Shown piece after piece: positions 1 through 64,000 of a DNA stretch of 64,000 nt; the first letter of the stretch is position 1, and each line of letters starts with the position of its first letter. The DNA is taken from contig CM061141.1 of NCBI GenBank assembly GCA_030789695.1, positions 196,923,689 through 196,987,688 of the forward strand. The letters are read 5' to 3'. Under the pieces are notes generated by a model. That model searched no databases. It saw nothing but the letters and a program-made list of their open reading frames with translations, and was not told the origin of the DNA. Made by a program: the position numbers and the translations under genes. Source of the DNA: Scilla litardierei (taxonomy: Eukaryota > Streptophyta > Magnoliopsida > Asparagales > Asparagaceae).

Positions 1-459
1 AATCCAGATACATGAAAACCAGTCGTTACAACTATTCAATATTCACAAACTGAGCACTCTAAACTCTTCATCATATTATTATTTGTGATTAAGTTGATAG
101 ATCTTTGTATTACACTTTTGTTTTTGGAGATTTTGGGCTCTTGACTAGTTGGTGCTAGTGAAGAGATAGCTTTTACTAGCTTAATAGTGTTTGGCACTTT
201 GGTGAGTACGGTACGAACTTGATGAGCGTAGAGTCGGGGCTCGGAGCACTTTAGTTATACCATTGACATATTAATTCTAGTATCTGCTTTGGTACTGGAG
301 TATGTCGTTGGGACGACTGAACCAGGGTAAATCTGATGTGCACTCTGTGATTGCTTTTTATTTACTATGTGTCTGGCTATTTGTGTTGATAACTGCCGGT
401 GATATTGCAAATATTTTTATTAGCCAATTCACCCCCTAGGCTTAGATTCAGATCCAACA
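1..459 (+). repeat. 5' LTR of Copia 1 (partial)
   Basis: From about 32 on, this aligns with 4708-5146 with scattered substitutions and ends CCAACA just before the primer site. The first 31 bases match the other LTR poorly. The rest of the LTR lies upstream of the window. Confidence 0.85.
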
Positions 460-460
460 A

Positions 461-2022
461 GTGGTATTAGAGCATGTTAGAGGATCTAGTCTAGTAATCA
501 TAAATACCCCAAACTTAGTTTTTGCTGAAGGCATGTCTAAAGAACGACCTCTTCTATTTAGTGGACAAGATTATATCTACTGGAAGGCTAGGATAAAAGT
601 TTATTTATTATTCGTAGATTATGATACTTGGCATATTATTGAAAACGGTTATACTAAAATCTCTAAGCCTGAAAGTAATTTGGATGCTAGAAATGTGTGT
701 CTATGAATGCTAAAGCAATGAACATATTATTGTGTGGATTATATATAAAAATTTTCGATCATATCTCACATTGCTCTTCTGTACAGGATATATGGATGAC
801 ATTGGAGACAACATATGGAAGCGAGCAATCTTTCAACAGCAATGAAAAGAGAACACAAAATAAGAAGAAGCGAAAGAGAAGAAAAGTTCTCTTAAATAAA
901 AATGAAGCTTGTATGACTAAAAATATTAGTGAGGATACTACTAATGAAGTTCAATGTTTTAAATGCAAAAAAGCAGGGACACTTTATGAAGAAATGCCCA
1001 CAAGGAAAGAATAACATTGCGAAGAATAAAGGAAAGTCTTTGGCAGTAACATGGGACGATGATAGCGAGGATGAGACTGACGAGACTGCTCATACATCCC
1101 TCTGCTTGATGGAAGTGCTTGATGATGTAAAATCTTGCACTAAAAGAGGACTTCTGAATATTTGTAAAGGAATGCAAGATGAAATTGAAAGCCTTGAATC
1201 CACTGCAGATTGCTGGAAAAATTCTAACTATGTATTGCAACAAGAAAATTGTGACATGTATAAAGAAATTGATAAACTAAAAGATAAAATTGTTGCATAT
1301 GAATCTACTTTAAATTCCTATAAAAATACGAATGGTGAACTGCAGCAAGATAATTGCAACATGTCTATAGAATTTGATAAAATGAAAAATAAAATTGTTA
1401 CTTACAAATCCACCATTGATTTACTTAAAAAGGAAATATCTAGCTTGCCTGAAAAAGTTGAATGCCTTAATTGTTCTGCTTCATTAAAAGAAAATAACAT
1501 GCATAAGAAAAAGTTACTAAGCTAGAAACTGAAAATAGAGAGCTTAATGAAAAGATGTGCATGCTAAAGAATGATAGCATAGAGCTTAAAGGAAAAGTGA
1601 TTGATTTTGAAAAGAAAGCTGAAAATGAGAAATAGAAAGAAGAGGAAAACAAGAAAGCTTTCATTAGTAAATGTATTTTGCTTGTGAACGAAAAATACTT
1701 ATTTGAAATCTAAAGTCACGAACCTAGAATTGACCATAAAGAATTTGGTGTGGGAAAACAATCTTTGGATATAATTCTTGGAAACCAAATATATGGCAAT
1801 AATAGGCGAGGACTTGGATATGATTTGAAACATGTTGAAAAACCAAAATATAGGAAAGTTCATATTGAGACAACAAAAGCTAGAAATATTCATGGAAAGT
1901 ACTTTACATGTGGTTGTGTTTGTCATACTTCTCATTATTGCAAATATAGGAACAAAAACATAAAGTTCAAACAAATTTGGGTTCCTAAGAGTTTGATGAC
2001 TAACGTGAGTGGAACTTGTTAG
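461..2022 (+). pseudogene. Copia gag relic (UBN2-like, zinc knuckle, coiled coil)
   Basis: Gag packages the element RNA. The relic is spread over several frames. Residues from 461 (RPLLFSGQDYIYWKARIKVY) match the DUF4219/UBN2 start of Copia gag. From 697 another frame continues (KAMNILLCGLY..VQDIWMTLETTYG). A deletion then removes most of the UBN2 domain before a basic run (KKKRKRRK). The CCHC knuckle is cut by a frameshift near 975: CFKCKKAG is read in one frame and GHFMKKCP in the next. Frame 929-1525 then gives a Lys/Glu-rich coiled coil with a repeated unit (LQQENCDMYKEIDKLKDKIV, GELQQDNCNMSIEFDKMKNK). From 1750 a last block (GLGYD..HTSHYCKYRN..IWVPK) resembles the gag C-terminus with a broken second knuckle. 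No pol follows. It cannot encode a full Gag. Confidence 0.8.
462..473 (+). other. Primer binding site of Copia 1 (tRNA-iMet type)
   Basis: TGGTATTAGAGC, two bases after the LTR end, is one mismatch from TGGTATCAGAGC, the plant initiator tRNA-Met complement used by Copia elements. Confidence 0.8.
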
Positions 2023-2619
2023 ATACCAAGGTCACACATAACATCTTTCGTATAGGTAAGACAGAGTGGCGGGGAACTATGGATTGGACGTCGCATTTCA
2101 TTAGAAAGTTCCTTAGCCATAGGACATCACGAAGGTATGTTTCTTGATTGAGCGTAATGAATACCTTCATAGCTTTTTGCGTGTTTGATTTGTTTTTGTT
2201 TTTGTGCTAGTTCATTTTCTTGTGTGCTAGTTCATTTGTTAGGATGCTTTAGTTCTTGAAAAACACAAAACAAAAAAATGAAAAATACAAATAAAAATGG
2301 TGCTTAATGTGTATCTTTTTTTTGAATCATTAAATTTGTTTTAATGAATGAGATTCATATACATGTAGAAATTGATGTATTATTGTTATAGCTACATGTG
2401 CGTGTTTGATTTTCTAAATAACGATGACATGTTCAATGATTAGAATAATTTGATTTCTACACATACGCTTTCACTTCCACAAGTATTAAATGTTATTTTA
2501 CATTTTGATATATCTTTTAGAAATATTGGAAAGTGAATGTAGGATGAAAAATAATTGAAAATCTAAGTGATATGATATGTCTTGCCTTGGATAAAAAATA
2601 GAGCTCAAAAGAATTGAAA

Positions 2620-2621
<2 letters not shown>

Positions 2622-2674
<53 letters not shown>

Positions 2675-2687
2675 GTGTGTGTGTGTG
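2622..2687. repeat. (TA)n-(GT)n compound microsatellite
   Basis: About 26 TA units run directly into about seven GT units. Reading frames through it are spurious. Confidence 0.95.
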
Positions 2688-3323
2688 AAAAAGAAAGTAA
2701 AGAGCTCCATATGAAAAATGGATACGATCCATGGCAATGACACTACCCACGAGTATCCAACATAAGCTTTAAGAGTAAACTTTAGCGTTGGTGTTCTCGT
2801 CAAGCAATGCCACGCCACATCTAAGAGCCATGCTATGTTTTGGGTGTGGTAACTTGAACTAATTTTCAATGAGATGGGGAAAATCAATCCTAGATGATAT
2901 TATGTTACATGGAAAAGTGGATAGGTTTTGGTTGAATTTCTTCAAAGTTCTCCTTATATGCTTCAATGTTTACTCATCACACTTACACGATGGTGTAGAA
3001 GTCTTTGCTATAATTTTCATTGGATATGACTTACTTATTCTAAGAAAGACTACATGCATGTGTTTGTTATAGGTTATAATACTCTCCTTTTGCATGTGAT
3101 ATGACATTGACTTCGTTGTACTCTTTTGATGATAACAAAAGGGGGAGAATATTGAGAAGATTTGAATGATGTGCCTAATGCTTAATGTGCCTAATGAATA
3201 ATGTGAATATGTGCTTAATGAATATGTGTTCAAGGGGGAGCATGAATATAGGGTGAGCATGCATATATGTTGAACATCATTGCATATTATTGTATTTGTA
3301 TTATTTCCTCTATCATCACACAT

Positions 3324-3350
<27 letters not shown>
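3324..3350. repeat. (CA)n microsatellite
   Basis: About 13 uninterrupted CA units upstream of the 3' LTR. Confidence 0.95.
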
Positions 3351-3354
<4 letters not shown>

Positions 3355-3409
3355 CGATGATATTATTTGGATTGTTATTACTTAAATCTTGTATTGGTTT
3401 GTCATCATC

Positions 3410-3422
3410 AAAAGGGAGAGAT
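3410..3422 (+). other. Polypurine tract of Copia 1
   Basis: AAAAGGGAGAGAT lies directly before the 3' LTR start TGTTGGAT, preceded by GTCATCATC, the usual arrangement in Copia elements of this type. Confidence 0.8.
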
Positions 3423-5146
3423 TGTTGGATACAACGTGCAGTTGGATACAACGATCAATGACTTTGTGTTTGATGATAACAAACGTGTGTGAACAATTTG
3501 ATGTGTGTGCAAAGTGTTTTCAGGAGTGGCAAGCTCGTAAATGCTCAAAGGGGGACTTAGTCAAAGTATGGAGAAATATGCAAAGAAGACACAGTGAAAG
3601 TGATGGAGAAATTGGAATTCATTTGCAATTTGGACTTGGTCAAATATGAAGAGATATGGAGAGATCTCATCCATATCAAAAGTGATTGAACCAAATCTCA
3701 TGATAATCAATTTGTGATTAAATGAGATCCTCTTCAAATCCAATTCAAACACAAAATCCTATTGTGATTGAAAGAGACCTTCCATATGATTCTTTCAAAA
3801 CCTATTCAAGTTAGGGTTCCATCCAATCTCCTTATTCTAAGGGATTCTACAAGTACCTAATTGATTTCCACATCAAGTACCTAATTGATTTCCACATCCT
3901 CTTATATAAACCCACATCCAAAGGAGAGAGAAAAAACAAGGTTGGCCCTAGACTCATTTCTCTTCATGTTGGCCAAATTTATCCTCCAAGCTTCAAAGAG
4001 ATCATCAAATTCACAAGAAGAAGAATGAGCTCGACGGACGATGATAAAAAGTGCATAACATTCTCCACATAGCTCGGATCGACGAACCGTTTGCGCTAGG
4101 ACTATCACAACTTAGTGCTCTACAACATGGTGATATTTTTTCGAAATCTCTGTATTAAATCAATGGTATTTATTTTAACATGAGTAGTATTCTGAATAGC
4201 TTCATATATTTCATCATCTCCGAGGCCAAAGTTCTTCATCATCTTCAATTCTTTCTGCAAGCATAAGGATCCATCCATCATCAAGCTACATATCCAAGCA
4301 TAAGCCATCTTAAACATAGAGAAGCAAGCAACCAAAGCCACCATCCTTGAAGAGATCAAATTACAAGCCCAAGGATGCACTTCAAAGATCTGAGAATGCC
4401 TCTCCACAAGAGCATCCAAATCGACCATTTCTTATTTTTCAGTCGAAAAGGACAAGCTCGCTATTCCAACGAGTATTTATTCGGAATTTTCTTAGCTAGG
4501 GTCGATTTACTACAATTTCTGGAAGACGGGGCAGAAACATACTTTACGCACACAATGCTGCCTATTCTGCAGAACAGAGAATTGATTTACCCACAGACCA
4601 GATTCGAGCAGATTTGTGCATCAAACTTCAGATGGCTATATCTTGAGATCTAGACATCGAATTGAGACACTATTTGCGCCAGCGTGAAGCTGACGACGAG
4701 CTTATTGACAGGGACTATTCAATCTTCACAAACTGAGCACTCTATACTCTTCATCATATTATTATTTGTGATTGAGTTGATAGATCTTTATATTTCACTT
4801 TTGTTTTTGGGGATTTTGGGCTCTTGACTAGTTGGTGCTAGTCAAGAGAGAGCTTTTACTAGCTTAATAGTGTTTGGCACTTTGGTGAGTGCAGTACGAA
4901 CTTGGTGAGTGTAGAGTCAGAGCTCGGAGCGCTTTAGTTGTACCCTTGACATATTAATTCTAATATCTGCTTTGGGGCTGGAGTAGGTTGTTGGAACGAC
5001 TGAACCATGGCAAATCTGTTGTGCACTCTGTGATTGCTTTTTATTTACTTTGTGTTTGGCTATTTATGCTGATAACTGCCCATGATATTGCGAATATTTT
5101 TATTAGCCTATCACCCCCCCCTCTAGGCTTAGATCCAGTTCCAACA
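3423..5146 (+). repeat. 3' LTR of Copia 1
   Basis: It runs from TGTTGGAT to TTCCAACA, 1,724 bp. Its last 440 bp repeat 32-459. Minus-strand frames near 4120-4428 inside it are shadows of LTR sequence. The downstream duplication partner cannot be checked because the left flank is outside the window. Confidence 0.85.
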
Positions 5147-5820
5147 ACTCTTACTTTTTATTATTGCATGCGATGTACTTTTTTATGCACATTAATTCAG
5201 TTGTTTCTCTTTTCAGTATTTGTCTGTGTATTTATTCTGTTATGAGTTGTAGTAGACTTGTTTATTATCGGCGACCAGACCTTACTAGGTAGAACAATTC
5301 TAAGACTGACCCTACCTAGCGTAGTTAGATTATCCTACTGGATCACGCGTTGACGTGTCCCAGTTTTTTTTCCAGGGTTAGAAGCAGAGCAGACAGAACT
5401 GAACTTGGACAGGAGTTGACTCTGAGATGGAGCCCACAGAAGGCAGTCTTGTACAGTTAATTCTCAGAGGTAGTCTAGGGAGTGAGTTGTACTGGGTGTG
5501 GACATCTTTGTCCTTTGTGGTTTTTCTGGGATTTCTTCCTCGTTCCCTTTGTACCCTCGCTACCAATGATGATGTTTGATGTACTATTTGTGATGTACTT
5601 TGGTATTAATAATAAAAGAAGTTTGGAATTTGTACTTTTGTTTAGTTCTCTGTGTTATTTTCTGTGGTGGATCTTTACTTGTACTTCCCAGCACGTGCGT
5701 AGTGACATGCATATTCTTCTTGTACTCTCTCTTCCTTTCTCTTTCTTGTAACACTCACTGCATTGGGAGTACTTGGGACGGATTCGTACTTCCCGGGTAT
5801 CCGGGGGAGCGGGCGTTACA
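5147..5820 (+). repeat. 3' part of a Gypsy-like LTR
   Basis: It ends GGGAGCGGGCGTTACA (5820), the kind of terminus seen in Gypsy LTRs. A poly(A)-signal-like AATAAAAGAAG lies at 5611. Its end resembles, in the opposite orientation, the 13062 terminus of the LARD (GTACTT..GGAAGCGGGGCATGACA), so a related family is likely. Copia 1 appears to have inserted into it, hiding its left part. No TSD can be shown. Confidence 0.5.
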
Positions 5821-6866
5821 TTTGGCGGCTCATATAGGTCACCACACTACGACGTGCGTAAGGTAGTACAAGTAATGTTCTGTATGGGTACTAGTGTTTT
5901 AAGGTGGGTAGTGACATTAGGGTCTATCATTAGCCTAGAGACCTAGCTTTAGAAGGCTAAGGATGGACCTGGTATCATGTAGGCAGATTGTCATCTTTGG
6001 GTAACGCCATATGGGGTATGCAGCTGTGTTTATAGGAGTAGTTAGTATATTTTCGTGGATTGGTATATTTGGTTCTATACATGTGTTATATGTTATATGT
6101 ATAAGATGTATGTTATATACATTCCCTTATGAAGGTATGCATAGACATATGTAAGGATATTTGTGTATATATATGGATAAAAGTATATTAGCGTGTGTGT
6201 GTGGATATATGTATGTGTGTGCCTTTATTTGTGTGAATCTGTATAAATATATGTATTGTTGTATTAAGTATTTAAAGAGATATATGTCATAAGTATAATT
6301 ATATTTAGTGGGTTATACTTGTATTCGAATGGCTTGATAGTTGCAGGTACCTTAATGGTTATAATGACATATAGATATCTGTGTAGTGGTGTACGTCTTG
6401 GATGTATAACTATGTATCTGGATATAGTTCTACCTAGATATGTATGTATGGTTGGTTTAAGATCTGTGTATGTATATATAGATATGTGATGTAAAGTACT
6501 TCTATATAGATATATATGTTGCTGTATGTATATGAATTGGGTGTGATATTGAATGTATGGGCATCTGTATATGCCATGTATGTAGTGAGTTTATGTAGGG
6601 CTACTATAGGAGTATGGTATAGTTAGATAAGTGACGTAATATGAAGTCTCGAGGGATCATAAGCCATTATATTCAACTATCGATTTCCAAGATCCATGCA
6701 TAAAGTGGACTCCTAAGAAAAGCTCAAGCTAGGTCGATTTCAAGTACTTCTATCCTAGAAGCTATGAGAATGGGCAAAACTAGTATATTAAATGGAATCT
6801 GAAGCTACCAACAAGTCCTAATCAAATATTCCAATCAACATCAAGGAGATCGAACGTAAAAGATGG
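5821..6866. other. Non-coding, TA/TG-rich sequence
   Basis: No gene is visible. TATGTATGTG-like runs (6050-6600) resemble the non-coding interior of the LARD in reverse, so 5821-6640 may be the interior of a related element. 6640-6866 differs in texture and may belong to the older substrate into which the LARD inserted. Confidence 0.4.
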
Positions 6867-6871
6867 AAAGT

Positions 6872-9715
6872 TTCACGTCCCGCTTCCCAAGTACGGAAGG
6901 CGAGATGCGAAGAGGTCTGCTCAGACTTGGAGCTGTGAAACTACAGTATGATAAGCGTCTCTGTGTTCATCCATTCGCAGATTCTTGCATTGCAATGAAA
7001 CAACAACAACAATAATAATTGAAGGAAGGTAATAAAATTAACCAACATTCAAATAACATCCATTTTATTATTCCAAACATCCAAAGATACAGTCATAAAA
7101 TAAAGTACAAGAGAGTCTAAAGATAAAGGCCCCAAGCATGGCCGAAACTACAACATAGAAAAGGTGCTATACATCGAACAACCTAACAATAGCTAGTAGG
7201 AAAGTAAACAGCAACTAAGAAGAAACCTCCAGCTGAGACTAAGACTGGTCTCTGGTAACCTCGAACTGAACATCAGCAAACTAAACGTCCTCAGCAACTA
7301 ACTCAGACTCAAACCTAACATGCGACACCCAAAGAGAAAAGGGCGCATGTTAGCAAAAGTCTCCAAAAAGGTAAAACGGAGCAACTTTTGTGCAAGGAAA
7401 CATAAAGTAATGAAAGCACCTAGCAGCCTAAAATATGGTGACATGGCATAATATTCAATGATTGCAGCAATTTAGAATGAGCATGATATTTAATGAATGC
7501 ATCAGTTTAAGATGAACATGATAGTTAACATTTGCATGACACGTCGTAGCAAAAAGCTACTAAACAAGATATCACGATGTCACGATAAAAACATGCATTC
7601 ACATTGTGCACAAAGTTTACTCCTTACAGCTGAAGTTGCTGATCGGACACACTTCTGCGCTGCGTGATAGCTTAACCTTACCCCTCCACGTGTGTATGGA
7701 TTGGCACCCATCTTCTGGATCACGAGCCAGGAAGTGTTTATACATTTCATGCTTCTGGAACACGAGCGAGGAATTATTCTTTATTTGGCATAGGGGTGCA
7801 CCTAGCCTCATTACATGATGTAGGAGTCAAAATCCTACTCGTCGCAGCTTACATTTCAATAGTAGCGTGTGCTACACAATCACGACCAAGCATTCAATGC
7901 ATGATATGCCATGATATGCAACATGATAACAGATATTGAATTGAGTACAGTTGCATCAAAATAAACGTGACATGTGGTATGTATGAAATGACATGGCAAG
8001 GGTGTCGGATCTAGCCTCGTTGTCAAGCTAGATCAAGTATGGTGTCGGATCTAGCTTCGTTGACAAGCTAGATCAAGTATGAGTGTCTAGGCGACTATCA
8101 TTTCACCACCTAGTCTCTTTTGCACAAATTCACAGAATGGCCTAAACATGGCCTAACGATAATCTGAGCAAGTTTCGCTTGCCTGAAACGATGTCCGAAA
8201 TCCTCAGTTCAACAGTCCAGAATCTCCTATGTGCTCAACAAACATCACCAACCTACAGTCCCATATTATTAATCTTCAATTAGCGATTTAATCAAAAGCA
8301 ATGTAATTACAGTTTTTATCTTGTTTAACAGGCGGTGTGTGGGTTCCTATGGGTCTGGATATACCTCAACACGACGCGAGAGCTACACTGACATCGGATA
8401 GCGACGTCAGGGGTTGGATTCCTGTAACAAGTGAGGTACAGCGACAACTAAAGACAACGGTAATACGACGTGCAAACGACAACGAGCAAGGGGAGTTGCG
8501 GCCTGCCGTCGGGTTGCGCGACGACAACGGCGCAAGGGAGCACGGCAACAGTGCAAGGGAGGCACGGCCTGGACGTGGGTGAAGGAGAAATAAATGGCAT
8601 TTTTAATGGGCAAGGGGCTGTTGTGTAGTTGTTGCGGCTTGGGGGAAGCCTGCAGCCTTTGGAGAGGAGTTTGAGGCCACAAGGGGTTTGAGGGGCTGCA
8701 GTAGGTGGCCGGGGTGTTAGGGAGGTGTTGTGCGTGAGTTTTAAGAGGGGAGCCGTGAGATTTTGGAGGGGATCGGTAGTTTTGGTGGAGTCGTGAGTTT
8801 TGTGTGTGGGGGTTTGGGGAGATGCGGCTGTGGGGATGATGCCGTGGAAGAGGGCCGGCGAGAAGAGGTCAGGCCGTCGGTTTAGGGTGGAGGCCAGCAA
8901 GTTGGGGGTGTTGGCCGTGAGTTCTGTGGGTGGGGGAAGGGAAAACGACAGTATTTGTGGGGCAATGGCAGTTTTTAGAGGATAGGGGAGGGTGTTTGCG
9001 GTTTATGGAGGAGGAGGAGGGGAGGTAATCGTTGAGGTGCTTGGCCGGACCAAGGGAGAGAGGGTGTCCGGCGGCTAGGGCAAGGGGGCTGATGGGTGGC
9101 AGCTGCGTGAGGATGGAAGCCCTTGGGGATGCTGTGCGTGAGTTGTGTTTCAAGTTGATGGGTTTGCTATATGGGGTAGATTTGGGGTACACTTAAGGTG
9201 ATTGAAGAGAGAGTGTGTGTGTGTGAGGGGGAGGGTATATTTAGTGTGATGAATAGCTAGGAGAAATTACATGTGAAACGTATTATATCCTAGTGATTTG
9301 ATTAGATTATTTAATTATGGTTGAGTCTAGGCTAATTACAGATTAAAGGTGATTAGTGTGAAATATCAGTCTAACGGTGTCCGATAAATACAAGAAAAAT
9401 ATCGGGATGACCGTGTCGACGGGAGAATCGAGAGTACTATGGTCGGTCACGTGCTAGGTTACCAGAAAACAGAACTAAAAATAAAAGGTCAAACGTCGAA
9501 GTTTAAAGTTACGACACCCCTTCAATTAACGCTGATTTATGGGAGAACGCCACGTGAAATGACGTTCAAAAAAAATTCCACAAATAACTACTCTCTTTGA
9601 GGGTCACAACGGTATTAGTTCGCACGTTTGGGATACAAGAGAAGGTCACAAAAATACGCGTACGAGCAAGAAGGTACGCGCACGAAAAACACATGACCAA
9701 AAAGCGACCGTGACA
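6872..9715 (-). repeat. LTR A of the LARD (3' LTR in element orientation)
   Basis: It aligns along its length with the three pieces of LTR B. LTR B lacks about 130 bp matching 7355-7490. A reverse-strand AATAATAAAATGG (7060-7074) is a plausible poly(A) signal. Proline- and arginine-rich frames at 8337-9192 are not supported as genes. Confidence 0.85.
8001..8080. repeat. 40-bp tandem duplication in the LARD LTR
   Basis: Two adjacent 40-bp copies (GGTGTCGGATCTAGC...) differ at two positions. The same doublet is seen at the start of the second LTR B segment (31720-31795), so it predates insertion. Confidence 0.85.
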
Positions 9716-9728
9716 TCCTACCCACCTT
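9716..9728 (-). other. Polypurine tract of the LARD
   Basis: On the minus strand AAGGTGGGTAGGA lies directly before TGTCACGG, the LTR A start in element orientation. It is the main evidence for orientation. Confidence 0.65.
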
Positions 9729-10760
9729 AGAGCAAAGTCCGTCATCAGACTTTCTAACAACAACAAAAATATATCTCGCCATTCTAGTAACTACCCCAAT
9801 CATATCACACTATAATTCAAACCACGTATATTAATACAAGTGCTTATATATGCACTAGGTGGTCAAACATTAATACTACAAACATGTATATATATGCACA
9901 TTCTATACTTATATCTATCATAGACAGTCACATTCATACACGTACTTCAATCATTCATATAGTCACGTACATCCCCTATATAACTATCACTCACTTATCA
10001 CATAACCATGCCACAGATACCTACATAAAAATAGTTCACACCAGCAAATACAATCGTAGTACTTCACGCATAGATAACTACCTATGTACAAAATGAACAG
10101 GGATAAACTACTCTCTTATATCTCCTAGTGTACATCCAACACGAAACATATCAACACATGTAATCACACCATACAATATTAAATCATGTTTGCTATATCT
10201 AATATACAGTCACCCCTACTATACATACACAAATATGTAGTTATTCAAATACACGCAGATAATTTATCATATATACACATCACATACAATCCTATAACTA
10301 TATTCAAGGCACAACACACATACCATATTCGTAAACACCCATAGCCAAGTACATACTTACCCGTGCATGGTGCACGCCCACACATGCTAATATACTATTC
10401 ATACATGCCACTAATACCACTATATACTTAGCACATCTACACACCTAGTTTAGCTAGCATACATACATTCAAATATGTAAAACCTTAGTAAATAACTATA
10501 CTACAAGACCAACACCTATAACTATATAATGGTATAGCCATCCACAACCATGTGCGTAACGTAACCATGCACAACATAACCTATCACTATACACACATCA
10601 TCCATTACTATGTTCATAGTATTATACACCAACCACAGACAAATATAACAATATATTTAAAGTATACCCACTCAAGCATGAGTGAGACTCAAAGACCCAT
10701 ACGAGAACCAGAATACTTATATACATAACACGATATTTATACCTATACCAACACACCACT

Positions 10761-10841
<81 letters not shown>

Positions 10842-13061
10842 CAACGTATCATATTACTCGTCATAGTACACAAGTAAAAACACATGTTATCATATACACA
10901 TAATAATATCAATCACACATATTTAGTCAAGTAACACCCTATAATGCAATCATTTTACACACTATAATAATATTACACATATTAGTACACGTATACAATC
11001 ATAATACACTATCCCATACATGCATACATCGTATAGTCACATACATATAATATATTCACACCATAGCAATTTACATATAATTAGTATACTACTACATATA
11101 CATATCCATGCATAGTTACGAATACAATAATCGTGTATACCTCATGGTATACACGTACATACACAACATCCCGTAAAAGCAAGCAATATTAAACAAACTA
11201 TACCCTTATTACCATATGTATATCACACATACTTATATAGTATGCATATATCTACCTGTGACTAAGCACACACCTATCTACGTACGAGCACACGCTCATA
11301 CGTGCAAACATATAAATCATAGAATAAGCCTACACACCTAACTATAAGTACACCTATTATCATTACAACTAGCATGCACATGACTTACTGGTATACTATT
11401 TCAAGTATTTACAAGTATCTTCAAACTACATACACCACTAGTAGATATTCCAACACTAATTCTAATATACACAGACATCCCTAAAGTGGTATAGCTATCC
11501 ACACACACATATATAAATACTATCATTCATACAACTTCATGTATATCATGAATAACACTGAGCATGCATATATAACACAAGAGACAATCATTAATATACT
11601 AAGGATAGCAAACTCATACATGAGTGGTACGCAGGGGATCACACACATGGGTCCACACACTCTACCTATAAACATGCACCACGACAACATCACAATAACA
11701 CTAATGGGCCCACCACTAAACTAAGGTTGACATAGGCAACAACAGGCACTAATAGGATGACTAAGCTAAAGTAAGAGCACCGGAATTAAGTAGTGGAACG
11801 AAACAAGATCGAGATGAACGGGTCAGGTGAGGCGAGGATAAGTAGATAGCTTGGTTAGGTAAAACAGAGATATAATTGTGAATATTTAAGTAAGGGAAGA
11901 AAGATATAATAATATCCTTCTAAAATACAAGAGAATAGTGTGTGGATGATATAAGTTAAAATACAAAGAAGGGATTAGACGAAAAATAATTTGTATAGAG
12001 ATGAAGTGATTGTTCCGCAATTAAAACTAGATTTGTACTAAGAACTTTGGAGTGGGAAAAGAAAAAGAAACAAAGAATATAAAGATGTACATATTTGAAA
12101 AGTTGGAGTTCTCTTTTGTATAGAAAAATATTTAAAGGTCGGTACAATAAGTTGTTTGAAATAAGTTTGAGTAATATATATAGTAAGAGAAGAAATGGTA
12201 TATTGGATTACCTAAAAGTCATTATATGAAGGAAGTAAGATATTCACATGCGTATGAAAGATATATGTTAAAAAATATTATAAAATAGTAATTTAAAGAT
12301 TTCGGCGAAAAAGTTTCGACATTCTAAAAATGAATTTAAGTCAACTGAAGGGTAGAAAGTCTAAGTTCATGCTAAGTGTTTTCAAAAACTTTAAACTAAG
12401 AAGAATTCAAAATAAATAATGTTGAAAATACTTTTCGAAGGATCGGGATGGTAATGGGGAAGATTCAACGATTGATGATGAACGACATGCAGGAAGCACG
12501 TGGAACGAAAGCAAGGAAGTGGATGAAATATGTAAATACGACTGGGAAATAACTTAGTGAATCTGCTACGATGGGATGCTATGGTCATAGTTCAAAAGTA
12601 TAAAGATTAGGAAAATGGTAGAAATTAAGGGTTTTAATCACCGGGCCGACTAGAGATTGTGAGGAATTTAGCACTAAGACTTTCTAAGGAACTAGACTGT
12701 AATAGAGATCCTAGGGAAAGGGTCCTAAGAGGATCAGGATTACGTTCTGCTATGACCGAAATTTGATGGACCCAAGCGAACGACTATAGGAGAAACTCTA
12801 GGAATCTAATATGGTCAGAGCTGGGTGAGAGGCTACTAGGGTATCCTAAGACGAGTATGACTAAATTTTAACGATGGTGCCTGACTATCAAACTAGGACG
12901 TCTATCTAAGTCTTCCTACCATCTAAGACTAGGAAAACCTTCATATTAGACTAAATTTTATGACTCGAATGTTTCGAATGTTTCAACGGATGTTTTTTTA
13001 TTATTATCGTTGTTTCGATATTTCGCTGGTGCAACGACTTGCATGTGCCACCACAAAAATC
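9729..13061 (-). other. Non-coding interior of the LARD
   Basis: 3.3 kb without a credible gene. 9780-11720 is AT-rich with CATATACA/ACATAC-type simple sequence. 11725-13061 is more complex but has no long frame and no retrotransposon motif. The region next to LTR B reads TTTTGTGGTGGCACATGC on the minus strand and shows no clear tRNA primer site. Confidence 0.6.
10763..10840. repeat. (TA)n-(CA)n microsatellite
   Basis: About 35 TA units followed by about four CA units. It explains the Tyr/Ile-repeat frames on both strands. Confidence 0.95.
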
Positions 13062-14036
13062 TGTCATGCCCCGCTTCCCAAGTACGGAAGGCAAGATGCG
13101 AAGAGGTCCGCTCAGACTTAGAGCTGTGAAGCTACAGTCTGATAAGCGTCTGTGTTCATCAATTCGCAGATTCTTGCATTGCAATGAAACAACAACAATA
13201 ATAATAATTGAAGGCAGGTAATAAGATTAACCAACATTCAAATAATATTCATTTTATTATTCCAAACATCCAGAGATACAGTCATAAAATAAAGTACAAG
13301 AGAGTCTAAAGAGAAAGGCCCCAAGCATGGCCAAAACTACAACATAGAAAGGGTGCTACGCACCGAACAACATAACAGCAGCTACTAAGAAATTAAACAT
13401 CTACTAAGAGGAAACCTCCAGCTGAGACTAAGACTGGTCTCTGGTAACCTCGAACTGAACATCAGCAAACTGGACTTCCTCAGCAATTAACTCAGGCTCA
13501 AACCTAACATGGGACACCCAAAGAGAAAAGGGCATGATATTTAATGAATGCAGCAGTTTAAGATGAACATGATAGTCAACATTTGCATGACACGTCGTAG
13601 CAAAAAGCTACTATACAAGATATCACGATTTCACGATAAAAACATGCATTCACATTGTGCACAGGGTTTACTCCTTACAGCTGAAGTTGTTGTCGGGCAC
13701 ACTTCTACACTGCGTGATAGCTTAACCCTACCCCATCTTCTGGATCACGAGCCAGGAAGTGTTTATACATTTCATGCTTCTGGAACACGAGCCAGGAATT
13801 ATTCTTTATTTGGCATATGGGTGCACCTAGCCTCATTACATGATGTAGGAGTCAAAGTCCTACTCGCCGCAGCTTACATTTCAATAGTAGCGTGTGCTAA
13901 ACAATCACAACCAAGCATTCAAAGCATGATATGACGTGATATGCAACATGATAACATATATTGAATTGTGTACAGTAACATCAAAATAAACGTGACATGT
14001 GGTATACATGAAATGGCATGGCAATGGTGTCGGATC
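13062..14036 (-). repeat. LTR B of the LARD, segment 1
   Basis: It begins TGTCATGCCCCGC and aligns with 6872-8010. It stops at GGATC (14032-14036), where Copia A inserted. A poly(A)-like signal matching LTR A lies at 13249-13263 on the minus strand. Confidence 0.85.
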
Positions 14037-15317
14037 TGTTGTGAGATGTATGCACACGAGGCAATTTATCTCCGTGTATCTATACAAACATCTTGTTCAA
14101 AATTACAGTAAGCTGTATGGTAAGAATTTATCTAAGTTAAATCATAAAGTAGTTATCATTAGTAATTAACTTAGGTAAAGTCCTGAGACTTAATGCAAGG
14201 TCAAACATGTATCGATATGTGTATCTTGATCATGGAGAAATGTTTGATCGTCTGTAGCATAAGTCTAAAAAGGTTCGTGGTCATAGATGGTTCGAGAGAA
14301 GGATATTGAAACATAGGATAGACCATTGTGTCTTAGTCTTCACCGTATAGTGGTGACGATGATCTCATGATCGTTTGACTTGGCGATGATCGCCAAGACA
14401 CAGGTGCTCATTAGAGAATGAGTTCACTGAACGACTGACAAGAGTTATCATAAAGTTATGATTGACAAATCTGTCACTGATAACTCTTAGTGAAGATAGG
14501 CAAGTTGGTCTTTGACTTGAGGTCATTGTACGAACCTGTGCGTGAACGTTGTCACTTAGATCACTGGCTTCGAGGCAAGGCCTGTCGAAAGGTCTTTGGT
14601 CGGGTGACATTTGAAGTGTACGAGGAGAGTAATGGCCGAAATAGGATTCATCTCTCCCGGTCAATGTGAGTTAGTGTCGTAGTGTTAGTTCGGCCTTTAG
14701 TAAAAACTCTGGCCAGAGTATGTTGGAAGTTGTCCAACATTATTTGACTAAATATCGATGGAAACTAACCGAATTCAAGTTATTGGGGTTGACAGTTTGA
14801 CCGTACCCTAGGCTTGAATTAATGACATAGTTTAGACGAAGTGACTAAAACTACGGAATTCATCACAGAAACTGTCAGGGTGGTCCCGACAATACTCATG
14901 TCGATGAGTCAACCACATAATTATGATACTGAAACAGGGACGACAACTGCTGCTCGTGGTCGCTGCCGTATAGCGCTTCGAGCCCAACCTGTAGTAGGGT
15001 CAGGCTGTAGGGTCTCACACAAAGAGCGACCTTCGTCCAGTAATAGGTAGAATCATTAGTGAGAATTATTTGCATTTGATGCAAGGGATGGAAAATTGCA
15101 TTTGATGCAAATGATAATTTTAAGCCTAGATATGGACTAATTTGCATATGATGCAAAAGGGGTAAAATGTGTCTTAAATTGTTTAAGACCATATTTAATA
15201 TAATAAACGCATGGAAAAGTTTATCTGTAAGACGGGAATGTCCCGCTCTAAACATAGATTCGAACGACGTCCAAATAGGACGCCAAGTGCCTAAGTTACG
15301 CACAAAACAGCTCAAAG

Positions 15318-15650
15318 GGGTCTTACCCATGCCCAAACTGGGCATGGGTCAGACCAAACTGACCCAGGCCAGACCACCCGAGTCTGGCCTGGGCGCCTGG
15401 CCAGCCAGGGCCAGGGGCCCTGGGCCTGGGCGCCTAAGGCGGCAGGCACCCTGGGCCTGGGCCCGGCGCCCAGGCCCAGGCCCAGGCGCCTGGGTGCCCA
15501 GGAGCCCAGGGCGGGCGCCCTGGGCCGGGCACCCTGAGCGCCAGGCCCAGGTGCCTGGCGCCTAGCCCAGGCCTGGGCCAGGCGCCCCGGCTGGGCGTGC
15601 CCAGACCAGGCGTCCAGCCTGGTCTGGGCGTGCCAAGTTGGCGCAGTGAG
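15318..15650. repeat. GC-rich CCAGGCGCC minisatellite block in the LTR
   Basis: About 330 bp of degenerate, self-complementary GGCCTGGGCGCC-type units. It yields long Pro/Gly/Ala-rich frames on both strands that are composition artefacts. The matching block in the 3' LTR (30590-30830) is about 240 bp. Copia D lacks it. Confidence 0.85.
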
Positions 15651-15968
15651 CCCCACCAGAACTGGGTATCAGAACCCTAGGGCTGTGCAGATTTTGACGG
15701 CTGATTTTGGAAGAAAATCAAGCCTTGGGCTGGTCTTGGGGTTTAATTGGAGGGTCAAACGGACTCCTATTGACTTGCCGGTTTTTCCTATGCGTTCACC
15801 GTTGAACGCCCTTTGATTTGATAGGTTGTTTCAATCATGAAGTGCAACGTTGAGGGAGTTAAAATTCACAGAAGTTTGGCCTTTGTGAAAGGCAAACTAA
15901 ATTTAATTTATTAACTCCAAACTTTAGTCCCACATCGAAATTTGAGTAAATGGGAGGTGTCAGTCGCC

Positions 15969-15978
15969 TATATTAATA
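15969..15978 (+). promoter_or_regulatory. Decayed TATA box of the Copia A 5' LTR
   Basis: TATATTAATA stands where the 3' LTR has TATATAAATA. In both it is followed by AGGGGTCT and, about 40 bp on, the conserved CCCAAGCTCTAGATCT. Confidence 0.6.
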
Positions 15979-16560
15979 GGGGTCTACTTCCCTCCTCAAA
16001 TGACGTCCCAAGCTCTAGATCTGAGTGGCTCCCATAATTGTTGGAGCATGCTCTGATCTAGGCTTAATTAAATATTCTCTTCTCCCAATAATTTCTGCCT
16101 TACTCCTGAAGGGCTCTAGCAAAGCCACAAAGGGGTTCGGAACCGATCCGAAATCTTGGCGAAGGTTCACACTCGGTTGAAACTTTCTTCGGCACGTGGT
16201 TGGCTTGGCGACAAGAGGATTGCTCGCCGCAAGACGCGGAGCGGTTCGAGGAGCGGTTCGGCACGGGACGGGGAGCAGCTCGGAAGACGGTGCGGTACAC
16301 CTTGCCTGAACCAAGGCAAGGTTCCAGGTATGTAAATTTAATTAGCTTTCCTTTAATTTAATCGCAGTAGTTTAGATCCTTCGTGTGGTGGTCAGATCCA
16401 CCCAAGTCGACAAAGATCCTGGCTAAGGGTCTTGAACCTTAGGGCCTCGTTAAAATAGTTAAACGAGTTCAATTTTTCTGATGCATTCTTTTCGCTCTAT
16501 GATCCGTCCGACTTAGGACTGGCATAGATTCGTGCCATGAGGGTCTATAAAACCTAACAT

Positions 16561-16573
16561 TGGTATCAGAGCC
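16561..16573 (+). other. Primer binding site of Copia A (tRNA-iMet)
   Basis: TGGTATCAGAGCC, one base after the LTR end, exactly matches the initiator tRNA-Met complement used by plant Copia elements. Confidence 0.95.
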
Positions 16574-18968
16574 ACGTTGCATGATCTAGGACTGCTATTA
16601 AATTATTTGAAATGCCTTTTAAATGCCCATTTTATTATGTTTTTAAATTTATGAGATTTTAAAAAAATGATTTTAAATGATTTAAAATTTTATGCGATAA
16701 AAATTTTAATAGTGTCATGCAAATTTTATGGTCCTTTTAAAACAAGTTTTTGAAACTGTTAATTTTATGAGTTACAGAATAAAATGTTTTTAAATCATAA
16801 TTTTAAATTTAAATGTTAAATTTGAAAATGCAAGCTAATGATTTATTAGATAAATATTTTTCTATTTATTTGTTAAACAGTTGCACACTCTTTTTATGCG
16901 TTAAAATTTGTGTAGTTTATGCTTAATGGCTTTATTGTTCTTGTCCCTTATTTGATAATACAAGACAACCCCTTTAGGTTAGCCATTAAGAAATCATTAA
17001 AATTTGTGAAATGAATTTTAATGACATGCTGTGTTTTAATAATTCATTAACAACCTTTTAAGACCTAATTCCTGATTAGGGTAGTCCCTTTAACGACGAT
17101 TATTATTTTACTCGTTATAATAATAATTCTCATTAAAAGAGTATGCTTAAAGTGTTGTGAATGAATTTAGTAAAATCCTAATAACAATTAGGATAGCACG
17201 TGAACCTTATAGTTGATAAGGATTTAATAAAAGTTATTAAACAAATCCTAAAAAATTTCAATTTAAGGATTCAACTAGTTGATAGGATTAATTAATTGTT
17301 AATAAAAGTCTTTTTAGTCTATGGCACGCATATAAAAATGACAAGCTTCATTCAATGGACCATGATCCAGTCAATATTCTTGGCTAAGTTTGTTGGATCA
17401 CCCTAGCTAGTCTATGGCATAAGTGATCCTGGCTTAATCAATTCCCTGGCTGTGTTCCACTGGAGGTAATGACGCGAATCATGATTATATGACACCCTGG
17501 ATTATATCTAAGTCAAATACGTTAATAATCCTCTTCAAGATTAGCCGTAGCCCTCCTTGTTTTAGGGGTTGGCAACTATATGACCCGTGTTCCAGTTGTT
17601 GAGCTACACTCAAGCTGTGACATGGAAACCTTGTATGAACCAACTTCTTAAATATATAAGATGAAATATTGACTTGACCCAAACCGTCGTGTCGTGAATA
17701 CACCGAGCGTCGGTGTAAGTTAAGCCAATGATGTACTCTGGCTAGACTTGACACAACTCGTCATGTCGTGAATACACCGAGTGCCGGGGTAAGTTGAGTC
17801 TATGATGTAGTCTAGTCCTGACCCAAATCGTCGTGTCGTGAATACACCGAGCGCCGGCGTAAGTTAGGCTAGACACGAAACAAGGGTCCAACTAGACTAG
17901 ACATTGTGATTTGGATGAGCACACTCATGATCACAAATGGCTAGGGGTAAAAATCGATAAGAGAGTCATATCTGATATGATTGATGAAGATTCATCTACC
18001 TATTGCAGAGTCAAGCAATTTGTTGAGCTAAACTCAAGGTTGTTAGGCTCAGGGTGATTGGATCTCTTGCCCATTCATTTAATCTGATTAAATCGTTCAA
18101 TTTTAAAGCTTAGAATGATTGCAAAATAGTGGGAGGATATAGAAAAATAAAAGCCATTCTATCTATATTTAAAAACTTGAACATATACTAAACTAGGGTA
18201 AATTCTAAGTTTATCGATGGAATCTAAATATAATATTCTAACGGAATAAGTCAATCGGTCAAATAGATTGGTTAATTGAATATCAAGTTAAAATATAATT
18301 AATAAAATAAACTATATTCTCGTTGACATTAAAATGACCTTCTTAAGGATAGACTTAAGGAATATGATTTCATTAAGTTCCGAGTCCAACAAAATAAATG
18401 CACGCTATATGTCACTCGCCTCTATATGGGGCAGCTCGAACATATCGATGTTCAATAGAAAGTCTCTCCATACAATTTGTTGAGCTACACTCAAGGTTGT
18501 ATGGAAAGCTTGTTCGATCCGTAAGGTTCGAAAATTCGATCAAGCTGTTTGAATGAATATGAGTGCATGAGCGGTGCAAGACCATGTATCCCAACCGGAT
18601 CTTGAGATGAGCAACTTGTTGAGCTACACTCTAAGTTGCAAAGCTCAGGCGTTTAAATACATGAGATGCTTGCAAAGCAATTTAAAATTTTTGTTGAGAC
18701 GTATAATATCTAAATAAGATTTAGAAAAGGAAGAAGGCACTAAGGAAAAGTCAAATTTAGAAAGATAGTTTTATCATTAGTATAGGCATAAGTATGAGGG
18801 ACTGAAAATGTGACATATTTGATGTCATGATTTCAGAATAAATGTTATACCAAAGACGTCTAACACATTTTTGACAAATGTCGTCACCTTGCTTCTGAAG
18901 CAATGTTTTGTGTTAGTAATTTGTAATAACTATAATATATTAATGTTAATATATGAATATGCAAGATA
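16574..18968 (+). other. Non-coding left interior of Copia A
   Basis: No gag frame is seen. 16600-17330 is AT-rich with TTTAAAATTTTATGCGATAA-like repetition. 17340-18660 carries a tandem array and four copies of a motif close to TTGTTGAGCTACACTCAA (near 17599, 18020, 18478, 18610). The same kind of sequence opens the interior of Copia D. Confidence 0.6.
17675..17873. repeat. Three tandem copies of a 70-74-bp unit
   Basis: Units start at 17675, 17749 and 17819. Each begins TGACCCAAA-like, contains GTGTCGTGAATACACCGAG and ends in GTAAGTT. A single related unit lies in reverse orientation inside Copia B near 23800-23880. Confidence 0.9.
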
Positions 18969-19575
18969 GTAATTGTTGGGGTTTTGGCGGACCCCCAGAG
19001 CTCGGATCCGTATCCGTCCTAAGTCGGACGGACCACGGAGGCACAAAAGCGCAGCGGAAAACCAGAAATCAAAAATTTCTTCACTAGCTAAACTATTTAG
19101 CTAGGCTCTGGGGAGCCAGAACCTAGCCCGATCTTTGCCGACTTGGAGTGGGTCTGACCACCCCAAGAAGGATCTACACTAAAGAGACTAATTAAAACTA
19201 TACTAGAAAACGCTTAACCACATACCCGGAATCTTGGCCCTGGAGCAGGCAAGATGTACCGCACCGTCTTGAGAAGCTCCTCGTAGCCGAGCCGTGTTGA
19301 CCCGATCTCCCTGAGCCGCCTCGCACCCTCGCACCGATCCGCCCGAGCTGCTTTCGCCTCCGAGCCGATCACACGCGGTAGAAAGTTTCACTTGAGAAGA
19401 AACCCGCGTCTTAGACGTCCGGATCAGATCCAAACCCCCTTCGTAGTCGTGCTAGGACTACTCCTGAGAATAGGAAAATAGAGAGAGAGATTTAGTCGCC
19501 GATCGAGCTTGCTCTAAAAATCTGGAGCTACTCGATCGTTGACTGGTGTGTATTTCAACGAGGAGAGTGCACCCC

Positions 19576-19585
19576 TATTTATATA
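19576..19585 (-). promoter_or_regulatory. TATA box in the Copia B 3' LTR
   Basis: TATATAAATA on the minus strand, in the context CCCTATATAAATAGGGG, matches the TATA context of the Copia A and D LTRs. Confidence 0.7.
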
Positions 19586-19909
19586 GGGAGTGAGCACTCA
19601 ACTTCTCGTTGCGGGCAATGTGGGACAATTCCCATGAAGAGGAAAAATTCAATTAAGCCATTTGGCTTAATTTCAACTTTTAAAGTTAGCCTTTCACAAA
19701 GTCAAACTTTAACGAATTAATTCTCTTTGCATACTAAACTTCAGACACCAAACAAGCTATCAATCAGAAGAGCTTGGAATGGTGAACGTGTAGGAACTGA
19801 CAGTGACAAATTTCGACTTCGTTTGACCCCTCAAACAATTGCTCAAAGTTTAGCAATTTCTCAAAATTCGTAGCCGTCATTAGGGTTTCAAAAAACCCTA
19901 ATTTTGACT

Positions 19910-20100
19910 TAAGTTGCGGGCGCGCCCGCTAGGCTTAGCAGGCGCGCCCGCCCAAAGGAGCAAGGGTGGGCTGCCCGCCCGCTGCTGCAGCGGGCAGGCG
20001 CCCGCTGCACACAGCGGGCCACGCCCGCTGCTGCTGCGGGCCGCGCCCGCTGTGCAACGGGCGTGAGCCCGTTGCAGCCAGCGGGCGTCGCCCGTTTGCC
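19910..20100. repeat. GC-rich CGGGCGCGCCCGC block in the Copia B LTR
   Basis: Self-complementary GCGGGCCGCGCCCGCTG-type units at the position where Copia A has its GGCCTGGGCGCC block. The second copy is at 26318-26500. Short frames here are artefacts. Confidence 0.8.
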
Positions 20101-21391
20101 TTTGTACATGGGCCTTTTGGCCTAATGGGTCTAACCCACTTCCCCTTGAACTCTTTCTGCGTTTTTGGACTCGTTTGAGCTCCGATTTGGACGCGGTTTG
20201 AACCTGTGTTTAGACCGGGACAATCCCGTCATCCAGGTAACCCTTTCCAACAAGTTTGTTCCTACTAAATTCGTCGTAACTAATTTACAACACGTTTAGT
20301 CAAAGTTAGCATCTCATGCAACATTGTGTCCCTATTGCTAATGCGACTAACTTTCACAACTTAAATATCATCAAATGATATTTCTCTCTATTCTATATTC
20401 CTATTACTAAGACACGAGCACTACTCGGTGTGAGACCCTACAGCCTGACCTTACTACAGGTTGGGGCTCGAAACCCCTAGACGACGGTCACTACGAGCAG
20501 TAGTTGTCGTCTCTGTTTCAGAGTCATCATAACGTGATCGACCCTTTGACAAAAGTATCATAGGGTTTGCATTGGCTGTATCAGTGATGAATTCCGTTAG
20601 CTAAAATCCCTTCGCCAAGACTGTGTTTATTGTTGGCCTAGGGTATGGTTTTTTGTCAACCCTATTAGACAACATTGGTCAGTATACGGCGGTCTTTATT
20701 GTATACACGTTGTACTACTTACAACGTACCCCGGCCGAGGATTAACATAAGGACCGTACTGAGCCTATAACACTAACTTCCCTTTAATGGAAGTGACGAA
20801 TCCCATCTTAGTCACTTACTCACCTCGAGAGCTTCAGGTGCAGCCCAACCTAAGATCTTTCATCAGGACTTATCCTCGAAGCTAGATCATGGATCTAAGC
20901 TACATCGTTCGCTCACAGGTCGGTACAGATGACTTCAGGTCTTAAGGATCAACTAACCTATCATCACCCTAGAGTTATTAAAGACAGATCATTAAAGTTA
21001 ACCATTTAATAACTCTAACTTGGTCGTTCAGTGAACTCATTCTCCAATGAGCACCTGTGTCTCGTCTCCGACTTCGCCAAGTCGAATGACTATGAGATCA
21101 TCATTACCCGAAGGTAAGACGAAGACACAGTGATCTATCCGATGTGTCGATATCCAATTCTCGACACATCTACGATCACGAACCGTTTAAGACTTACGTT
21201 TCTATTTGGTCGCTTACTTACTCATAATCGAGATCTCATCTAGATATGTAAGGACCTAACTATAAGTCTATGGATATTATCTAAGTATATTAATACAAAT
21301 GATTTCATACTTAGAATAATACGTACCATATACGGTATGAACAAGACGTATAATCAAGATAAATTGCCTTATGGGCATATATCTTCCTACA

Positions 21392-21403
21392 TCTCCCACT
21401 TGC
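21392..21403 (-). other. Polypurine tract of Copia B
   Basis: On the minus strand GCAAGTGGGAGA lies directly before TGTAGGAAG. Copia A has the same AAGTGGGAGA before its own 3' LTR. Confidence 0.85.
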
Positions 21404-22445
21404 ACTTAGGCTATTTATCTCGGTATCTCATACCGTTATAGCATATCAGTCACTTTGACATTTGATATGGCAAACCTAAGAATGGTTCTACTAATAAGTA
21501 TCTACAACGAATTTTAATGGATTGAAATTTCATCTCTTGATCACACAGGGTTGATCCTTTGGAAAAATGATCTGGATCAATTTTCCTAACTTCGTATAGC
21601 TAACAGTTAGCTTATACGATTTAGATGTGGGGTCTAACATTTCCGTAAGTCAGTTCTAGCTCACTCCACTTTATTGTGTCAATATGTCAAGTACATATTT
21701 GACACCCTAAGTCTCTATATATACGATTAAATCAAAACAATTTTGACTTAATGATTTATATAGAAGATTTATTAAAGTGAAATACCCTTTTTACTTAGTC
21801 CGAAAAACGGAACTAAGTATATGAGCTCGCTCCCACTGACTTTAAGAATTACCTGGTTAAATTACTTCAACATAATATCTAAATCATATTTGTATTTATG
21901 TGCAAAAATAACCATTTGGTAAGTGCCTCAGATGGAATGTACAAGTGTCAGATTCGGTTTGACGAATGAGTCAAGTCAAGATCGTTTTAAGGAATCTTGA
22001 CATTGACACGTTCAATCAAAACGTCCTATATTGTACTTATTCCTTTAACCACATTTAGTATTAACTCTTTTAATAACTAAATGCAGATAATCAAGAATTA
22101 ATCTTGACATGCGTATTATTGTGATCGCACACAATTTATACGCCCCCTGGAACCTACACTTAACTACTGATTGACTTCTAACATTTAGTCAGCTCCAAAA
22201 TCAATATTATCGAAGATATACACCATTATTCGAAAATATACGCAACCATCACAGAAAAGCCACATCCACAGAATTTAAGCCAATTCAATTTCAATTGCAA
22301 CAAACGAGACATCCTTTCCAAAACAACGGGTTCATTAAAAGAACCTTAGTTTGTTTATCAAAAATAAACCTTGAGTGCAAAGCACTCATTCATTGTTTTC
22401 GATCCTTAAAGATGATACATTTTATTCAAATAAGAAAAATATCAT
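21404..22445 (-). other. Non-coding region between gag and 3' LTR of Copia B
   Basis: AT-rich sequence with no retrotransposon motif. An autonomous element would carry pol around here; nothing of it is recognisable. Confidence 0.55.
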
Positions 22446-22556
22446 CTACATCACGATCATCGTCTCCAGAAGTCTTTGAGCGGTCCCAGCAGCAACTGTT
22501 GCTTTGATTGCCGACCGATCTCCGTACTTCTCCAATCTCCGGTTCTTATCAGCCAC
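22446..22556 (-). other. Possible downstream exon of the Copia B gag transcript
   Basis: Reading minus, a CTGTATACAG acceptor-like site is followed by an open stretch (VADKNRRLEKYGDRSAIKAT...) of about 36 codons ending in TAG. Gag ends in sequence that includes a GT (TCAGGTACAAATT) able to act as donor. This could be a spliced C-terminal exon or chance; I do not recognise the peptide. Confidence 0.2.
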
Positions 22557-22628
22557 CTGTATACAGTACACAGATGTCTATAAGTCTCTCATACTATATG
22601 AATGGAAATAATTGCATTTAATTGAGTT

Positions 22629-23453
22629 TTAATTTGTACCTGAGGTAGAGGCATCAGTATGCCCCTTCTTCTTCTCTGCAAGATAGATCTTGCAGTTCCT
22701 CTTCCAGTGGCCAATCTTGTGGCAATGGAAGCACTCAGATTTCGACGGGGCCCCTTTGTTCTTCTTCTTCCCATTCTTAGCCTTCGCAGGTTGTGGGACC
22801 TGCCTCTTCGTCCCTTTGCCTTTCGGCTGGTCGGAAGTAGCAGAGCCAACAACCAGTGCAGTCGGCTTCTTCTCAATCTCCTCAAATTGCCGGAGCATAT
22901 TGAGGAGACCGGGAAGATCCGTCTCAAGGCTGTTCATTATAAAGCCAGTTATAAAGGGCTTGAACTCGGGAGTTAAAGACTTTAGGATAATGTCCGTGGA
23001 CATCTCATTGTCCAGGACAAATCCTAACTGGGCGGCGTCCTCTACGTACCCGATCATCTTGATAACATGATCTTGTACGGGCCCTGTCGTCATATTCGTG
23101 CCCCAGAGGTTGCTAGTAGCTTCGAACTTGGCAGCTCTGGATCACTTGCCATACAACTCTTGTGCATTAAGGAGTATGCTCTGAACATCCATATGTTCAT
23201 GCTTCCTTTGCAGTTCGTTGGTCATCGAAGCTAGAGTAAGGCATCTTGCCTTCTCTGCATCCCTCTGGTACAACTTGAAGGCTTCTTTCTCTTCGTGGGT
23301 CGAATCCTCATCGGGCTTATCCGGAGCGTCCTCGAACAATATGTATCCAATCCCAGCTAGGGAAAGGACCAACTTAATGTTCCTAAGCCAGTCTTTGTAG
23401 TTGGTTCCATCCAGCACGTTCTTTTCTACCATGTATTTTAGACCTGAGTCCAT
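22629..23453 (-). pseudogene. Copia gag (UBN2 + CCHC), one internal stop
   Basis: This encodes the Copia Gag that coats element RNA in virus-like particles. The frame starts MDSGLKYMVEKNVLDGTNYK at 23453. It matches a DUF4219/UBN2 start (DGTNYKDWLRNIKLVL), then the UBN2 body (KSLTPEFKPFITGFIMNS, LPGLLNMLRQFEEIE), a basic linker (KAKNGKKKNK) and a canonical CX2CX4HX4C knuckle (CFHCHKIGHWKRNC). It ends STSGTN and stop. A single TGA at 23139-23141, after ELYGK, splits 274 codons that are otherwise in one frame. It has the length of a Copia gag with no protease following. With LTRs so similar, the stop is probably recent. Identity is sure; function is unlikely without readthrough. Confidence 0.92.
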
Positions 23454-25364
23454 TCTGCATTTTATAGATACTTTAGTTAGTATATGTTCGTAGTATAGTT
23501 TTAATGGTTTTAATAAAACTATATTCTCCCACTAAATTTATTTAAAGCCATAATAATAAACAATTTATTATAAAATAACATTTGTGAGAGAGGGATCCGG
23601 CTATCCTGAGTCTGACAACCTTGAGTGTATCTCAACAAGTTGTCCGACTCTACAGTCGGTAGATGAACTCGTCGTCAATCATGTTTACTATGATTCCCTA
23701 TCGATTTTACCCCTAGTCATTTGTGATCATGAGTGTGCTCAACCGGATCACAATGGCTAGCCTAGTCGGACCCTTGATTTCGTGTCTTGCCTGACTTGCC
23801 CCTTTGCTCGGTGTATGCACGACACGTCGGTTTGGGTCAGGTCTTAGACTACATTCTTGGTTAGACCTACGCCGAAGCTCGAGGGATGATACAACGGTTT
23901 CAGTCAGGTTAAGATGTCAATCAAGAAATCGGTTTCTATAAGATTGACATGTCACGGCTTGAGTGTAGCTCAACAACCGGAACATGTTTCTTACAGTTGC
24001 CAACTCCTAAAACAAGGAGGGCTACGATTTATCTTGAACAAGATTATTATCGTATTGACTTAGGTATAGTCGATGGACTTACATAGTCATGAATCGACTC
24101 CTTGCGGTCCAGCGGACGCGGCCAGGGAATTGACTAAGCCAGGACCACTTGTTACCCAGTCTAGCTAGGTTGGTCCAAAAACTTTAGCCAAGCACATTGA
24201 CCGACATCATGATCCATTGAAGGAGTTGTCATCAATCTTATGTTTTCCAAACAACTAAATGGCTTTTAATTAAGAGAACTAGTTAATCCTTATCAACTAG
24301 TTGATCCTAAAATTCAAAAATTTTCAGATTGGTTGAACATCTTTTATTAAGTCCTTATCAACTATAAGGTTCTACGTTCAACTTGCTACCCCACTCTAAT
24401 TAGGATTTTAATAAAACAATTCAACATTGTCTTTTTATGAAAATCATTTAATTGAACGTTTTAATGAAATGATTTACGAAACAAAAGGACTACCCTAATC
24501 AGGTATTAGGTTCGATGTTGTTTTGTTTTATCAAACATAGCATGTCACTGTCATGTTTTAATGGCTAACCTAACAAGGTTTGTGAATACATTATTCAACA
24601 TGAAATGAAGCAACTAACTTTATCCGCATAAAAGAAAGTTTCATTTTAGTGACATATAAAATGTATTTGCAAGTTTAAAAAATTATCTATATAATACAAA
24701 CATGCAAATCTAAATTTTAACACTTAAAATTAAAGATTAAAAAACTTTAAAGCCTTCATAAAAATTTTTATCGCATAAAACTAGGTCGTACAAAATTATC
24801 TAATAATTTTTAAACCTAGGCTCAAAAATTTTTTAATCTTATTTCTAAAATTAAAATATCACATAAAAATTTTAGAAACATCTATGTAATAAAAAGAAAT
24901 TAATTTATGTTTCATCTCATGAAATAAAGTCATTTTTATTACTTACATATTTTAAAATAATTCTAAAACTCTTTTAAAACTTTTAGAAATCCTTTTAGAA
25001 GCTTTCAAATAAAGTTTTAAAGATCTCTAACTTTTATGTAACTAAAGAAAACTTTTAAATTTCAAAAATAAAAATTTCCTATAAAGTTTACATACACTTT
25101 AAATACTCTTTTAAAAAAAATTTTAATATCTCATAAAAATTTTATAAAGTATTTAAAACATAGGAGACTTCTTTTAGATTTATCGCATAAAAATAATTCG
25201 TCCCAAAAAAAAACAAAATAAATTTCCGTGTTGCAAAATTAATTTTTGAAACACAAAAAAAAAATTCAAAACTAATTTAACATAAAGCTAAATAGTTTTG
25301 CATATGAAAGCTAAGCATTTTTTAACTATTAAAAAGTCGTTATAGTAGATCTATAGCATAACCT
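23454..25364 (-). other. Non-coding leader of Copia B
   Basis: 1.9 kb between primer site and gag. 23590-24130 holds reverse-strand copies of the TTGTTGAGCTACACTCAA motif and one unit of the Copia A tandem repeat. 24240-25350 is AT-rich with TTTTATGCGATAA-like repetition, as in Copia A and D. Confidence 0.7.
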
Positions 25365-25377
25365 GGCTCTGATACCA
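25365..25377 (-). other. Primer binding site of Copia B (tRNA-iMet)
   Basis: TGGTATCAGAGCC on the minus strand, one base inside the 5' LTR end. It fixes the orientation. Confidence 0.95.
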
Positions 25378-25378
25378 C

Positions 25379-27796
25379 TGTTGGGGTTTTGGCGGACCCC
25401 CAGAGCTCGGATCCATATCCGTCCTAAGTCGGACGGACCACGGAGGCACAAAAGCGCAGCGGAAAACCAGAAATCAAAAATTTCTTCACTAGCTAAACTA
25501 TTTATCTAGGCTCTGGGGAGCCAGAACCTAGCCCGATCTTTGCCGACTTGGAGTGGGTCTGACCACCCCAAGAAGGATCTACACTAAAGCGACTAATTAA
25601 AACTATACTAGAAAACGGTTAACCACATACCCGCAATCTTGGCCCTGGAGCAGGCAAGATGTACCGCACCGTCTTGAGAAGCTCCTCGTAGCCGAGCCGT
25701 GTTGACCCGATCTCCCTGAGCCGCCTCGCACCCTCGCACCGATCCGCCCGAGCTGCTTTCGCCTCCGAGCCGATCACACGCGGTAGAAAGTTTCACTTGA
25801 GAAGAAACCCGCGTCTTAGACGTCCGGATCAGATCCAAACCCCCTTTGTAGTCGTGCTAGGACTACTCCGGAGAATAGGAAAATAGAGAGAGAGATTTAG
25901 TCGCCGATCGAGCTTGCTCTAAAAATCTGGAGCTACTCGATCGTTGACTGGTGTGTATTTCAACGAGGAGAGTGCACCCCTATTTATATAGGGAGTGAGC
26001 ACTCAACTTCTCGTTGCGGGCAATGTGGGACAATTCCCATGAAGAGGAAAAATTCAATTAAGCCATTTGGCTTAATTTCAACTTTTAAAGTTAGCCTTTC
26101 ATAAAGTCAAACTTTAACGAATTAATTCTCTTCGCATACTAAACTTCAGACACCAAACAAGCTATCAATCAGAAAAGCTTGGAATGGTGAACGCGTAGGA
26201 ACTGACGGTGACGAATTTCGACTTCGTTTGACCCCTCAAACAATTGCTCAAAGTTTAGCAATTTCTCAAAATTCGTAGCCGTCATTAGGGTTTCAAAAAA
26301 CCCTAATTTTGACTTAAGTTGCGGGCGCGCCAGCTAGGCTTAGCGGGCGCGCCCGCCCAAAGGAGCAAGGGCGGGCCGCCCGCCCGCTGCTGCAGCGGGC
26401 CGCCCGCCCGCTGCACACAGCGGGCCGCGCCCGCTGCTGCAGCGGGCCGCGCCCGCTGTGCAACGGGCGTGAGCCCGTTGCAGCCAGCGGGCGTCACCCG
26501 TTTGCCTTTGCACATGGGCCTTTTGGCCTAGTGGGTCTAACCCACTTCCCCTTGAACTCTTTCTGTGTTTTTGGACTCGTTTGAGCTCTGATTTGGACGC
26601 GGTTTGAACCTGTGTTTAGACCGGGATAATCACGTCATCCAGGTAACCCTTTCCAACAAGTTTGTTCCTACTAAATTCGTCGTAACTAATTTACAACACG
26701 TTTAGTCAAAGTTAGCATCTCATGCAACGTTGTGTCCCTATTGCTAATGCGACTAACTTCACAACTTAAATATCACCAAATGATATTTCTCTCTATTCTA
26801 TATTCCTATTACTAAGACACGAGCACTACTCGGTGTGAGACCCTACAGCCTGACCTTACTACAGGTTGGGGCTCGAAACCCCTAGACGACGGTCACTACG
26901 AGCAGTAGCTGTCGTCCCTGTTTCAGAGTCATCATAACTTGATCGACCCTTTGACAAAAGTATCATAGGGTTTGCATTGGCTGTGTCAGTGATGAATTCC
27001 GTTAGCTAAAATCCCTTCGTCAAGACTGTGTTTATTGTTGGCCTAGGGTATGGTTTTTTGTCAACCCTATTAGACAACATTGGTCAGTTTACGGCGGTCT
27101 TTATTGTATACACGTTGTACTACTTGCAACGTACCCCGGCCGAGGATTAACATAAGGACCGTACTGAGCCTATAACACTAACTTCCCTTTAATGGAAGTG
27201 ACGAATCCCATCTTAGTCACTTACTCACCTCGAGAGCTTCAGGTGCAGCCCAACCTAAGATCTTTCATCAGGACTTATCCTCGAAGCTAGATCATGGATC
27301 TAAGCTACACCGTTCGCTCACAGGTCGGTACAGATGACTTCAGGTCTTAAGGATCAACTAACCTATCATCACCCTAGAGTTATTAAAGACAGATCATTAA
27401 AGTTAACCATTTAATAACTCTAACTTGGTCGTTCAGTGAACTCATTCTCCAATGAGCACCTGTGTCTCGTCTCTGACTTCGCCAAGTCGAATGACTATGA
27501 GATCATCATTACCCGAAGGTAAGACGAAGACACGGTGATCTATCCGATGTGTCGATATCCAGTTCTCGACACATCTACGATCACGAACCGTTTAAGACTT
27601 ACGTTTCTATTCGGTCGCTTACTTACTCATAATCGAGATCTCATCTAGATATGTAAGGACCTAACTATAAGTCTATGGATATTATCTAAGTATATTAATA
27701 CAAATGATTTTATACTTAGAATAATACGTACCATATACGGTATGAACAAGACGTATAATCAAGATAAATTGCCTTATGGGCATATATCTTCCTACA
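25379..27796 (-). repeat. 5' LTR of Copia B
   Basis: Duplicate of 18974-21391 with equal length. Differences cluster in the GC-rich block and are otherwise mostly C/T or G/A, as expected of methylated plant DNA. Confidence 0.93.
25981..25990 (-). promoter_or_regulatory. TATA box in the Copia B 5' LTR
   Basis: TATATAAATA on the minus strand, the likely core promoter of Copia B RNA. Confidence 0.7.
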
Positions 27797-27801
27797 GTAA
27801 T

Positions 27802-28331
27802 AAACTTATATGGCAAAATAGACTGGGCCATACTAAAGAGACTAAGCTTCACAAGTAAAATAAAAAGGGGTTTGACCTCTCGTATTATGAAGTCTACGGA
27901 CACTTGTGAATCTTATTCTCAAAGGTTTGATGGCCGAAACTCCTTCTGTAAGATAGTAGGATAACGAGTTGTTGAACTTACAGTCTCGTACATACTGATG
28001 TACCGAACGCCTTCTGTAAGATAGTAGGATAATGAGTTGTTGAACTCACAGTCTCGTACGTACTGATGTACCTGGACACGAGTCTAAGTTAGACATAATA
28101 AGTTGTTCTTATTTTATTAAGACACGTGTTCTTGATGAAACACAAGTCTGATAAAATAGAGAACAAAACACAGAAATATTTGAACTGATTCGATTAGATC
28201 GAAAAGTCAAGTACTTAAATGGGTAAATCTTGTATAAATTAAAAGAAAATGTGATTTTCTCTCAAGTCTTTTAACAAATCAGTGTGTTGAAGAGCATGAA
28301 TCACACTTTGTTAGACATGGTGCGGTGCATG
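27802..28331 (+). pseudogene. Decayed Copia integrase of Copia A
   Basis: Integrase inserts element DNA into the genome. Only scattered fragments in shifting frames survive. Just right of the Copia B insertion, LIWQNRLGHT matches the GAG-pre-integrase LWHxRLGH motif, followed by TCESYSQRF, close to the usual CESYLxGK. ELLN at 27967 and its duplicated copy resemble the LLxLIHTDVCG stretch. VFLMKHKSDKI (28126-28158) and IRLDRKVKYLN match the integrase core near its second Asp block. MNHTLLDMVRCM (28296-28331) matches the ERMNRTLLDMVR block around the catalytic Glu. Many stops and small indels intervene. This shows that Copia A descends from an element with pol. Confidence 0.7.
27943..28073. repeat. 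68-bp tandem duplication in the integrase relic
   Basis: Two adjacent copies (CTTCTGTAAGATAGTAGG...TACTGATGTACC) starting at 27943 and 28011 differ at three positions. Confidence 0.9.
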
Positions 28332-29160
28332 CCTGATGACTCTGAGTTATAGTCTTTCCTCTGGGTTAAACCCCAGATAAATATGCCTAGCTTTTGATAA
28401 GGTTCTATGAGAACATTATGAATATGATATTCATTAAATCAATCTTTAGGAAGCTAAATGATTACTCAAGTCTCGTAAGATGAAGAGTCGAGTTAGACAT
28501 CATTGTAGATGATGATTTAAAATAACTTTCAGGATGAAATTCGGAGTATAGACTCTAATTAACAATTTGATGCAATAGGTCCGTGCATGTAAATAAAGTA
28601 TGGACTTTAGTTTACATGCCCAAAGATATTGTTTCTTAATGTCTGCAAGTAAATCTTCGAGTTTAAAAGGTTGGTGCAGAAAGAAAGTAGTGAAGTACAG
28701 CTAACGTGGTTGAGAATGTTTTCATTCTAATTCCTATAAAATGATTATGATGAAACCGTCTCGCCAGCAGATGCGTACAGATCTACTCGGACCGAACTCG
28801 ATGTAAATGCTCAAGATGGCCATGAAAACTGGTGCATTTATTTATAGTCCGTTATCTAAATATGATTTAGAAAAACGAACTTATATGAATTAGCCAGAGA
28901 GTTTTCAAGGTCAGTGGGAGCGGATAAAAAACATGCGAGGCATCAAGGGGATGGAACATATTTCTGATAAAGTAGTCAAAAGAGTTTGACACTTTTAAAA
29001 TATGAACCGTCTAAAATGACCAATAACTTATTATCGTAAGGTAGGATGAACTGGATGAGATCCAGGAAAATTAAATGGATTCCGTGGGACCAAAGTAAAT
29101 TATTTGGATGAGATTCAAATGAATGGTCTAAGATAAACATAGAAAACCCTTTAAGTTTAT
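28332..29160 (+). other. Decayed pol region of Copia A, unresolved
   Basis: Lies where RT and RNase H should be, and is far too short for both. I find no convincing RT motif. Deletions and decay are the likely reason. Confidence 0.45.
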
Positions 29161-29240
29161 ACAGTAGACGTTTCAACAGATCTGCTCACGAAGGCTCTAC
29201 CACTTGAGGTCTGGAAAGACTTATGTGTAAATGCAGTATG
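29161..29240 (+). pseudogene. Tail of Copia RNase H of Copia A
   Basis: One frame reads TVDVSTDLLTKALPLEVWKD, close to the conserved C-terminal block of Copia RNase H (N-x-ADPLTKALP...). It sits about 40 bp before the purine tract and 3' LTR, the expected position for the end of pol. The rest of RT/RNase H is missing or unreadable. Confidence 0.7.
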
Positions 29241-29278
29241 AGATACCTGGATAAATGGGACTGAGTGCAAGTGGGAGA

Positions 29279-31719
29279 TGTTGCGGATGTATGCCCTCGA
29301 GGCAATTTATCTTTGTGTATCTATACAAACATCTTGTTCAAAATTACAGTAAGCTGTATGGTAAGAATTTATCTAAGTTAAATCATAATGTAGTTATCAT
29401 TAGTAATTAACTTAGGTAAAGTCTTGAGACTTAATGCAAGGTCAAACATGTATCGAGATGAGTATCTCGATAATAGAGAAATGTTTGATCGTCTGTAGCA
29501 TAAGTCTAAAAAGGTTCGTGGTCATAGATGTTTCGAGAAAAGGATATCGAAACATCGGATAGACCATTGTGTCTTAGTCTTCACCGTATAGCGGTGACGA
29601 TGATCTCATGATCGTTTGACTTGGCGAAGTCAAAGACAAGACACATGTGCTCATTAGAGAATGAGTTCACTGAACGACCCACAAGAGTTATCATATGGTT
29701 ATGATTGACAACTTTGTCAATGATAACTCTTAGTGATGATATGCAAGTTGGTGTTTCACTTGAGGTCATTGTACGAACCTGTGCGTGAATGGTGTCACTT
29801 TGATCATTAACCTAGCTTCAAGGCAAGGCCGATCGAAAGGTCTTTGGTAGGGTGACATTTGAAGCGTACAAGGAGAGTAATGACCGAAATAGGATTCGTC
29901 TCTCCTGGTCAATGAGAGTTAGTGTCGTAGAGTTTGTTTGGCCTTTAGTAAAAACTCTGGAGAGAGTATGTTGGAAGTTATCCAACATTATTTGACTAAA
30001 GATCGAGGGAAACTAACCGAATTCAAGTTATTGGGGTTGACAGTTTGACCGTACCCTAGACTTGAATTAAACGACATAGTTTAGACGAAGAGACTAAAAC
30101 TACAGAATTCATCACGGAAACAGTCAGGGTGGTCCCGACAATGCTCATGTCGATGAGTCAACCACATAATTATGATACTGAAACAGGGACGGCAACTGCC
30201 GCTCGTGGTCACTGACGTATATGGCTTCAAGCCTAACCTGTAGTAGGGTCAGGCTGTATGGTCTCACACAAAGTGCGACCTTCATCTAGTAATAGGTAGA
30301 ATCATTAGGGAGAATTATTTGCATTTGATGCAAGGGATAGAAAATTTCATTTGATGCAAATGAAAATTTTAAGCCTATATAAGGACCAATTTGCATATTA
30401 TGCAAAAGGGGTAAAATGTGTCTTAAATTGTTTAAGACCATATTTAATATAATAAATGCATGGAAAAGTTTATCTGTAAGACAGGAATGTCCCGCTCTAA
30501 ACACAGATTCGAACGGCGTCCAAATCAGACGCCAAGTGCCCAAGTTACGCACAAAACAGCTCAAAGGGGTCTTACTCATGCCTTAACTGGGCATGGGTCG
30601 GATCAGACTGACCCAGGCCAGACCATCTGGGTCTGGCCTGGGCGTCAGGCCAGCCTGGGCCAGGGGCCCTGGGCGCCCTGGGCCGTGCGCCCTGAGCTCC
30701 AGGCATGGGCACCTGGCGCCTGGGTGCCAGGCCAAGCGCCCAGGCTGGGCGTGCCCATGCTGTGTGCACACAGACCACGCATCCAGCCTGGTCTGGGCTC
30801 GCCCTGCTGGTGCAGTGGGCCCCACCCGAACTGGGTTTCAGAACCTTAAGGCTGTGCAGATTTTGAGGGCTGATTTTGGACGAAAATCACGCCTTGGGCT
30901 GATCTTTAGGCGATCAATTGGAGGGTCAAACGGACTCCGATTGACTCGTCTGTTTTTCCTATGCGTTCACCTTTGAACACCCTTCGATTTGATAGGTTGT
31001 GTCTATCATAAAGCTCAACGGTAAGGGAGTTAAAATTCACGGAAGTTTGGCCTTTGTGAAAGGCAAACTAAATTGAATTTATTAACTCCAAACTTTAGTC
31101 CCACATCGGAATTTGAGTAAAGGGGAGGGGCCAGCCGCCTATATAAATAGGGGTCTGCTCCCCTCCTTAAAAGTCGTCCCAAGCTCTAGATCTAAGCGGC
31201 TCCCATAACTGTTGGAGCATGCTCGGATCTAGGCTTAATTAAATATTCTCTTCTCCCTATAATTTCTGCCTTACTCCCAAGGGGCTCTAGCAAAGCCACG
31301 AAGGGGTTCGGATCTGATCCGAAATCTTGGCGAAGGTTCACACTCGGGTGAAACTTTCTTTGGCTTGTGGTTGGCTTGGCGACAAGAGGATTGCTCGCCT
31401 CGGGTCGCGGAGCAGTTTGGCGCGGGACGGGGAGCGACGCGGAAGACGGTGTGGTACACCTTGCCTGAACAAAGGCAAGGTTCCGGGTATGTGAATTTAA
31501 TTAGCTTTCCTTTAATTTAATCGCAGTAGTTTAGATCCATCTTGTGGTGGTTAGATCCACCCAAGTCGGCAAAGATCATGGCTAAGGGTCTTGAACCTTA
31601 AGGCTTCGTTAAAAATAGTTTAACGAGTTAAATTTTTCCGCTGCATTCTTTTCGCTCTTTGGTCCATCCGACTTAGGACGACAATAGATTTGTGCCCTGA
31701 GGGTCTATAAAACCCAATA
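29279..31719 (+). repeat. 3' LTR of Copia A
   Basis: It starts TGTTGCGGATGTATGCC and ends AACCCAATA (degenerate CA end), 2,441 bp. It aligns with 14037-16559. Confidence 0.9.
31140..31149 (+). promoter_or_regulatory. TATA box in the Copia A 3' LTR
   Basis: TATATAAATA in the context GCCGCCTATATAAATAGGGG, shared by the LTR fragments at 42425 and 62244. Transcription would start a few tens of bases on. Confidence 0.7.
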
Positions 31720-31724
31720 GGATC

Positions 31725-33163
31725 TAGCCTCATTGTCAAGCTAGATCAAGTATAGTATCGGATCTAGCTTCGTTGTCAAGCTAGATAAAGTATGGGCGTC
31801 TAGGCGACTATCATGTCACCGCCTAGTCTCTTTTGCAAAAATTCACGGCCTAAACATGGATTAACAATAATCTGAGCAAGTTTCACGTGCCTGAAATGAT
31901 GTCCGAAATCCTCAGTTCAACAGTCCAGAATCTCATATGTGCTCAACAAACATCACCAACCTACAGTCCTATGTTATTAATCTTCAATTAGTGATTTAAT
32001 CAAAAGCAATGTAATTACAGTTTTTATCTTGTTTAACAGGCGGTCTGTGGGTTCCTACGGGTCTGGATATACCTCAACACGATGCGAGAGTGACACTGGC
32101 GTCGGGTAGCAACGTCAGGGGTTGGACTTCGGTAGCGAGTGAGGTACGGCAACAACTAGAGACAATAGTAACACGACGTGCAAATGGCAGCAAGCAAGGG
32201 GAGTTGCGGCCTGTCGTCGGGTTGCGCGTGGCAACGGTGCAAGGGAGCATGGCAACGGCACAAGGAAGGCACGGCCTGGCCATGGGTGAAGGAGAAGCAA
32301 ATGGAAGTTTTTAATGGGCAAGGGGCTGTTGTGCAGTTGTTGCGGCTTAGGGGAAGCGTGTGGCCTGTGGAGAGGAGCTGGATGTCGCAAGGGGTTTGAA
32401 GGGCTGCAGTAGGTGGCCGGGGTGTTAGGGGGGTGTTGTGCGTGAGTTTTAGGAGGGGAGCTGCGAGATTTTGGAGGAGATCGGCAGTTTTGGTGGAGCC
32501 GTGAGTTTTGTGTGTGGGGATTTGGGGAGAAGAGGTAATGGGGATGATGCGTGGAGGAGGGCCATCGAGAAGAGGTCAGGCCGTCAGTTTAGGGTGGAGG
32601 CCGGCAAGTAGGGGGTGTCGGCCGTGAGTTCTATGGGTGGGGGAAGGGAAAACGACAGTATTTGTGGCGCAATGGCAATTTTTAGAGGATATGGGTGGGT
32701 GTTTACGGTTTATAGAGGAGGAGGAGGCGAGCTAATCGTGGAGGTGCGTGGCCGGAGCTAGGGGAGAGAGGGTGGCTGGCGGCTAGGGCAAGGGGCTGAT
32801 GGGATGGAGACTGCGTGAGGATGGAAGACCTAGGGGATGCTGTGTGTGAGTTGTGTTTCAAGTTGATGGGTTTGCTATATGGGGTAGATTTGGGGTACAC
32901 TTAAGGTGATTGGAGAAAGAGTGTGTAAGAGATGGAGGGTAGATTTAGTGTGACGAATAGCTAGGAGAAATATCATGTGAAACGTATTATATCCTAGTGA
33001 TTTGATTTGATTATTTAATTAGGGTTAAGTCTAGGCTAATTACAGATTAAAGGTGATTAGTGTGAAATATCAGTCTAATGGTGTCCGATAAATACAAGAA
33101 AAATATCGGGACGACCGTGTCGACGGAAGAATCGATACTACTATGGTCGATCACGGGCTAGGT
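31725..33163 (-). repeat. LTR B of the LARD, segment 2
   Basis: It resumes LTR sequence exactly after the GGATC duplication and aligns with 8011-9447. It ends at CTAGG (33159-33163), where Athila A inserted. Confidence 0.85.
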
Positions 33164-34888
33164 GATTCGGGTTCAATATTACATATTTAACCCCCCATTT
33201 AGCCCTATTTTGTGCTCATGTGATGCTACATTGTTCTCTAATTCAAACGTATTTTGTACACAATTATTTATTAGAGAAAACACTCTATTTGAGCACAAAA
33301 CAGCAATTAATGGAGTATCTCTGCACTTTTTATATTTTTTGTAGCTTGGTCTCGATCTTACGATTCCAACGACTACTTATTTGTATTTTTCTGAGATCTG
33401 TGCTAATTACTGTGAATTTTTGAATGCAGAATACCAATTAAATAGGGAAATACGCACGAAATACGGCGTAAATATGAAATACGGGACACGTGGCACTCAT
33501 CCGTGCAGTCCCGCCAGATCGAACGGCCCAAAACAATGGACGACGTGGCCATTTCCCAACCGAGCGATCGCCATCCTACGGCCACAAACACTCCCGCATT
33601 TGAATCATAAAGCAAGCGACGTGGCCGAATCCAGTTCGTTGGATGATGATCCAACGGCTATCGCACGGAGCTGAGAGCGAAGCGGAGCGATGTCGACGCG
33701 GTCGAATGCAAGCTGTTGGATTCTAATCCAACGGCCATCAGTGCGACGAAACGAAGTGACAGCGGGTGAATCTTAAAGCAGAATGAGCGGGCGAGATCTA
33801 ACGAAGCTTAGATCGGACGGTCAGTATTCACCCCGACCCGAATACGGATGCGGATGCGGGCTTCGCACGAAATTTGAAGAACACGTGGCGTCCTCCAGTG
33901 CAATCCCGCACGATCCTACGGTCCACATTTGCTCCGATCAAGATCTGCGGCTCGGATGCGTTCGGATAGCGGATTTCAAGCGGGTTTGAAACCGTTAAGC
34001 ACCCCAAACCCGTAATGCCTATTATTTAAGCGTATTCTAAGGTTTTTGGGCGTAGTATGGGCGTATTGGAGCACCTAGGAGCCGAATTTCCCCTCTGAAA
34101 AATTCTGTAAATTTCCAAAGGCTGTTCTTCAGTTTTCCAGAGAGTTTTGAGTCTTAACATGGAGATTTGGTGATAGTTTCTTAAACTCATACCCCGTATT
34201 TGGGTGTTTTTCATCGTATTTTGCTATTAGAACTATGTATTTTGCTATGATCATTGTTTATTTCTGCATTATGAGTAGCTAAATCTTATTTGTGCATGGT
34301 ATGGAGTAGTTAGGGGATGTGAATCGTATTTGTTTGGTTGAATATCATCGTGCTTAATCGATAATGTCGCTAAAGTTGTAGTTTTTATTATTAAATCCTC
34401 TCTTTCATCTTCCAAAAGAAGTGATTGAGTTGATGATCACCCCACAAGGGTGAGCTTTGATCTATCCAAAAGAGAGTTTTTTACCGTATTTGTAGGATTA
34501 TAACTTTAGCAACGATTTAATTCATATTGTGCTTGAACCCCCAAAAGGGTATCTTCCGATGAATCGCTCCCAAAAGGAGGATTTATTGAGTTATATTTAA
34601 TCAACCAACGTATACGAATCACCGATCCTAACGAACCCATACCATGTGCATATTTCTCATACATACTTTCATACACGACTTTTTTTTTTGTTCGCATTGT
34701 TCACCACGATCAACTCCATTCACATCACCATCATTATTGAAGTGGTTAGTTTCTCTTTGTTGGATTTCTATTCGATTTGAGCTGTGGTTGCAACAGATTT
34801 CCTCCCGAGGATTCGACATCTGGACACCCAGATTATATTACTTGTTCGGACTCTTGCGCTTGAGAGAAGCACTATTTTGGGCCTACCA
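33164..34888 (+). repeat. 5' LTR of Athila A
   Basis: It runs from TGATTCGGGTTC to GGGCCTACCA, 1,725 bp. Positions 33301-34888 repeat 48161-49734. The TGATTCGGG start is shared with Athila B. Confidence 0.9.
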
Positions 34889-34894
34889 TGTTTT

Positions 34895-34912
34895 TGGCGA
34901 CGTTGCCGGGGA
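34895..34912 (+). other. Primer binding site of Athila A
   Basis: TGGCGACGTTGCCGGGGA differs by one base from TGGCGCCGTTGCCGGGGA, the usual Athila/Tat primer site (a tRNA-Asp type in the literature I recall). It is six bases inside the LTR end. Confidence 0.85.
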
Positions 34913-35074
34913 GAACGGTTTGTTACTACGGTTTATTTCATACAGAAGACCTTCGGTGAGATCTTTCCACTTTGTTGTATATAATTTTTGTTTGCTTTCA
35001 TATAAAAAACATATTTGTGCTAGTTTATGTGGCATAGGACTCCTAGGACACATAGGTTGACTCGACATTTTGAT

Positions 35075-36202
35075 ATGGCTAATAATAATATGGATGAAAA
35101 TTTTAGCAACAATAACGAGAATAATGCGCAACCTGGAGTTCCTAGAACTGTAAAAGATTTACTCAGACCCACTAGGACTAGGACAGCTTCATGCTTTGTT
35201 TTACCTACCGATGCAAATTCTTTCAATTTTAAACCTGGGGTGATCCAACTCTTACCCACCTTTCATGGGTTAGACAAGGAAAATCCATATCTTCATATTA
35301 AAGGATTTGAGGAGGTATGCTTGACATGCTTTGATGGAAAAACTAGCGAAGATACGGTATATCTTAAACTGTTCCCATTTTCATTGAAAGACAAAGGTAA
35401 AAATTGGTTGAATGCATTGCCATCATGTTCTATTACTACATGGATTGATTTGCAGGCTAAATTTCTAAAGAAGTTTTTTCCTATCCACAGGACACAGGGA
35501 TTGAAGCGGCAGATCATGAACTTTGCCCAGAAAGGCGAGGAGACATTCTACCAGGCATTTGAAAGGTTCAATGAGCTGTTGCTTGCATGCCCACACAATG
35601 GCTTTGACAAAAGCAGGATTATTGGCTTCTTCTACGATGGACTGCAGTCGCAGATGAAGCAATTTATAGAGATGATGTGCAATGGAGGATTCTTTGATAA
35701 AGAGCCAGATGAAGCTTGGACGTACCTGGAGGAGATAGCAGAAAATGCGCAGACATGGGACACTACTTAAGACTACGAGAGAGGGGCCACTCAGCACCAT
35801 CTCAGCCTACACGAGGAGTGGTATTCAATTTGAAGCCAGAGGATGCACTGGAGGCAAAGATGGAGGCCATGATCACGAACTAGCTTTATGCCATGAATTT
35901 GAAAGAGGCCAAGGCAGTTGAGATAGAGCAAATTTGTGCACTTTGCGACGTTGGTGGCCACGACACTAGTGCTTGTCCTACACTTCCAGTTTTGAAGAGC
36001 ATGCTAGGCAATCCAACGGGGGTGAATCAAGTGTCATCAAACTACCAGAACTTCAATTCCAACAATAAGGGGTGGCGCAACAATCCAAACTTAAACTGGG
36101 GCCCCAATCAGTAACCTCAGCAGCAAGCTCCACCGCCATTCAGACAAAATCAATATAACAACAATTATCAAAGGTGGGAACCAAAGGAGGGACCATGAGC
36201 CA
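35075..36202 (+). pseudogene. Athila gag with stops and frameshifts
   Basis: Gag forms the particle core. I take the ATG at 35075 (MANNNMDENFS) rather than the upstream in-frame ATG at 35027, because it follows the leader and starts a typical Asn-rich Athila N-terminus. The Retrotrans_gag domain follows (PTFHGLDKENPYLHIKGFEE, YLKLFPFSLKDKGKNWLNAL, FLKKFFP, FYQAFERFNELLLACPHNGF). A TAA at 35768-35770 ends this frame, and a frameshift near 35785-35805 moves the rest to another frame, which has a TAG near 35881. A CCHC knuckle (CALCDVGGHDTSAC, 35935-35976) is intact. Another TAA (36112) and a shift precede the Gln-rich stretch. Confidence 0.93.
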
Positions 36203-38951
36203 GTGCAACAACAGCAGATGCAACCATTTGGTGATGCGCTTCAGCAGCTTATTCAATTACAGCAAGCCCAAATGCAGCAACAACAGGCTCAATTTCATGC
36301 TCAGCAGACTCAAAATCAACAGATGAGTGAGAGCTTGGCGAGGCTTACAGCAACATTGGAGAAAGGTAAGCTTCCATCTCAGTCAATTCCAAATCCTAAT
36401 ATGGGCTCATCTTCTTCTGCAGGTAACAATATGAAGCCGTGCCAAGCTGTGTCCACTTTGAGGAGTGGAAAAGAGATTCAGAAGCCTGACCTACCAAGCA
36501 GAGAAGCTGAGCAAGAAGAGGGAATTCTGATCCAAGAAGAGGAAATTCAAGAGCAAGAGTAGGTGCAGGAAAAGAGCACGGAAGTGGGTTTGAGCAAAAA
36601 TTTCATTAAAGAGAAGGAACCCGCAGCATATGTACCTGCAGCACCTTTCCCTCATCGGCTACTTCAGAAAAACAAAGATAGGTATCAAACTGAGATTCGT
36701 GAAATTTTTCAGAAGTGCCAGATAAATATTCCATTGCTTGATGCTATTAATCAAATACCTGCCTATGCTAAATTTCTGAAAGACTTGTGCACTGTTAAGA
36801 GAAAATTGAATGTGAAAAAGAAAGCATTTTTGACTGAACATGTTAGCTCTATTGTGCAACAAAATACACCACCTAAATTTAGAGATCCTGGATCACCCAC
36901 CATCACTTGCACCATTGGCACTAAAAAGATTGGAAATGCTTTATTGGATTTAGGTTCTAGTGTCAATATCTTGCCATATCCTATTTTTGTGCAGCTTGGG
37001 TTAGGACAGCTAAAGCCTACATCTGTTATATTGCAACTAGCTGATAGATCTATTAAAGTTCCAAAGGGATGCATTGAGGATGTCCTTGTTCAGGTGGAAA
37101 AATTTTACTACCCCGCAGACTTTATAGTTCTAGACATCCAAGGACCCCAAACTGCCAATGCTACTCCTATCATCCTAGGTAGACCATTCCTAGCGACACG
37201 CAATGCTTTAATAAATTGTAGGGATGGTCAACTGAAAATTACTTTTGGCAACATGACTTTGGATTTGAATATTTTTAATACTTGCAAGTTGCCACATGTG
37301 GATGATGAGATTGAGAGGGTGCATATGATTGATTCATTGGTGGATGATTATATTTGTTCTGAATTTTGTGATGATGCTTCTATTGTTGAGACTATTATTG
37401 ATGATTCTGATGACATCTCTTTTATGCAGGAGAATGTGAAGGATCTTAACGCAGTATGTGAGCCTAGGTTAGAGGCTTTGCCACCTAATGCATCAATTCA
37501 AATTTCATCAGAGGTGGAGGATCCAAAGCCCGAATTGAAGCCACTTCCTGAATATCTCAAGTATGCCTTCCTGGGAAACGAAAACAGCTTCCATGTGGTA
37601 ATATCTTCTAAACTCTCTTTAGAACAGGAAAGCTCTTTACTTGAAGTGCTAAGAAAGCATAGAGGTGCTATTGGTTGGTCCATTGCTGATATTAAAGGTA
37701 TTAGCCCTATTGTATGCATGCATCACATTTATTTGGAGGATGACTCCAACCCCACTAGAGAAATGCAACGTAGGTTAAATCTAACATTAAAAGAAGTGGT
37801 GAAAGGCGAGGTTTTAAAAATATTGGATGCAGGCATTATATATCCAGTTTCTGATAGCAAGTGGGTCAGTCCTACACAGGTTGTTCCTAAAAATTCTGGG
37901 CTCACTGTTGTTAAAAATGAGAATAATGAACTTATCCCTGTTAGAGCCACCACAGGATGGAGGATATGTATAGACTATAGGAAGTTGAACTCCAGAACTA
38001 GAAAAGACCACTTCCCTCTTCCATTTCTTGACCAGATTTTAGAGAGAGTGGCTGGACATGAGTACTATTGCTTTTTAGACGGTTATTCAGGTTATTATCA
38101 GATTGAGATTGCACCAGAGGATCAGGAAAAGACTACTTTACTTGTCCCTTTGGTACTTTTGCTTTTAAAAGAATGCCGTTTGGTTTATGTAATGCTCCAG
38201 CTACTTTTCAGCGATGCATGCTCAGTATTTTTGATGATATGGTTGAGAAAATTGTTGAGGTATTTATGGATGATTTTTCAGTATATGGTAGCTCTTTTCA
38301 TGATTGTTTAACTAACTTGGCTCATGTTCTTGACAGGTGCATTGAAAAGAATCTCCTATTGAATTGGGAGAAGTGTCATTTTATGACCACAGAGGGACTT
38401 GTCCTCGGTCATCTGGTTTCTAAAGATGGTATATAGGTAGACAGAGCCAAGGTAGCGGTAATTGAGAAGCTACCAAGTCCTAAATGCGTGAAGAACATCA
38501 GATCATTTTTGGGACATGCAGGATTCAATAGGCGATTCATCAAAGATTTTAGCGCTATATCTCGCCCTCTTTGCAACTTACTAACTCTAAATGTGGATTT
38601 TATTTGGACACCTGAGTGTCAACATTCTTTTGATACTTTAAAGAAGTTGCTGATTTCTGCTCCCATTTTGCAGGAACCGGACTGGTCCCTACCATTTGAA
38701 ATAATGTGTGACGCAAGCAATGACGCAGTTGGTGCAGTCCTAGGCCAAAGAAAAGACAAAGTTCCAGTAGTTATTTACTACGCCAGCAAAACATTAAATG
38801 ATGCTCAGAGGAACTATACAACCACGGAAAAGGAGTTGCTGGCTGTAGTATTCGCGTTGGAAAAATTCAGGAGCTATATTTTGGGATCACCTATTTTGAT
38901 TTATATTGATCACTCTGCTTTAAAATATTTATTGTCTAAAAAAGATGCTAA
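36203..38951 (+). pseudogene. Athila protease-RT-RNase H, broken; right part cut by the CACTA
   Basis: This part of pol matures the polyprotein and copies RNA to DNA. A Gln-rich gag/pol linker (36203-36559) ends at TAG 36560-36562. The same frame then continues with a retropepsin domain whose active site DLGSS is intact (Asp at 36947) and with ILGRPFLATRNA. RT follows (RICIDYRKLNSRTRKDHFPL, YCFLDGYSGYYQI). A one-base loss near 38140, after EDQEKTT, shifts the frame. The new frame has MPFGLCNAPATFQRCM, the catalytic FMDD box (38263-38274) and GHLVSKDGI, then a TAG at 38434. RNase H (MCDASNDAVGAVLGQR, TEKELLAVVFALEKFRSYIL) stops at SKKDA, where the CACTA inserted. Identity is certain; activity is lost. 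Confidence 0.95.
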
Positions 38952-39190
38952 CACTACTACAAAAAAACGCTTAGATAGCGCTTTTTTTTACACTTGCATA
39001 GCGCTTTTAAGCGCTGTCTAAGCTACCGCTATTGTAGCTTGGATAGCGCTTTTAAAAGCGCTATCGTAGTATTTTACTAAGATAGCGCTTTTAAAAGCGC
39101 TATCCAAGTTACCGCTATTGTAGCTTGGATAGCGCTTTTTAAGCGCTATGCAGGTGGGTTACTAAGGCGCTTTTGAAAGCGCTATTCATG
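38952..39190. repeat. Left terminal and subterminal repeats of the CACTA element
   Basis: After the terminal repeat come about seven palindromic units of the type GATAGCGCTTTTAAAAGCGC, several joined by TACCGCTATTGTAGCTTG. Such arrays are where CACTA transposase subunits bind in known elements; here that role is inferred. Confidence 0.85.
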
Positions 39191-39193
39191 AGC

Positions 39194-39334
39194 AATAGCC
39201 ACGGCCAGGCCGTGGCTATTGAGCAATAGCCACGGCTATAGAGAAATAGCCACTGCCAGGATGTGGCTAATGCACAATAGCCACGGCCAGGCCGTGGCTA
39301 TTGCGCATTAGCCACGGCCAGTCCGTGGCTAATG
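39194..39334. repeat. Five AATAGCCACGGCC palindromes
   Basis: Five imperfect palindromes of about 27 bp (AATAGCCACGGCCAGGCCG and its complement) spaced about 30 bp apart. They differ from the AGCGCT palindromes and are absent from the right end. Confidence 0.9.
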
Positions 39335-40731
39335 TTTAGTTTTTTCAAAAAAAATAAAAAATCATCACGAAAAATAGCCATTGCATCTTGTGCATTATCA
39401 ATTCGTGCACATGTATACATCGAAACATCAAAATACATAAGAAAATGAGGGAAAGAGGAGTTTATGTATACATCCACCAAAACAACAAAATACATAAACC
39501 TTATTTCATTGGAGCTTAACCGTTGGCATGCAGGCACACAAAGAACAATGTTTTCCAACACCAGCATATCATTTCAAGTTCTACGAAGTTTCTGATAATG
39601 TTTTCAAACCCTAAGCTCTACTCCTACATGCAGCATCACAAACTCTTGGGAGCTTACTTCTTCAGCGTGCTTCATATTGAACGACCCTAAGCTCTACTCC
39701 TACGTGCAGCATTTTTACTTCTTCAGCGTGCTTCATATTGAACGACTGCAGAAGAAGAAAAAAGAACAGTACAAATGCACATTAAGACAGGAAGACATGG
39801 TAAAACATGATGTGAAAAGAATCAAGCAATAAGGTTCGATGAAAATTAGGTTTGTTTTCTGAACGGCGGCTTCTGATGATATTCTGGAGTAAAATTCATC
39901 AAAAATTTGTGGAATGTTGAAATGCTAGATGCAATCAACCAACCATCTATTTTTCATACAAATAACAAAAGCACACTCTTAGCATATAAAAGCATGTAAT
40001 CATATTGGAATATAGAATGTGTTGTACATTTTGACGGCTGGTTGAATCCTGATGCAAATAGGTAAATAAAGGGTATAGCTGTTCCTGGGATAAGTGATTA
40101 AACAATAGATTTTATTCTTTTTAAAGAAATTTTTCCCTTTTGATTAGCTGAGGCCCAGTGGTACAAGAAGTCAAGGAGAGGATTAGAAATGGATTAGAAC
40201 ACTCCATGGTTTCTCAATACAGAAGCATACCAATTTTCAGGGCCTAACCTGGTACATGAATCTCTAAAGCACATGTAAATAAATATGCAGTCCCCACCCA
40301 CAAAACACCAAGCAGGGGCACACACGCGCATGCAAATACAAAAATACAATTTGGGGTGAGCAACAATCAGCCAGATCAGTTCGGTTTAGTTTCCGTGGGT
40401 CCGACTAGGTTTGGTCAGTTTATGGCCAAAAAAACAGTTGCATTTGGATATTGGGTTATATAACTATTATATATTATACCGATACACTAATTACCAATAT
40501 ATTATTATTATTATACACTAATTAATAATTAAATACTCTTAAATACTAATACATCTAAAGATAAAAAAAATAAAATCATAAAGAAAAACAACTAGCTCCC
40601 GCCCAATCCTCAGGCGCCCCCCTTTGGGCATGTTTGGAAGGTGAATTGAAAACCTTGAACTTAAATCAAAATACATAAGAAATGATATGCTGGTGTTGGA
40701 AAACATTGTACTTAAACCTTATTTCATATGA
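39335..40731. other. CACTA interior without recognised gene
   Basis: AT-rich sequence. 39541-39577 and 40677-40713 form an inverted repeat (ATGTTTTCCAACACCAGC and its complement). 40440-40560 is a TATTATTA-type low-complexity run. Confidence 0.5.
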
Positions 40732-40863
40732 CAACAAAAACCTGATTCAGAGAATTTGAATGCCTCATGGGCGGATGTGAAAGAGTTAAAGTTAGTGTAT
40801 AACAATGATCAAAGTGCCTATGAAGCCCTTTATCAAGGAACCAAAGTAGAAAACATTAAATAG
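40732..40863 (+). other. Small open stretch, possibly a captured last exon
   Basis: A 43-codon stretch (KPDSENLNASWADVKELKLV...YEALYQGTKVENIK) ends in TAG. Its composition is protein-like (Trp, acidic/basic mix), unlike its surroundings, and an AG (ATTCAG) could be a splice acceptor. I do not recognise the gene. It lies on the opposite strand to the other captured fragments. Confidence 0.3.
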
Positions 40864-41167
40864 TTATATTTACAAGAAGGTTTAAGTATGGGTGGAACAT
40901 AACAAGATTGCTGTTATGATTTGCGGCATACACAATAAAAGTATTTCATTGGCCCTTTGCAATAGCTTTGATATTCTGTGAGATTAGATTCTTATTTGCA
41001 CACCACTAAACTGGATTGCCATATCATCTATAATGTCACATTGTTTTATGACTTTCCAATACATTTGAAATTTGGGAATCAGTTACACCCTTAGAAAGGA
41101 AGAGAACATACATAAAAATTATATGTGAATATAAAGCAGTTTCCAAGTCAGAGACCATAACGGTTAC

Positions 41168-41690
41168 CTCTGCAGTGCGCACTTCCTGAGCATACGTTGG
41201 TGAAACAGTTGTAACGATGTTAGAGAATACAATAGCAGCCTGAAATAGAAAAAGGGTCAACTTTCTGTAGATAGTGCCACCTTAAAATACATTTTCAGGA
41301 AAGGTGAAAAATTCTGAAGATGCTACCTTAACAGGATTAATAATGTCATGCCCTGAATTGTCTTGCATCCTGTCTGGTCTCTTTAGATGTCGGACATCAA
41401 GACCACAAGAGGACAACTCTGAGGCCGCTGTTGTTCCCTGATACTCGAAATTGTGACAGGTAAAGCAGATTCTAGCTGAATTAATAAATCCTTTAGCTGC
41501 ATATACATCCCAATAAAGTGGTGCCTGAATGAACAAATATTGAATTATTAGACCAAAACGTCAATGAACGTAGATAGGAACATTGTTCAGAAAACATCAG
41601 GATAATGGTGTTTATGCTTACAACAAAAGCAGTCTGCCAATCATGACAATGGATTATATTAGGTTTCTTCCCAGATTGATGAAGAAATTC
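41168..41690 (-). pseudogene. SS4: Captured starch synthase IV fragment (three exons)
   Basis: Starch synthase IV is a plastid GT5 glycosyltransferase that helps start starch granules. Three minus-strand segments with plausible splice sites match its catalytic N-lobe. Segment one is 41690-41622 (EFLHQSGKKPNIIHCHDWQ then TAFV), followed by GTAAGC. Segment two is 41524-41327, 66 codons (APLYWDVYAAKG, ARICFTCHNFEYQGT, LDVRHLKRPDRMQDNS), bounded by CAG and GTAGCA. Segment three is 41239-41168, 24 codons (AAIVFSNIVTTVSPTYAQEV), bounded by TTTCAG and GTAACC. Phases agree (0/0). Introns are retained, so capture was at DNA level. The next exon expected in the family (GGxGLHSTLN) is not found. Only about 5-10% of the protein is present. 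The family call rests on remembered conservation. Confidence 0.85.
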
Positions 41691-41799
41691 CCAGATTGAC
41701 TAAGATGAAGCTGCAGATTTGGATCGCTGTACAATCAAATTGTTAATTTTTTTTCATTTTTAGATCTCTGTACAATTTTTGAAGGCAAAACTTAAACAT

Positions 41800-42160
41800 G
41801 TTTAAATCCTTTTAAAATTAGTAGCTTGCAATTTTTACGTATACTTATGTACGATAAAAATATATGTTATAGTACTTGTAAATACGATCGTTTTGACATC
41901 TTGTTTGTAGATTTCTGACGTACGGTTTGCCCGGGATAAATCTTTGAACGTGGGTATTATTAATAATCTCTTGTTTTAAAAATCCTTTTAAAATTCGTAC
42001 CCTTTGATTTTTACGTACACTAACGTACGATAAAAATATATGCCATAGTACTAGTAAATACGATCATTTTGACACTTTGTTTGTATAATTCTGTCGTACG
42101 GTTTGTTCTAAACAATTCTGTCGTACGGTTTGTTCTAAACAATTCTGTCGTACGGCTCAG
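41800..42160. repeat. Direct repeat of about 170 bp plus a 27-bp tandem repeat
   Basis: 41800-41930 and 41975-42110 share TTTTTACGTA..CGATAAAAATATATG and TACGATC..TTTTGACA. At the right end AATTCTGTCGTACGGTTTGT is repeated in tandem about every 27 bp (three copies to about 42157). Confidence 0.8.
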
Positions 42161-42164
42161 TTTT

Positions 42165-43055
42165 TGCGAAAAACTAGCCTAGGGCTGATCTTTGGACACT
42201 CAATTGGAGGGTCATACGAACTCCGATTGACGAACGGTTTTTTCCTATGCGTTCACTGTTGAACGCTCGTCGTATTGATAGGTTGTATCAATCTTGAAGC
42301 TCAACAGTGAGTGAGTTAAAATTCACGGAAGTTTGCACTTTGTGAAGTGCAAACTAACTTGATTTTAATTAACCCATTAAATAGTCCCACATCGGATTTT
42401 GAGAAAAGGGGAGAGTCCGCCGCCTATATAAATAGGGGTCTCCCCCTTTCTCAAAACTCGTCCCAAGCTCTAGATCTGAGCGGCTCTCGTAAATGTTGGA
42501 GCACGCTCGGATCTAAGCTTAAATTAATATTTCTCTTCTCCCTAAATTTCTGCCTTACTCTTGCGGGCTCTGGCAAAGCCGCAAAAGAGTTCGGATTCTG
42601 GATCCGAAATCTAGGCGGAGGTTTCACTCGCGTGAAACTTTCTTCGGCGGTGGTTGGCTCGGCGACACGGGGATTGATCGCCTCGAGATGCGGAGCGGTT
42701 CGAGGGGCGGTTTGGGGATCGGTTCAAGGAGCGGCTCGGCGTGGGACCGGAGCAGCTCGGAAGACGGCGTGGAACATCTCGCCTGCCCCAGGGCTGAGAT
42801 TCCGGGTATGTGGTTAAAGTATTTTATTAGCATTAGTTTAATTTAATCGCAGTAGGCTAGATCCTTCTTGGGATGGTCAGATCCATCCCAAGTCGGCATA
42901 GATCTTGGCTAAGGGTCTTGGACCTTAGGGCTAAGTTAAAAATGTTTTAACTGCATGTTAATTTAGATTAACTAGTTTTTCTTCCGCTGCAAATAATTTT
43001 TGTGTCTATGTTCCGTCCGACTTAGGACGTGCATAGAGTTTTTGTGCCTTAAGGG
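42165..43055 (+). repeat. Copia LTR fragment inside the CACTA element
   Basis: It matches the 3' two-fifths of the Copia A and D LTRs, closest to D (CTCGCCTGCCCCAGGGCTGA). It includes the TATA box and runs to the TTAAGGGACC region, then stops before the LTR terminus. There is no primer site or second LTR, so it is a captured or truncated piece. Confidence 0.85.
42425..42434 (+). promoter_or_regulatory. TATA box of the captured LTR fragment
   Basis: TATATAAATA in the same context as the Copia LTR core promoters. It could drive transcription in + direction, opposite to the captured gene pieces. Confidence 0.5.
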
Positions 43056-44121
43056 ACCGCAAATTCCCTTCAAGAACTTCACTCAATCAGCCAGGAGGAA
43101 CATCTATCAGCTAACTTTTACACTTGCAAGAAAAGGACATATTAGTAACAAAACAGAAGGCTTAAATAGAGAAGCACAGAAGGCAGATCTACCAAAAAAT
43201 ACAAGGAAGTGGACCCTCTAACCCAAAAGCGTCGCATAGGAGTCCCAAATGTTCATGAGGAATGAGCTAGAAGGACAATGACACATGACATGCATAACTC
43301 TAAAACAATTTTGCAAACATGCTATCTCTGGCAATTACTCCATATCCCAGACTAGATACCAAGAAAGATAAAGCATGCAAATTTGGCAGCACCTTGTGAA
43401 ATAATCAAAAGATCGTCCAAAAATGCATGTCAAATTCAAACCAAAAAGTGCAGGGTCATATAATATTGTAGAATATTAAATCACATACACAGATCTGTTA
43501 TTTTCTGTTTTAAAAAAAAACCATAGCCAAGCAAAGACAATGAACTATACAAGACACCTAACCTAAAACCATTGCAACCTTTCATGAAAAAATATCAATC
43601 ATGAACAAGAAGAAAAAAATAATGAACATCAATTGCACACATCATAATGCAGGTTTTCATCTAGAACAACTAAAACATAATGCAGTCTTCATCTAGAACA
43701 ACTAAAAAACAAAATGCATATGTTCTCACCAATAATTTTTATTACTCGATTAGGGAGATAGGAAATAAAACAAGAACGAATGAAGGCATGCAATGGAATA
43801 AATCACAATTGGATTTTCTGTATGGGTCAATATAAAAAGAACCAAACATGCCTTTCAATGCCATGATATACCTTGTCACCGTAATCATCTTAAATGGCTC
43901 CCCCATTAATAACAGTGCCCCTATAACTAAGAATTAAGGATATATTATCAGATGACACAAATTGAAAGTGCTCATGTACACAGATTGAAAGTGCTCTACT
44001 TGCAATTATGACACAAAAGTATATATTATCAAATGGCTCCTCCATTAATAACTGTGCCCCTATAACTAAGAATTAAGGATAAAAAGAAAGAGAGACGATG
44101 CGTTTTTCTTTTGTTATTTAC
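43056..44121. other. CACTA interior between LTR fragment and polymerase exons
   Basis: No recognised gene. 43897-43945 and 44034-44083 form a direct repeat (GGCTCCTCCATTAATAACTG; CTATAACTAAGAATTAAGGA). The right end may be truncated intron 4 of the polymerase fragment. Confidence 0.5.
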
Positions 44122-45004
44122 CTCGACAACTAGCTACCATAGTAGGAAGTGCAAATACAATCTTGAGGAATGGATGTGACTGATGCTACTGATAATACAT
44201 AATGCTCTTCTTGTGAACCAACTCGACACGCCTAATGAACCTTGGGACATTATTGTTCCTGTTGGATTCCCTCATTCTCCCCTAATAATTAAGAAATAAA
44301 TGTTAAGCAAAAAAGGAATTTACCTCAAAATTAGCAGTCTTGGACATAAAGAATGGACAATACTAACCTCTAATGTTTGCTGGAATCGTGAAATATCATC
44401 GGGTCCCATCCCAACAGGACAGCTGATATAGAAATAGGGCTCGAATCCGTGAACATGACAACAGACACTGTGCCCTACATTTCCCAAATCCAGCAATTTA
44501 TCAAACCAATATAGATAAATTCAAACATTTATTCAAAAAAAACAATAAACCGACTAACCTTCTTTAGTTACTCCAAAGACCCTAAGAATTGCGGCTGGCC
44601 CTGACGAATTCGGTATCAATGCCTTGTGGCTATCACCAATGATGTAATCGATCTCCAGTTGCTGAAAAACTACAATACAGAAGAACCTCAAAAATGACCA
44701 AAGATCCGATTTTGGGGATGAACAGATAGAGATTGAAGAGAATTACCTTTGCTTTGAGAGAGAGAGAGAGGTGTGCAGGGGACAGAGAAGGGCGCTTCCG
44801 TTTAGAGAGGCGAGACGCTAGGGCTTCGTCTTGAAGAAGTATCAGTGCCTCTTCATCTTCCTCGTATTTGATTAGGGTTTCTTCCAAAAACACGTCCTCG
44901 TCCATCATCTCGTCTTTGATCGGGTTAGGGCTTTGGCTGTTGTTGCCGACGTCATTGCTCGGCTGGAACCGCTTCGCGGGGTTCGACGCAGCGGCCGGCG
45001 TCAT
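44122..45004 (-). pseudogene. POLD1: Captured 5' end of DNA polymerase delta catalytic subunit (four exons)
   Basis: DNA polymerase delta is the nuclear replicative polymerase. Four minus-strand exons with GT..AG borders fit its N-terminal region. Exon 1 is 45004-44747 (MTPAAASNPAKRFQPSNDVG, EDVFLEE, ALASRLSKRKRPSLSP). Exon 2 is 44661-44559 (QLEIDYIIGDSHKALIPNSS). Exon 3 is 44474-44368 (HSVCCHVHGFEPYFYISCPV). Exon 4 is 44281-44122 (GRMRESNRNNNVPRFIRRVE, KIVFALPTMVASCRG). Exon lengths of 258, 103, 107 and 160 bp keep one frame. An in-frame TAG follows SIMYYQ in exon 4. The exonuclease and polymerase domains are absent. About 100 bp of GC-rich leader upstream of the ATG (to about 45105) seems to have come with it. 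Identification rests on remembered family conservation and is strong. Confidence 0.92.
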
Positions 45005-45117
45005 TGCTCGGCTGGATTTTTCCTTTTCGGGTTTTTGGCAAGAATTCTCACGAGTTGGCTTCGTCTTTCCACTCGCCGCCAGATGGAAAAGAGAGAGGCC
45101 ATGTTAGGAAATATAGG

Positions 45118-45397
45118 GCTTGGGATTTAAGCGCTATCCAAGTAATTATATATAAGTATATTTTTTAATAAAAGTGTTTACGTAACGATTAGTTACATAG
45201 CGTTAACAAAAAGCGCTATGCAAGGTATTACTTGGATAGCGCTTTAACAAAAAGCGCTATCTAAGCGATTATTAACTTAATTTTGATTTATTTTTATTTT
45301 CTATAAGTGCAGAAGCGCTATACAAGAGCTCACTTAGATAGCGCTTTTTAAAAGCGCTATCTAAGTGGCGTTATCCAAGCCCAAATCTGTAGTAGTG
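45118..45397. repeat. Right subterminal and terminal repeats of the CACTA element
   Basis: About six AGCGCT-containing units (TTAGATAGCGCTTTTTAAAA; AAAAAGCGCTATGCAAG) lead to the terminal GTAGTAGTG. They match the left-end family. Confidence 0.85.
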
Positions 45398-45400
45398 TAA

Positions 45401-46880
45401 GCCTCGATTGATACGATGGATTTTATTGTTGCAGGAGTTCAATGTCATAATCAAGGACAAGAAAGTCATGGAGAATCTACTAGCTGACCACTTATCACGA
45501 TTGACAGTAGGCCTTGATTCAGCAGATGTTCCTTTGAAGGACTCCTTTCCTGACGAGCATCTTTTTAGCATTTCCACCTTTCCATGGTATGCTGATATAG
45601 TAAATTATCTCGTGACTGGTAAGACCCCTGACACTTGGTCTCTTCAAGACTTTAACAGGTTCAAGTATGAGGTAAAATATTTCTTCTTTGATGATCCGTA
45701 CCTCTATAAATATTGTAGTGACCAAATAGTTAGGAGATGCATTCCTGACCATGAAATAACCAGTGTGATACAATTTTGTCATGATGGAGTGTGTGGTGGA
45801 CATTTTTCTCCGAACAAAACTGTGGCAAAAATCTCGTAATGTGGCTTTTATTGGCCAACTATGTTTAAAGATACATTTCATTATTGCAAGACTTGTGCTG
45901 CATGCCAACAATTAGGGGGTATTACTAGACGTAACATGATGCCTTTAAACCCCATTTTAGAAATTGAAATATTTGATTGTTGGGGCATAGATTTCATGGG
46001 ACCTTTCCCACCTTCGTTTGGATATGATTATATATTGGTTTGTATCGATTATGTTTCTAAATAGGTAGAAGCTATTCCTTGCAGGTCAAACGACACTTCC
46101 GTTGTGCTTAAGTTCCTCAAAGAGAACATTTTCTCTAGATTTGGAGTGCCAAAGGCATTGATCAGTGATGGAGGGTCTCATTTTTGCAACCGCATGTTCT
46201 CTACTTTAAAGAAGAGGTTTGGGGTCACATATAAAGTTTCTACTCCATATCACCCCCAAACCAATGGTCAAGCAGAGTTGGCAAATAGAGAGATCAAAGG
46301 AATTCTACAGAAAACGGTGAACCCTTCAAGAAAATATTGGAGTTTGTGCTTACCTTAAGCGTTGTGGGCCTACAGGACGGCCTACAAACCAATTTTGGGG
46401 ATGTCACCTTACCGTCTTGTTTTTGGGAAGTCTTGTCACTTACCTGTTGAATTGGAACATAGATCTTATTGGGCTATAAAGAAATTGAATTTTGATACTG
46501 ATTCATCTTTTTCCTCTCGCAGGTTACAATTGTTGGAGCTAGAGGAGTTGAGGAGAAATGCTTATGACAACGCTAAAATATTGAAAGAAAGGATGAAATC
46601 CATCCACGACATGATGATCTTGAGGAGGTAGTTCACCCCACGCCAAAAAGTTCTTCTATACAATTCCAGGCTACACATCTTTCCCGGGAAGCTTCGCTCT
46701 AGGTGGTATGGACCCTTCACAGTCAAAGAAGTTTTCCCACATGGCGCAGTGCTATTATTGAATGAAAAAGATGGAAGTGAGTTCAAGGTGAATGGCCAAA
46801 GATTGAAGCATTTTCACGAGCCTTGGACCAAGGAAGCGAGCACCATGGATCTCACAGACCCACCTTCGGGTGGGAACTAA
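45401..46880 (+). pseudogene. Athila RNase H end and integrase, four in-frame stops
   Basis: This resumes pol right of the CACTA (RWILLLQEFNVIIKDKK, ENLLADHLSRL). Integrase follows in one frame: the zinc-binding HDGVCGGH..CKTCAACQ, then the catalytic core with Asp at 45990 (GIDFMGPF), Asp at 46167 (SDGGSHF) and Glu at 46275 (NGQAELANREIK), so all three catalytic residues remain. The C-terminal part reads [19 protein letters not shown]. Stops lie at 45837 (TAA), 46062 (TAG), 46356 (TAA) and 46629 (TAG). The end is approximate. It could not make a functional enzyme. Confidence 0.93.
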
Positions 46881-48160
46881 TCAGGTGTGTTCTTTCCATA
46901 ATTCCCTCTTCCTAACATTGAGGAAAATGTCTATTTTAAGTTGGGGGGAGGGTATAACTTTTAGGATTTTTATTTTTCTCTTTTTTCTGTTTCTTTTAGG
47001 ATTTTATTTTTAGTTCCCTTTTTGCATTGAAATTTTTTTTTGAGTATATCACCAAAATCTATTTAACCTAGAGATGACCCTCATGTGATGAAATTTCTCG
47101 AAGTATACTCACCATCGTACACATATGATTTATTTTCCTCCACCACTATTGTTAAATATTTCAGTCTCATTTTACATGAATGCGAGTACTTGTGGTAAGT
47201 TCCTTTGATACATCTCAATGGCAAGATTAATTGACGACTTAATGAATCTAGAAATTATGGATTAGCAAGTAGTATGCTTTCATTGGAACACACCAAAGTT
47301 CATGCATCAATAATTCATAAAATAACTGGAGCATTGTTTTTTATCTCGTACTCATCGCTATTTGCATGCTTGGTATGATTTTCGGTAGAAAAATGTACCC
47401 CGTCTTTGGAAATGATTAGGATAACCCATTCTTGTGAAAGATTAAAGAAAAGGAAGCTATCTTACTAAGTTGTTTATGCACACACAAAAGAGGAAAAAAA
47501 TGAGATAAATGAAGAAAAAAGAAATGAATAAATGTATTACCAAAGAAATAACTTGGTTGGCTCGAGTAGTACAGTTCGAGGGGCCCTTCTTGGCCTAATG
47601 CCCTATTATCGTCTGATTTGGGAGCCATTGACCGGAACCTCAATCATTTGATGGAGCGATCCAAGTTATATATTTTTCTGCGAATGTTGCTAGATGCGCG
47701 TTGCGGAACTATTTAAAAAAGGGCGAAAGAAAATCGAGAATAAGTGTGCATAATTAGCAAGGCAAGAGAATTTCCAAGGCTTAAAGAAAACACAAGATGT
47801 GGTGTGATATCTTATGAATGAATATTGACATGTGTATGTTTTAATACCATTTTATTTTTGATGCTTGCTTTGCATGAAACATCTACGCGCCAAGTTAGAA
47901 CATTTGATTGAACGGTGTGAGCCATTGATTTTGTACACTACGAACTATGAAGTAATGAATAGTGAAGATGAGTCTATTTTATAACCATTTGAGATAATTG
48001 ATCTTCATTTTTAGACCCACAAGCACCATTATTTTTAAGATTGAAATATTGACATTAGTATGTGGTTAACTTCTTTTGTCGTAGTAGTATGGTGGTGAGA
48101 GATTTGAGATCTGATAAGGTGATCTAGGTGCATTTTTGATGTCGCTCTTTTTGCTAGAGA
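46881..48160 (+). other. Athila A 3' non-coding region with internal purine tract
   Basis: Starts with ACATTGAGGAAAATGTC and the purine tract AAGTTGGGGGGAGGG (46938-46952), which Athila B shares. The rest has no gene. An A/G-rich stretch lies at 47485-47540. The sequence at 48100-48160 does not match the LTR, so the expected LTR start is missing. Confidence 0.6.
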
Positions 48161-49734
48161 CAGCAATTAAATAGAGTATTTCTGCACTTTTTATATTTTC
48201 CTAGTTTAGTCTCGATCTTACGATTCCAACGACTATTTATTTGTATTTTTCTGAGATCTGTGCTAATTACTGTGAATTTTTGAATGCAGAATACCAATTA
48301 AATGGGGAAATACGGCGTAAATACGAAATACGGGACACGTGGCACTCATCAGTGCAGTTCAGCCAGATCGAGCGGCCCAAAACAACGGACGACGTGGCCA
48401 TTTCCCAACCGAGCGATCGCCATCCTACGGCTACAAACACACCCGCATTTGAATCATAAAGCAAGCGACGTGGCCGAATCCAGTCCGTTGGATGAGGATC
48501 CAACGGCTATCGCACGGAGCTGAGAGCGAAGCGGAGCGATGTCGACGCGACCGAATGCAAGCCGTTGGATTCTAATCCAACGACCATCAGTACGAGGAAA
48601 CGAAGCGGCAGCGGGCGAATCTTAAAGCGGAACGAGCGGGTGAGATCTAACGAAGCTTAGATCGGACGGTCAGTATTCACCCCGACCAGAATGCGGATGC
48701 GGATGTGGGCTTTGCACGAAATTTGAAGAACACGTGGCGTCCTCCAGTGCAATCCCGCACGATCCTACGGTCCACATTTGCTCCGATCAAGATCTGCGGC
48801 TCGGATGCGTTCGGGTAGCGGATTTCAAGCGGGTTTGAACCCATTAAGCACCCCAAACCCGCAATGCCTATTATTTAAGCGTATTCTAGGGTTTTGGGCA
48901 TAGTATGGGCGTATGGAGCACCTAGGAGCCGAATTTCCCCTCTGAAAATTTTTTTAAATTTCCAGAGGCTGTTCTTCAGTTTTCCAGAGAGTTTTGAGTC
49001 TTAACTTGGAGATTTGGTGATAGTTTCTTAAACTCATACCCCGTATTTGGGTGTTTTTCATCGTATGTTGCTATTAGAACTATGTATTTTGCTATGATCA
49101 TTGTTTATTTCTGCATTATGAGTAGCTAAATCTTATTTGTGCATGGTATGGAGTAGTTAGGGGATGTGAATCGTATTTGTTTGGTTGAATATCATCGTGC
49201 TTAATCGATAATGTCGCTAAAGTTGTAGTTTTTATTATTAAATCCTCTCTTTCATCTTCCAAAAGAAGTGATTGAGTTGATGATCACCCCACAAGGGTGA
49301 GCTTTGATCTCTCCAAAAGAGAGTTTCATACCGTATTTTTAGGATTATAACTTTAGCAACGATTTAATTCATATTGTGCTTGAACCCCCAAAAGGGTATC
49401 TTCCGATGAATCGCTCCCAAAATGAGGATTTATTGAGTTATATTTAATCAACCAACGTATACGAATCACTGATCCTAACGAACCCATACCATGTGCATAT
49501 TTCTCATACATACTTTCATACACGACTTTTTCTTTGTTCGCATTGTTCACCACGATGAACTCCATTCACACCACCATCATTATTGAAGTGGTTAGTTTCT
49601 CTTTGTTGGATTTCTATTCGATTTGAGCTGTGGTTGCAACAGATTTCCTCCCGAGGATTCGACATCTGGACTCCCAGATTATATTACTTGTACGGACTCT
49701 TACGCTTGAGAGAAGCACTATTTTGGGCCTACCA
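48161..49734 (+). repeat. 3' LTR of Athila A, 5'-truncated
   Basis: It aligns with 33301-34888 and ends GGGCCTACCA. The first 137 bp of the LTR (TGATTCGGG...) are absent. Confidence 0.9.
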
Positions 49735-49739
49735 CTAGG

Positions 49740-50001
49740 TTAACGGAAAACGGAACTAAAAATAAAAAAGTCAAACGTCGAAGTTTAATGTTACGACGCC
49801 CCTTCAATCAGAGCTGATTTGTGGGAGAACGACACGTGAAATGACATTCATAAAAATTTCCACAAATAACTACTCTCTCTGAGGGTCACAACAGTATATT
49901 ACTTCGCGTGTTTAGGATACAAGAGTAGGTCACAAAAATACGCGTACGAACAAGAATGTACGTGAACGAAAAGCACACGATCGAAAAGCGGCCGTGACAA
50001 A
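49740..50001 (-). repeat. LTR B of the LARD, segment 3
   Basis: It resumes LTR sequence after the CTAGG duplication, matches 9450-9715 and ends CGGCCGTGACA. Confidence 0.85.
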
Positions 50002-50204
50002 AGTGAAATTACATTCAATAAACCACACAAATAAGGCTTGATTTCACAAAATTCTCAAAAACAAATATCTACATGTGATGCATGAAAATGCTAGATGCAT
50101 GATGCGAAGCAAGTGTTATTTTGAATGCATAAGGAAGGCGAAGACACCTGATGCATGGAGAAAAAGAGAGGGGAAAAGGGTGGGAATGAAAAGAAGGGGG
50201 GAGA

Positions 50205-50237
50205 GGGGGGGAGAGAGAGAGAGAGAGAGAGAGAGAG
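50205..50237. repeat. (GA)n microsatellite in a purine-rich stretch
   Basis: About 14 GA units within a 150-bp purine-rich stretch (50145-50300). Ser/Leu/Pro-rich minus frames here are artefacts. Confidence 0.9.
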
Positions 50238-50343
50238 GTGGTGACGAAAAGATAAATAAAAATGAAAGTGAAAGGAAAAACAAAAATGAAAGTGGGCATA
50301 AAATGCTCATCTACCAAGCCGAAGCAAGCAGTGTCCTCAATGT

Positions 50344-51334
50344 TGTGTAATCGTGATAAACATGAGGAAGTAAGAGAGGGGGGAGGAGATCGAAGCGAAT
50401 CTCCCCAAGCTGAAGTGACGTGTGCCCTAGAAGTGAAAATAAGTAAAAATAAGGGCCATGTGGTATGGGGGAGTGTATGGCTCAACTCATCAAACAACGC
50501 CGACATTGGGTGGTGGCTATGTAGGAAATGTGGGTGGCGGTGGTGCATCAGAAGATGGTTGGACTACAACATCCATGGATGGTGGTGAAGTGGATGGAAG
50601 CGGTGATGGTGAACGTAGGAAGGAAGTGGAAGGATTTACAGCCGTAGATGGCTGTGATGGTGGTGCATGAGAAAGAGAGTAGGTATAGATGCAGGATAGT
50701 GTTCCTGAGTGTAATGCCAGTGATAGACGACATCAAACTACGACTGTAGGGTCGTAACAATGGATGTGAGGCCATCTACGGAGGACCAGAGTGTTGTCAG
50801 GGAGCTAGTCATATGGGACTTGAGGTCATGCAGGGCCTCCTCCACTCGTATGTGACGATCGACTGTGGAGAGGAGTGGAGGAGGAGGACCAGTATTGCTA
50901 GTACCCTCTCCATGTGGGCGAGATCTCCATGAAAAGTGTCGAAGGGGTGTATGAGGTGGAGGCCTGATGGGGCCTAGGGGACGACTGGGTCCTGAACGAG
51001 ATGAGGCTGGGCCTGTGCATGCTGAGGAAAAGAAAGATTTGGTGGAAATCTCCACTGCGCAGCACCCTGAGTGCGAAAACGATCGGGGTTATGAAGTATG
51101 GCATAAGAGGTGTGTAGGATCCCGTGAAGCCATAAAAGCTTCTCGTCCGCAATGGCTCTAATCATGTGCATATTGCTGAGGACAGATATGTCTAGAGAAG
51201 TGGAGCCAGGGATGTAGATCATAGTGGCTGGGATCTGAAAGGAGACATGAGGGAGCATGCAGATAACTGTGATAAACCATCCATAACAAATTTTAGCATG
51301 TGGACTGCGAAGAGTGTGGAAAAATCACTGGGCC
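50344..51334 (-). pseudogene. C-terminal part of the Athila envelope-like/ORF-1-like frame
   Basis: This continues the frame begun at 58261, beyond the Athila B insertion. Readable blocks are spread over two or three frames: IPGSTSLDISVLSNMHMIRA with KLLWLHGILHTSYAILHNP, a Pro/Ser-rich linker (HTPLRHFSWRSRPHGEG), and RHIRVEEALHDLKSHMTSSL followed by TTLWSSVDGLTSIVTTLQ, likely coiled coil. The pattern (folded part, Pro-rich linker, C-terminal coiled coil) fits Athila 3' frames as I know them, but the assignment is by context more than by motif. Frameshifts and stops make it non-functional. The exact end is uncertain. Confidence 0.5.
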
Positions 51335-52840
51335 TGATTTGGGATATAAATTGCATATTTTCCCCCTATTTCTGGGCATTTTATGTGTATATCATGTTAT
51401 TTTGGCTTTAATACGGGCGTATGTGTGATATTGTGTAATATTGAAGCTTATTTGTATTTTATACATAAAATGTGGTTTTCATGGAATAATTTTTGCTCCC
51501 CGTAATTTTCAGGTACTTCTGGGATTTTTCTGGATTTTCTGAAATTTTTCCAGAATTTTTGGAAGCTTCCAGCTATTTTTCGGGAATTATTAGAGCAAGA
51601 GGAGTGTTTCTGGAATTCGAAAAAGAAAAAAAGAAACAAAAAAATTATTAAAGGCCCGTAGGCCTTGCGGAGCGGGCCGCCGTGAGTATTAAAAAAACGA
51701 ATTTTTAAAAAAACACCTCGAAGGTGGGCTGGCCCAGCGGCCGGCCCGCTCTTCTTTTATTGCCCGAGAGCGGGGCGGGCGGAAGCGGGCCGGGGTCCGA
51801 CCCGGCCCGCTCCGCTGCACTTCAGCCCCCAAGCGGGGCGGGCGAGATGTGGGGCCGGATCCGACCCGATCCGGCCCCCACGCTGCTGCTGCGCGCTTAG
51901 GTGATGCGGGCGGGTCGGGGAGCTGAAAACCCCGACCCGCAACCCATTATTTTGGGTTTTCTGTGCGCCTGAAGCGAAAAATTGGGTAGCTCTACTGTAG
52001 CTTGGTTTTTTCGAGTTTGGCTGCTATTTTTGGTTCTTTGTTTTAGGGTTTTGAGAGTGCTTGGAGGGGGAGGAGGCCATTAATGATGGAGGAGCTTGGA
52101 GGGAGTGCCCAAGGGAGAGGGAAGCTCATTTCTTGAGAGATTGGTGATCTCTTCCCTATCTTTTTGTGTAATTTTTGCATTTCTGTTTTGTATTGAACAT
52201 TGGATGAATTTTTCTATGAATTCCATCTTATTTGGTATGATTGAGTAGTGTGGTTGGTGTGGGTTGTGATTCATTATGTTGGGTTGTTAATTTTAGTTCT
52301 AATTGCCTCTTGCACAATTTCATGTTAATGTTGGATGATTATTAGGGCACAATTTCATTGGTAAAGTCCCGAGAGGGCACAATTTGAGAAGATACCATGC
52401 TCATATTTGATTAGTGCTACGATGATACATCCATCCATATTGCAAATTATTGTATTCTTGAATGTTAAATTTTCTGATTGAGTGTCCTTATCCGGATAAT
52501 CAATTGAGTTATTTGCAGGTGATTAGAGATTAATTAACACCAATCTTAGTGAACCCACAATCCATGCTTTCTCGCCTTGCTACCCTAAATCCTCATTTGG
52601 TTCTACAACCCTACCCACTTAGGTTAGAATTTTAGTTTCATCACGGTTTTCACACACTCATCCACCGTTAGCGAGGTAGTTGTAACGCGCTATTTCCTTT
52701 CTTTATCGATCAAATTTTGTGAACATAGAACGACTTGTCCCTGTGATCCAACCCGGTACTCACCGGTTATTTTTATTGCATTGACACTCCTACGCTTGGG
52801 AGTGGAAGGCGTGATCCGTGCGTGTCTTCCGTCACAACCA
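51335..52840 (+). repeat. 5' LTR of Athila B
   Basis: It runs from TGATTTGGGATATAAATT to TCCGTCACAACCA. It contains a GC-rich stretch (51720-51930) of GGCCGG/CCGGCCCGC units. Confidence 0.92.
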
Positions 52841-52842
52841 AT

Positions 52843-52860
52843 TGGCGCCATTGCCGGGGA
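52843..52860 (+). other. Primer binding site of Athila B
   Basis: TGGCGCCATTGCCGGGGA, two bases inside the LTR end, is one mismatch from the standard Athila/Tat primer site. Confidence 0.9.
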
Positions 52861-53031
52861 CAACGGTTTCTATTATTAGCAATTTTTGATTGATTTCAAA
52901 AGTTTTAGTGTGATATTACTATCTCTTAGTGTGAGTCTTTTCGATTCTTCATCTTTCACTTATTGTTCATCCTTATGTATTTTACGCTTTTTGAGTCTTT
53001 TTGATTTTTTGTTTTTGTTTTTTTTTCAAAC

Positions 53032-53658
53032 ATGGCAAGTACTTCAAACTCTCTTGGGTTTGACATGTGGGTGACCAAATCCCTACAGAGATTCCTTGGT
53101 AAGGATGCGGAGAGCCCTTACCTACATATTAAGAAGTTTGAGAGTACTTGCAAGCTTCATTTTGATGGGAACACGTGTGCAGAAAAGTTTTATCTTAAAT
53201 TATTTCCCTATTCTTTGGATGGTAGTGCATTAAAATGGTTTAAAGTTTATCTCCCACATCTTATTCCATCTTGGCCTGTACTAAAGCACAAATTTTGTAA
53301 GAAGTTTTTTCCATCTTACATGACCAAAACATGGCAAGGAAGAATGGTGGACTTTGCTCAGCGCATCGGTGAGACATTTTTTCAGCCTTGGACGCGTTTT
53401 ATAGAGTTAGTGTAAGGTTTTCCACATCATGGATTTGACAGGGTGCGTCTTCTTGGATTCTTCTTGGAGGGTCTGCTTCAGGAGACGCAGGATTTTGTGG
53501 ATATGTTGGACAACGGCCACTTTTTGGACATGGATGAGAATGCGGCTTGGTGTTATTTGGAGTCCTACAAGGAGGAAGATCACACATTGGTTGTGACTCT
53601 AAATGAGCAAGCCATGAAGTTTTGGTGTACCAAGCCCCGAATGAAGAAGTTCTTATAG
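53032..53658 (+). pseudogene. Athila gag with one internal stop
   Basis: It starts MASTSNSLGFDMWVTKSLQR at the first ATG after the leader. The Retrotrans_gag domain is clear: GKDAESPYLHIKKFESTC, YLKLFPYSLDGSALKWFK, CKKFFPSYMT and FAQRIGETFFQPWTRFIEL. A TAA at 53413-53415 interrupts the frame, which continues unchanged (GFPHHGFDRVRLLGFFLEGL, NGHFLDMDENAAWCYLE) to a TAG at 53656. It is shorter at the N-terminus than Athila A Gag, which has about 50 more residues before the shared PYLHIK block. No CCHC knuckle is seen downstream, unlike Athila A. Identity is sure; RNA binding by this Gag is doubtful. Confidence 0.92.
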
Positions 53659-54363
53659 ATCTCACCCCAACGATAGTTGAAGAATTGAGTGCCCCATGCC
53701 AAGTAGTATTTGATGAACCAAGTGTTGGCATGGAGGAGTTGGTTGACCCGGTGGAGGAAATTAGCATGATGGCACCTACTATTTTTGCTGGGCCGTGTCA
53801 ATTAGTTGTTGAGGAGTTGGTTGTTGACATGGTGGAGATAGAAGAGGCGATCGCGCACACTTGGGTGCGAAGTGGGCGAGGAGGATTGTTCTTGTATTGA
53901 TGAGCCCGAAGAAGAGGCAAGCGAGGATGAGTTTATACCACATGCTATCATAGATCCCGAGCTTCCCTCTCCTTCGGTAGTTTCTATGGAGATAGCACTT
54001 CCTCCCCCGATTGATATTGAATGCCACGGGGATGAGCTTCATACCACATCATATTCAACCATCCAGGGAGTTTTCTCACACATTCATCATACTTTTCATT
54101 CCGTATTTTATATTGATGATTATGTGTGGATGTCTTTTTTTGGGAACATGTCCCCATCTCTCTCTTACACAACCCGTCTCCTTCCTTATATAGGTACACA
54201 CTTTGATGTGATGCTTGGGGTTGTGTACGTGGCCGCCATTGCCACGTTTCGCCGAGGAGCATTGGCGGAAGAAACAAAAGGAGCGTTGGAACAATTGCCA
54301 CCTCCGATGGAAATTAGGGATCCGCCTTTTGCTAAGGTGTATTCTTTCCTTTACGTAGTGTAA
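53619..54363 (+). pseudogene. Unrecognised acidic frame downstream of Athila B gag
   Basis: After gag, the frame moves by one base near 53620 to an acidic stretch (VYQAPNEEVLIDLTPTIVEE...) with an internal repeat (APCQVVFDE; GPCQLVVEE). A second shift near 53880 returns to the gag frame: CSCIDEPEEEASEDEFIPHA, then HHTFHSVFYIDDYVWMSFFG, RLLPYIGTHFDVMLGVVYVA and EIRDPPFAKVYSFLYVV, ending in TAA at 54361. I recognise no protease or polymerase motif. The last 120 residues are rich in aromatic and hydrophobic residues. It takes the place of the missing pol. It may be a family-specific Gag extension or decayed captured sequence. No function is proposed. Confidence 0.5.
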
Positions 54364-55939
54364 ATAAATAAAAAGTTAGTTAGTTTGCTTTTTCATATTT
54401 GCTTTCGTATGCTTTTCTTTTCTTTAGGATCTTTTTCCGAGATCTAATACTCTCCCAACATTGAGGGCAATGTTTATTTTAAGTTAGGGGGAGAGTGTTA
54501 GAATCTTTAAATTGTTAGGATTTTGATGTTAGCTAAATTTTTTTTGAGTTCCCTCTTGCCCTCATCCCATGAACTTCATTGCATATCATATTTAGCCTCC
54601 TTGTCCCTGCGCCCATTGCTTTGTGTGTAGTCCCTACATGCTTTAATGCCATGCAATTTTTTCGGATTATCATTTTGGTATCAATTCTTCGATGTTTAAT
54701 TGGCACGTTTTCAATTCTTTTCCAATTTGGAGTCAAATGTTAATATAGATTCGATTTGTAGAGCCGATGCTGCTGTTGTCTGCGCGTAGGGCCGTCCCCC
54801 ACTCCCGTCCCGGGGCGCTAATGGGTTTTGTTTTTGGAACCGACGGCAGTGTTTTGCTGACGCCTCGAATCGATAATGTTACGTAAAGCCCCATAGAAGA
54901 CGAGGAACTTCCATTACGGAAAGAACCATAGTGTACTCATATGAGCCCTAAAAGCACAAGAGAGAGAACCGTACTAAATGTAATGCCCTCAAAAGCCGAC
55001 GGGTCGATGTGAACCATGCCGTAGGGGTTCCATTTACAATCTACAGCACGGATCTACGGGGTTGGTAGTCCGACGTCTAAGTGATATTTCATTGCCTTCT
55101 TTTTGCGCAACAACGCGCGAGGCCTCCCTATCATGGGTGTTGGTCTTTCTATGCCATGTATGAAACTATTTCTTATGTCGTGATACCCTCTTTGAGACAA
55201 TTTGGAAATAGTTTGGTGTAAGTGATCGCATGATTTGGGATGAATGGTGTAGTTTTTGATTGGATTGGGTGTGGCCATATGGTGTATGCTTTGTTTTCTC
55301 CTAAGAAGTGGGTGGATGAGTTGATAATTCATGTTAGAATGAGAAATAGATTAATATAAGTGAATGTTTCTTTCTAATCAAATCGAGTAGCGATGCCCCA
55401 CGAAACATTGGGGAGGACGCCAAAGATGAGATTTAGGAGATCATTCCATCCCTTTGCCTAACTTGCGTTATCGCGTGTATGTAAAAATGGCGGTGTTTGC
55501 ATTTCATAGCATTATCGCGTGAATGCAAAACATAAACATCCAAAAATAAGAACACCAAAAAAGAAGGAAAAAGAAAAGAAAAGAAGAATAAATGAATAAA
55601 TGAAAGAATAAGCAACATGAGTGATGCAATCTCATCTCCCACCACTTAGAGGAAATTCTTTTATTTTGGCCATTTCCATGAAAGTTAGAATTTTGACATC
55701 GTGATATATCCTAATAAATGCGATACGGTGCTTATTACCTTACTTTTCTTTGAATTGGATTGAAGAGAATGTCATTTATTATTTACTTTCATACATTGGG
55801 TATATTGGCTTTGGAATCAAGTGGAAATACTATTTTGTGTATGCCATGATGATATCGTGAGTGTTGGTGCATGGTTTTCAATTTTATCCGAATTTATCGC
55901 ATATTTTGTGAGGGACTAGAAAAAATCTAGTTGGGGGTG
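54364..55939 (+). other. Athila B 3' non-coding region with two purine tracts
   Basis: AACATTGAGGGCAATGTTTA precedes the tract AAGTTAGGGGGAGAG (54481-54495). A second tract, TAGTTGGGGGTG (55929-55939), lies directly before the 3' LTR and is the likely true PPT. Between them lie 1.4 kb without a gene and an A/G-rich stretch at 55555-55610, placed as in Athila A. Confidence 0.7.
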
Positions 55940-57444
55940 TGATTCGGGATATAAATTGCATATTTCCCCCCTATTTCTGGGCATTTTATGTGTATATCAT
56001 GTTATTTTGGCTTTAATACGGGCGTATTTGTGATATTGTGTAATATTGAAGCTTATTCGTATTTTATACATAAAATATGGTTTTCATGGACTAATTTTTG
56101 TTCCCCATATTTTTCAGGTACTTCTGGGATTTTTTGGATTTTCTGGAAATTTTCCAGAATTTTTGGAAGCTTCCAGCTATTTTTCGGGAATTATTGGAGC
56201 AAGAGGAGTGTTTCTGGAATTCGAAAAAGAAAAAAAAAGAAAAAAATTATTAAAGGCCCGCAGGCCTTGCGGCCTGCTAGCTGAGCGGGCTGCCGTGAGT
56301 ATTTAAAAAACGAATTTAAAAAAACACGTCGAAGTCGGGCCGGCAGCTGGGCCGGCCCGCTCTTCTTTTATTGCCCGAGATCGGGGCGGGCGGAAGCGGG
56401 CCGGGGTCCGACCCGGCCCGCTCCACTGCACTTCAGCCCCCAAGCGGGGCGGGCAAGATGCGGGGCCGGATCCGACCCGATCCGGCCCCCACGTTGCTAC
56501 TACGCGCTTAGGTGATGCGGGCGGGTCGGGGAGCTGAAAACCCTGACCCGCAACCCATTATTTTGGGTTTTCTGTGCGCCTGAAGCGAAAAATTGGGCAG
56601 TTCTGATGTAGCTTGGTTTTTTCAAGTTTGGCTGCTGTTTTTGGTTCTTTTTTTAGGGTTTTGAGAGTGCTTGGAGGGGGAGGAGGCCATTGATGATGGA
56701 GGTGCTTGGAGGGAGTGCCCAAGGGAGAGGGAAGCTCATTTCTTGATATATTGGTGATCTCTTACCTATCTTTTTGTGTAATTTTTGCATTTCTATTTTG
56801 TATTGAACATTGGATGAATTTGTCTATGAATTCCATCTTATTTGGTATGATTGAGTAGTGTGGTTGGTGTGGGTTGTGATTCATTATGTTGGGTTGTTAA
56901 TTTTAGTTCTAATTGCCTCTTGCACAATTTCATGTTAATGTTGGATGATTATTAGGGCACAATTTCATTGGTAAAGTCCCGAGAGGGCACAATTTGAGAA
57001 GATACCATGCTCATATTTGATTAGTGCTACGATGATACATCCATCCATATTGCAAATTATTGTGTTCTTGAATGTTAAATTTTTCGATTGAGTGTCCTTA
57101 GCCGGATAATCAATTGAGTTATTTGCAGGTGATTAGAGCTTAATTAACACCAATCTTAGTGAACCCACAATCCATGCTTTCTCGCCTTGCTACCCTAAAT
57201 CCTCATTTAGTTCTCCAACCCTACCCACTTAGGTTAGAATTTTAGTTTCACCACGATTTTCACCCACTCATCCACCATTAGCGTTGTAACGCGCTATTTC
57301 CTTTCTTTATCGATCAAATTTTGTGAACATAGAACGACTTGTCTCTGTGATCCGACCCGGTACTCACCGGTTATTTTTATTGCATTGACACTCCTACGCT
57401 TGGGAGTGGAAGGCGTGCTCCGTGCGCGTCTTCCGTCACAACCA
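55940..57444 (+). repeat. 3' LTR of Athila B
   Basis: It starts TGATTCGGGATATAAATT and ends TCCGTCACAACCA. Nearly identical to 51335-52840. Confidence 0.92.
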
Positions 57445-57449
57445 GGGCC

Positions 57450-58261
57450 AACCAAGAGTAGGCATGAATGAGGTAGCGTGGTGAAGTGGTGCCATCATTA
57501 TGAACATTTCGGGGATAGGTCGTGGCCCAGAGAATAAAGAGCTCGTCCTGTGAGACTTGGCATGTCTCCAACTTACAAAAGTTAGAGTTAGTAATGACAC
57601 GGTGCATCTGACAAATGCAAGGATGGATAATGCAAGAGGCATTCACTCTGGTGATATGAAAAGGAGAGATACCAGTGATCTGCTCCCAGTAAACATTCTG
57701 TACATACACATCAGGATATGGGGTGAAATGTGTGATGGCATCAGAGATGAGAGCGGTTGGACATCGAAAGAGATGGTTCAGAGGGTTGGTGGACATGCAG
57801 TAGTCCTTGTTCATCAAGCGGAACAAGAACCCTAAAGGTTGGTGTCTAAGAGAGCTCAGAAACTCTAAGGTGAGTCTCTGATAGGTTCGGGCCTCACACG
57901 CTAGAAACTCAGCCCACCCATTATTTTGAAGTAAAGTTCGGACACCATTGATGAGTCCAAGATAATCAAGATTCGATGATGCTTGGGAATTTAGTGGGGA
58001 TGATGATTCTTTGATATATAGACGTGAAGGTATTGCATTGATGCTTGTCAATGAATGTGATCCCTAGGGTGTCAATCTTGGTGGTGCGATGGTTGGTGGT
58101 GCATCAGTAGATGTGGATGCCGCATCAGTAGAAGTATGTGCATGTTTGTCTCTCCCTCGGGGTTCTCTCTCACATGGGGGTGCAACACGCTTTCTACACA
58201 CTCTTGGATGTATCGTGAATATGGTGGTGTTGTGAATGCAAGAGTGTTTGAGTGTAAGCAA
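57450..58261 (-). pseudogene. N-terminal part of the Athila envelope-like/ATHILA ORF-1-like frame
   Basis: One minus frame runs from 58261 to the Athila B insertion with a single stop (TAG, 58064-58066). The N-terminus is basic and Ser/Thr/Pro-rich (RKRVAPPCEREPRGRDKHAH). After the stop come LLQNNGWAEFLACEARTYQR, LTLEFLSSLRHQP and ITGISPFHITRVNASCIIHP. The W-x-x-[LF]-L...TY..LT.EFL.SL pattern is characteristic of the ATHILA ORF-1 family and related plant retrotransposon frames. The role is unproven even in intact elements. A candidate TATA box lies about 410 bp upstream. Disrupted by the stop and by Athila B; the rest is at 51334-50344. Confidence 0.65.
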
Positions 58262-58673
58262 TGTGCAATCACGATTATATGCAAATTAGTGAAAATAGCA
58301 AGCAAATCAAGCGCTTGGGCAAAAAGATAGAAATTGAGACAAATGAAAGAGTGTATCCAAGCAATTGAATATGTTCCTTGCTAGCTGATGATTCCTTAAC
58401 CCCTGCAGTGTTCTCCAAGCTCTATAAGTGCCATCACGTCAATTGGATGCCCAACAAGCTCGACTCGGTCGTTTTAGGGTTTAGAGACTGGCCGGTTCGA
58501 GTGGATGATGGCGGTGAGAGGGGAGAATTGGGTAGAGGAAGAGATGATGATAATTCTAGAGGGAGGGAGAGAGGTTGGATGGGTTTGGGTGATCGAAGAT
58601 GGATAGATCGGGAAGAAGAAGTCCAAACGATATAAGAAAATACATGCAATGCGATCGATTTGGGGGTTGAGGG

Positions 58674-58681
58674 TTTATATA
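58674..58681 (-). promoter_or_regulatory. Candidate TATA box upstream of the 3' frame
   Basis: TATATAAA on the minus strand (CTTATATAAACCCTCAACC), followed by a CT-rich stretch (CCTCTCTCCCTCCCTC) like a plant 5' leader, and the 3' frame from 58261. Suggestive only; the site is nearly symmetric and could also act in + direction. Confidence 0.35.
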
Positions 58682-58689
58682 AGCGAGCG

Positions 58690-59360
58690 ACACGGTCGTG
58701 TTAAACGATCGTGTCATTTGGCAAGTGAACACATCATTTGAGGGATCAAAAGTCATGGGGGGTTTTGAACAACGTGGTTAATTTGATGCAGTCGCGTCGA
58801 TGCCATATTGACCGTGTCATTTAGAAATTTTGATGCCCAGAAGCTTCATCGACGCGGTCATTTCATGATTTACGCGACCCTTTGGTAAATCTCTGTTAGA
58901 AGACAGTAAGTTGGCATACCTTAAACGGTCACATCATTTTGATTAAACGACCACGTCACTGATGAGATTTTGGGTGGATTTTGGCCTTAGATATTCGATA
59001 ATGACGCGATCGCGTTAATTGGTTTAAACAACTGCGTAAAGGTTAGAAGTTGGTGAAAATTTGGCTTTAGAATTTGAATTGACGCAGTCATTTCATTGTG
59101 TTTAAACGACCATGTCAGGGTGGTATTTCTGGCTTAAAAATCCAGTAAGTCCCCATACCTTAAATGACCGTGTCAAATGGGCAAAACGGCTGCTCCGTTT
59201 TGGCTCTCCTTAGCATCAATTCTTCTCAATTTTTGCCTCGTTCAACCCGGTCGCGTTGTCAGCTCCATGCGGTTATATTGAATGATTTCTGCTGCTTCCT
59301 TAGGTTCTTCTTTTGATTCTCTCCATGTGGCCGTATGGGGTATCCCACGCGGTCACGTCG
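58690..59360. repeat. Array of degenerate GACGCGGTCGTTTAAACGACC-like motifs
   Basis: About eight to ten paired arms of the type (T)GACGCGGTC and GACCGCGTCA joined by TTAATTGGTTTAAA-like spacers, e.g. 58690-58721, 58847-58885, 58921-58964, 59000-59042 and 59076-59123. The spacing is roughly 75-80 bp. CAGTAAGT..CATACCTTAAA recurs before two units, showing tandem origin. Confidence 0.7.
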
Positions 59361-59632
59361 AATTCTCCTACAATGAATTCAACTTGGATTAGTCTTTGGG
59401 TTTTGTGGATTTTATTCAACTAAGATTAGAGTGTTGTAACTAATGATAAAAATGAAAAAATAAGACTAAAATGAAACAAAAACTTGGGTTGCCTCCCAAG
59501 AAGCGCTTGTTTTAAGTCTTTAGCTTGAATCTCTTTGTGATTTGGTCATGGTGGCTCCGGGTTGGAGAGTGTTGAGATTTCTTCTCCTCCATGCTGCTTC
59601 TTCTCTTCATTGATCATTGGATCACATAATTT

Positions 59633-60202
59633 TTAGATCCTCAGCTCATCGAGGTCAGTTAGATGCGAATTTGGAGCTCCATTGTTGATTCCCTCCTGTG
59701 GAAGTTTGTTGAGGGTTCTTGCTAGAGCCATTATGCTCTTCATGCTTAGGATTTGCGAAAATAGCTTCTCTGTATGACTTAAGAGTACGTCCTCGAACAT
59801 AGTTTCCTCAATCACTTCTTCGAGGAGGTTGATGTGATGGCAAGGGTCATCTTCCATGAATTGTCTCATAGTTTTCTAAAGGTCGAACTCCACCTTCTCC
59901 TTACTGACATTGAGGGACAGCTTCCCTTCCTTGACATCAATTAGTACCCCAGCCATTGCAAAAAATGGATGGCCAAGTATTATCGGCGTGTGGTCGTCCT
60001 CGGGCATGTCCATGATGAAGAAGTCACATGGAACCAGGATCTTCCCGATTTTCACTGTAACGTCTTCAATAATTCCCAAGGGTACTTTACAGATCTGTCG
60101 GCAAGCCGCAAGGACATATTAATGGGATTCGGTTCTCCCATCACGAGCGTCTCGCTGATAGACAATGGAATTAAGCTTACGCTCGCCACAAGGTCGCACA
60201 TC
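59633..60202 (-). pseudogene. Athila retropepsin relic with mutated active site
   Basis: The protease would cut the Gag-Pol polyprotein. The minus frame opens at the right junction with CDLVASVSLIPLSISETLV: the conserved D-[LS]-G-[AS]-[ST] box reads DLVAS (60181-60195), the catalytic Gly replaced by Val. It continues EPNPINMSLRLADRSVKYP, then a one-base loss near 60080 shifts to GIIEDVTVKIGKILVPCDFF and IILGHPFFAMAGVLIDVKEG (usually ILGRPF). A TAG after VEFDL (about 59876) precedes KTMRQFMEDDPCHHINLLEE, the usual linker to RT. The frame ends at 59633 without RT. Upstream gag is absent, cut at 60202 by the neighbouring LTR. Confidence 0.88.
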
Positions 60203-60795
60203 TGTAATACCATGTTTCCAAATATACACGTATAATTACGTATTTTTGGACGTATATGTACGTATAAAATTTCTAGGTATTTTTATGAATTTTCTCTAAT
60301 TTTAAAATAATAAAATAATTTTTAAATAATTTTTAAACTTCAATTGGATTTAAATGAGTAAGGTATTTGGATTAAATACTTGTATTTAGGGGTGTATATG
60401 GTATTAAATTAGGAATTCCTAATTTCTAGAAAATAAATTTCCTAAAAATCCTAGAGAAGACAGATAAGCCCCTAAGGGTCATCTTCTCCTTAATCCCGAC
60501 ATACCCTTGGGACATTTGGCTTATGCTTAAGCCTAAGAGGGATGTTGAGGGTGTTAATAAGGTTTAAAAGAGAAAAAAATAAAGTAAATTGGAAAACCTC
60601 TCACTCTCATCTATCAGCCCACACAAAGAACCCAAGAACCAGTTTGCTACTTCTTTCTCCTTCACAAAGAAAGCAAGCCAACCCAAGGTCTTCGGCTTTG
60701 AACGATTGAAAAGAAGAATTAGAGCTTTCATAGGGTCTTCAAGGAGAAGAAGGGCCAAAGAACCATAAGGGGAATGATCAAGGTAGGTGTTACGA
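60203..60795 (+). repeat. Probable solo LTR (593 bp)
   Basis: It begins TGTAATACC and ends GGTGTTACG, an imperfect inverted pair. ACATC (60198-60202) and ACCTC (60796-60800) form a 4/5 target duplication. It contains a CT-rich stretch after an AGAGAAAAAAATAAAG run, as in LTR R/U5 regions. Its left edge cuts the protease relic exactly. No primer site follows. That 60801 onward does not look like gag argues against a simple insertion. Confidence 0.5.
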
Positions 60796-61635
60796 CCTCA
60801 AGATTGACCTAGTCGATCTAGGCCCACATGTTTAAAGCCTAAGTAAACGGCCCCCCCGAATATCCCTAATGAGAACTAGCTCTAACGAGAAGCTCGTCGA
60901 GTCTTAGAGAAGCTCGCCCAAGCAGAGCAACAAGCTCATCAACCGAATCAAAGAGAAGAGTCCTCCGACTGACCGCACCCCAACCACACCAACTCGGCGA
61001 GGTGAAGCTCGCCTAGGAGATAGCCCGCCTAATTCTCCACCCAAGGAAGTCTGCCCAAAGAAGGACTTGATACTTCAAGAGGGAGGCGAACTGCCATAAA
61101 TATCATTGATAGTTTCACCGCCCAACATTCTCACGCCTGACAAAATCGTGCCTGTCAAGTAATAATATAAAAGATATCGATCCCACAAGGAAGGTCGAGA
61201 TGTTATTGTATTGGGTTATTTTTAAATCTCAGAATATAGGTAGCAGTCGGTTTTGAAAGATTGTTTGTTTAGGATTATGAACGACTAATAAAGACTAGGG
61301 CTTTAGGACTCACCACTAGGATCGTCGGACGTCGATGCTTGGTTAAGACTCTTACGTTGCATTGGTTTTATAGGGATTGTCGCATCAAAGATATGGAATT
61401 CATGGTTCTAAGCACCGTGAATCTAATGTATCGCATTAACCCGTAGTCACATAAGACATGTACATTAAGAATCGACAATATTCACGCTACACTCGTGGAC
61501 GGAATGATCTCATCTCATGCCACTCTCGTGGGTTAGAGCTTCGATATATTTTGGTGGCTCTCATTGACGGAATGGCAGTAGCCGTCAATTAGTAATATAG
61601 TTCGTCGGTGGATCCCATCAAGACAGGATCCGGGT
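60796..61635. other. Unassigned non-coding sequence
   Basis: No gene or clear element end. GAAGCTCGCC-like pieces repeat around 60890-61030. 61150-61310 (AAGTAATAATATAAAAGATA, ATCGATCCCACAAGGAAGG) resembles non-coding sequence I associate with Gypsy elements, a weak impression. Probably decayed retrotransposon. Confidence 0.35.
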
Positions 61636-62856
61636 GTAGAGGAATATGCCCTCGGATCATTTGTATTTGATGCAAATGAAAATTTAAGCCTAGATAGGGA
61701 CTAATTTGCATATGATGCAAAAGAGATTAAATGTGTCTTAAATTGTTTAAGACTATATTTAATTAAATAAACGCGTTGAAAAGGTTACCTAGATGACGGG
61801 ATTGTCCCGCTCTAAACGCAGGTTCAAACTGCGTCAAAAACGGAGTCCAAATGCACAAGTTATAGCCAAAACAAGTCAGCCCAAACTGTTGGGCTGAAAC
61901 CAGCGAAAATGGAGGCCCACCAAGCCCGAATTTTCTGGTTAGGTTTTTTTTGAAACCTGGGATTTTCTTGACGGCTACGTTTCTAAGAGAAGCATGACTT
62001 TTGGCTAACTTTGGACAATTGTTTGAAGGGTCAAACGGACTCGTATTGACGAGCCGTTTTTTCCTACGCGTTCACCGTTGAACCCTCTTCGATTTGGTAG
62101 GTTGTACCAACATTGAAGCTCAACGGTGAGGGAGTTAAAATTCGAGGAAGTTTCCCTTTGTGAAAGGCAAACTAACTTGATTTAATTAATCCCAAATTAA
62201 TAGTCCCACCTCGGTTGTGGAGAAAAGGGGAGAGTCAGCCGCCTCTATAAATAGAGGCCCTCCCCCTTCCTCATAACTCGTCCCAAGCTCTAGATCTGAG
62301 CGGCTCTCGTAAATGTTGGAGCACGCTCGGATCTAAGCTAAATTAATATTTCTCTATCTCCCTATAAATTTCTGTCTTGCTCCTGAGGGCTCTAGCAAAG
62401 CCGCAAAGGAGTTCGGATTCAGATCCGAAATCTAGGCGGAGGTTTCACTCGCGTGAAACTTTCTTCGGCGCGTGGTTGGCTCGGCGACATGGGATTGATC
62501 GCCTCGGGATGCGGAGCGGTTCGAGGAGCGGTTCGGGGAGCGGTTCAAGGAGCGGCTCGGCGTGGGACGAGAGCAGCTCGGAAGACGGTGCGGAACATCT
62601 CGCCTGCCCCAGGGCTGAGATTCCGGGTATGTGTTTAAGTTTTTCATTTAATTATTCGCTGTAGTTAGATCCCTCTTGGGGTGGTCAGATCCACCCCAAG
62701 TTGGCAGAGATCCTGGCTAATAGGGTCTGGTTCCTTAGGGTTGCATGTTAATTAGATTAACATAAAAAATTTTTCCGCTTCATTTCTGTCTATGTTCTGT
62801 CCGACTTAGGACAGGACTAGAGTTTTTGTGCCCTAAGGGTCCCAATAAACCCTGCA
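61636..62856 (+). repeat. 5' LTR of Copia D, internally deleted
   Basis: It starts TGTAGAGGAATATGCCCTC and ends AATAAACCCTGCA. About 1 kb present near the start of the Copia A LTR is missing just after GCCCTC, and the GC-rich block is absent. Confidence 0.8.
62244..62253 (+). promoter_or_regulatory. TATA box in the Copia D LTR
   Basis: TCTATAAATA in the context GCCGCCTCTATAAATAGAGG, a variant of the TATATAAATA box at the same place in the related LTRs. Confidence 0.65.
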
Positions 62857-62857
62857 T

Positions 62858-62870
62858 TGGTATCGGAGCC
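62858..62870 (+). other. Primer binding site of Copia D
   Basis: TGGTATCGGAGCC, one mismatch from the initiator tRNA-Met type, one base after the LTR. Confidence 0.9.
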
Positions 62871-64000
62871 ATCTCTGTATGCTGATTTAGGACTGCGAAT
62901 TTATTATTTGAATGCTTTTACAGAAAAATGTTTTCTTTAAATTTATGCGATAAATTTAAATTTTTTTTGTTTAAAAATTTTATATGATAAATTTTAAACA
63001 CGAAAGTTTTAAAATGGAATTTTTAAATTTATGTGATAAATTTTAAAATTGTTTTAAAGCTTTAAAACTTTATGCGATAAGTTTAAAATGTTGTTTAAAA
63101 TTTTATGTGATAAATTTTAAACATGGAATTTTTAAAATGATGTTTTAAATTTATAAGATATTTTTAAAAACTGATTTTAAAAGTTTAAAATTTTTATGCG
63201 ATAAATATTTTAAAGTGGCATGCAAATGTTATGATTTTTTAAACAAGCTTTTACTTTATGAAATAAAATAAAATGTTTTAAAAATCGTATTTTTAAATTT
63301 AAATGTTAAATTTAAGTATGCATGCTAAAATTGTTTATGCGATAAACTTTAGTCTATTTAATTGTTAAATAGTTGTACATTTTTTATGCGATAAAATTAG
63401 TGTAAATTTTTAATGGATTTGTCTTCTTGTCCCTTATTTGATAACACAAGACAACCCTTTAGGTTAGCCATTAAGTAATGATTAAAATTTATTAATTGAA
63501 TTTTAATGACATGCTATGTTTTAATAAAACATTAACAATGCTTCAAGACCTAATTCATGATTATGGTAGTCCTTTTAATGAATTTTTAATTTTAATTGTT
63601 ATTATTAAATCATTAAAGGACTTCGCTTTTAGCGTTGGTTAATAATTTATTAAAATCCTAATAACGATTAGGATAGCACGTGAACCTTATAGTTGATAAG
63701 GACTTAATAAAAGTTATTAAACAAATCCTAAAATTTTGAATTTAAGGATGCAACTAGTTGATAGGATTAATTAGTTGTTAATAAAAGCTGTTTAGTCTAT
63801 GGCACACATACAAAAATGACAAGCTTCATTCAATGGACCATGATCCAGTCAATGTGCTTGGCTAAGAGTTCTGGATCAACCCTTACTAGTCTAAGGGGTA
63901 GTGATCCTGGCTTAGTCAATTCCCTGGCTGTGTTCCGCTGGACCGCAATGTCGCGAATCATGATTGTATGACACCCTGGACTATATCTAGTCAATGCGTT
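62871..64000 (+). other. Non-coding leader of Copia D
   Basis: 62930-63420 is AT-rich with repeated TTTAAAATTTTATGCGATAA-like units. The rest matches Copia A 16930-17520. No gag appears before the window ends. Confidence 0.7.

Follow-up and report, generated by a model that had tools for sequence, protein, structure and literature searches.

A probable Pack-CACTA transposon of Scilla litardierei with pieces of two host genes in a patchwork interior

An element in a 64-kb stretch of Scilla litardierei DNA (the window, 64,000 nucleotides in all) is, with high confidence, a CACTA transposon of the Pack-CACTA kind whose patchwork interior matches four other places in its own genome. This confidence is a joint one: it covers Pack-CACTA identity, patchwork origin, assembly by template switching and mobilization in trans. 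Two of the pieces come from recognised genes, starch synthase IV (SS4) and the DNA polymerase delta catalytic subunit (POLD1), and the sources of both lie elsewhere in the genome, as is expected of a Pack-TYPE element.

The element and its insertion site

The features of the CACTA superfamily that the initial annotation had pointed out were all found: terminal inverted repeats that start with CACTA (CACTACTACA at both ends), a 3-bp target site duplication (TAA in the window and GTG in a sister copy on contig C13), and subterminal arrays of short direct and inverted repeats (10 copies of AGCGCT on the left and 7 on the right). The two end zones, 526 bp together, contain 17 of the 22 occurrences of AGCGCT in the 64-kb window; the other 5 lie in the remaining window, and there are none in the interior of the element (39200-45120).

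The initial annotation had also seen no transposase, and we found none when all 45 of the 45 listed stop-free stretches of at least 44 amino acids in the element were compared with Pfam (matches to E = 0.1; any that extend past the limits of the listed regions may be truncated). At this threshold the only matches were to Glyco_transf_5 and, weakly, to three unrelated families (best E = 0.018). The absence of a transposase from these stretches is a further mark of Pack-TYPE elements, and we predict that the element could move only if another element supplied the enzyme. Across the window, there were no Rfam matches at gathering scores.

Table 1. Features of the element, its pieces and its surroundings (positions in the window; sources in the same genome)
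Feature	Position	Strand	Source or remark
Host Ty3/Gypsy retrotransposon, interrupted by the CACTA element	33163..49734	+	TSD CTAGG
Target site duplication TAA, left	38949..38951	.	
Whole element, probable Pack-CACTA	38952..45397	.	6,446 bp; C12:196962640-196969085; TIRs and TSD
Terminal inverted repeat CACTACTACA	38952..38961	+	
Left family end	38952..39497	+	10 AGCGCT (38977-39183), then GCCACGGC-type array (39190-39340)
C9-derived piece, no recognised gene	39523..40662	+	C9:133328090-133330332, 91-97%
SS4 piece	40722..41690	-	donor C12:59854620-59855596
SS4 exon C	41168-41239	-	
SS4 exon B	41327-41524	-	
SS4 exon A	41622-41690	-	cut inside exon
3' part of an LTR	42152..43072	+	Copia-type by weak evidence
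C13-derived piece	43073..43895	+	C13:608041080-608041898, 96.6%
POLD1 intron 4 stretch of 51 bp, second copy	43892..43942	-	first copy 44031-44081
POLD1 piece	43972..45000	-	donor C1:139492650-139493677
POLD1 exon 4	44122..44281	-	premature TAG at 44186-44188
POLD1 exon 3	44368..44474	-	
POLD1 exon 2	44559..44669	-	donor-supported acceptor TGTAG/TTTTTCAG
POLD1 exon 1	44747..45000	-	without donor start codon
POLD1 exon 1 stretch of 23 bp, original copy	44945..44967	-	
POLD1 exon 1 stretch of 23 bp, second copy	44994..45016	-	at capture edge
Right family end	45126..45397	+	7 AGCGCT
Terminal inverted repeat	45388..45397	-	TGTAGTAGTG on +
Target site duplication TAA, right	45398..45400	.	

The surroundings of the element are a nest of retrotransposons. 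The element interrupts one of them, of the Ty3/Gypsy type, at its RNase H region, with a match to RT_RNaseH_2 upstream (Pfam, E = 6.6e-36). When we rebuilt the empty site from 200 bp of each flank and one TAA, a single open frame of 133 codons spanned this region. When the join was extended to about 4.2 kb, no frame stayed open (62, 66 and 116 stops), so the host Ty3/Gypsy element is itself decayed.

Sources of the interior

The spliced exons of the SS4 piece match the Pfam family Glyco_transf_5 (E = 4e-31) and a solved starch synthase 4 chain (6gne, E = 6e-59). Its source is on C12, 137 Mb from the element, and among all 3.68 Gb of the genome this locus aligns at 95.5% over 977 bp, introns included. 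The upstream exons of SS4 are present there as well; on the downstream side, 4.1 kb of the locus showed none of the SS4 exons that follow the captured ones. We take this locus to be the source of the SS4 piece, and the gene there is predicted to the extent of the captured and upstream exons. Consensus splice sites are kept in the piece, except at the cut 5' side of exon A.

Similarly, the POLD1 piece matches POL3_N (Pfam, E = 1.5e-9) and the structure 6s1m (E = 4.7e-25), and its source locus in the same genome, on C1, is 96.5% identical over 1,031 bp, again with introns. At C1, a further POLD1 exon lies outside the captured stretch. Consensus splice sites are kept here too, except at the cut 5' side of exon 1. 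Placing the start of exon 2 at 44661, which gives an open reading frame of 187 amino acids, was rejected: the acceptor of the donor lies 8 bases upstream, and the product is then 104 amino acids.

Intron-containing pieces of both genes on the minus strand were what the initial annotation had claimed, and the protein and donor matches bear this out. The ranges it gave (41100-41720 for SS4 and 44100-45010 for POLD1) are right as to identity and need replacing by the donor-defined limits in Table 1. It would have been undone by a lack of SS4 and POLD1 matches or by pieces that belonged to adjacent host genes; the matches were found and the source loci lie elsewhere. Its account of the cargo was incomplete, because two more captured pieces come from C9 and C13.

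Within the C9 piece, about 80 bp are duplicated in tandem, and an inverted copy of 35 bp lies in or near it. Comparison of ten open reading frames at the C9 locus with Pfam yielded nothing but a chromodomain, which the captured stretch does not include. We considered whether a 1.16-kb stretch of the donor that is skipped in the piece might mark a template jump. The skipped stretch starts with CAGGGGCGTAAC and ends with GTTACGCCACTG, and GATACCGAT overlaps both of its borders; an insertion into the donor is therefore the likelier explanation.

Between the two gene pieces there is an LTR fragment, as originally described, with relatives elsewhere in the window (62009-62842, 15697-16543 and 30874-31703). 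The Copia label that it was given depends on a match to Retrotran_gag_2 that is below the curated cut-off (E = 3.2e-4) and that lies in an element with an LTR about 70% similar to this one. The 3' end of the fragment joins the C13 piece at TCA/AGAAC. It does not qualify as an intact solo LTR: between 40901 and 42400 there is no AGAAC (with at most one mismatch) before a TG, and its start is undefined, so we treat it as truncated.

A sister copy and the element family

Other copies with the same terminal repeats had been suggested as a check, and a sister copy was found on C13 (L009; 6,011 bp). It carries the two gene pieces with the premature stop of the window copy; its middle differs and has no LTR piece. 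The two copies are 96.0% and 98.7% identical over two shared blocks. Two copies that carry both gene pieces were found in the genome, and Pack-TYPE elements are expected to have more than one, moved as a unit. Furthermore, the copies agree with each other against the donor at 35 sites in SS4 and at 24 sites in POLD1, and few sites are unique to the window copy (1 in SS4 and 6 in POLD1) or to the sister copy (3 and 3). This implies one capture, followed by duplication.

The wider family was sought in the 3.68-Gb genome with a 29-nt end pattern, allowing up to 3 mismatches. There were 584 matches (290 + 294), 11 of them exact (the window's own included); the reversed control gave 0. Both ends with equal 3-bp flanks were present in 7 of 12 examined match stretches; in another 4 the stretch held a single end, and in the last both ends were present but the flanks were unequal. 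The other examined members share the left family end wholly or partly (80-92% identity) and the right end (89-91%), and their interiors differ from that of the window copy. No transposase family was found in 78 open reading frames of three other members. A stretch that looked by eye like the start of histone H2A (L012:6855-7256) had no match among solved structures and was dropped.

How the interior may have been assembled

We propose that a family element was excised and that repair of the gap would have copied stretches of C9, C12, C13 and C1, with template switches at short homologies. The assembled element would have transposed as a unit at least once to give the window and C13 copies, its middle would have been remodelled, with the LTR piece in the window copy, and the captured gene pieces would now be decaying passengers. 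Capture from mRNA was discarded because the introns are present and align with those of the donors.

The edges of the pieces point to this route. The 23-bp re-copy of POLD1 exon 1 is joined at CGCCGGC, a 7-bp microhomology, and the 3' edge of the POLD1 piece has a 19-bp re-copy with one mismatch; the 3' edge of the SS4 piece has no clear re-copy of donor sequence. We count the 51-bp re-copy of POLD1 intron 4, the tandem duplication of the C9 piece and the inverted copy associated with it among the marks of template switching as well. Re-copied donor sequence at edges, once with microhomology, suggests template switching during repair, and the element was likely assembled by repair synthesis of this kind. 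The re-copies predate the split of the two copies; they may have arisen by slippage after the capture rather than in it.

A model published for Arabidopsis Pack-CACTAs, and applied to rice and maize, is described as accounting for capture without template switching (PMC8903248, PMC13317346). In it, two related elements that have inserted side by side are left, after an aberrant excision, without the ends that face each other, and then travel as a single hybrid together with the DNA between them; here this would have to happen repeatedly, at several loci. The model is reportedly that of Catoni et al. 2019, and we infer from it that remnants of the facing ends would be expected inside the hybrid. 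AGCGCT is missing from the interior, so there is no visible trace of a former CACTA end inside the element, although such remnants could have been lost. The four donor stretches are on four contigs, and the re-copied stretches at the piece edges also speak against it. We regard repeated hybrid excision as possible and rather unlikely, and prefer template-switching repair.

Coding and transcript potential

A 2-nt expansion of a CT repeat shifts the frame of POLD1 exon 1 relative to the donor, and the premature TAG in exon 4 is found in the sister copy too but not in the donor. The predicted product of the POLD1 piece in the window copy has 104 amino acids. A direct splice from POLD1 to SS4 puts SS4 out of frame. 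Because of the frameshift, the stop and this change of frame, a chimeric POLD1-SS4 protein is not predicted.

A functional RNA might nevertheless be made, either a chimeric sense POLD1-SS4 transcript or an LTR-driven antisense to POLD1 that acts via small RNAs. Besides the splice sites that were kept apart from the cut sides of SS4 exon A and POLD1 exon 1, the second 23-bp copy at the capture edge provides an ATG in frame with exon 1, and the LTR piece has a TATA-like CCTATATAAATAG (at 42423) that faces the POLD1 piece. Chimeric transcripts are reported for Tgm-Express1 and for a Tpn1 element. Against this, POLD1 has the frameshift and the stop, and the LTR piece is not in the sister copy. Also, silencing is expected for elements inside retrotransposon nests, and this is such a location. 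We consider a functional RNA improbable. More improbable still is a full sequence of serial template switching that draws on several chromosomes in one event, re-copying at the edges, and then a gained LTR promoter that drives antisense RNA across the POLD1 piece; if true, the donor gene for DNA polymerase would be controlled by the transposon. In any case, captured pieces with good splice sites could be called as genes, which calls for caution in annotation.

Relation to known elements

An origin of the gene pieces from neighbouring host genes or from an assembly error, with coincidental terminal repeats, is scarcely credible: a dense repeat nest makes misassembly possible, but nothing was found to support it, the same composite occurs on C13 with a different target site duplication, the flanks joined at the empty site read in frame, and the donors are on other contigs or 137 Mb away.

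The joining of two genes in one CACTA element had been called new in kind. Multi-gene CACTAs were already published, and the element is an ordinary but unusually well-resolved example of the multi-gene Pack-CACTA kind. Tgm-Express1 of the soybean wp allele, a CACTA element of 5.7 kb, is likewise described as carrying exons and introns of unrelated host genes with splice sites kept (PMC1947982). It differs in having five gene fragments, insertion in a gene and demonstrated chimeric transcripts, whereas our element has two recognised genes and two further pieces and is inserted in a retrotransposon. In maize, it is the Pack-CACTAs that are stated to have captured the most distinct loci (PMC8903248). 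Compared with the Pack-CACTA and Pack-TYPE elements of Arabidopsis, maize and rice, our element has four resolved donor stretches, and its two copies differ in their middles.

There is as yet no agreed explanation for the way in which cut-and-paste transposons acquire parts of genes. In this case, the source loci and two product copies are in one genome, with edges that can be read to the base; together with several hundred end matches, this lets the family serve as a natural test between template switching and hybrid excision.

Two other systems are similar in part. The Tpn1 family of Japanese morning glory is described as non-autonomous CACTA elements with conserved ends, subterminal repeats and interiors replaced by host genic regions (PMC5105172); its members are known mutagens, and the likeness to our element is one of architecture. 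Some maize Ds elements contain filler DNA and gene fragments and, as here, the captured DNA keeps its introns, and replication errors in excision repair are suggested as the cause of such elements; unlike our element, they are of the hAT superfamily, and most of that class are given as about 1 kb (PMC3260210).

Structure and cargo of the element

The CACTA element carries minus-strand pieces of starch synthase IV (SS4) and of the catalytic subunit of DNA polymerase delta (POLD1), interrupts a Ty3/Gypsy retrotransposon, and has TAA at both flanks. Of the 22 copies of AGCGCT in the 64-kb window, 10 lie near the left end of the element, 7 near its right end, none in its interior, and 5 outside it. 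The initial annotation described the element's ends, the TAA duplication, the AGCGCT arrays, and the two minus-strand gene pieces accurately, and its two gene names and the lack of a transposase are borne out by our searches. Once the minus-strand exons were spliced, the SS4 piece matched Pfam Glyco_transf_5 (4e-31) and the starch synthase 4 chain 6gne (6e-59), and the POLD1 piece matched POL3_N (1.5e-9) and 6s1m (4.7e-25). The SS4 piece was matched by 39 of 49 candidates in a protein collection and the POLD1 piece by 43 of 136, with starch synthase 4 and the DNA polymerase delta catalytic subunit, respectively, among the named plant matches. Where these homologues extend past the gene pieces, no further alignment was found in the window. 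None of the 45 listed stop-free stretches of at least 44 amino acids in the element matched a transposase.

Coordinates of the element, its parts, its sister copy, and its host
Feature	Position	Length	Target duplication	Description
CACTA element	38952-45397	6,446 bp	TAA	first bases CACTACTACA, last bases TGTAGTAGTG
Second left-end array	39190-39340			GCCACGGC-type inverted repeats
SS4 piece	40722-41690			minus strand
LTR piece	42152-43072			
POLD1 piece	43972-45000			minus strand
Sister element (L009, 489-6499)	C13:162077288-162083298	6,011 bp	GTG	
Ty3/Gypsy host	33163-49734		CTAGG	

Donor loci

We searched the plant's own genome (3.68 Gb in 7,266 contigs, with the window at C12:196923689-196987688); match counts from these searches are lower bounds. 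For POLD1, 15 candidates gave at least 15 scored matches in six places (4 in the window, 4 on C13, 4 on C1, 1 at each of two places on C10, and 1 on C9). For SS4, 11 candidates gave at least 10 matches (3 in the window, 3 on C13, 3 at C12:59.855 Mb, and one weak match on C2). The C1 locus is 96.5% identical to the POLD1 piece over 1,031 bp and also has the next exon, which lies outside the captured part. The C12 locus is 95.5% identical to the SS4 piece over 977 bp and has the upstream SS4 exons; downstream exons were not found within the 4.1 kb examined on that side. Because both alignments include introns, it was genomic DNA that was copied.

Two other parts of the interior also have donors. 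Window 39523-40662 is matched by C9:133328090-133330332 (91 to 97%), and the part of this locus that was captured showed no recognised protein domain. Window 43073-43895 is matched by C13:608041080-608041898 (96.6%), and shorter parts of it are matched on C73 and at two further places near C13:608.05 Mb. As judged from these alignments, the interior matches at least four genomic places, two of which are recognised genes.

The initial annotation considered this gene pair, joined in one element with a Copia LTR fragment between, to be new. Among the papers listed on CACTA elements with either gene, no title or abstract opening mentions the pair. Each new Pack element is expected to have a new set of donors, so these donors do not make the element novel in kind.

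The C9 donor contains a 1.16-kb stretch (L045:1275-2432), with GATACCGAT at both borders, that is missing from the captured copy and resembles an insertion of hAT type into the donor. Also, at C10:46637022, C10:45970311, and C9:53726866, POLD1 exon 4 runs into exon 5 without an intron (about 70% identity), as would be expected of retrocopies.

A sister copy and the assembly of the interior

The initial annotation had proposed a search for other copies, and this search found a sister element (L009) on C13 with both gene pieces. The two copies are 96.0% identical (gaps counted) over positions 1-2825 of the window element and 98.7% identical over its positions 4502-6446. Its middle differs and lacks the LTR piece, although 107 bp of the middle is common to both copies at different positions. 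Kimura two-parameter (K2P) distances between the copies are 0.0070 for the left interior, 0.0106 for the whole left block, and 0.0104 for the right. At substitution rates of 1.3e-8 and 7e-9 per site per year, the copies would have split 0.3 to 0.75 million years ago. At 35 sites in SS4 and 24 in POLD1, the two copies are alike and differ from the donor, while changes unique to one copy number 1 and 6 (window) or 3 and 3 (L009). Some of these common differences may instead reflect changes in the donor itself. Events probably ran from a single assembly through decay and duplication to remodelling of the middle.

The junctions suggest how the interior was assembled. At the POLD1 5' edge, a 23-bp re-copy joins the donor sequence at CGCCGGC, 7 bases that are common to both sides. 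At the 3' edge, two stretches were copied again, one of 19 bp (with one mismatch) and one of 51 bp from intron 4. The C9 piece contains a tandem duplication (about 80 bp), and 35 bp of the piece recurs inverted. These re-copies and duplications are present in both copies and so predate their split. No clear re-copy was seen at the SS4 3' edge. Such re-copies and duplications would be expected from repair synthesis with template changes, and we infer that the interior was probably assembled in this way. Alternatively, the pieces could have been joined by hybrid excision of two neighbouring elements, as published for Arabidopsis. Remnants of the inner ends would then be expected, and the interior has no AGCGCT, though such remnants could be lost.

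Coding capacity of the gene pieces

The donor POLD1 starts with MSGSNSKRRGPPPAAAS; the captured piece starts within that run and has no start codon, but the re-copied 23 bp of exon 1 just upstream supplies an in-frame ATG. In the window copy, the frame is shifted by a CT repeat with 2 nt more than its donor counterpart, and the predicted product (with donor-supported splice sites) is therefore 104 amino acids. The predicted product of L009 is 191 amino acids and ends at a TAG that is common to both copies and absent from the donor. The SS4 exons remain open; between the window copy and the donor, dN is 0.021 and dS 0.034 over 339 bases of SS4, which is too few changes to separate decay from constraint. 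If POLD1 exon 4 were spliced to SS4 exon B, SS4 would be out of the POLD1 frame.

Other members of the family

With up to 3 mismatches allowed, the 29-nt left-end pattern was matched in the genome 290 times in forward and 294 times in reverse orientation, against 0 matches of the reversed control. Eleven of the matches are exact, including the window's own. We fetched 12 stretches of 10 kb each. Seven had both ends and equal 3-bp flanks, one had both ends and unequal flanks, and four lacked a second end within the stretch. The GCCACGGC-type array is also present in the six other family members that we looked at. Only L009 had an SS4 or POLD1 piece (E up to 1e-4). In a comparison of interiors that left out L013-L016, one interior was common to L010, L011, and L012 and another to L017, L018, and L020; L019 had only its ends in common with these. 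Among 78 ORFs from L012, L018, and L019, eleven Pfam families matched (E up to 0.01, one ORF each, best 3e-5), including kinase, proton pyrophosphatase, LRR, and RCC1 but no transposase family. These weak matches suggest only that these members may carry other gene fragments.

The left ends of L013-L016 match at about 80%, with no second end within the fetched 10 kb, which makes them candidates for longer, perhaps autonomous, members. Two small contigs, L017 and L018, carry elements with 99.97% identity across 7,768 aligned positions; the flanks, AAA in one and TTT in the other, are complementary, and the two may be one locus assembled twice.

The Gypsy host and the surrounding nest

When 200 bp from each flank were joined with one TAA removed, a single RNase H frame was open across the insertion site, which is why we take the element to interrupt the Gypsy host. 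The CACTA insertion must be the younger one. The host is decayed, as the three frames of a longer join (about 4.2 kb) contain 62, 66, and 116 stops. K2P between its LTRs is 0.0379 (1,574 aligned sites), or 1.5 to 2.7 million years at the same rates. At 33163-33299 and 48023-48159, the two LTRs do not correspond: nothing in the aligned portion of the 3' LTR matches the first 137 bases of the 5' LTR, despite the matching target duplication and 95.3% identity of the remaining LTR, possibly because of recombination between elements.

The nesting at 13064-49999 is deep. An outer repeat (with a relative at 6873-9715) contains an LTR element (14038-31717, target duplication GGATC) and then the Gypsy host with the CACTA element inside it. 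Nested in the 14038-31717 element is a minus-strand LTR element (18974-27796) with a weak Copia-type gag match, whose LTRs (18974-21391 and 25379-27796) are 98.1% identical. Another LTR pair (51335-52840 and 55940-57444, 94.5% identity) has TGGCGCCATTGCCGGGGA after its first LTR, which is likely a primer binding site.
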